DNA of 32,711 bases, from the NCBI GenBank assembly GCA_017463935.1, contig JAFUEM010000029.1:1-32711 (forward strand), written 5' to 3'. Below the pieces are notes generated by a model. That model ran no database searches, had not been told where the DNA came from, and saw only the letters and a list, made by a program, of their open reading frames with translations. The first letter of the stretch is position 1. Each line of letters begins with the position of its first letter. The position numbers and the translations under genes were made by a program. Of the stretch, positions 1 to 32,711 are shown piece by piece. The stretch is from Kiritimatiellia bacterium (lineage in GTDB: Bacteria; Verrucomicrobiota; Kiritimatiellia; RFP12; UBA1067).

Positions 1-1873
1 CGCCGAGCTGCGCCGCCGCGGCCGCCGCCTGCGCCGTTTCGAGATACTCCGCCTTGACGGCCGGCAGGATCTGCTCGCGCGCGATGTCGCGTGCGCACGC
101 GCCTTCGATGCGCACCTTCTTGGCGTATTCCTCCAGGAAGATCTCGCGGCGGCTCGCGAGCTCGCGGCGCGTCATCACGCCGTACTTCTCGAAGAGCGCG
201 ACGTTTTCGTCCTTCGCGAACGCGGCCAGCGCCGCCGGCGTGTCGGGCGCATTCGGCAGCCCCCGGCGCGCGGCCTCGCGCATCCAGTCCGCCTCGTAGC
301 CGTTGCCGTTGAAGACGACGCGCCGGTGCGCCTTGAGCGACGCCTGCAGGATGGCCTGCAGCGCGGTGTGGAACGCGGCCGTGTGCTCGCCGGGCTTCGC
401 CCGGCCCGCCACGTCCGCCGCCTCCAGCTCGCACGCGATTCGCTCGACCGACTCGGCGACGATCGTGTTGAGGACGGTCATCGGCCCCGCGCAGCAGACG
501 GACGATCCCGGCGCGCGGAACTCGAACTTGTTGCCGGTGAACGCGAACGGCGACGTGCGGTTGCGGTCGGTCGCGTCCTTGGGGATGGCCGGCAGCGTGT
601 CGACGCCGATCAGCATCGTCCCCTTCTCCGTGCGCTTCGCCGCGTGCGGATTCTCGATCTGGTCGAGCACCTCCGCCAGCTGGTCGCCGACATAGATCGA
701 AATGACGGCGGGCGGCGCCTCGTTCGCGCCGAGACGGTGGTCGTTGCCCGCGCCCGCCACCGACGCGCGCAGCAGGTCGGCGTGCAGGTCCACCGCCTCG
801 ATGACGGCGCAGAGCATCGTCAGGAACAGCGCATTGTCGTTCGGATCGCGGCCGGGATCGAGCAGGTTCTTCCCGCCGTAGGCGACCGACCAGTTGTTGT
901 GCTTGCCCGAGCCGTTGACGCCGGCGTAGGGCTTCTCGTGCAGCAGGCACTTGAAGCCGTGCCTCTCGGCCACGCTCCGCAGGGTGTCCATCACCAGCAT
1001 GTTGTGGTCTGTCGCCAGGTTCAGCTCCTCGAACTGCGGGGCGAGCTCGAACTGCGCGGGCGCCACCTCGTTGTGGCGCGTCTTCGCCGGGATGCCGAGC
1101 TTCCAGAGTTCGCGCTCCACGTCGTTCATGAACGACAGCACGCGGTCGGGGATCGTGCCGAAATAGTGGTCCTCCAGCTGCTGGCCCTTCGCGGACGGCG
1201 CGCCGAAGAGCGTGCGGCCCGTCAGCACAAGATCGGGGCGCTTTTTCCAGTACGCCTGGTCGACAAGGAAATACTCCTGCTCCGCGCCGAGCGTGCAGGC
1301 GGCATGGCCCTCGTCGCGTCCGAAGAGCTTCATCAGCCGCTTGAGCGAGCGGTCGAGCGCCTGCATGGACCGCAGGAGCGGCGTCTTCTTGTCGAGCGAT
1401 TCGCCCGTGTAGGCGCAGAACGCGGTCGGGATGCAGAGGGTCGCGCCGTTCGAGTGGCGCTTGATGAAGGCGTGCGAGGTCGGATCCCACGCCGTGTAGC
1501 CGCGCGCCTCGAAGGTGGAGCGGATGCCGCCCGAGGGGAAGGACGAGGCATCCGGCTCGCCCACGATGAGATTCTTGCCCGAGAACTGCATGATCGGCTC
1601 GCCGTCCTTCAGCTCCAGGAAGGCGTCGTGCTTTTCGGCGGTCGAGCCGGTCATCGGCAGGAACCAATGCGTGTAATGCGTGGCGCCCCGGTCCATCGCC
1701 CAGTGGCGGATGCCATGCGCGACCTCGCCCGCGATGGAGGCGTCCAGCGGCTTGCCCTCGTCAATCGTCGCCTGCAGCTTCTTGGCGGTGTCCTTCGACA
1801 GGTAGGTCCGGATGGCCTCTTTGCCAAACACGTCCGCGCCGAATGAGGTCGCCGTCTTTGTCTCGTCTGTCAT
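1..1873 (-). CDS. glnN: Type III glutamine synthetase (GlnN), 3' end outside window
   Basis: Cytoplasmic ATP-dependent ligase that makes glutamine from glutamate and ammonia. About 624 codons are inside the window; the family is usually about 700-730 residues, so the last part lies off the left edge. Visible family landmarks are GAEQEYFLVD (about 196-205), KTRHNEVAPAQFELAP (about 264-279), DHNMLVMDT (about 289-297) and NGSGKHNNWS (about 320-329), the last two being part of the GSIII catalytic core. The long N-terminal region before residue 190 is typical of GSIII and absent from GSI/GSII. The ATG at 1873 is preceded by a GAAGGAAA ribosome site about 6 nt upstream. A sigma-54-like promoter lies 56-73 bp upstream, which fits nitrogen control. 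Identification is firm; only the C-terminus is unseen. Confidence 0.95.
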   Translation of the reverse strand, partial: MTDETKTATSFGADVFGKEAIRTYLSKDTAKKLQATIDEGKPLDASIAGEVAHGIRHWAMDRGATHYTHWFLPMTGSTAEKHDAFLELKDGEPIMQFSGKNLIVGEPDASSFPSGGIRSTFEARGYTAWDPTSHAFIKRHSNGATLCIPTAFCAYTGESLDKKTPLLRSMQALDRSLKRLMKLFGRDEGHAACTLGAEQEYFLVDQAYWKKRPDLVLTGRTLFGAPSAKGQQLEDHYFGTIPDRVLSFMNDVERELWKLGIPAKTRHNEVAPAQFELAPQFEELNLATDHNMLVMDTLRSVAERHGFKCLLHEKPYAGVNGSGKHNNWSVAYGGKNLLDPGRDPNDNALFLTMLCAVIEAVDLHADLLRASVAGAGNDHRLGANEAPPAVISIYVGDQLAEVLDQIENPHAAKRTEKGTMLIGVDTLPAIPKDATDRNRTSPFAFTGNKFEFRAPGSSVCCAGPMTVLNTIVAESVERIACELEAADVAGRAKPGEHTAAFHTALQAILQASLKAHRRVVFNGNGYEADWMREAARRGLPNAPDTPAALAAFAKDENVALFEKYGVMTRRELASRREIFLEEYAKKVRIEGACARDIAREQILPAVKAEYLETAQAAAAAAQLG

Positions 1874-1928
1874 TTTGTGTTTCCTTCGGTTGCGTCAGGC
1901 GCGACCACCGCACCTGACGACAACCTTT

Positions 1929-1946
1929 AAGCACATTCCGTGCCAA
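1929..1946 (-). promoter_or_regulatory. Putative sigma-54 promoter of glnN
   Basis: Read on the minus strand the site is TTGGCACGGAATGTGCTT. It has the GG (-24) and GC (-12) dinucleotides separated by exactly 10 nt, and the surrounding bases match the consensus TTGGCACG-N4-TTGCW except for one T to G change. A start about 12 nt beyond the GC would give a leader of about 45 nt before the glnN ATG at 1873. No credible sigma-70 -35/-10 pair is seen in this gap. Glutamine synthetase genes are classical sigma-54 targets, so position and match support each other. Confidence 0.6.
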
Positions 1947-1964
1947 CGCAAAATCCAGCCGATT

Positions 1965-1983
1965 TTTTACATCACGTGTAAAA
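1965..1983. promoter_or_regulatory. Perfect inverted repeat upstream of glnN promoter
   Basis: TTTTACA-N5-TGTAAAA, a perfect 7-bp dyad with a 5-nt centre (TCACG). It lies about 20 bp upstream of the sigma-54-like element and centred about 54 bp before the predicted transcription start. It has the size of a dimer operator. It does not match the NtrC consensus, so the binding protein is unknown. Confidence 0.4.
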
Positions 1984-2056
1984 CTTCTGCCCTTCCGAAT
2001 CCAAACTATTACAAATACTGTTTCCTCGCGCCGCCGCGCGAGGCGTCACGCCGCGC

Positions 2057-3223
2057 TTACAGGCTCTGGCGGAAGATGGCGGCGACTTCCTCTTCCGTCA
2101 GCTGCTTGTAGCCGCCGCCGAGACGGAACGTCGCCTTGACGAGATCGGGGATCATCGCCTCCGTCACGCCGAGCTCCGTGATGTTCAGCGAGACGCCGAT
2201 CTCGCGCATCCACGCCTCGAGCGCGGCAAGGCCCTCGTCCGCGATCTGATCGTCGCTCTTCCCCTCCGCCGCCACGCCCCAGACGTTCGTCGCGAAGCGC
2301 ACGAACTTCTTGAGCCCGTACGGCTTGACGAGGCGGTAGTACGGCAGCGAGACGGCCGCGAGCGTCATGCCGTGCGTCGCGTCCGTGAGCGCGCTCACGG
2401 CCTGGCCGAGCATGTGCACCTCCCAGTCGGTCGTCTTGCCCATGGCGATCAGCGTATTGAGCGCCCACGTCGCCGTCCACATGATGTTGCTCCGCGCCTC
2501 GTAGTCCTCGGGGTTCTTCACCGCCGCGCGCGACGAGACGATCAGCGAGCGCATCAGCCCTTCGGCGATGTAGTCGCTCGTCGCGTCGTCCGTGCCGCTG
2601 AAGTACTGCTCCAGGATGTGGCTCATGATGTCGAAGAAGCCGGCGACCATCTGGCGGCGCGGCACGGTGAACGTGAACTTCGGATTGAGGATCGAGAACT
2701 TCGGGAATACGGCCGGGCCGAACACCTTGCCGACCTTCAGGTTCGCTGCATGGTTGGTGATGACGCTGCCGCCGTTCATCTCGCTGCCCGTGCCGACCAT
2801 CGTGAGCACGCTGCCGACGGGGATGAGGCGGCACGTCGGCTCCTCGAAGCGCGTGAAGTACTTCTGCCACGGATCCTCCGCGCACCACGCCGAGACGCTG
2901 ACGGCCTTCGCGTAGTCGATCGTCGAGCCGCCGCCGACGGCGAGGATCAGGTCGACGTTGTTCGCCTTCGCCTTGGCCGCGCCGTCCCGCAGCTTCTCGA
3001 GCGTCGGATTGGGCATGACGCCGCCATCCTCGATGATCGTCTTGCCCGCGGCCGTGAGCGCCGCGACGACCTGGTCATAGATGCCGTTGCGCTTGATGGA
3101 GCCGCCGCCGTAGCAGAGCTGGACGGTCGGGCCGAACGCCGCGAGTTCGTCCGTGAGGAATTCCATCGCGTTCTCGCCGAAGTGGAGGCGCGTGGGGTTG
3201 TGGAACGTGAAGTTGCCGATCAT
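2057..3223 (-). CDS. Iron-containing alcohol dehydrogenase, YqhD/BdhA type
   Basis: NAD(P)H-dependent reduction of aldehydes to alcohols in the cytoplasm. The 388-residue length is normal for the family. The cofactor loop GGGSTIDYAK is at 97-106, and the N-terminal GGGSIKRNGIYD (39-50) is characteristic of the YqhD/butanol dehydrogenase branch. The four metal ligands fall at the expected spacing: D198 and H202 (FFDIMSHILEQ), H270 (WEVHMLGQ) and H284 (DATHGMTLA). The start ATG at 3223 has AGGAAAGG about 10 nt upstream. It follows the flavodoxin gene by 31 nt in the same direction and probably shares its transcript. Together they suggest a detoxification unit for reactive aldehydes, matching the MerR-like promoter in front of the pair. 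Substrate is not deducible from sequence. Confidence 0.93.
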   Translation of the reverse strand: MIGNFTFHNPTRLHFGENAMEFLTDELAAFGPTVQLCYGGGSIKRNGIYDQVVAALTAAGKTIIEDGGVMPNPTLEKLRDGAAKAKANNVDLILAVGGGSTIDYAKAVSVSAWCAEDPWQKYFTRFEEPTCRLIPVGSVLTMVGTGSEMNGGSVITNHAANLKVGKVFGPAVFPKFSILNPKFTFTVPRRQMVAGFFDIMSHILEQYFSGTDDATSDYIAEGLMRSLIVSSRAAVKNPEDYEARSNIMWTATWALNTLIAMGKTTDWEVHMLGQAVSALTDATHGMTLAAVSLPYYRLVKPYGLKKFVRFATNVWGVAAEGKSDDQIADEGLAALEAWMREIGVSLNITELGVTEAMIPDLVKATFRLGGGYKQLTEEEVAAIFRQSL

Positions 3224-3254
3224 CCGAAGAGACCTTTCCTGTTGGCGAGATGGA

Positions 3255-3851
3255 TTACCGGACGCTGATGCGCGCGGTCACGAACGACTCGAGCGCGGCG
3301 ACGTTCGACTTGACGGACGCGCCGGCGAACGCCTTGGGCGGCAGCACCGTCGCCGCGTCGCCCACGACCTCCGCGAACTCCTTGCCCACGCGCTGCATGC
3401 CGCCGCCGCCGTGCGTCTGGAAGAGACAGACGGTCTTGCCCTTGAGCGCGGCGAGGTTCTGCGTCACCCACGTGCGCACGGGCGGCGCCATCGTGCCCCA
3501 CCAGTTGGGCGTGCCGACGAAGACGACATCGTACTGCGCGAGGTCGAGACCCGCGATGGGCCGGATCGGGCGCAGCGTCTTGCCGTTGCATTCCGGCTTC
3601 GCCTCGTCGCAGCACGCGCGGAAATCGGCGTTGTAGGGCGTCTCGGCCTTGATCTCGAAGAGCGCGGCGCCGGCCTTCTGCGCGATCGTCTCGGCGGCAA
3701 AGCGCGTGTTGCCGTCCGGGCTCCACGAGAAATAGACGACCGCGACCTTCCCCTTCGCGACCGCGATCGGCTCCGCCGCCGTCGCCGCCTCGGGCGAGCA
3801 GCCCGCCATGAGTCCCAGCATGATCAATCCTCCCTTGAGCAGTTGTTTCAT
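3255..3851 (-). CDS. Exported lipoprotein flavodoxin
   Basis: 198-residue flavodoxin-like protein with a lipoprotein signal: MKQLLKGGLIMLGLMAGC, where LMAGC is a good lipobox with the lipidated cysteine at residue 18. The mature part begins with the FMN phosphate-binding strand and loop VVYFSWSPDGNT and continues with VFVGTPNWWGTMAPPVRTW, a typical flavodoxin segment for flavin ring contacts. The start at 3851 is chosen over an in-frame ATG at 3896 because the latter lies inside the promoter, and AAGGAA precedes 3851. Lipidated flavodoxins of this type are common in gut anaerobes; the redox partner is unknown. It is the first gene of a pair with the alcohol dehydrogenase. Confidence 0.88.
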   Translation of the reverse strand: MKQLLKGGLIMLGLMAGCSPEAATAAEPIAVAKGKVAVVYFSWSPDGNTRFAAETIAQKAGAALFEIKAETPYNADFRACCDEAKPECNGKTLRPIRPIAGLDLAQYDVVFVGTPNWWGTMAPPVRTWVTQNLAALKGKTVCLFQTHGGGGMQRVGKEFAEVVGDAATVLPPKAFAGASVKSNVAALESFVTARISVR

Positions 3852-3896
3852 TGTTGTTTTCCTTGTCTTTTTCTGTTGAGTGAAGAAAGGCCGCAC

Positions 3897-3927
3897 ATTA
3901 TACTACATGGAGCGCACTCCAAGTCAA
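3897..3927 (-). promoter_or_regulatory. MerR-type promoter with 19-bp spacer and spacer dyad
   Basis: On the minus strand: -35 TTGACT (3927-3922), 19-bp spacer, -10 TATAAT (3902-3897). The spacer holds TGGAG-TGCG-CTCCA (3921-3908), and with flanking bases the dyad extends to CTTGGAG/CTCCATG with one mismatch. An over-long spacer carrying a central dyad is the hallmark of promoters twisted open by MerR-family activators, and CTTGACTTGGAGT resembles operators of aldehyde/electrophile-sensing members. No MerR gene lies in the window, so the regulator would act from elsewhere. Confidence 0.65.
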
Positions 3928-3937
3928 GGCGCGGGAC

Positions 3938-3966
3938 AAAAAAAGCCGCCGACCGACGCCGACGGC
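3938..3966 (-). terminator. Intrinsic terminator after the beta-helix gene
   Basis: Minus strand: a 9-bp stem GCCGTCGGC / GTCGGCGGC containing two G-T pairs, loop GTCG, followed directly by seven Ts. It lies 20 nt past the stop codon of the beta-helix gene and ends just before the promoter of the flavodoxin gene, so it insulates the two units. Confidence 0.85.
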
Positions 3967-3986
3967 CCTTTTCGCCGCAACGGGGC

Positions 3987-5351
3987 TCAGTCGAGCGCCT
4001 GGGCGCCCTTGCCGTCCAGCGCGCCGAAGAGCTTGAGCGCGTCCTCGAGCGGATAGCGGTTGCAGAACATGTCGCACTGCGTCGTGATCGTGCCCTGAAG
4101 CGGCAGGCCCAGCACCGAGCGCAGGCCGTTGCACTTGCCCTCGTCCAGCCTGGTCGACTCCGAATACTTCATCGACAGGAATGCGTTGAGGTACTGCGCG
4201 TTGAGGCGGCCCTTGAAGACGGACGGATCCTTCAGGTCCTCGTTGTCCTCGATCGACTCGATGCCGTCCGTCCCCTCGAGGTCCTCGAAGTCGTCCACGC
4301 GCACCTTGGCGATGGAGGGCGAGACCGTCATCTGGACGTCGCTTTCGCGGTTCAGGAAGAAGACGTTCCCGTCCAGCGTCGTGCGCTTCGTCGCCGCCAC
4401 GCCCTTCGTGTTGTCGAAGCCCGTCAGCACGTTGAGGCCGATGACGTTGTCGCAGATCTCCGCCTCGACGCCCGTGTTGCTCCTGACGCCGAAGCCCATG
4501 TCCGCGAGGTCGTTCAGGCGGCTCCAGGTGAAGAGGACCGTGTTGTTCTTGAACGTCCACTTGACCTCCGGCTTCCAGCCTGGGCGCGTGCGCGACGGGC
4601 CTTCCATCGGGACGGCCTTGGACGCGAGGACGTTCACGCCGATCATGCGGTTGTTGCAGAAGACGCAGTTCTCGACATCCACCTCGCCCTGGTACCAGTT
4701 GACGTTGAACGCGATGTTGCCGGAGTTGACGAACGCGCAGTTCGTGAACGTCAGTTTGCCCGTCGCGCGGTTCGCCGTCGCCGAATAGACGAGGTAGCGG
4801 TTGGCGGAGGGGAACTTGTCGCGCGTCTTGTTCCACGCGGGGCCTTCCAGCCACATGCCGGTGTCGAAGCCCTCGGGCTTGCCCTTCGTCTCGTGGTAGG
4901 AGTTCGCGAAGCCCTCGTCGAAGATGAGGCCGTCGAACTTCATGTCGACGTTCTGCGGGTGGTTCCCCTGACGCTTGGTGAAGTCGATCGTGAACACGCC
5001 CAGGCCCGTGCCCTTCTTGTCGTTGTTCTCGTTAAGCGCCTGGAACATCGTCTTGTGCGCGAGCGGCTTGCGCTCGGCGAAGTCCTTCGCGTAGCCGCCG
5101 AGGATCGAGACGGCCTTGTCGACGAGGAACCAGTTCTGCTTCATCTTGCCGGGATAGACGCCCTCGGCGAGGTGGATCGTGTCGCCGTCGTTCGCGTTCT
5201 CCAGCGCCTTCCAGAGGTTCTTGAGCGGCGCTTCCTTCGTGCCGGCGTTCTTGTTCTTGCCCGTGTCGAGCGAGACGTAGATGTCCGCCGCGTGCGTGGC
5301 GGCGACGGCGAGGACGGCGGTGGCTGCCGCCAGAAGATGCTTTGCATTCAT
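3987..5351 (-). CDS. Exported right-handed beta-helix protein
   Basis: 454 residues with a cleavable signal peptide (MNAKHLLAAATAVLAVAATHA, likely cut before ADIYVS). The mature start DIYVSLDTGKNKNAGTKEAP, followed by a stretch ending GDTIHLAEGVYPG, is the signature opening of secreted parallel beta-helix proteins related to pectate lyase-like and DUF1565 families. The middle consists of short repeated Asn-rich rungs such as FTNCAFVNSGNIAFNVNW and VENCVFCNNRMIGVNVLA. No lyase or GH28 active-site set is evident, so enzymatic activity is uncertain. The ATG at 5351 is preferred over an in-frame upstream start because AAAAGGG lies before it and the promoter (5398-5426) lies between the two. It sits downstream of GH43 but has its own promoter. 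Confidence 0.82.
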   Translation of the reverse strand: MNAKHLLAAATAVLAVAATHAADIYVSLDTGKNKNAGTKEAPLKNLWKALENANDGDTIHLAEGVYPGKMKQNWFLVDKAVSILGGYAKDFAERKPLAHKTMFQALNENNDKKGTGLGVFTIDFTKRQGNHPQNVDMKFDGLIFDEGFANSYHETKGKPEGFDTGMWLEGPAWNKTRDKFPSANRYLVYSATANRATGKLTFTNCAFVNSGNIAFNVNWYQGEVDVENCVFCNNRMIGVNVLASKAVPMEGPSRTRPGWKPEVKWTFKNNTVLFTWSRLNDLADMGFGVRSNTGVEAEICDNVIGLNVLTGFDNTKGVAATKRTTLDGNVFFLNRESDVQMTVSPSIAKVRVDDFEDLEGTDGIESIEDNEDLKDPSVFKGRLNAQYLNAFLSMKYSESTRLDEGKCNGLRSVLGLPLQGTITTQCDMFCNRYPLEDALKLFGALDGKGAQALD

Positions 5352-5397
5352 GTTGTTGTCTGCCCTTTTGAGTGTTCGTGTTGAGGAAACGGCGGTT

Positions 5398-5426
5398 AGT
5401 ATATCAAATCCGTCGGCCGATGACAA
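5398..5426 (-). promoter_or_regulatory. Sigma-70 promoter of the beta-helix gene
   Basis: Minus strand: -35 TTGTCA (5426-5421), 17-bp spacer, -10 TATACT (5403-5398). This gives a leader of about 40 nt containing the ribosome site of the gene at 5351. Confidence 0.65.
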
Positions 5427-5445
5427 ACCGCGCGGCCGGCTGCGC

Positions 5446-7221
5446 TCAGGATGACGGCGGGACGTTCGACCGCGCGACGCGGAACCAGTCGACGTCGATC
5501 CAGCCGCGATCCTTGCAGTCCGGGCCCGACACGGCGTAGATGCCGACCGTCGCGCCGATCCACTTGCCTTCGCGCGCCGGGAACGCCTTCTCGCACGCCG
5601 TCCACGTCTCGCCGTCCAGCGACCACGCGAACGCGCACATCGCCTTCGGACCCAGCCCCTTCGGCGGGATCTCGCCGGGCGTCACCTCGACCTTGAGCCA
5701 GATATCCTTCACGTTCGCCGTACGAAGTCCCGCGCCGATGACCTGGGCCGGAACAGTCGCGAGCACGACCGGCGCGTCCTCGTCCTTCCCCTTGTCCGCG
5801 TCGCGGCATTCGGTGTAGACGACCTCGAACTTCTCTTCGCCCGCATACCTGAGGCCGATGCGCGCGTAGCTGCGGCCCTGAACGATGAGCCCCGCCTCTT
5901 CCGTCGGCTGCTTCGCGCCGACCTGCGCCTTCATCGTCGCCGTGAACGCGAAGGCCGGGAACTTCTGCACCATCAGGTTCGGCGCATTCCAGAGGCTGCC
6001 GTTCAACTTTTTCGCCCCCGGTCCAAAGCTCGACTTCTTCGCGCCGTACCCGTAGGGCGTCGTATACTGACGGTAGAAACCGTACGGCGTCGCCCAGCCC
6101 GCGAAATCCCTGCTTCGGCCGAGCCACTGCCACTGAAGGCCGATCTGCCCGTCGTTGAATTCGTCCGACAGCTGCGGATAAAGCGTCTGCGCGCCGAGCG
6201 TCCCGCCCTTCGGCATCTCCCATTCTTCGACCGGCTCGCCGCAGCCGTCGCCGTCGTCGTCCGCGCCGATCGCGGGCCAGCCGTCCTCACGCCATTTCAT
6301 CGGCTCCAGGTACACGATTCGCCCGTAGGCGTCGCGGTCGGAGAAGTGCACAAACCAGTCCTCGCCGGATCCGCACTTTTCCCCGTTCGGCCCCTCGACC
6401 TCGCAGTGTACCCACGCGCCCTGGTGGGGCCCGTTGATCTTCGACTTCCCCTGGGCCATCACGGTGCGCGCCGCGTAGGGCCCGAACGGACGCTTCGCGC
6501 GCGCCGCGACCTGCCAGCCGCCGCCGACGCCACCCGCCGGGAAGAAGAGCCAGTATTCGCCGTTGCGCTTGTAGAACTTCGGGCCCTCCGCCGTGAAGTT
6601 GCCGTCCGGCACGCCGTCATAGACCATCATCGGCTGCGAGATCGCGTGCGTCTCGTCCTTGTCGAGCTCGCGCACCGTCAAGACAGAGTTCATGCCGGCG
6701 CGGCTCTGCGCCCAGCCGTTCACAAGATAGATACGCCCGTCGTCGTCATAGAGCGGACACGTGTCGATGATGCCCTTCCCTTCCACGACGAGGCGCGGCT
6801 CGCTCCACGGCCCGCGCGGATCGGGCGCGGAAATGCGGTACGCGCCGCGGTCGGGATCGCCCCAGTAGATGACGTACTCGTGCGTCCAGACCCGCGTACC
6901 AGAGTCTTCCGTCTTCCAGAACGACCTGCGTCGTATCGACGGCGCCCAGACCGCGTTGCCGTGCTCGGGAGAATGAGTTGGGAACGGATGCTCCGCAAGC
7001 GCGTAGGCGGCGTACTCCCAGTTCACAAGATCGTCCGAAACGAGAATCGGCAGGCCGGGGAGCCCGCCGAAGCTGGACGCCGTCATGTAATACTTCCCGT
7101 CCGCCCCGACGCACACATCGGGATCGCTGAAGTCCATTGTAAGAACGGGGTTCGTGTACGTCGCCGCGCCTGCCATAGCAGCCGCCGCAAGTGCAAACAA
7201 AGACAGATAACATTTTTTCAT
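5446..7221 (-). CDS. Exported GH43 glycoside hydrolase (beta-xylosidase/arabinofuranosidase type)
   Basis: 591 residues starting with a signal peptide (MKKCYLSLFALAAAAMAGA). The five-bladed GH43 catalytic domain spans about 21-350. The three acidic residues are placed as the family requires: D33 in FSDPDV (base), D153 in IIDTCPLYDDDG (pKa modulator) and E212 in TAEGPKFYK (acid). Residues about 370-590 (beginning YPQLSDEFNDG, with QWQWLG) form the beta-sandwich common at the C-terminus of GH43 xylosidases. Expected role is release of xylose or arabinose from hemicellulose or pectin side chains outside the cytoplasm. The start at 7221 carries the signal peptide but has no Shine-Dalgarno sequence. 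The -10 element lies only 6 nt upstream, so the mRNA is probably leaderless. Confidence 0.93.
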   Translation of the reverse strand: MKKCYLSLFALAAAAMAGAATYTNPVLTMDFSDPDVCVGADGKYYMTASSFGGLPGLPILVSDDLVNWEYAAYALAEHPFPTHSPEHGNAVWAPSIRRRSFWKTEDSGTRVWTHEYVIYWGDPDRGAYRISAPDPRGPWSEPRLVVEGKGIIDTCPLYDDDGRIYLVNGWAQSRAGMNSVLTVRELDKDETHAISQPMMVYDGVPDGNFTAEGPKFYKRNGEYWLFFPAGGVGGGWQVAARAKRPFGPYAARTVMAQGKSKINGPHQGAWVHCEVEGPNGEKCGSGEDWFVHFSDRDAYGRIVYLEPMKWREDGWPAIGADDDGDGCGEPVEEWEMPKGGTLGAQTLYPQLSDEFNDGQIGLQWQWLGRSRDFAGWATPYGFYRQYTTPYGYGAKKSSFGPGAKKLNGSLWNAPNLMVQKFPAFAFTATMKAQVGAKQPTEEAGLIVQGRSYARIGLRYAGEEKFEVVYTECRDADKGKDEDAPVVLATVPAQVIGAGLRTANVKDIWLKVEVTPGEIPPKGLGPKAMCAFAWSLDGETWTACEKAFPAREGKWIGATVGIYAVSGPDCKDRGWIDVDWFRVARSNVPPSS

Positions 7222-7227
7222 GGGTAA

Positions 7228-7270
7228 ATTGTACCATATTCCCATCACGGCAACAACCCCCTGTTGGGGG
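7228..7270 (-). promoter_or_regulatory. Leaderless promoter of GH43 with upstream C5/G5 hairpin
   Basis: Minus strand order: hairpin CCCCC-AACA-GGGGG (7270-7257), -35 TTGTTG (7256-7251), 17-bp spacer, -10 TACAAT (7233-7228) within ATATGGTACAAT, then 6 nt and the ATG at 7221. The expected transcription start coincides with the A of the ATG. The same layout recurs before the genes at 28476 and 30928. Confidence 0.55.
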
Positions 7271-7276
7271 TATCTG

Positions 7277-7338
7277 GGGCCGACCTCCGGGCGGCCCGCA
7301 ACGGTTGCGCGCGCCGCTTGTCGCTTACGCTTACAAGT
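7277..7338. other. Cluster of back-to-back hairpins between GH43 and radC
   Basis: The 319-bp gap between GH43 and radC contains three further inverted repeats next to the promoter hairpin: GGGCCG/CGGCCC (7277-7282 with 7292-7297), CGCAAC/GTTGCG (7297-7309) and CTTGT/ACAAG (7318-7338). None is followed by a T tract in either direction, so they are not ordinary terminators. They may be a structured tail of the island transcript or an intergenic repeat. The rest of the gap holds the SSB-like relic and nothing else recognisable. Confidence 0.35.
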
Positions 7339-7401
7339 TCACCGCTGTTTCTGAAATACGCCGCAGCCACGTCGGGCCATCAATTTTTACTTTCTTGCAT
7401 C

Positions 7402-7533
7402 TCAGAACGGCATGTCGCCGTCGTCGGGTTCTGGGGGCTGGCCGCTCGGGTCCGCCGGCTCTGGGAGAAGTACCGGAACCAACAAGGTCAGACAGATGAC
7501 TCCGCGGCAAATCCGTGACCCTGTTGACTCCAT
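7402..7533 (-). pseudogene. Relic with an SSB-like C-terminal tail
   Basis: A 43-codon minus-strand frame begins at an ATG 8 nt past the radC stop and ends with EPADPSGQPPEPDDGDMPF. A Pro/Gln/Gly-rich linker followed by an acidic tip ending in -DMPF is the protein-interaction tail of bacterial single-stranded DNA-binding proteins (compare the DDDIPF tip). Only about 20 codons look SSB-like; codon third positions there are GC-rich like the host flank. The residues before them (VICLTLLVPVLL) do not resemble an OB fold. I read it as the cut-off 3' end of an ssb gene at the island edge, though a chance match in a short frame is possible. Confidence 0.4.
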
Positions 7534-7540
7534 GTTGAGA

Positions 7541-8302
7541 CTAGACTAAGCCTCGCTTTATGTAGTCTCGTATCGAGGAATAGCCTATGGACGAGACAAC
7601 CAAGTGATCAAGAAGCGGAATGCCGAGGTCTTTGGACATCGCCATCAGCTGCCGCGTCGTTTCGATGTCGCCTTCTGACGGAGTGTGGTCTCCGCCTGGA
7701 TGATTGTGCGCCACCATTATGCAGTGGGCATCCCATTTGATGGCCTCTCGGAAGACATCTCGCGGCATCACGTATGATGTGTTGGCTTGCCCTCGTGCAA
7801 TTCTGATCGGCTCACAGATCGGAATCCTCTTCGCCGTCAAAGGCAACACCCAGAAATTCTCAAGCACATCTCCTTCTTGCGCGATGAACTTGAACACTTC
7901 GTATGCATCTTCAGCAGTTGCAACACGCATCTTCTTCAAATCGTCCGGTTTCACGCGCAAACGACGATATCCGAGTTCAAACGCTGCGGCCAGCTCAAGC
8001 GCCTTGACCTTCCCAATGCCCTTGATAGGCGCTTCTGGGTTCTTTTTGTTGTAGTCAGATATCTTTGCGACCAGCGTGCGCCAATCGGCGGTTACAAGGT
8101 CTTGAATGCACCCAAACGCCCGGATGAGCCGTCTTGCGAGTTCCAAGACATCACAGCCAGGCGCACCTGTCTTGAGAAGTATCGCAAGAACGGCCTCGTC
8201 CTTTAGGTCGTGCGGACTCGCCGCACGCTCCATCTGCTCGCGCGGCAGGAGTTCGCTTGAAACTCCATTCTTCTTGAAATTGCTTTCCCGCTTCTTGGCC
8301 AT
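7541..8302 (-). CDS. radC: RadC family JAMM/MPN domain protein
   Basis: 253 residues. A helix-hairpin-helix-like stretch (GIGKVKALEL, 95-104) is followed by the RadC/JAB domain with the metal site H199, H201, S209 and D212 (VAHNHPGGDHTPSEGD). RadC-type proteins are frequent in mobile and defence islands; their biochemical role is unsettled and the historical link to DNA repair is doubtful. The first 130 residues keep the usual UPF0758 N-terminal fold (LLPREQMERAASPHDL). The ATG at 8302 has a perfect GGAGG 6 nt upstream that lies within the end of the metallopeptidase gene; only one base separates the two genes. This is the last gene of the island transcript. Confidence 0.9.
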   Translation of the reverse strand: MAKKRESNFKKNGVSSELLPREQMERAASPHDLKDEAVLAILLKTGAPGCDVLELARRLIRAFGCIQDLVTADWRTLVAKISDYNKKNPEAPIKGIGKVKALELAAAFELGYRRLRVKPDDLKKMRVATAEDAYEVFKFIAQEGDVLENFWVLPLTAKRIPICEPIRIARGQANTSYVMPRDVFREAIKWDAHCIMVAHNHPGGDHTPSEGDIETTRQLMAMSKDLGIPLLDHLVVSSIGYSSIRDYIKRGLV

Positions 8303-8303
8303 A

Positions 8304-9011
8304 TTATACCTCCTCCATCGGCATGGCGATAAAATCATTAAGTTCTTTCCGCAAGATCCTCCAGCGCGGCAATCGCCTGTCCATAAGCTCTACAAACGCT
8401 CTGGAATGGTTCGCCACCTCGAAATGCGTCAGCTCATGTACGACCACATACTCAATGCATCTTGCGGGCACTCTTCCAAGCGCGGCGTTGAAAACGATCT
8501 TGCCGCGTTTCTTAAGACAACTCGCCCACCGAGTCTTCATCTTCCTAATTTCGGTTTCGGGAAGAGCAAGCTTCAACTTCCTGCACCATGTTTTCATCTT
8601 GTCCGCAAGAGACTCACCCAACATCGCCTTCTGCCATGATTCGACGATCCTCTCCTTATGCCCTCGTGAAGCGCCCTCCCGCACGTACAACGACAGCTTG
8701 TTGCCGCCCCACGTCACCTTTTCCGTCGCATAACGATCTTCCACGACAACCAATAGTTTATACCTGCGGCCAAGGCAATAAATGCTCTCTCCGCTCACAT
8801 ACTCCCGGCGCGCCTGGCGAGGCTGGGAAAGAACAGTCTTCCGCTGGTCGCGTATCCAGCCAATCTTGGCTGCAAGAAAACTTCTCAAATCGCGGTCGGA
8901 AAGATCATCTGGCGCAGAGACATGTACCCTAGCATCCGGCGGATAGACGGCAAGATGAGTGTGCTTGATCTTCTTTCGCTCGACTTCAATCTGTATTCCG
9001 GCAATAGTCAT
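8304..9011 (-). CDS. YgjP/DUF45-type zinc metallopeptidase
   Basis: 235 residues of the YgjP-like family (SprT/WSS1-like gluzincin fold). The zinc site is HELTH (192-196) with a third ligand H202 in NHSRAF. The family motif before it, RKMKTRWASCLKKRGKIVFN (156-175), is intact. Family members are common neighbours of type I restriction genes, often directly after hsdR as here, but their substrate is unknown. The ATG at 9011 starts 4 nt after the hsdR stop. An earlier in-frame ATG at 9032 would overlap hsdR, and the short-gap start was chosen. No strong ribosome site is seen, so translation is probably coupled to hsdR. Confidence 0.87.
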   Translation of the reverse strand: MTIAGIQIEVERKKIKHTHLAVYPPDARVHVSAPDDLSDRDLRSFLAAKIGWIRDQRKTVLSQPRQARREYVSGESIYCLGRRYKLLVVVEDRYATEKVTWGGNKLSLYVREGASRGHKERIVESWQKAMLGESLADKMKTWCRKLKLALPETEIRKMKTRWASCLKKRGKIVFNAALGRVPARCIEYVVVHELTHFEVANHSRAFVELMDRRLPRWRILRKELNDFIAMPMEEV

Positions 9012-9015
9012 GACA

Positions 9016-12000
9016 CTACATCCAAGGTTCATCGCTCATGTAGGAGTCTGCGTCGAATTCACTTTGGTGTTCCACTATCTGGTAGACGGCAAGCGGGTTG
9101 AAATCAGTTCCCTGCAAGGCGTCCTCAATGGCCATTTCGACTTTCCTGCGGCGTATGGCATTTCTCCTAAAGCCGGGCTTGGCGCTTGCTCCGACAGCCT
9201 CGAACACCTTAAGCGCAAGGTCAGCATCGCCGCCCAGGTTGTCGCAGAGGCTGCGCTTGGCCTCGGTGTCCAGGCGCGGATCTTCAACTGACGCGTCGCC
9301 TTTCAGTTCCTTGCCCATCTTTGCGATTTCCGCAAGTAGCTTTCTGTATTCAATCTTCTCCTTGCGATAGTCTTCGAGAAGCCTGTTGATGCGTTCCGAG
9401 AACTTGCGGTACTCGGCTGGGTTGGTTTCTTTCTTTCTGAAGATGTAGCGTCTGACGTTTGCCACAAGCGTTTCCGCGACGCCGCGTTCGCCCCCGACCT
9501 CGGACTCCACGTCGGGATCAACCGAACCTCCGTTGTCTTTGTCGATTTTTATCAGATCGAGAAACGAAAGATCCTCGAGGTCGGCGAGTTTCAACGCATG
9601 CTTGGCCGTGACGAAATTGTCGAGAAGCGATCGCATCTCGGCATCGTAGAGCTTGAGGTCCACGAAATCGCCGGCTCGCTTCATGATCGCCTCGCGCAGC
9701 ATGTCGTAGTTGCGCACCTTCTCCTTTAGCGCAGCCGCCTCGGCGGGGGAGTAGCCGGCCTCGTCAGTTTCCTGCGCGATGTCGCTCCAAGCCCTTACTG
9801 CGGCGATGCAAGCCTGGTAGAAATCTTCACGCTGCTGCAAATCCCCGTCGCGGGCGACGAAGTAATCGCAATACGCGTCGAGACTCTTCGGCGGCAGTAC
9901 CGGTTCCGAAAGAATATCGCACCGTTCAAGAGCCGCTTCAAGCGCCTTGCGACCTTCTTCAAGCCGTCCCTTGAGGAGCCCCTCTACGTCTTCTTTCTCA
10001 AAGTTCTTGAACGCGCCATTGGTATAGTCTTCGACCGCGCCCCTTATGCTTTCGAACAGATGCTTGTAGTCGATTATGTAGCCATAGCGTTTCTTCTCGC
10101 CGTTGAGTCGGTTGACTCGGCAGATTGCCTGGAAGAGATTGTGGTCTTCCATCTTCTTGTCGATGTAGAGGTAGGTCGCGGGCGGCGCGTCAAAGCCAGT
10201 TAGCAGCTTGTCGACCACGATAAGCAGCTTCATCTTCGCCGGGTGTTCGACAAACTCCTTCTTCGCCCACTCCTCGAAATCCTCGGGTGTCTTGTCGCCG
10301 CGCATGGCAAGGTTCATCCTGTGCTTGTACTCGGCTTCCGTAAGCTGCTCGCCGGTGAACGCCTCGGAAAGGCCTGGCTCATCGCCGCCGTAGCTTGTAA
10401 CGACGGCACATTTATCCTTGAGCGGAGAGAGCACGTCGCTGAACATCGCCCAGAAACGATATGCCTGGTAAACCGACTCGCAAACAAGCATTGCATTGCC
10501 CCACCCTTCGCGCAGCGCAGGCTTGATCCCCATATCCATGCAGATGTCGGTGACTATCCGCTGTACACGCTCTTTCGCCGAAAAGAGATTCTGCATCCTC
10601 GCCCAGCGCTTCTTCAACTCTTCCTTCTTGGCGGGAAGAAGGTTCTTGGTTTTGCGCTCGAAGATTGAGTCAAATGTCACGTCCTCGGCAAGGTTCTGTT
10701 CGATGTCGCGCGCCTCGTAGCGCAGATCAAGCACGACGCCATCTTCTACCGCCTCGTCGAATTTGTAGGTATGGATGAACGGCCCAAAATTGGCATAGCT
10801 CGTAAGCGCGCCTTTCTCGCTCTTGAGAAGCGGCGTCCCCGTAAAGCCGATCAGCATCACGTCCGGGCCCATGATCTTCTTCATGGCAAGATTCATCACG
10901 CCGCCTTGCGTACGGTGGCACTCGTCGACAAAAACAAAGATATCGCCCTTCGCCTTGAAACCAGGCGGCAATTTGTCGGCAAGTTCCTTGAGGTAAACCG
11001 CAGCCGACCTTTCGCCACGCAGTCTGCGCTCTCGGGCATCAAGCTTCTCCTTTGGCCCGTTCGCGCCAAATTTGTGAATCAAAGTTGTGATAAGCCGCTC
11101 GCGCGACCCATTCAATGTTGCTATCAAGTCGGCGCCGCTTGTCGCGCGATATGGCTTCTCGCCGGCTTCCTTGAAGCCGTTTGTGATCTGCTTGTCGAGC
11201 TCGTCGCGGTCGGTGATTATCACCACCCGCGCATCGGGGCGATGTTCCTTGATCCACTGCGCAAGCCAAACCATCGTAAGCGATTTGCCGGAGCCCTGCG
11301 AATGCCAGATGATGCCCGATTCCTTGCGCATGATGCGCGGTTTCGCCGCCTCCAGCGCGAAAAACTGCGCGGGCCGCATCACCTTCTTCACTCCGCCGTC
11401 AAATACAACGCCGTCGTGGATAAAGGCAAGCAACCGCTCCTTGTCGAGCATCTGTAACATCGCCTTGTCCAGCAACGCCTTAACGCCCCACTTCTCAAAA
11501 AGCTCCGCCCTATCATGCGCTTCGCCGCGTGCGGGGTTCTGTCCTGCGCTTGGGCGCGTGCGCCCAAGTTCCCCGCCGCGTGCGGCGAAGTCCCCCCCGC
11601 CGCCGCAGGGCTCTTTCCACTTCACCCAGTATTTTTCAGGCGTAAGCGTAGTCGCATACTTCAGCCCCTCCGATTCATTGCCCGCCATCAAGAGCTGCGC
11701 CGCGGCAAAAAACGCCGGTATCTCCCCCTCTTGCTGATTGCGGTAGTTCTGGCGAATTCCCTCGGCCACGCTCACATTCGCCTTCTTTAGCTCGATCACG
11801 CAAAGGGCAATGCCATTAACCCAGATTACGACATCTGGACGGCGATGGCCGTTTGCCGCGACCTGCCGCCTTACAGTCACCTCCTCGGCTATGGAGAAGT
11901 TGTTTTCGAGCGGGTGCTGCCAGTCGATGAAATATACCTGTTTCATTGGCTTCCCCGGCTCGGTGGCAATCGGCATCGGGTATCTGAGGGTCAAATACAC

Positions 12001-12294
12001 ATCTTTGTTTACGCTATAGAGGTCGGCCTGACTCGGGCATGCCATGCGCTTCGCGAGCTCGGCTATTGCACGGTCGGCGTATGCAGGCTCGAGCTTCTGC
12101 TTGCCGACAAGAAACTCCTTCAGCGCCTGCCTGTCGAGACAGGTGTTCTCGCGCTCCGACAAGTTGCCAAGATACTCATAGCCAAGCTTTGTTCTCAGAA
12201 GCTCAATGATGCGATCTTGAACCGCTCGCTCGGGGGCAACCCCAGCGCTCGCGCCCGGACGCAAAACCTCGCCTTCAACCTTATTGTTTTCCAT
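9016..12294 (-). CDS. hsdR: Type I restriction enzyme R subunit (HsdR)
   Basis: 1092 residues; the DNA-translocating and cutting subunit of the type I complex. The nuclease site is D154 (RPDVVIWVNG) with E168-x-K170 (VIELKK). The helicase motor shows Walker A HSQGSGKS (331-338), the DEAD-box variant DECH (457-460) and motif III FTGTPL (484-489). The C-terminal half (about 700-1090) is the usual helical region that docks on HsdM. The ATG at 12294 has GAAGGGAG about 8 nt upstream and overlaps the stop of the previous gene by 14 nt; a GTG at 12312 is a weaker option. A low-complexity insert (about 229-259, GGGG..GRTRPSAGQN) is encoded by nested palindromes at 11520-11590 and is foreign to the family. 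Confidence 0.95.
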   Translation of the reverse strand: MENNKVEGEVLRPGASAGVAPERAVQDRIIELLRTKLGYEYLGNLSERENTCLDRQALKEFLVGKQKLEPAYADRAIAELAKRMACPSQADLYSVNKDVYLTLRYPMPIATEPGKPMKQVYFIDWQHPLENNFSIAEEVTVRRQVAANGHRRPDVVIWVNGIALCVIELKKANVSVAEGIRQNYRNQQEGEIPAFFAAAQLLMAGNESEGLKYATTLTPEKYWVKWKEPCGGGGDFAARGGELGRTRPSAGQNPARGEAHDRAELFEKWGVKALLDKAMLQMLDKERLLAFIHDGVVFDGGVKKVMRPAQFFALEAAKPRIMRKESGIIWHSQGSGKSLTMVWLAQWIKEHRPDARVVIITDRDELDKQITNGFKEAGEKPYRATSGADLIATLNGSRERLITTLIHKFGANGPKEKLDARERRLRGERSAAVYLKELADKLPPGFKAKGDIFVFVDECHRTQGGVMNLAMKKIMGPDVMLIGFTGTPLLKSEKGALTSYANFGPFIHTYKFDEAVEDGVVLDLRYEARDIEQNLAEDVTFDSIFERKTKNLLPAKKEELKKRWARMQNLFSAKERVQRIVTDICMDMGIKPALREGWGNAMLVCESVYQAYRFWAMFSDVLSPLKDKCAVVTSYGGDEPGLSEAFTGEQLTEAEYKHRMNLAMRGDKTPEDFEEWAKKEFVEHPAKMKLLIVVDKLLTGFDAPPATYLYIDKKMEDHNLFQAICRVNRLNGEKKRYGYIIDYKHLFESIRGAVEDYTNGAFKNFEKEDVEGLLKGRLEEGRKALEAALERCDILSEPVLPPKSLDAYCDYFVARDGDLQQREDFYQACIAAVRAWSDIAQETDEAGYSPAEAAALKEKVRNYDMLREAIMKRAGDFVDLKLYDAEMRSLLDNFVTAKHALKLADLEDLSFLDLIKIDKDNGGSVDPDVESEVGGERGVAETLVANVRRYIFRKKETNPAEYRKFSERINRLLEDYRKEKIEYRKLLAEIAKMGKELKGDASVEDPRLDTEAKRSLCDNLGGDADLALKVFEAVGASAKPGFRRNAIRRRKVEMAIEDALQGTDFNPLAVYQIVEHQSEFDADSYMSDEPWM
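11520..11590. repeat. Nested palindromic repeat inserted in frame in hsdR
   Basis: The centre is a perfect 20-bp palindrome CTTGGGCGCGTGCGCCCAAG (11549-11568). It is flanked by outer arms CTTCGCCGC (11520-11528) and GCGGCGAAG (11582-11590), which are perfect inverted repeats; a further 14-bp palindrome sits at 11574-11587. A 26-nt block around the central palindrome (11544-11569) is identical to 13144-13169 in the transposase-like gene. The segment keeps the hsdR frame open. Confidence 0.85.
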
Positions 12295-13543
12295 TGCTAC
12301 GACTCCCTTCACTAACCGCTTGCGCCACCGCTTCGTCGATGCCGCTCAGCACAACACCTTTGTAGTCGATTTCAACCGCGCCGTCATCGGCTATGAGCTG
12401 GGCAATGCGATTTAAGACCTGCGCCTCATGGCGCGTCATCGCTTTCTCGCCCGGCACATACGGCCAGCCAATCGGAGCGAGCATCAACAAGTTGCCCGCT
12501 GCGCACGTTTCGAAGAGCTTGCCGCCCGGTTTGTAGAGCGGCGAAAAGCCCTTGTTCTGCAGTGTTATCACGCGGTGCCCCGCCTCGAAGGCGCGGAGGG
12601 CGATCTCGCGCTCGCCATGGCTGATGCATGGGCTCAGCAATACCGCGCCTTTCGCCGCCGCGCGCATGGCGGCGGTCGCCTTTTCCTCAAATTCAGGCGT
12701 TGTTTTTTCAACAATCGGCTTGCCGACGGAATCGCGGCAGATTTGCCAACCGCCCGGCAACCGCCGGCGCTTATAGGCGAAATAGGAGCGCGAGCATTGA
12801 ATCTGACAGATAATAGGCCGTGTCAAAAGGAAGTGGTTGCCAATCGCCATAAAGTGGCCTTTAGTTGGGCCGCGCCACGGGGGAATACCAGCTCGCGCGC
12901 GAGCCGGCGCAAAACCCACCTCAATATCTCGCGCGACCTTAAAAAGCTCAGGGTGTGTCAATTTTATGCCAAGCCGCCGCGGGTTATCGCGAATATAGGC
13001 GATCATCTTCTCAAGCTGCCCCGCGCGAAAGAGAATCAAGTCAACATACCCAGGCGCCCATAACCTTGGCGCCTTGCCGCCCACTGCTTGCCCATTTTCC
13101 GCTTGGGCGCGCGGGGGTTCTGCGCTTGGGCGCGTGCGCGGTTCTGCGCTTGGGCGCGTGCGCCCAAGTCCCACCCCTGCGCGGCTCGTGCTTTTCGACT
13201 TGAAGCTCCCGATGATATTGCCCAGCTTTTTCTTCTGCTGCTCTTTTACGAAGATAATGCCGTGAAAGTGATCGGGCATCAGCTGGCTCTCGATTATCTC
13301 AACCCCCGGCCACTGCTGCGGAATCTCGCGCCAGCATTGCTCGACAACCCGCCCGATCTCGCTCGGCTCGACCCGCCACTCCTCGCCCTCGCCCACAAGC
13401 TGCCCCAAAACAGGCCGCGACCTGTCAGCAAGAATGATCGTGATCATGTAGATGCACCGCGAGGAATAATCCCAGTTGAAGCACCGCCGCCCCATGTGGT
13501 GCTTCACCTCCTGCCTCACTTCGCTCTTATGTTCAGCGGTCAT
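12281..13543 (-). CDS. Y1/REP-type transposase domain fused to a DprA-like Rossmann domain
   Basis: 420 residues. The N-terminal half (about 17-190) is a Y1 (HUH) single-strand DNA transposase domain: the histidine pair is in LMPDHFHGIIFV (H92, H94) and the catalytic tyrosine is in MIAYIRDNPRR (Y183). After residue 230 comes a different domain, with KGAVLLSPCISHGEREIA and PLYKPGGKLFE..LLMLAPIGWPY, that resembles the nucleotide-binding Rossmann/SLOG fold of DprA-type proteins. Two GC-rich inserts (about 125-156 and 211-226) are encoded by palindromic repeats. The gene overlaps hsdR by 14 nt and lies in the restriction operon, without insertion-sequence ends. The ATG at 13543 is kept; ATG 13495 with an AGGAGGTGA ribosome site is a good alternative. 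Function in this setting is unknown. Confidence 0.75.
   Translation of the reverse strand: MTAEHKSEVRQEVKHHMGRRCFNWDYSSRCIYMITIILADRSRPVLGQLVGEGEEWRVEPSEIGRVVEQCWREIPQQWPGVEIIESQLMPDHFHGIIFVKEQQKKKLGNIIGSFKSKSTSRAGVGLGRTRPSAEPRTRPSAEPPRAQAENGQAVGGKAPRLWAPGYVDLILFRAGQLEKMIAYIRDNPRRLGIKLTHPELFKVARDIEVGFAPARARAGIPPWRGPTKGHFMAIGNHFLLTRPIICQIQCSRSYFAYKRRRLPGGWQICRDSVGKPIVEKTTPEFEEKATAAMRAAAKGAVLLSPCISHGEREIALRAFEAGHRVITLQNKGFSPLYKPGGKLFETCAAGNLLMLAPIGWPYVPGEKAMTRHEAQVLNRIAQLIADDGAVEIDYKGVVLSGIDEAVAQAVSEGSRSNGKQ
12891..12904. repeat. GCTCGCGCGCGAGC palindrome in the transposase-like gene
   Basis: A perfect 14-bp palindrome inside the coding sequence. It encodes the odd low-complexity residues PARARAG in an insert between the transposase and Rossmann domains. 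Confidence 0.6.
13101..13168. repeat. Three tandem 23-24-bp units ending in the shared palindrome
   Basis: Units starting GCTTGGGCGC at 13101, 13124 and 13148 (spacing 23 and 24 bp). The last ends in the perfect palindrome CTTGGGCGCGTGCGCCCAAG (13149-13168) also found in hsdR. On the coding strand they read as repeated RTRPSAEP peptide units. The first unit carries a small deletion relative to the second. Confidence 0.8.
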
Positions 13544-13561
13544 GGATTGCCTCGAAACTTC

Positions 13562-13675
13562 TTATACGAGAGAACGGCCCCAGTTCTCAGGCTGGCGCCT
13601 TGCTCTGTGCCAGTCCGCATGTGGGCTTGAGCCAAATAATTCGGCAAATAGAAATTCTATTTCACTTTCCATCAT
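13562..13675 (-). CDS. Possible 37-residue ORF between KAP and transposase-like genes
   Basis: A short frame starts at a double ATG 11 nt after the KAP stop and ends at TAA (13562). It opens MMESEIEFLFAELFGSS and becomes rich in Arg, Trp and His. Base composition changes from AT-rich to GC-rich within it, at the junction between the two blocks. I recognise no family. It may be only a chance frame in a 143-bp gap. Confidence 0.2.
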   Translation of the reverse strand: MMESEIEFLFAELFGSSPHADWHRARRQPENWGRSLV

Positions 13676-13686
13676 TATCAATCTTT

Positions 13687-15114
13687 CTAAAATTCATTAA
13701 TCATATGCATTGCCTCATCAATCTCTTTCATCAATTCTTTAAGACTAGGAACATACCCTACTCGTTCTGTAACTCTCTTAAAGAAGCATTTTATGTCTTC
13801 TGTCGAGAAACCTTGAGCAAAACACGGCAACACGGAAAAATCCTTGTCTGAGAGCTTGGCGTTCTTATCGTAAGCCGACTCCAACATATTGTCGAATTCT
13901 TCAACAAACTTGGTGTCGCCTGATGCGGCATAGTAAACCTTATACAAATACAAAATCAGCGTTGCGCCAGGCCGAGCTGTCGCCGGATAAGTTAGATCAA
14001 AATTTGGGAACAGGGCATCTACCAATTGGTTCGGCCTCAGCCTAAGCGATATGAAACGCTCATAGAAGTCACGATCTTTATGCAAATAGACAACTACTGC
14101 AACCGCAGCCAAGATAACCCAACTATGCGCCACCCCATCTTTTGCGAAGGCTATCAATGAGAACTTTCTCACCGCCTGTTCAATCTCACGTAAAGACAAG
14201 TCTTGAGAGTTAGACAAGCTCGTAAATGCCGTAGCAAACGAACTGACCGACGCATTGCTTCCTACATCCGACAAAAACTCTGCCAAATGAAGGTCTGCAA
14301 GCAAGTGTGAAATAAACAAATCCTTATCTGTTCGAGGGAGGTGAGTTTCAACATCAATAAGTCTGTGTAAATACCCATCAATATCAATATCGCCATATAC
14401 CGCCGATATAGATCGGCCTAGCTGCTCCTTATCAATTCCAAGCACAAAGACAATACCGGGAATAGCAAACAAATGTTTTATCCGCTCTAATAGCTCAATC
14501 GCATACGTTGGTCGACAACGATCTAATTCATCAACAATAATCAGCAGCGGTTTTTTCGTTTCTGTTGAAACAGCCTTACCCAACCGTTCAAAGGCATTCT
14601 TCAAATGTTCGCGCGATGCAACATCATCTTCATACGCTTGCATCAACTTCTCAGAGCACGACTCTAATTCATCTAGAGAAAGAGCATCGATATCAAGCCC
14701 TACCTTATTCTTCAAAATAGACTTAAAAATCGACAATCCTCCATGTTTTAGCAATGGGACTATCGCCTCCTTGATGCTATTTCCAATACTTTTATTAACA
14801 TCGTATCCCAACACTTGATTGAGCCGACAAGTCAACGCTACCAACGGATCATCAACGCAATCATCCTCCCAAGCATTGAAATATATTGCCCGACCGCCCT
14901 CGTTGGCATAATACTTCTCAAGACGCTTGAGAAAGAACGTCTTTCCCGTACCCCAACGAGAATTCAACGCCATTGTCAGAGGCCCTTGTTGCCCAGCAAC
15001 CATTCGAGCAAAAATAGGCACGTAGTATTGATGATTAAGGCAATCACCCTCCCAGAGCCTACCATCTTGAGGCGTCTGCTCACTATCGACCTTATGCTTT
15101 AGCTGATATGGCAT
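13687..15114 (-). CDS. Soluble KAP family P-loop NTPase
   Basis: 475 residues. Walker A NSRWGTGKT (51-59), the KAP hallmark IYFNAWEDD (77-85), and Walker B LLIIVDELDRCRP (190-202) place it in the KAP NTPases, a STAND-related group that includes the T7-excluding PifA. Unlike its neighbour it has no membrane segments between Walker A and B, although VILAAVAVVVYL around 335 is hydrophobic. The C-terminal third is helical with no recognised domain. The ATG at 15114 has AAAGGAG about 9 nt upstream; the gap to the previous KAP gene is 36 nt. Base composition is clearly more AT-rich than hsdR. Role in defence is inferred from family and context. Confidence 0.87.
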   Translation of the reverse strand: MPYQLKHKVDSEQTPQDGRLWEGDCLNHQYYVPIFARMVAGQQGPLTMALNSRWGTGKTFFLKRLEKYYANEGGRAIYFNAWEDDCVDDPLVALTCRLNQVLGYDVNKSIGNSIKEAIVPLLKHGGLSIFKSILKNKVGLDIDALSLDELESCSEKLMQAYEDDVASREHLKNAFERLGKAVSTETKKPLLIIVDELDRCRPTYAIELLERIKHLFAIPGIVFVLGIDKEQLGRSISAVYGDIDIDGYLHRLIDVETHLPRTDKDLFISHLLADLHLAEFLSDVGSNASVSSFATAFTSLSNSQDLSLREIEQAVRKFSLIAFAKDGVAHSWVILAAVAVVVYLHKDRDFYERFISLRLRPNQLVDALFPNFDLTYPATARPGATLILYLYKVYYAASGDTKFVEEFDNMLESAYDKNAKLSDKDFSVLPCFAQGFSTEDIKCFFKRVTERVGYVPSLKELMKEIDEAMHMINEF

Positions 15115-15150
15115 GTTCGGTTTCTCCTTTCCAATCGTTCTATATGTATA

Positions 15151-17253
15151 TCAACCAGCAAGGAACCTCCGATACACTAACGAAGCCATATCCAACACCT
15201 CGCCAGACCATCGATGATCCTTAGCTATTCTAGGAAGCGCTGCTCGTGTACGCGGCATCTTATCAAGAATAGTTTTAGGTAAATATTGTACCCCATAACA
15301 CTGTTTATCACGACCGAATTCTTTAGCGACATAAGCATCAAGATCATCATAATCACAGGTTGCATTCATCAATGGAAAATGCTCTTTCGCCGCATTCAAG
15401 AGTTTCAAATACTCGTCAACTGGCAGTGGCGACCGCACAAAATTACCGACAAGAGTTCTGCCTGAACTATTCAAAGCTTTCTCAACCGAAGTTGCAAATT
15501 GCACCTGTAGATTCTCGTTAAACATTGCATTCCCTTTTCCCCGCAAATGCGTTTCAAGACGCATATAATAGTCTTGCCATTTTGAGATGTTTGCAAACAT
15601 CAACGCCTCGCCAGTAGAAATTGTCGGGAAAGAACCATGAGCCATGACTATCTCATCCTTCTTTACATCATAATATTCGTCCCAATATTTCTGTGCATCC
15701 GGCGTGTCGATAGTTGACAACGCCTGCGGCACCATCTCAAATTGTTTCACATGCTTAATCACCGACGAAAACACTTGATGGAAGTCTGGTTGCCTGCAAA
15801 TTCCACCCAGCGACATGTTGCCGTCAAGCGAGGCTCCTACCCTTTGATAAGTGAGAATTGCTGCCGCATGTTTTTCCGGCAGTTGATACACGACCGCAGC
15901 CAATTGAGTAGAATGATTAAGATCCCCCAAATACCACATACGTGCGATCTTGCATTCATCAGGTATGAAGGCACCGCCTACAATCAACAATTCAGCATTA
16001 TCAATTTTATCCGCAATTTGGCTCCTGCGCCATCCCAAGACATATAACGCCACAATGCTGAGCGGGACTGGAAACTTCGCTTTCTCATCGCCGTCATACC
16101 GCAACCCGTCATAGACAGACACCATGTCATTAATAAAAGAAATCATAGCCCGGGGCGTTAAGTCGTCAGAGCGATGCAGCCAATCAAACACTCTAACAGC
16201 CTCCGATAGTTGTTGGTCATCGAAACCATCGAACGCCATCTCCATCCGCTCTAGCAGGAACATTGACCAATCCGTCATTATGACAGCAGGCATCACAAAT
16301 ACCTTGTCTACAACTTTTCTGATGTACTCATCCCCTGCCTGTGACGATCCAAAAGCCTTTCGCATTCGTGTGCGATCATACGGAATTATTACCTGCACAT
16401 TCTGGGGCCGATGCGTTCTGCGCTCTGCAAACAACACATGTGTCGCCGTCCAAAATTTCTGAATCTCTTCATCATTTAATCTATCAAGGTTATCAAAAAT
16501 CAATATGACATATTTATATCCATCGCTAAGTCTTGTCGCCACCTCTCTTAAAAAATCAAGGAAATCCGACACCGAAGGTTCGTCCAAATGCCTGAACTTC
16601 ACAAAGGAGAAATCCTTAGACTTTCCAGACGCAATCATTAGTGACCTACCAACTGAACTCCAGAACCCAACACCATTATATAGCCAATTCAATAGCACAG
16701 AACCAATAAAAGTCGCACAACCAATCCCTAACAGAATACTCGCCAACCAATCCGGCACTCCAAACAGTTTCGTTTTAAGAATTGAACTTACTGCCACAAG
16801 TATCACGGACATCCATCCGAAAAGCGGAACCTTTTCCACATAACCATGCACTCGCTCGCCTGTCAGATGAAACAGTTTGTCCTTGAAACCTTTGGGCAAA
16901 ACTTTTTTGTCGTCAACCAACTCTGCCACAATTGATTCCAAGATGGATTTTCGCGAAAGATCCTGGCGGTGCATCCATAGGTCATAAGTGACAAAGACTG
17001 CTTCAGCTTTATTCTCTTTGTGCGCGCCAAGCGTATGACCAATTTCATTCTCCGCCATTTTGAGAACATTGGATTTTCCACATCCCCAAGGTCCCTCCAA
17101 TGCCATTACAACCGTATGCTCCCACTCCCGTCCCTCCGGCCCCATGAACGTTGACGGATTCTTGATTTCAGCCACAATGCGCTTAGCAAGGGCCGTCTGG
17201 GCCTTGCCATCATACCAATCCTCACCAATCGGTTCGTTTGTAAGATGTTTCAT
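15151..17253 (-). CDS. Membrane-anchored KAP family P-loop NTPase
   Basis: 700 residues. Walker A GPWGCGKS (54-61), then two transmembrane segments (about 142-162 FGWMSVILVAVSSIL and about 169-191 WLASILLGIGCATFIGSVLL), then Walker B VILIFDNLDRL (249-259). A pair of membrane helices inserted between Walker A and B is the classical KAP layout and puts the ATPase on the inner face of the membrane. The region after 400 is long, helical and not recognised; it could sense or act on phage components. The ATG at 17253 with AGGGA upstream is preferred over a GTG at 17274. It follows the AbiTii-like gene by 69 nt and precedes the second KAP gene by 36 nt. Confidence 0.88.
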   Translation of the reverse strand: MKHLTNEPIGEDWYDGKAQTALAKRIVAEIKNPSTFMGPEGREWEHTVVMALEGPWGCGKSNVLKMAENEIGHTLGAHKENKAEAVFVTYDLWMHRQDLSRKSILESIVAELVDDKKVLPKGFKDKLFHLTGERVHGYVEKVPLFGWMSVILVAVSSILKTKLFGVPDWLASILLGIGCATFIGSVLLNWLYNGVGFWSSVGRSLMIASGKSKDFSFVKFRHLDEPSVSDFLDFLREVATRLSDGYKYVILIFDNLDRLNDEEIQKFWTATHVLFAERRTHRPQNVQVIIPYDRTRMRKAFGSSQAGDEYIRKVVDKVFVMPAVIMTDWSMFLLERMEMAFDGFDDQQLSEAVRVFDWLHRSDDLTPRAMISFINDMVSVYDGLRYDGDEKAKFPVPLSIVALYVLGWRRSQIADKIDNAELLIVGGAFIPDECKIARMWYLGDLNHSTQLAAVVYQLPEKHAAAILTYQRVGASLDGNMSLGGICRQPDFHQVFSSVIKHVKQFEMVPQALSTIDTPDAQKYWDEYYDVKKDEIVMAHGSFPTISTGEALMFANISKWQDYYMRLETHLRGKGNAMFNENLQVQFATSVEKALNSSGRTLVGNFVRSPLPVDEYLKLLNAAKEHFPLMNATCDYDDLDAYVAKEFGRDKQCYGVQYLPKTILDKMPRTRAALPRIAKDHRWSGEVLDMASLVYRRFLAG

Positions 17254-17322
17254 TTTAGAAGTTCCCTGTTCCACTGTTAGTAATACGACACAGCACTACA
17301 TCCACCACCATTCCTCAGTACA

Positions 17323-18216
17323 TCACTTGCCAACGCTTTGGGCGTCTCGCACATGATCAGACTGAGGAGCCTCATGTTGCAAACCGCGAGGCCCCAACTT
17401 ACTTTTCCCGTCGCTCTTAAAGAACAAGAACAAAAACACGATCAGGACAACGGCCAACATAATCAATATACGCCAATCACGAAGCAATGACAACGGCCCT
17501 TTTTCTAATTCCACTCTCGAATGTGAATCGTCACGCGACACGGTTGCCTTGGCTGCGAAACCCATCGCCGTCGACTGATTTACCGTGCAATTAGTATTTC
17601 CAATGGCAGCGGTGGTGCCCGTACCATTTATATTAACAGTGACATCTGATGTCGACATCGATTTTCTCTCCTTTTTCGTAGGTTTTGGAAATTGACTGAA
17701 TGCAACTCGTACATGATCTCTGATTGCATACAATAGATTTATGATTTCGCTTTTATTGCATACACAGCAAACATTCTGATACTGGCCAGCACCAACTCGA
17801 CTCCAGCAAGGAACTGAAAAATCCTCATATTTATGCAGTATTAGTTCAGAAGGCGAAGCCCGCAACATGTCCTCCAACACAAATACAGATTCTCCAACAT
17901 AGTATTGGCCATTAGCACACAAATCGAAACCGCCACTAAGTTCTCTGTAGTCTATTTTTTGTTTTTGCCACCGCCTTGATCCGACAAGCAACACATCTGC
18001 CACGTTGTATGCGTTAATAATACGATACGATGGCGTGACACCAGAACCCACACATTGAGAACTTAGCTCCTTATTAACCCACTCAAGTTCGTCGGAACTT
18101 TCACCTTCATTCAATGACGCCAAGAACGCTCTGTACAAATTCAACAAAGTCGATACCGGAACTTCAGAATCTGCAAGTGCTAACTCAGTTCTCAAATACA
18201 AACTCAAATCATACAT
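17323..18216 (-). CDS. AbiTii-like protein with C-terminal membrane anchor
   Basis: 297 residues. The N-terminal 175 residues resemble the AbiTii abortive-infection domain: an acidic helix with LEWVNKEL (44-51), TPSYRIINAYNV (61-72), a strand and helix with VFVLEDMLRASPSEL (111-125), and a final IINLLYAIRDHVRVAF (158-173). A low-complexity Asn/Thr-rich strand region (DVTVNINGTGTTAAIGN, 191-207) follows, then one transmembrane helix (about 248-267, RILIMLAVVLIVFLFLFF) and a short charged tail. The ATG at 18216 starts 3 nt after the hsdS stop and its GGAGG ribosome site is inside hsdS, so it is tightly coupled to the restriction operon. The domain call is by motif memory and less certain than the topology. 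Confidence 0.65.
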   Translation of the reverse strand: MYDLSLYLRTELALADSEVPVSTLLNLYRAFLASLNEGESSDELEWVNKELSSQCVGSGVTPSYRIINAYNVADVLLVGSRRWQKQKIDYRELSGGFDLCANGQYYVGESVFVLEDMLRASPSELILHKYEDFSVPCWSRVGAGQYQNVCCVCNKSEIINLLYAIRDHVRVAFSQFPKPTKKERKSMSTSDVTVNINGTGTTAAIGNTNCTVNQSTAMGFAAKATVSRDDSHSRVELEKGPLSLLRDWRILIMLAVVLIVFLFLFFKSDGKSKLGPRGLQHEAPQSDHVRDAQSVGK

Positions 18217-18219
18217 TAG

Positions 18220-19461
18220 TTATGCCTCCAGCCTTGTCTTCCCCGTTAGCAGTTCCTGCATCATGCCTTGCTTGATGCTTTCGTACTTCGCACGGTCGGC
18301 CTCAAGCGCCGCGATCTCCGCATCCATATCTGACAGCACCGCCGCAATCGCCTTCTGTTCGGCAAGGGTGGGTGGAACAGACAACACTATCTTTTTCAAG
18401 TCCTCAAGCGTTATACCCTTAATTGAGGTGCCTTGCGTTTCCTCTTTCTTTGACAGCATGACAACAGATATCAGAAATGCCAGAAACTTATTATCGCATT
18501 GTGCTGAAACGAGGTTTGCATAGTCTTGACTTGTGCATACAGGTTCTGTTGCAATGGCAACTTTTCCTATTCCGACACATGTAACTATATGAATGGTGCC
18601 CCTTGGACAGATGCAAGCGGCAGAATTTACAATTCCATCATTTGAAACAAAACGAGTCTTTGACACATTCCAAATGTTTCCCTCTTCTATATCCGACGAG
18701 GAAATCCATGGAACGCTTCCCTGCCAGTAATGAGGAATGTCTGTTGAGGGCGTTCCACCTCCTAACCAAGTCCCACATTCCCCCAACCGCTTCTCCACCC
18801 ACTTGCCTTTAAACCCCGGCAGGCGGGTTTTGCCGGTGAGCAATTCTTGCATCGCGCCGGTCTTGATGTTGCGCTTTTTCTCGATGAGTTTCCCCAACGC
18901 CGAAATCAACTCGTCGACATCCGACAACGCCCTCGCGATCCTCCGCTGCTCGACGAGAGGGGGAAGAGGGAGCTTTAAATCACTCAGAATTTTTTGATTC
19001 AGATTTACAAGCGTAGTTCCCACCGCCTCGCCATTTAAAGAAGCAACAGATGTTGGGGTTCGTAGATATAACGCGATATAACTTGGACAACAACTCTCTT
19101 TGAGATGCAAGAAAAAGCACCCTGTTCCACACAGCCACCCATTTTCCTTCTCTCCAACCAACGCTGCACGCCCCATTTCCCCTCGCCGCCCAACAACAAT
19201 ATCGTCCTGCGATAATTTATAAGCAGACAATCTATGTTTCGTTGAGTCATCAACTGTCATATCAGCAGACGGCTCTATCTTGCCATCTTGTATATGCATT
19301 GGGTTAATCAATGGCGTTCCATTTTCGATATAATCTTGCGCATGTAACGAAGACCCAAATGGCCCGGTTTTAAACGAAGACCAAAGTTCCCCCAGTCGTT
19401 TCACCTCCCAATCCACAGGGATTGGGCCGAGTTCACTAGACTTAAATTTCGTTGCTTTCAT
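18220..19461 (-). CDS. hsdS: Type I restriction-modification specificity subunit (HsdS)
   Basis: 413 residues made of two target-recognition domains, each followed by a conserved helix. The repeat layout is visible: EQRRIARALSDVDELISAL..MQELLTGKTRL (171-214) and EQKAIAAVLSDMDAEIAAL..MQELLTGKTRL (about 368-411) are the two spacer helices that set the distance between half-sites. The recognition domains (about 15-165 and 220-360) differ, as expected for a bipartite target. It would direct HsdM methylation and HsdR cleavage. It starts 8 nt after the helical gene at 19470. No inverted copy or spare recognition domain lies nearby, so there is no sign of specificity switching. Confidence 0.95.
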   Translation of the reverse strand: MKATKFKSSELGPIPVDWEVKRLGELWSSFKTGPFGSSLHAQDYIENGTPLINPMHIQDGKIEPSADMTVDDSTKHRLSAYKLSQDDIVVGRRGEMGRAALVGEKENGWLCGTGCFFLHLKESCCPSYIALYLRTPTSVASLNGEAVGTTLVNLNQKILSDLKLPLPPLVEQRRIARALSDVDELISALGKLIEKKRNIKTGAMQELLTGKTRLPGFKGKWVEKRLGECGTWLGGGTPSTDIPHYWQGSVPWISSSDIEEGNIWNVSKTRFVSNDGIVNSAACICPRGTIHIVTCVGIGKVAIATEPVCTSQDYANLVSAQCDNKFLAFLISVVMLSKKEETQGTSIKGITLEDLKKIVLSVPPTLAEQKAIAAVLSDMDAEIAALEADRAKYESIKQGMMQELLTGKTRLEA

Positions 19462-19469
19462 TTTGCTCG

Positions 19470-20288
19470 TCAGCCTGCGTTGATGCTCTTACGGAGTTTC
19501 TTGATGCGCTCGTGCGCTTCAGGATATTTCTCCAACTCAATCAACAATAGCATCGACCTAAACAGATCATCATAGGCCGACTCCAACTCCGCTGCCGGCA
19601 ACTGCTTAAGCATAGGCTTTGCAACCTTTCCCTCTTCATTGTTGTGGCGGACATGAAGGTTGTTGAGTCCAAAACGAACATCATCGGCAACATCATACTT
19701 CAAACCCTCAAATTCCTTATACCGCTGAATAATCGGCTCGACATGCTTGCCTATAATGAACAACAACTTCTGCTTCCCCTCAAGATCGCCGTTAGATTCA
19801 ATTCGATTATACGACAGGACAGCAGACGCAACATCCACCTCTGTTAAATCTTCAATTACAGCCGAAGCCAACGCATCTTTCTTCACGATGGATATTATTC
19901 CATCTGAACCCTTATCGATGCAATACCCCGTCTTGTCCAATATTAGGTTGATATTCTCTTGGATTCGCTCTCGCAAAGCTTCAGCAGATTTATTAGTCCA
20001 CGGTTCGATCTCCATAATCTCCAGAAGATTTAAGATCATCTCGCAATAAAACAGCAATGCCATGAGAGAAGGATGCTTCCACTCATGCGAACATTCATTT
20101 ATAAAATCATCTATCGATATTGCCGTCCTTCTCAGCGCACTCTTTAGAAAGTCACCGGCAATATACTTTTTAAGTGTGTACTTATAAATGCTAATGCTGA
20201 ACTCTTGACCCTGAAACAAATATTCTATTCGCTTCCGCTCTAGTTCAAAGTCCTTGATTTCCATGTTAAGTAAATCGCGTAAATGCAT
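19470..20288 (-). CDS. Unrecognised helical protein inside the restriction operon
   Basis: 272 residues, soluble and mostly helical by composition, with no signal peptide or membrane helix. Recurrent features are LLFYCEMILNLLEIM (about 78-92), LLFIIGKHVEPIIQRYKEFEGL (174-195) and LNNLHVRHNNEEGK (about 207-220). The last element recalls the His/Asn-rich ends of some abortive-infection and HEPN-like proteins found next to restriction genes, but I cannot assign a family, and a strict HEPN R-x4-6-H motif is not clear. The ATG at 20288 with AAAGGAG 7 nt upstream is preferred over a TTG at 20306. It lies 20 nt after rhuM and 8 nt before hsdS, so it is produced together with the modification enzyme. 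Confidence 0.75.
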   Translation of the reverse strand: MHLRDLLNMEIKDFELERKRIEYLFQGQEFSISIYKYTLKKYIAGDFLKSALRRTAISIDDFINECSHEWKHPSLMALLFYCEMILNLLEIMEIEPWTNKSAEALRERIQENINLILDKTGYCIDKGSDGIISIVKKDALASAVIEDLTEVDVASAVLSYNRIESNGDLEGKQKLLFIIGKHVEPIIQRYKEFEGLKYDVADDVRFGLNNLHVRHNNEEGKVAKPMLKQLPAAELESAYDDLFRSMLLLIELEKYPEAHERIKKLRKSINAG

Positions 20289-20308
20289 GTTTATGCTCCT
20301 TTCCAATA

Positions 20309-21373
20309 TTATTTATCTTTAGACTTCTTTATCTCCTCTTCAAGCGCGAGGAGGTAGCGGTCGTAGTCGCTCATGAAGAGCCGGTCTTGCACGATGCGGT
20401 ATTTCTCAAACTCGTTTTCAGCATGTTCTTCCGCAATTGCAGCGGTCACATTCTCCACCTGTTCAATCGTAATCGGACCGTCCCAAATTGCCACAAACTT
20501 GTCAAGGCGCTTCTCCCACGCCTCCATCGTCATAGGGATATGCCGAAGCGCGGCATTCTCCGCAAACTCCAGGTAGGCATTGACTAGCCTCTCAAGCATT
20601 CCGAGTTCATCTTCGCTCAAGTAGTTCTTGGCAACGACTACGTCGCTCTTGCGAATCTTTCCGTTCGGCGAAGCCGCCCAACTGTTCAGCCCCATGTGCT
20701 CCTTCGCCGCGTCGGCACGCGAAAAGATGATTTGGGCAGCCGCAAGGCCGTTGACAGCCCGGTGCATCTTGTTCTGGACTGTCGCAAAGAATCGCCGCGT
20801 CCGAAATGCCTTGCTGTCGTAATCTATGGCAGTCGCGTAGATGTCCGTCACCTTCTGATAGAACTTACGCTCGCTCAGGCGTATTTCGCGAATATCTTCA
20901 AGGAGACGTTCAAAATATTGACTTGAAATCGGAGAACCATCCTTCATTCGAGGCTTGTCGAGGACATAGCCACGAATCGTGTACTGTGAAACGATCTGGT
21001 TGGCCCACTTTCTGAACTGCACCGCCCGCTCATTGTCAATCTTGAAACCAAGGGCGATTATAACTTGAAGATTGTAATGTTTTACGGCATAGTTTTTGCC
21101 ATTATCGGCAACTATTAAAATTTCTTTAATAGTTGACGCCTTATCAAGTTCGGCGTCTTCGTACAATTTACGCAAGTGATAGGCGATGTTCGGTACCTCT
21201 ACGCCATACACCGCCGCGAGCATCTTCTGGCTCATCCAGATATTCTCGTCTTCGTAGCGTATTTCATACCGCTCGTCGACAGCACCGACAGAGGCAATAT
21301 AAGTAATGAACTGGGCCGCGCTCGACTTCTGCGGCTCCATGTCGTCCCAACCGCTCTTTTTCTTCTTTGTCAT
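20309..21373 (-). CDS. rhuM: RhuM family protein
   Basis: 354 residues. The N-terminal RhuM domain is clear: RYEDENIWMSQKMLAAVYGV (39-58), VPNIAYHLRKLYEDAEL, YNLQVIIALGFKIDNERAVQFRKW and VSQYTIRGYVLDKPRMKDG, followed by YFERLLEDIREIRLSERKFYQKVTDIYATAIDYD. RhuM was named after a Salmonella pathogenicity-island gene. Homologues are frequent between hsdM and hsdS, and the N-terminal half looks like a DNA-binding phage-regulator fold, but the molecular role is unknown. GGAGG precedes the ATG at 21373 by 6 nt, and only 11 nt separate it from hsdM. A second, broken RhuM start lies at the island edge (25741-25848). Confidence 0.88.
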   Translation of the reverse strand: MTKKKKSGWDDMEPQKSSAAQFITYIASVGAVDERYEIRYEDENIWMSQKMLAAVYGVEVPNIAYHLRKLYEDAELDKASTIKEILIVADNGKNYAVKHYNLQVIIALGFKIDNERAVQFRKWANQIVSQYTIRGYVLDKPRMKDGSPISSQYFERLLEDIREIRLSERKFYQKVTDIYATAIDYDSKAFRTRRFFATVQNKMHRAVNGLAAAQIIFSRADAAKEHMGLNSWAASPNGKIRKSDVVVAKNYLSEDELGMLERLVNAYLEFAENAALRHIPMTMEAWEKRLDKFVAIWDGPITIEQVENVTAAIAEEHAENEFEKYRIVQDRLFMSDYDRYLLALEEEIKKSKDK

Positions 21374-21384
21374 CGGCTACCTCC

Positions 21385-23673
21385 TTACTGCTGAGCACCC
21401 TTCACCCCTACCCCCATCCCAGCGAGGTGCGACATTACCTTTTCGCGCAAAGCGGCGACATCGGCCTCAAGCGACGCAAGCGGTCTGTCGTAGCGGTCGG
21501 CGAGAGCCTTTACCTCTGCGGCGATTTGCGAGAACGTGCGGTCAAGCTCCGCGTCGAAGCGCCGGTGCAGTTCCTCGACCCACTTGTGGTGAATGACGAG
21601 GTCTTTTATCCCATCTTCCGCAAGCTTCTCGTAGACGCGCTCAATCTCCCACGCGAAACGCTTGTCATCTTCGCGCAGATCCTTCTTGAACAAAGATATG
21701 CTTTTCTTCAGCTTTTCGGCCTCTTCAGGGATTTCGTCGTCTTCGCCAAGCCCTTCGGTCAATTCGGCGTATTGCGATTCAAGGCTTTCGAGCTCTTCGA
21801 CGCGCTTCAGGTAATTTTCGTAAATTCCGGCGCACCGCTCTTTCGCCACGACTTCGGGCGGCAGAAGGTCGCACTGAAGGTCGCGCCAGCCAGACGACTT
21901 CTTCTTGGGCTTTACGAGCCTGGCCAGCCAGCCATCGCGGCAGATGAGATAGCAATCATCTTGCATGGTCTCGGCCCAGTAGTTCATCAGGTGCTCGTAG
22001 AGAGCATAGGGGGTAACCAGAGACGCGCGCGCGCGCAAAAGCTCTTCGCCCCATTCTGCAATGATTTTCTTTGGCTCTGCACCTCGCTTAAGGCCAAGCG
22101 CCTTGCGAGTGAAATCACCGAGCCAACCGGCGCAGGCGCTTTCAAACGCCTCGATCTGATCTGCCATTTCATCGCCTTCCCGCAGTTCTTCGACAATGTC
22201 TTCCTGCGGCAGCGCCAGCGTTACAAAACCCCTGCGAAGCGGCTTGAAAAGGCAAGCCGGATATTTAGCCGCTTCTTCAGCCGGTATGCCGCCATTGAGG
22301 TGGGCCGTCAAATCTTGCCTCACATCTTTGTCGGCCGGAGCGACATAGCGCGGTATGTTGAGGTTGTAGTCGTTTGCCTCGATGTCGGCATACTTCACGA
22401 ACTGCGCGTAATGCGGCACATTCTCGCCGGCGTTCCAGACATCGACAATGCGCCTTACGTCGCTTTCGCGCAGGCGGTTCTTCGCGCCATCCTTGGCGAA
22501 ACCTTCCTTCGCGTCGATCATGAAGATGCCTTTCGACGCCGCCGCGCCCTCCTTGTCGAGCACGATCACACAAGCGGGGATGCCCGTGCCAAAGAAAAGA
22601 TTGGGCGGCAACCCGATGATGCCCTTTATCCAATGGCGGCGCACGATGAACTTCCGTATCTCCGCCTCGGCGTTTCCGCGGAACAAAACGCCATGCGGCA
22701 GAATCACGGCGGCGTGTCCGCTCGGCTTCATCGACTTCAGTATGTGCAGCAAAAAGGCATAGTCGCCGCACTTCAGCGGCGGTACCGGCGCGACGCCCTC
22801 GCCATGCCCCCAGCGCCCGAAGGGGTCTTCCTCGCTCGCACCCTTGAGCCAGCTCTTGACGGAAAACGGCGGATTGGCAACTACATAGTCGAATGTGCAG
22901 AGTTCGCGGTCGTTGCGCTTGTGCAAGGGATCGGTCAGCGTGTCGCCATGCCTGAGATCGGGATCATCGACTCCGTGCACGACCATCGACATGCGCGCCA
23001 TGCCGATGGTGGCGACGTCCTTTTCCTGTCCCTGTATGGCGACAGCCCCTTTCGCCTCCGCCGCCGCGCGAAGGAGAAGCGACCCAGAACCGCAAGTCGG
23101 ATCGTAAATCGAGATCATCTTGCGCTTGTCGTCGCCGATGCCAATCACCTTCGCCATTACGCGGCTCACTTCGGCAGGCGTGTAGAACTGGCCTTTCGAC
23201 TTGCCTGACTGCGTGGCGAAGTTTTTCATCAAGTACTCGTAGGCGTCGCCGATCAGGTCGTCGTCGGCAGCGCGGTTGTTAGAGAAGTCGAGGTCTTCGT
23301 CCTGGAACACGCCGATGAGTCCACTCACGGTATCGACGAGATCCTTTCCCTTGCCAAGCTTCGTCTCGTCCGCGAAGTCGGCGTTGTTGACCACGCCTTC
23401 GAGATCGTTCGCCTCGGCGATGCGTCCGAGTATGACGTTCATCTTCTCGCCGATGTCCTTGCTGCCCTTGAGAAGAACGAGGTCGTCGAAGCTGCATCCC
23501 TTCGGCAATTCAATCAAAAGCGACTTGTCGCCAGATTTCTTCTTGTCGCTCAGGTACTTTATGAACAGCACCACCAGCACATAGTCCTTGTACTGGCTCG
23601 CGTCCATTCCGCCGCGCAGCTCGTCGCATGCTTCCCAGAGCTTGGAATAAAGCTGTGATTTCTTAATTGCCAT
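21385..23673 (-). CDS. hsdM: Type I restriction-modification DNA methylase (HsdM)
   Basis: 762 residues; N6-adenine methyltransferase subunit. The N-terminal helical domain (1-150) is followed by GQFYTP (161-166), the AdoMet motif I DPTCGSGS (191-198) and the catalytic NPPF (267-270), all intact. The C-terminal 300 residues are long and coiled (about 600-750) and would pair with HsdS and HsdR. The ATG at 23673 has GGTGGAGGTG ending 6 nt upstream and overlaps the preceding gene by 11 nt, which argues for coupled translation. The length is above the usual 500-550 because of the C-terminal extension, as in the longer HsdM branch. Confidence 0.95.
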   Translation of the reverse strand: MAIKKSQLYSKLWEACDELRGGMDASQYKDYVLVVLFIKYLSDKKKSGDKSLLIELPKGCSFDDLVLLKGSKDIGEKMNVILGRIAEANDLEGVVNNADFADETKLGKGKDLVDTVSGLIGVFQDEDLDFSNNRAADDDLIGDAYEYLMKNFATQSGKSKGQFYTPAEVSRVMAKVIGIGDDKRKMISIYDPTCGSGSLLLRAAAEAKGAVAIQGQEKDVATIGMARMSMVVHGVDDPDLRHGDTLTDPLHKRNDRELCTFDYVVANPPFSVKSWLKGASEEDPFGRWGHGEGVAPVPPLKCGDYAFLLHILKSMKPSGHAAVILPHGVLFRGNAEAEIRKFIVRRHWIKGIIGLPPNLFFGTGIPACVIVLDKEGAAASKGIFMIDAKEGFAKDGAKNRLRESDVRRIVDVWNAGENVPHYAQFVKYADIEANDYNLNIPRYVAPADKDVRQDLTAHLNGGIPAEEAAKYPACLFKPLRRGFVTLALPQEDIVEELREGDEMADQIEAFESACAGWLGDFTRKALGLKRGAEPKKIIAEWGEELLRARASLVTPYALYEHLMNYWAETMQDDCYLICRDGWLARLVKPKKKSSGWRDLQCDLLPPEVVAKERCAGIYENYLKRVEELESLESQYAELTEGLGEDDEIPEEAEKLKKSISLFKKDLREDDKRFAWEIERVYEKLAEDGIKDLVIHHKWVEELHRRFDAELDRTFSQIAAEVKALADRYDRPLASLEADVAALREKVMSHLAGMGVGVKGAQQ

Positions 23674-25408
23674 CGCCGGCACCTCCACCGCTGACAGTTT
23701 GGGCAAACTGTGATTTGATTTCCATTAGATTTTTCTTAAGTTCCCGCTTAAGCCTCTTGATTCTCTCGAGGCGCTCGCGCACCGCCGAGGCAACCTCGCT
23801 CGCCTTGCCGCCTTCAGCCATTGGGACCGGAAGCAGCGACAGCTTCTTCGAGGAAAGGGTTTGCTGGATTCCGCTGCTGAGGCGCTTCAGCCACTTCGCA
23901 CCCTCTACGTCTTCGAAATACCCCTTTAGATAATAGGGATCAACACCGCTTGGCCGACAGACGAACAAGTTGCCGTCTACAACATACGTCTTGTTCGAAT
24001 CGTCAACGACGGCGCATTTGAACGGCACCCCGGAGCGCGAAATCACAAGGTCACCCGCCTTCGCTACGAAATTTTCGCACCCGTCCGGTATTGCCGAAAG
24101 CTTCGTCACCACATCTTCTATCACGCCGTCGCTTATGTGCTTCGGCGTCAAATAGCATATGCCTGGACTATCGTCAGGCGGCAGAAGCAGTCGCTCCAAC
24201 GCGTCTTTCGGCATGACAACGCCGCGCTTGATCCCTTGAACCAGCTCACCAAGCTTGCGCTGCCGCCCCGACTGCGTTGGTTCGGCAAGATAGACTCCAG
24301 GATCGAGTTCGCCGTCGCGCGAAAGAATCTGCTCCTTCCCTCTTGTCACTATATCACCATAATTGGCAAGGTTTGCAAAATCCTTAACTATCCTCGAGAC
24401 ATTGAAATTAACCCCGGAAACTTCGTATTGATCGGAGCCCGCAACATCAAAAAGCTTTGTAGAATAACTCCCCTTTCTAAACATCACGATGGCTATCGCA
24501 ATAGACGTGCCTGGATAGACGCCTTCGGGAAACGCCACAACGCCTTCAATCATTCCACGAGCCACGAAATAGCGTCTATACGATGCGCTTTGCGAACTGC
24601 TCAATGCGGCACGCGGCATGACGACCACGGCCCTTCCTCCATCTTTCAATGCCGAAACCGCCTGCGCCGCGAAGAACCATTCCGAAGAAACGAGGGTAAT
24701 CGGCGGGAAGTCGGGGAATGCCTCTGCGAGCGACTGCCTCACGTTATTGAAGTTTAGTTCCCTTACATTCAACCCAAATGGAGCATCACAATGAACCTTG
24801 TCGAATTTTGCCCGGCTAAATCGCTTTGGATCAAAGCAGTCGGCGGCATGGACCTTCCCGTGCGCTCCGCGAATCAGCGCAATCATGCAAGCATAGCGAG
24901 CAATATTCTTGTCAAACTCAACGCCAACAATCTCAAAAGGCTTTTCATTGATGGCATGGCCATATTGCATCCATGCCATGTTGACAAAGAACCCGGCTCC
25001 CGAGCAAAGATCAAGGCATGATTCGCCAGGCTTGATGTCGAGCAATGCCAACGACAACGCATCTAACCGACCTGAATGATTGCTCTTGTTTTCTATACGC
25101 TTGACATAGCGTGTCTCGAAGAGATCAACGGCATCGTCTTCCGTAACGCACCCAGCCAGCTCGTAATACTCTTTCCAATGTGCGCCAATAGCAGAAACAA
25201 TGGAATCGAGACAAGACTTTGGAACATTGCAGCCAGATAGAAACCCCTCCAAGTCCGCAATGTCAACGGACCTTCCGGCATGTCTTGCCCAAAGGCACAA
25301 AGCCGTCAACCCGCATACCTCATTGAACAAAGTATCCTGAGCATACTTTCGTTCAATGCGGTGCAACGCATCTTCAATGCCAGATATCTTTTCGTCTTCT
25401 CTCTTCAT
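23663..25408 (-). CDS. N6-adenine methylase-like protein with fused specificity-type domain
   Basis: 581 residues. A helical N-terminus (1-110) precedes a Rossmann methylase core with AdoMet motif I CLDLCSGAGFFV (131-142). Where motif IV (N/D-PP-F/Y) is expected there is CDAPFG (207-212), with alanine replacing the first proline. Residues about 380-560 look like an HsdS-type target-recognition domain: KLGELVQGIKRG, KAGDLVISRSG, VVDGNLFVCRPS and LSSGIQQTLSSKKLSLLPVPM, then a coiled helix. So it is an M-S fusion, first in the operon and upstream of a separate complete hsdM and hsdS. It may be a second methylase, or a catalytically weakened partner of the system. The ATG at 25408 follows AAAGGG at about 12 nt. 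Confidence 0.8.
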   Translation of the reverse strand: MKREDEKISGIEDALHRIERKYAQDTLFNEVCGLTALCLWARHAGRSVDIADLEGFLSGCNVPKSCLDSIVSAIGAHWKEYYELAGCVTEDDAVDLFETRYVKRIENKSNHSGRLDALSLALLDIKPGESCLDLCSGAGFFVNMAWMQYGHAINEKPFEIVGVEFDKNIARYACMIALIRGAHGKVHAADCFDPKRFSRAKFDKVHCDAPFGLNVRELNFNNVRQSLAEAFPDFPPITLVSSEWFFAAQAVSALKDGGRAVVVMPRAALSSSQSASYRRYFVARGMIEGVVAFPEGVYPGTSIAIAIVMFRKGSYSTKLFDVAGSDQYEVSGVNFNVSRIVKDFANLANYGDIVTRGKEQILSRDGELDPGVYLAEPTQSGRQRKLGELVQGIKRGVVMPKDALERLLLPPDDSPGICYLTPKHISDGVIEDVVTKLSAIPDGCENFVAKAGDLVISRSGVPFKCAVVDDSNKTYVVDGNLFVCRPSGVDPYYLKGYFEDVEGAKWLKRLSSGIQQTLSSKKLSLLPVPMAEGGKASEVASAVRERLERIKRLKRELKKNLMEIKSQFAQTVSGGGAGDGN

Positions 25409-25434
25409 ACTTCATAATTGCCCTTTGCGCTAAT

Positions 25435-25464
25435 ATTATAGCAAACGACCTTGCCGCTTGTCAA
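25435..25464 (-). promoter_or_regulatory. Near-consensus promoter of the defence operon
   Basis: Minus strand: -35 TTGACA (25464-25459), 18-bp spacer, -10 TATAAT (25440-25435), both perfect hexamers. No other promoter of this quality is seen in the next 17.9 kb, and all downstream genes overlap or are separated by at most about 145 bp. It is the likely start of the whole island transcript. A competing short frame (ATG at 25415, 13 codons) begins just before the first gene. Confidence 0.8.
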
Positions 25465-25484
25465 ATCGGTATCCCAATACCAAT
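25465..25484. promoter_or_regulatory. Candidate operator dyad abutting the -35 box
   Basis: ATCGGTAT-CCCA-ATACCAAT: two 8-bp arms with one mismatch around a 4-nt centre, touching the -35 hexamer of the island promoter. Placement is right for a dimeric activator or repressor. The regulator is not identified; RhuM with its phage-regulator-like N-terminus is one speculative candidate. Confidence 0.4.
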
Positions 25485-25640
25485 AATAAAGATAATCCTA
25501 TACCTCTAACAATAAATAACAACGCAACAAAACCTTTCTCCATGTCATGCCGGGATGATGGCACGCGCGCCTACGTTGCCATGTCACTACTTTCCTTCTG
25601 ATGCGGCGCGCTCGGTGATCGCGCCCTACCAGCTTCCGCG

Positions 25641-25721
25641 TTACTCTATCTCCGTCAGCATCCCGGGAGAGGTGCCGATGCTCGCGAGAAGAATGGATCG
25701 CCTTTGCGGTGTGGAATTCAT
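25641..25721 (-). pseudogene. Relic: first 26 codons of a CARF-like protein
   Basis: A minus-strand frame with its own -10 (TATAAT, 25750-25745) and ribosome site (AAAGGGGA, 7 nt before ATG 25721) runs for 26 codons and stops at TAA 25641. It contains RRSILLASIGTSPGMLTE. A first strand ending in LG/IGTSPG followed by LTE is the characteristic opening of CARF-domain proteins associated with type III CRISPR (Csm6/Csx and Cas_NE0113-like). The other two frames after the stop do not continue a recognisable CARF fold. No CRISPR repeats are in the window. The match is short, so the family call is tentative. Confidence 0.35.
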
Positions 25722-25740
25722 TTGCCGTCCCCTTTAACGC

Positions 25741-25848
25741 CTATATTATACCAAAAGCACGGACGGCGAGCCTGATTGTGTCGTCCGGCTAATAGACGAC
25801 GATTTCGTTCTTGGGCTCCGGCAGATTACGCGGTTGATTATTGTTCAT
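25741..25848 (-). pseudogene. Relic of a second RhuM gene with a nonsense codon
   Basis: The frame from ATG 25848 reads MNNNQPRNLPEPKNEIVVY, then TAG (25789-25791), then PDDTIRLAVRA before a second stop at 25741. RhuM-family proteins typically open with NEIVIYQPDD..I-LEVR-EDETVWLTQ, so the TAG replaces the expected CAG (Gln) and the frame is lost right after the VR. The gene was both point-mutated and truncated. It differs in sequence from the intact rhuM at 20309-21373. The remaining parts of the 478-bp gap (25409-25640, 25849-25886) show nothing beyond the promoter and dyad. Confidence 0.55.
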
Positions 25849-25886
25849 GGCCCGACAACGCAAGTGGATGCGCCGACTTTTCTTAA

Positions 25887-28277
25887 TCACCTGAAAGACG
25901 GCGTGTCGACAACCGACATGTCTTCCACAAGCTCGGCGGATGACGGCGCTTTGACCTTGCCGGCTCTTACGTTCTTGAGCGTCAACCCGCGAATCGGCTC
26001 CGTCTCGTAGCCGCGGAACGAATAGACCGCCTTCGCGCTCGTCGCGGTGATATCTTCAAGGACGATGTTCTTCACGGGCGTCGCGCGCAGAACACCGTCC
26101 AGCGGCACCGAGCCCGGCTTCCAGAAGTAATCGGTGATGGCCGACACGGCCTCGTACTTCACATCCTTCGCCTGAATGCGGCGCATCGTGACGTTCTCCA
26201 CAAATCCGCCGCGTTCGGGGTTCGTCTTGATGAAGAAGATCTTGTTGACCGTCTTTTCGGCGCGGCAGTCTTCCATCAGCACGTTCCTGATTCCGCCGGA
26301 AAGCTCGCTGCCGATGGAGAGCATCGAGTGTCCGTCATTGATCGTGCAGTTCCGTATGACGATATCCTCGCTCGGCATCGCGCGGCGGCGTCCCTCGTGG
26401 TTGATCCCCGACTTGATTACAACCGCGTCGTCCCCTTGTTCGAACGTACAGTTTTCGACGAGAACGTTCTTCGACGACTCGATATCGATTCCGTCGGAAT
26501 TCTTGAGGTCGGCGAAAACATCCAGCCCACGCACGACGACATCCTCCGAGCAGAGCAGGTGGATCGTCCAGAACGGCGACTGGCGGATCGTGATGTCCTC
26601 CAGCCGTACGCCCTTGCAACGGTTGAACTGGATGAGCGGCGGCCGCATCAGGCTTTCTTCGACCTTCCAGTACGCGCGTTCCTCCATCGGCGCATTGTCG
26701 CGCGCCCATTCCGCAAGGCGCTTCTTCGCCGCGTCATGCGCGGGGTTGTTCTTGCGCGCAAGACCCCACGCGCGCCAGCGCCGCTCGACGGACGGCGCGA
26801 GCGTGCCCTTGCCGGTGACGGCGACGTTCGTGCAGCCGTACGCGTAGATGAGCGGCGAATAGCCCATGCATTCCACGCCCTCGCAGCTCGTCCGGACGGC
26901 GGGCAGATAGTCTTCGGGATTCTCCGTGAAGACGATATTCGCGCCGTCCGCGAGATGGAGTTCGACGTTGCTCCTGAGATGGATCGCGCCGCTCGTCCAC
27001 TCGCCCGCCGGCACGACGACCTTTCCGCCGCCCGCCGCCGCGACGCGGTCGATATCGCGCTGCACGTCGATGCGCGGCGGCAGCGCGTCTTCGATTTCCA
27101 GCGCGAGCAGCATGTACGGGCCGACGCCCTTCGGATCGTTATCGACGATCTTCTCGCGCAGGTAGTACGCGAACGAGCCGTCGCGGTCCGCCGACAGCCC
27201 TGCCACCGAACAGCAGCGCGTGAGCGAAACGGTGCCGTCGGCATTTTCCTTCAGGAAATCGCGGTTCAGCGCGTCCCACGCCTTGAGCGCCGCCGCCTTC
27301 GCCTCGTCGCCGAGGATGCCGCGGTTGACGCCCTTCATGAGCGCATAGCCGATGAGCGCCGTCGCGGTTGACTCTAGATAGTTCCCTTCGCGTCCGGGCT
27401 GGTCTGCGACCTGCCACCACGCGCCGGAGGCATCCTGCCAGCGCACGAGCGTCGCGGCGTACGCGCGCATCAGCGCGCGCAGCTGTTCGCGTCCGGGATG
27501 ATCCGGCGGGAAGTATGCCTCCGTGTCGACAATCGCCGCCGCAAACCAGCCGAGCGCGCGCCCCCACGCGTGCGCGCTTTGCCCCGTCTCCTTGTCGGCC
27601 CAGATCATTGCCTTCGACTCGTCCCAGCCGTGGCGGTAGAGACCGGTCTGCGCGTCGTACGTATGGCGCGTCACGACGGCGAACTGGTTCGCGATGTCGT
27701 CGAACGCCGCGCGCCGCGCGTCGCCTGCGAGGAAGCGCGATGCGTAGCGGGCGTAGAATGGACAGCCCATGTAGAGCCCGTCCAGCCACATCTGGTGCGT
27801 ATAGACCTTCTTGTGCCAGAAGCCGCCTTCCGCCACGCGCGGCTGGATCGCGAACTGCGCGAACTGCGTGTCGAGCACCTTCCTCAGCCTTGCCACCTCT
27901 TCCCCTTTCCCTCTTCCCTCTTCCCTCTCATACATGTCGAACGCGAACTTGCCGGGATTGATGGAATCGAGCTTGCAGTCCTCCATTCTGTAGCCGAGGA
28001 TTTCGCCGTCCTTCGTCACCATGCGGTCGATGTAGTCCTGTGCCCAGGCGAACGTCCGTTCACGCAGCTCCGGGCACCGCTGCGCGACGGCGAGCGCGGC
28101 CTGAAGCTCAAGTCCGTCGGTATATTCCCATTTCGGCTTCTTGCGTTTGTCGATTCCACACGGCACCGGATTGCGAGTCATCTCGCTTGCGAGCAGCCGG
28201 GATGCAGATACAAGCGCCTCCCCCGCCGACGCGGCAAGGCAGACAAACGACACGGAAAGTGCAATCAGACGTTTCAT
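25887..28277 (-). CDS. Exported GH105-GH28 fusion pectinase
   Basis: 796 residues with a signal peptide (MKRLIALSVSFVCLAASA). Residues about 22-395 are GH105, an unsaturated rhamnogalacturonyl/galacturonyl hydrolase; the catalytic Asp is D166 in HQMWLDGLYMG and the fold shows AWGRALGWF. Residues about 400-780 are GH28 (polygalacturonase-type beta-helix) with the catalytic set D595 (NSDGID), D616 and D617 (QGDDAVVIKSG), H650 (the GH of the family, here GHS) and K684 (FFIKTN). Putting both in one chain couples backbone hydrolysis of galacturonan with removal of unsaturated ends. A TATCAT -10 element ends 10 nt before the ATG, so the leader is only 3-4 nt. It precedes the defence island promoter in the same direction. 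Confidence 0.93.
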   Translation of the reverse strand: MKRLIALSVSFVCLAASAGEALVSASRLLASEMTRNPVPCGIDKRKKPKWEYTDGLELQAALAVAQRCPELRERTFAWAQDYIDRMVTKDGEILGYRMEDCKLDSINPGKFAFDMYEREEGRGKGEEVARLRKVLDTQFAQFAIQPRVAEGGFWHKKVYTHQMWLDGLYMGCPFYARYASRFLAGDARRAAFDDIANQFAVVTRHTYDAQTGLYRHGWDESKAMIWADKETGQSAHAWGRALGWFAAAIVDTEAYFPPDHPGREQLRALMRAYAATLVRWQDASGAWWQVADQPGREGNYLESTATALIGYALMKGVNRGILGDEAKAAALKAWDALNRDFLKENADGTVSLTRCCSVAGLSADRDGSFAYYLREKIVDNDPKGVGPYMLLALEIEDALPPRIDVQRDIDRVAAAGGGKVVVPAGEWTSGAIHLRSNVELHLADGANIVFTENPEDYLPAVRTSCEGVECMGYSPLIYAYGCTNVAVTGKGTLAPSVERRWRAWGLARKNNPAHDAAKKRLAEWARDNAPMEERAYWKVEESLMRPPLIQFNRCKGVRLEDITIRQSPFWTIHLLCSEDVVVRGLDVFADLKNSDGIDIESSKNVLVENCTFEQGDDAVVIKSGINHEGRRRAMPSEDIVIRNCTINDGHSMLSIGSELSGGIRNVLMEDCRAEKTVNKIFFIKTNPERGGFVENVTMRRIQAKDVKYEAVSAITDYFWKPGSVPLDGVLRATPVKNIVLEDITATSAKAVYSFRGYETEPIRGLTLKNVRAGKVKAPSSAELVEDMSVVDTPSFR

Positions 28278-28293
28278 TTCGGTTCCAATGATA

Positions 28294-28476
28294 TCATTTC
28301 TGCCGACGAAAGTCTACCTTGAGCCAAGCGCGTCCTCGAAGTCGACCGGGGCAATCATGGACGCATCCTCGAAAACCGCCGTGAACGCCGGCGGTTTCAG
28401 GCGCGGCCTCTTCCGCAGTGATGCGCGCGCCGAGGAGCGCCGCCCCCGCGAACAGAATGAATCCCAATTTTCTCAT
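28294..28476 (-). pseudogene. Broken small exported ORF
   Basis: The frame from ATG 28476 encodes a clear signal peptide (MRKLGFILFAGAALLGARIT) and then degenerates. Shifting by one base at the AAA of GCGCCTGAAACCGCC yields a GC3-rich continuation, PPAFTAVFEDASMIAPVDFE then DALGSR, ending at TAG 28314. The simplest reading is a +1 insertion in an A run that broke a short (about 53-residue) secreted protein, or that only the ends of a longer gene remain. It keeps a full leaderless promoter. A sequencing error cannot be excluded. No family recognised. Confidence 0.4.
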
Positions 28477-28482
28477 ACACGC

Positions 28483-28527
28483 ATTGTATCATATCGCGTC
28501 CGCCCCCGCCAGCCCCCGACCGGGGGC
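28483..28527 (-). promoter_or_regulatory. Leaderless promoter with upstream C5/G5 hairpin (small ORF)
   Basis: Minus strand: hairpin GCCCCC-GGTC-GGGGGC (28527-28512), 23-24 bp, ATATGATACAAT with -10 TACAAT (28488-28483), 6 nt, ATG 28476. No -35 hexamer is recognisable. Same layout as before GH43 and GH3. Confidence 0.5.
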
Positions 28528-28564
28528 ATTCCGGTGCAACGCGACGGACCCCTGAATCTGCCTG

Positions 28565-30928
28565 TTATTCGACTCTCGCCGCAGAGAAGAAGGCGGTGCG
28601 GCGGGGGAAGTGGAGCGTCTTGCCCTCGAGACGGACAGGGAGGACATGCGACTTGTCCCACGCATCGCGGCCGAGGCGGATTTCATAGTCGCCCGGTTCG
28701 ATCACCCACGCGCCGTCCCGTTCGCCGCGCCAGCGCGCGAACAGTTCGAGCGGCAGCGCGAACGTGACACGCCGCGACGCACCCGGCACCAGCTCGACGC
28801 GCGAGAAGCCCCTCAGGCGCACGGGCTCGCCCTTCGCCGTGATGTACAGCTGCACCACGTCCGCGCCCGCGCGCGCGCCGATGTTCTCAACCGTCACGGC
28901 CACGTGCACATCCAGCCCGGGGCTGTCGATGCGCACCGCCTCGCCACGCGGCAGTTCCACCTGTCCGTACGCGAACTGCGTGTAGCTGAGGCCGTAGCCG
29001 AACGGCCACTGGACGCGGTCCGGCGTGTCCGAGCCGTCGCCGAAAGTGAGCGCCTCCCTTGATTCCGTCTTTGGATATGTCATCGGAAGCCTCCCCGACG
29101 GATTGACTTCGCCTGCAAGAATCTCCGCGACGGCGCGTCCGCCCTCTTCGCCTGGATACCATGCTTGCAGCACCGCTGCGCATCTATCGACGAAGCGCGA
29201 GACGACCTGGTTGCGTCCACCGAACAGCACAAGCACGACAGGTTTGCCGGTGGCAAGCATAGCCTCGACAAGCTTCTCTTGATCGCCGGCGAGACGAATC
29301 GACGCGCGTTGGCGCGACTCGCCGCAGAGCGTGAAATTTTCGCCCATCGCGCAGACGATGACATCAGCCGCCGCGCCCGCCGCGACGGCCGCGTCGAAAT
29401 CTTCCGGATCCGCGCTCGCGGCCAGCTTGAGCGAAAGCGCCTCCGTGCGCGGATCGCCGCCCGCGCTCACGCCGGTGTCGCCCAGATTCGACCACGCGCA
29501 TCCGCGAGCATACGTGATCCTCTCCGCACCGAACACGCTCTCCATCCCCTCCTTGAGCGTCACGATGTGCGGCTTGTCCCATTCGCGCGGATTGCGCTTC
29601 CAGAACGCCTGCATCGTCTGATAGGTGTAGTCGCCGAGCATCGCCCAGGCGCTGTTCGCGTTGGGGCCGACAAGCGCGATTGTCTGGACGTCGCCGCGCA
29701 GCGGCAGTGTGCCGTCGTTCTTCAGCAGGACGATTCCTTCGCGCGCGAGCTCAAGCGCCGTCGCGCGCCATTCGGCACGGTCGAGATCGACCGTCTCCGC
29801 ATCGGGCGGCAACGCGCGCGCGCGGACGTTCGGCGCGTCGCCGAGCAGCCCGAGACGCGCTTTCAGAAGCAGCGCGTTCTTGACGGCCCGCTCCAGTTCC
29901 GCTTCGGTGACAAGCCCTTCCGCGAGGCAGTCGCGCACCAGTCCGTAGGCGGTGCCGTGCGGGAGGTCGACGTCGTTTCCGGCTTTGAGGGCTGCGGCGG
30001 CGCGCACCTTGAGCACGCGGCGTTTCTCGTCGGGATCCGTGAGGCCGCGCGTGTTCCACGTCACCGCGCCGTAATCGCTCACGACCGTCCCGTCGAATTG
30101 GAGGTAGCCCCGGAGCAGCTGCTGGATGAGCGTCGGGCTGGACACCGCCTGTTCGCCCTTGAACTGATCGTAGCTCGTCATGACCGCGCCCGCGCCGCCG
30201 ACGCGGATCATCGCTTCGTGCGGATAGATCACCTCCTCGTAGATGTCGCGCCAGCTGCGCGCGTGCCCGCCGCCGAGGGTACCGTAGCCGAGGAAGTGCT
30301 TGGCGCACGCGGCGGCCCGGCCGGTTGCCTGCAACCCGCGCACGAACGCCGTGCCCATCACGGCGCCGAGATAGCCCGATTCGCCGTAGCCCTCTTCGAG
30401 GCGCGTCCAGTTCGAGTTGACGATGACGTCCGCCATCGGCGAGAGCGCGAACGTCGCGCCGACGGCGCGCATCGCCTCGGCGGTCTCGCGGCACTTGCGC
30501 TCGAGGAGCGGCGCATCCCACGACGACGCGACGCAGATCTGCTGCGGGTACGTCGTCGCCGTGCGCGCGGCGAGGCCGGAAATCACCTCGTCGTGGCAGA
30601 TGGCGGGAATGTGCGAGGTCGTTTCGGTGAGGCAGAATTCCTGCACGTCCCGCACAAACTGCGCCAGCGATTCCGGCTCGTCGGTGCGGTTGCAGGCGAA
30701 CTGGCAGATGTGGCCGATGCCGTGCGGGATGTGCGCGCGGGCCTTCGCGGCGGAGAAGCGACCGTCGGAGCCGGTGAGGTTGCCGGCCGTCGTCGCGCAG
30801 ATTTCGGCCACGCGCTCCTCGGGCGTCAACCGGGCGTAGGTCGCGTCAACGAGGGCGTGCAGGTCCGCGCGGGCGGACGCCGCCAGCACGGCGCAGCCGA
30901 GCGAAAGGAAGAGGAAGCAGTTTTTCAT
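28565..30928 (-). CDS. Exported GH3 beta-glycosidase
   Basis: 787 residues from the ATG at 30928, with a signal peptide (MKNCFLFLSLGCAVLAASARA). The N-terminal TIM-barrel carries the KHF motif (CAKHFLGYG, about 209-217) and the nucleophile D285 in GTVVSDYGAV. The alpha/beta sandwich follows (REGIVLLKNDGTLPL), and the last 130 residues are the fibronectin-III-like cap (GYGLSYTQFAYGQ..). Subfamily resembles beta-glucosidase/beta-xylosidase enzymes acting on plant oligosaccharides. An ATG two codons earlier (30934) is in frame, but the -10 TAGACT directly abuts it. By the 6-nt spacing seen elsewhere, 30928 is the likely leaderless start. It has no Shine-Dalgarno sequence. Confidence 0.93.
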   Translation of the reverse strand: MKNCFLFLSLGCAVLAASARADLHALVDATYARLTPEERVAEICATTAGNLTGSDGRFSAAKARAHIPHGIGHICQFACNRTDEPESLAQFVRDVQEFCLTETTSHIPAICHDEVISGLAARTATTYPQQICVASSWDAPLLERKCRETAEAMRAVGATFALSPMADVIVNSNWTRLEEGYGESGYLGAVMGTAFVRGLQATGRAAACAKHFLGYGTLGGGHARSWRDIYEEVIYPHEAMIRVGGAGAVMTSYDQFKGEQAVSSPTLIQQLLRGYLQFDGTVVSDYGAVTWNTRGLTDPDEKRRVLKVRAAAALKAGNDVDLPHGTAYGLVRDCLAEGLVTEAELERAVKNALLLKARLGLLGDAPNVRARALPPDAETVDLDRAEWRATALELAREGIVLLKNDGTLPLRGDVQTIALVGPNANSAWAMLGDYTYQTMQAFWKRNPREWDKPHIVTLKEGMESVFGAERITYARGCAWSNLGDTGVSAGGDPRTEALSLKLAASADPEDFDAAVAAGAAADVIVCAMGENFTLCGESRQRASIRLAGDQEKLVEAMLATGKPVVLVLFGGRNQVVSRFVDRCAAVLQAWYPGEEGGRAVAEILAGEVNPSGRLPMTYPKTESREALTFGDGSDTPDRVQWPFGYGLSYTQFAYGQVELPRGEAVRIDSPGLDVHVAVTVENIGARAGADVVQLYITAKGEPVRLRGFSRVELVPGASRRVTFALPLELFARWRGERDGAWVIEPGDYEIRLGRDAWDKSHVLPVRLEGKTLHFPRRTAFFSAARVE

Positions 30929-30934
30929 GCGCAT

Positions 30935-30975
30935 AGTCTATCATATCCGCCTGAAGCGCGCCGCCCCCTTTGGGG
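30935..30975 (-). promoter_or_regulatory. Leaderless promoter with upstream C4/G5 hairpin (GH3)
   Basis: Minus strand: CCCC-AAA-GGGGG (30975-30964), 23 bp, ATATGATAGACT with -10 TAGACT (30940-30935), 6 nt, ATG 30928. No -35 hexamer is recognisable. Confidence 0.5.
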
Positions 30976-31051
30976 TGAAATGGCGCGGATTTCGCCCGTC
31001 TCGCTTTTTTCTTCACCGGCTGAGCCGCTCTCCCCGAGAATCCCGGCGACA

Positions 31052-31723
31052 TCATTCCTGCCGCAGGGCTTTTTCGACCAGCCGCTGGCCCAGCGCGCGG
31101 GCGTTGGCGAGGTCGGTTGCAAAATGCGCATCGCGGTAGGCGCGCTTCTCCTCCTCCGTGAAGAGCGTCATGTCGTAGCGCGCGTAGTCCGCGAACTGGT
31201 AGGTGTTGCAGGCGTAGAGCGTCTCGCTCGCGCCGAACACGGTCTGGAGCGTCTGCGTGTTGGCCTCCAGCAGCGCCGGATAGCCGATCTTCTCCATCAT
31301 CTCGCGCGGGCAGTTCATCGTGAAGATGTTCGCCGTCTCGATCACCTTGTCGCGGCAGACGAGCGGCTGCCCGTTCTCGTAATGGTACGAGTACACGGGA
31401 AACGCCAGGCGCTCCAAAAACGCGCGGTAGACGCCCGTCGGGTAGCTGAAGTACACGGGCGCGCCCAAGACGAGCACGTCCGCCGCGCGCGCGCGCTCGA
31501 GAATCGGCCGCAGATCGTCGCGGAGCGCGCACACGCCGTTCGTCTTCGCGTTCTTGAGCTTGCACGCGAAGCAGCTCTTGCATCCGGCGAACGGGAAGTC
31601 GTAGAGGTTCACGATCTCCGTCTCGGCCCCCGCCGCGCGCGCGCCCTCCGCGGCCGCCGCCAGCATCTTCGCCGTGTTCCAGCCCTTGCGCGGGCTCGCA
31701 TTGAAAAACATCGCTTTCATCAT
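31052..31723 (-). CDS. Iron-sulfur flavoprotein (flavodoxin/NADPH-dependent FMN reductase family)
   Basis: 223 residues. The opening FFNASPRKGWNTAKM (6-20) is the FMN phosphate loop of the family. Four cysteines in the pattern C48-x2-C51-x2-C54-x10-C65 (CKSCFACK..GVC) suggest a 4Fe-4S cluster next to the flavin, as in archaeal and clostridial Isf proteins. PVYFSYPTGVYRAFLERL is the typical flavin-contact helix. Cytoplasmic, with no signal peptide; it probably moves electrons in anaerobic or oxygen/peroxide stress metabolism. The ATG at 31723 has AAAGGGA 7 nt upstream. It follows the GH106 gene closely and may be co-transcribed by read-through, though the functions look unrelated. Confidence 0.88.
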   Translation of the reverse strand: MMKAMFFNASPRKGWNTAKMLAAAAEGARAAGAETEIVNLYDFPFAGCKSCFACKLKNAKTNGVCALRDDLRPILERARAADVLVLGAPVYFSYPTGVYRAFLERLAFPVYSYHYENGQPLVCRDKVIETANIFTMNCPREMMEKIGYPALLEANTQTLQTVFGASETLYACNTYQFADYARYDMTLFTEEEKRAYRDAHFATDLANARALGQRLVEKALRQE

Positions 31724-31783
31724 CTTTTTTTCCCTTTCTGTTTCAGAAGTTTAAACTCTCGTTCCAGCGCGCACCCTCCTCGC

Positions 31784-32711
31784 TCATCGCACCGACGTGC
31801 TTCTTGAAGGGCTCGCCGGCGGCGCACAGGGTGTGCGCGCAAGGGTGACGGGATTCCACAACTCCGCACGGCCGTCGGGGAAGACGACCTCGAAGAGCGC
31901 GTCGTCCGTAAAGCGGATGACGGTGCCGTCGTCCAAGATGCGCGCGTCCGTCTTTCCCGCGTGCGAACGGCCCGCCTGCAGCAGGAAGTTGCAGCGACGG
32001 CAGTAGTCGACGAGCGGCTTCAGCTCCGCCGCGTTCTTCGAGCGCCGGTCGAAGAATGTGCCGAACCACGGGCGCACCGGCGGCTCGGCGTCGTCGCCCG
32101 GCTGGGAAATGACGACGTGCAGGATCGTCGCGTTGATGCCCTTGTGGAAGAACTTGTCGGCGTACGGCTTGAGCGCGGCAAACGACCAGTCGTCCGTCGC
32201 CAATTTCTTCCAGCTGCCCGCCGTGAACGATTCGGCGTACACCCTGTTCTTGCCGCCGCGCCGCGCGGCCCCGAGGGCGCTGCGCACTTCCTTCGCACGC
32301 TCGTTCTTCGGCTCGCCCGCCCAGAACTCCGCCGCCACCTCGTCCGCCGCCGCGCCGTACGTCACGCCGTCAGCATCCCACCCTTCGCGCGAATGGGTGT
32401 AGGGCTCGCACCATGTGATCAGTCCGTTTTCGTGTGCACAGCGCGTCAGCTCGCCCATGTACTCCTCGGCGATGATCTGCGCGAGCGGCCGCGGATCGCC
32501 CGCCGGTTTCACGACGCGCCCGCGCTCCCAGCTGTCGACGACGACGGTCGTGAGCGTCGGCCGCTCCGCCGGCGGAATGCGCCGCAGGATCTCGCCCACG
32601 AACGCATCGAAATGGCGGCGCACCGCCGCGCGGTTCGTCTTGTCGACCTCGTAGCCCGTCGCCGCCGGCGAGCAAGGGCCGTTCTGCGGGCGCGTGCCGT
32701 CGGGCGCGACC
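31784..32711 (-). CDS. GH106-type glycoside hydrolase, C-terminal part, probable frameshift at its end
   Basis: About 309 codons; the N-terminus lies off the right edge. Family landmarks of GH106 (alpha-L-rhamnosidase-like) are NGPCSPAATGYEVDKTNRAA, RRHFDAFVGEILRR, TVVVDSWERG, LITWCEPYTHSREGWD and FWAGEPKNERAKEVRSA, ending with FFDRRSKNAAELKPLVDYCR and CNFLLQAG. Near 31840-31850, after ELWNPVTL, the frame turns poor in GC3 and stops at 31784, whereas the minus-one frame is GC3-rich and continues as LCAAGEPFKKHVGAMSEEG to a stop at 31743. One missing base in the GCGCGC run would restore it. This is either a real mutation or a sequence error. A rhamnosidase fits the neighbouring pectin enzymes. 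Confidence 0.8.
   Translation of the reverse strand, partial: VAPDGTRPQNGPCSPAATGYEVDKTNRAAVRRHFDAFVGEILRRIPPAERPTLTTVVVDSWERGRVVKPAGDPRPLAQIIAEEYMGELTRCAHENGLITWCEPYTHSREGWDADGVTYGAAADEVAAEFWAGEPKNERAKEVRSALGAARRGGKNRVYAESFTAGSWKKLATDDWSFAALKPYADKFFHKGINATILHVVISQPGDDAEPPVRPWFGTFFDRRSKNAAELKPLVDYCRRCNFLLQAGRSHAGKTDARILDDGTVIRFTDDALFEVVFPDGRAELWNPVTLARTPCAPPASPSRSTSVR

Follow-up and report, generated by a model that had tools for sequence, protein, structure and literature searches.

The window, i.e., the whole 32,711-nt stretch analysed here, is one contig of the 2.79-Mb draft genome of a gut-type Verrucomicrobiota bacterium. On its minus strand, genes follow one another in an operon-like order: hsdM, a RhuM-family gene, a gene for a 278-aa protein, hsdS, an AbiTii-like gene, two KAP NTPase genes (KAP1 and KAP2), a REP-transposase-like ORF, hsdR and a gene for a YgjP-type peptidase. 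The successive gaps from hsdM to the YgjP-type gene are 11, 2, 8, 3, 48 (69 from the likelier KAP1 ATG), 36, 143, -32 and -17 nt. The features are located as follows:

21385-23706, minus strand: hsdM, type I methyltransferase subunit (PF02384, 3e-97; PADLOC MTase_I, 1e-270)
20309-21373, minus strand: RhuM-family protein, PADLOC candidate PDC-S05 (PF13310, 4.5e-92; PDC-S05, 2.8e-130)
19470-20306, minus strand: 278-aa protein (no family match; distant relatives in genomes G053 and G081 at E about 1e-23)
18220-19461, minus strand: hsdS, type I specificity subunit (PF01420, 7e-46, in two stretches)
18225-18229, minus strand: GGAGG ribosome site of the AbiTii-like gene, within the final hsdS codons (by sequence inspection)
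17323-18216, minus strand: 297-aa protein with a putative remote AbiTii domain (about residues 12-185; hhalign to an AbiTii profile), a low-complexity linker (VNINGTGTTAAIGNTNCTVNQ) and a C-terminal TM helix
17413-17469, minus strand: residues 250-268 of the 297-aa protein, TM helix (mean hydropathy 2.91; helix 248-269 modelled at high pLDDT)
15151-17274, minus strand: KAP1, KAP NTPase with two membrane helices (PF07693, 69 bits; AF2 pLDDT 80)
17071-17094, minus strand: KAP1 Walker A, GPWGCGKS (G, GK and S invariant in 28 aligned sequences)
16690-16833, minus strand: KAP1 membrane-helix pair, residues 148-166 and 177-195 (same pair in the six relatives checked)
16480-16509, minus strand: KAP1 Walker B, VILIFDNLDR (D, N and DRL invariant in 28 aligned sequences)
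13687-15114, minus strand: KAP2, soluble KAP NTPase (PADLOC candidate PDC-S20, 1.4e-95; PF07693, 113 bits)
12281-13543, minus strand: REP-associated tyrosine-transposase-like ORF with an extra C-terminal region (NF047646, 1.7e-9, under its cut-off)
9016-12312, minus strand: hsdR, type I restriction subunit (TIGR00348, 8e-141; PADLOC REase_I, 8e-288)
8304-9032, minus strand: YgjP-like metallopeptidase, 3′ of hsdR (PF01863, 4.7e-55)

The presence of hsdM, hsdS and hsdR in one operon, with TIGR00348 and TIGR00497 above their cut-offs, identifies a type I restriction-modification (R-M) system, which looks intact because the three subunits match their families along their length. The original prediction placed a trio of genes between hsdS and hsdR, and these are indeed consecutive minus-strand ORFs (18216-17323, 297 aa; 17274-15151, 707 aa; 15114-13687, 475 aa). 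Additionally, we found that the REP-transposase-like ORF (13543-12281) separates KAP2 from hsdR and that the RhuM and 278-aa genes separate hsdM from hsdS. The RhuM gene (PDC-S05), between hsdM and the 278-aa gene, occupies a second embedding place in the same operon. The ribosome site of the AbiTii-like gene lies, as had been proposed, inside the end of hsdS, where GGAGG at 18229-18225 falls in the last codons, 8 nt 5′ of the ATG. A promoter and terminator scan returned about as many sites as shuffled sequence.

The trio had also been described as more AT-rich than hsdM and hsdR, and with GC fractions of 0.44, 0.45 and 0.43 against 0.578 for hsdM and 0.565 for hsdR, this holds; hsdM, the transposase-like ORF and hsdR all fall between 0.565 and 0.591. 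Nevertheless, the AT content of hsdS (GC 0.478) and of the 278-aa gene (GC 0.424) is close to that of the trio, so composition does not separate the trio from hsdS. The AT-rich segment extends over about 13.7-20.3 kb, hsdS included, and no cassette inserted after hsdS is marked by composition.

Both KAP assignments were borne out by PF07693 (69 bits for KAP1 and 113 bits for KAP2, cut-off 20) and by the presence of Walker A and B motifs in both proteins. In KAP1, the membrane helices at residues 148-166 and 177-195 are positioned, as predicted, between Walker A (at 61) and Walker B (at 256). The ATG at 17253 is the more likely KAP1 start than the GTG at 17274, because a relative begins exactly there (MKILSNEPIG vs MKHLTNEPIG); this start would give a 700-aa protein and a 69-nt gap. 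The KAP1 search of 145 relatives found a full-length homologue (32%) in G040 and, besides it, two distant ones, and the nearest KAP1 relative lies on a contig titled uncultured Verrucomicrobia. Compared with its relatives, the window protein lacks about 350 C-terminal residues and, therefore, may work differently or be reduced. In the AF2 model of KAP1 (pLDDT 80), the NTPase core (residues 1-422) was nearest to RdrA of RADAR and to ORC/Cdc6, with Z about 13-15, a match that would indicate an AAA+/STAND-like NTPase core and no more.

The proposed relation between KAP proteins and the phage-excluding PifA was supported at the family level, since all 28 aligned KAP1 family members matched the PADLOC PifA profile (best 5e-19). 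KAP1 and PifA of the F plasmid are alike in being KAP NTPases that match this profile, but the match of the window protein is weak (2.8e-6) and restricted to residues 45-122. Neither a dedicated PADLOC model nor an NCBIfam model for the KAP1 relatives was found in the copies searched. Tmn, an experimentally anti-phage KAP NTPase of E. coli, has two transmembrane domains and a mechanism that is unexplained (PMC11846954). KAP1 fits this description of a single KAP NTPase with two membrane helices (residues 148-166 and 177-195), a likeness drawn from the description and not from sequence; it differs in that it is 700 aa long and embedded in an R-M operon.

KAP2 contains the motifs SRWGTGKT (Walker A) and LLIIVDELDR (Walker B) and aligns with PDC-S20 over nearly its full length (residues 18-448 of 475, profile positions 13-440 of 464 in PADLOC). 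It is a member of this candidate family (1.4e-95), from which it shows no notable difference. Neither KAP1 nor a recognised AbiTii gene accompanies the KAP2 relatives at five loci (L036-L040) and on five plasmids, and KAP2-type proteins usually stand alone. The one partial exception is a plasmid of Burkholderia glumae (locus L156, 5840-10275), which encodes a tandem pair of KAP NTPases, 95 nt apart; the leading one bears membrane helices at its N-terminus and the second is PDC-S20-like. A second KAP at locus L056 was rejected as a KAP2 partner and is probably QatA, since the genes after it look, by inspection, like qatB, qatC and a gene for a TatD-type DNase.

The 297-aa protein had been described as an AbiTii-like protein with one C-terminal membrane helix. 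The helix was recovered at residues 250-268 (mean hydropathy 2.9, pLDDT about 92), while the AF2 model of the whole protein has a pLDDT of 39 and is usable for this helix alone. The AbiTii identity stood as remote homology and fell short of Pfam-level membership. In the HMM search proposed as a check, PF18864 (AbiTii) did not match the protein even at an E-value of 10 and had no match in its own genome. Because the Pfam search was negative, we carried out a profile comparison with nulls, using an AbiTii profile built from 16 aligned proteins, i.e., four Verrucomicrobiota PF18864 matches and 12 tblastn relatives on plasmids. Here hhalign gave a score of 40.9, a probability of 73% and an E-value of 3e-5, with columns 10-207 collinear with residues 12-204. 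The best of 200 shuffles of the protein scored 25.2; among some 500 other ORFs, only L020, itself a candidate relative, ranked above the window protein and the others reached at most 32.2; and the unrelated 278-aa neighbour scored 16.2. A same-genus protein from genome G008 (L020/L125) forms a bridge, with 94% to AbiTii and a pairwise E-value of 4e-5 to the 297-aa protein. Residues W46, E50, P62 and R65 of the AbiTii N-terminal half, which are invariant in the alignment, are kept in the window protein. One highly conserved glutamate has been named for AbiTii (PMC3710099).

Based on these comparisons, the 297-aa protein appears to be a remote AbiTii-like domain, below the Pfam level, joined to a C-terminal membrane helix. 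It shares with AbiTii (PF18864) the collinear N-terminal domain with invariant W, E, P and R, but the GY motif reads SQ and the C-terminal part is replaced by the linker and the TM helix. Among the 145 relatives, a convincing AbiTii-TM gene was present only in the window and in G008. An AbiTii-membrane gene lies behind hsdS in two other Verrucomicrobiota, with differing partners. The order in G008 is hsdM, hsdM, hsdS, AbiTii-TM (265 aa) and a Ser/Thr kinase gene, while G474 has hsdS, an 85-aa piece (motif IGNNNTIKNS and a TM helix), AbiTii and a SIR2-like gene, an arrangement that resembles a split form of the predicted fused AbiTii-TM protein of the window. Weak matches of the 297-aa protein in G004, G036 and G052 were discarded, as all contained in-frame stops and covered the C-terminal half alone. 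An ORF at locus L061, adjoining a KAP1 relative (phmmer E 0.008 to the 297-aa protein), was likewise rejected; its match is limited to 68 residues, and the ORF seems to be the C-terminal portion of that KAP, split off.

The original prediction regarded the trio as a conserved neighbourhood. Searching from all three proteins, we found no second locus with all three genes among the 145 relatives, 84,980 species (by pattern), 72,556 plasmids or IMG/VR. Within the sensitivity of this search, homologues of the trio never co-occurred outside the window, an outcome that the prediction had itself counted against the idea. The parts each occur elsewhere with other partners, and a single new three-part system is not supported. 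The window proteins did not qualify for MADS, reaching 51 bits against 720 for MAD2 and 42 against 400 for MAD5 (NCBIfam), nor for Qat, since QatA scored 24.6 and 51.3 bits against a cut-off of 600 and no other qat gene appeared among the ten proteins scanned. The window offers a novel assortment of genes at a type of site that was already known.

Defence genes embedded in type I R-M operons are already known, and genes in such positions give phage protection (PMC11411939, PMC12255303); these precedents agree with the position of the trio inside a complete type I operon. The EPEC RRDM island has the order rptR, hsdM, hsdS, darT2-darG2, hsdR and an M48 peptidase gene, and its hsdS-hsdR site was termed a potential recombination hotspot (PMC12255303). 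For guilt-by-embedding, PMC12255303 refers to Payne et al. 2024. The island and the window are alike in having defence genes between hsdS and hsdR and a metallopeptidase gene after hsdR (M48 vs YgjP-like), but the window cargo is AbiTii-TM, KAP and KAP, with extra RhuM and 278-aa genes. The PADLOC PDC families are reportedly derived from the work of Payne et al. 2024. TgvAB, a nuclease pair of type IV (GmrSD-like), has no relation to the trio. It lies within the VPI-2 type I R-M cluster of V. cholerae and protects against modified-DNA phages independently of HsdR (PMC11411939). The window resembles this case in its embedded genes, and the action of TgvAB against modified-DNA phages that escape restriction is the functional model that we propose here; on this analogy, the predicted firing of the trio upon restriction failure would be plausible.

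Other members of the family to which the window belongs carry different genes in the hsdS-hsdR space. In G053 and G081 (L163, L164), it holds a relative of the 278-aa protein, a protein kinase, DarT and a macro-domain DarG-like protein, so a kinase-DarT-DarG version of the EPEC pocket exists in the same family. At positions 2927-9668 of L164, and in L163, the relative of the 278-aa protein, the protein kinase, DarT, the macro domain and hsdR follow hsdS; the two loci belong to different genera and are near-identical, and, therefore, point to recent transfer or cross-binning. The pocket of L057 contains, by inspection, an AAA/RloB-like pair and KAP1. Locus L120 (2609-16774) presents hsdM, an ORF6N-like gene, hsdS, a multi-TM protein, KwaB, a KAP1 relative, further genes and hsdR; the multi-TM protein and KwaB appear to form a Kiwa-like pair inside this type I operon.

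The new point of our analysis concerns the KAP1 relatives, which were gathered by similarity alone, with context ignored, and reduced to 50 loci by removal of near-duplicates. Restriction genes of four types (I, IIG, III and ISP) recurrently have a KAP1-type membrane NTPase gene immediately after them. R-M genes, assigned by Pfam, accounted for 11 of the 27 genes directly upstream on the same strand: hsdS in five cases (L010, L049, L057, L090 and L107; gaps of -4 to 21 nt), identified by Pfam Methylase_S and assigned to loci by position and annotation; a type III res-like gene in four (L043, L108, L115 and L118); and a type IIG (Eco57I/TaqI) gene (L042) and a type ISP gene (L041) in one each. 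The gaps between KAP1 relatives and restriction genes are often below 35 nt, and locus L107 has exactly the order hsdM, hsdS, KAP, hsdR. For comparison, a control set of 41 genes lying over 3 kb from KAP1 relatives included no R-M family among the 25 families listed; this set left out 37 further distant genes, at least one of which is R-M (hsdM of L046, in the same operon). The Fisher p for near versus far R-M genes, on lists assembled under different rules, was 8.5e-6 for the genes scanned; counting one distant R-M gene raised it to 5e-5, and the pessimistic case of 8 R-M genes among 78 distant genes to 1e-3. In a crude search with the Hsd proteins of the window, a recognisable hsd gene was present at 8 of the 50 non-redundant loci and absent from 42. 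GmrSD_N, RloB, KwaB and HipA are further neighbours of KAP1 relatives, whose surroundings are, therefore, defence-rich. KAP1 relatives are also common on conjugative elements of the tetQ/rteC type without R-M genes. A near-identical relative is found in many Bacteroidales species; it adjoins tetQ and rteC at L015 and lies directly behind a DUF4143 ATPase gene at L062, and at these and other loci it is probably cargo of a conjugative element.

Taking these results together, we find it fairly probable that the type I R-M operon is intact and has, in its hsdS-hsdR pocket, second-line anti-phage cargo that is modular and exchangeable and not a three-part machine. In this explanation, KAP1 would be a P-loop NTPase anchored in the membrane, akin to PifA and Tmn, and belong to a group recurrently found behind restriction genes; KAP2 would represent the soluble, free-standing KAP NTPases of PDC-S20; and the 297-aa protein would be an AbiTii-like domain tethered to the membrane by its C-terminal helix. 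A defence role calls for caution with the RhuM protein (PDC-S05) and PDC-S20, which are PADLOC candidates only. Beyond layout and motifs, we infer a mechanism in which the modification and restriction subunits would act first, and phages escaping restriction through modified DNA or anti-restriction proteins would be sensed by KAP1 or by the AbiTii-like protein. KAP1 might then respond at the inner membrane with an NTP-driven change that halts the infection, probably through membrane damage or cell shutdown, and the cargo would in this way cooperate with HsdRMS.

An obligate three-component system, with the AbiTii-like protein as membrane-tethered sensor or effector and the KAPs as a hetero-complex firing when restriction fails, would accord with the tight same-strand spacing, the coupled start, the membrane helices in two of the three proteins and the Burkholderia glumae plasmid that pairs a membrane-type KAP with a PDC-S20-like KAP 95 nt apart. 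Nevertheless, we consider it quite unlikely, given that no second locus has all three genes, that the KAP2 relatives at L036-L040 and on four of the five plasmids have no second KAP neighbour, and that AbiTii-TM relatives are partnered with a kinase or SIR2 instead. The same exchangeability of cargo is expected if the genes are passengers in a permissive insertion pocket that use the R-M promoter without any joint function with each other or with HsdRMS, since the pocket of relatives holds quite different genes. The AT-rich composition, suggestive of foreign origin, the transposase-like gene in the same pocket and the proposed hotspot nature of the hsdS-hsdR site (PMC12255303) point in the same direction. 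However, the R-M types whose restriction genes have a KAP1-type neighbour are unrelated and come from different organisms, and fewer than 35 nt often lie between the two genes. A type I pocket that was simply permissive would leave this pattern unexplained; we therefore judge the passenger explanation unlikely.

The position of KAP1 relatives after the specificity or restriction gene of several R-M types could also be expected if KAP1 or the AbiTii-like protein were an accessory R-M subunit that anchors or regulates the restriction enzyme at the membrane, and not a separate defence. This seems highly improbable, as no recognised hsd gene was near the KAP1 relatives at 42 of the 50 non-redundant loci (crude search) and PifA and Tmn have been studied as defences in their own right (PMC8594841, PMC11846954). 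With regard to our preferred explanation of exchangeable second-line cargo, a broader version is tempting though doubtful, namely, that KAP1-type membrane NTPases serve restriction systems in general as partners and as a safeguard when restriction is evaded, acting here with the membrane-tethered AbiTii protein. If true, an NTPase family attached to four R-M types would suggest functional dependence and not a mere insertion hotspot. The KAP1-restriction loci constitute a concrete, testable set for asking whether restriction failure triggers a membrane response, and L107 is the simplest of them.

The REP-tyrosine-transposase-like ORF (12281-13543) probably does not belong to the defence cargo. 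Its C-terminal part is unassigned but DprA-looking, and the ORF overlaps the start of hsdR by 32 nt. A REP-like palindrome, CTTGGGCGCGTGCGCCCAAG, is located at 11541-11577, within hsdR, and at 13117-13177, within the REP-transposase-like ORF, and is translated in frame within both ORFs as LGRTRPSA-type peptides. Apart from these two sites, the 18-nt core has no exact copy in the genome, and among 62 other genomes one has a single copy.
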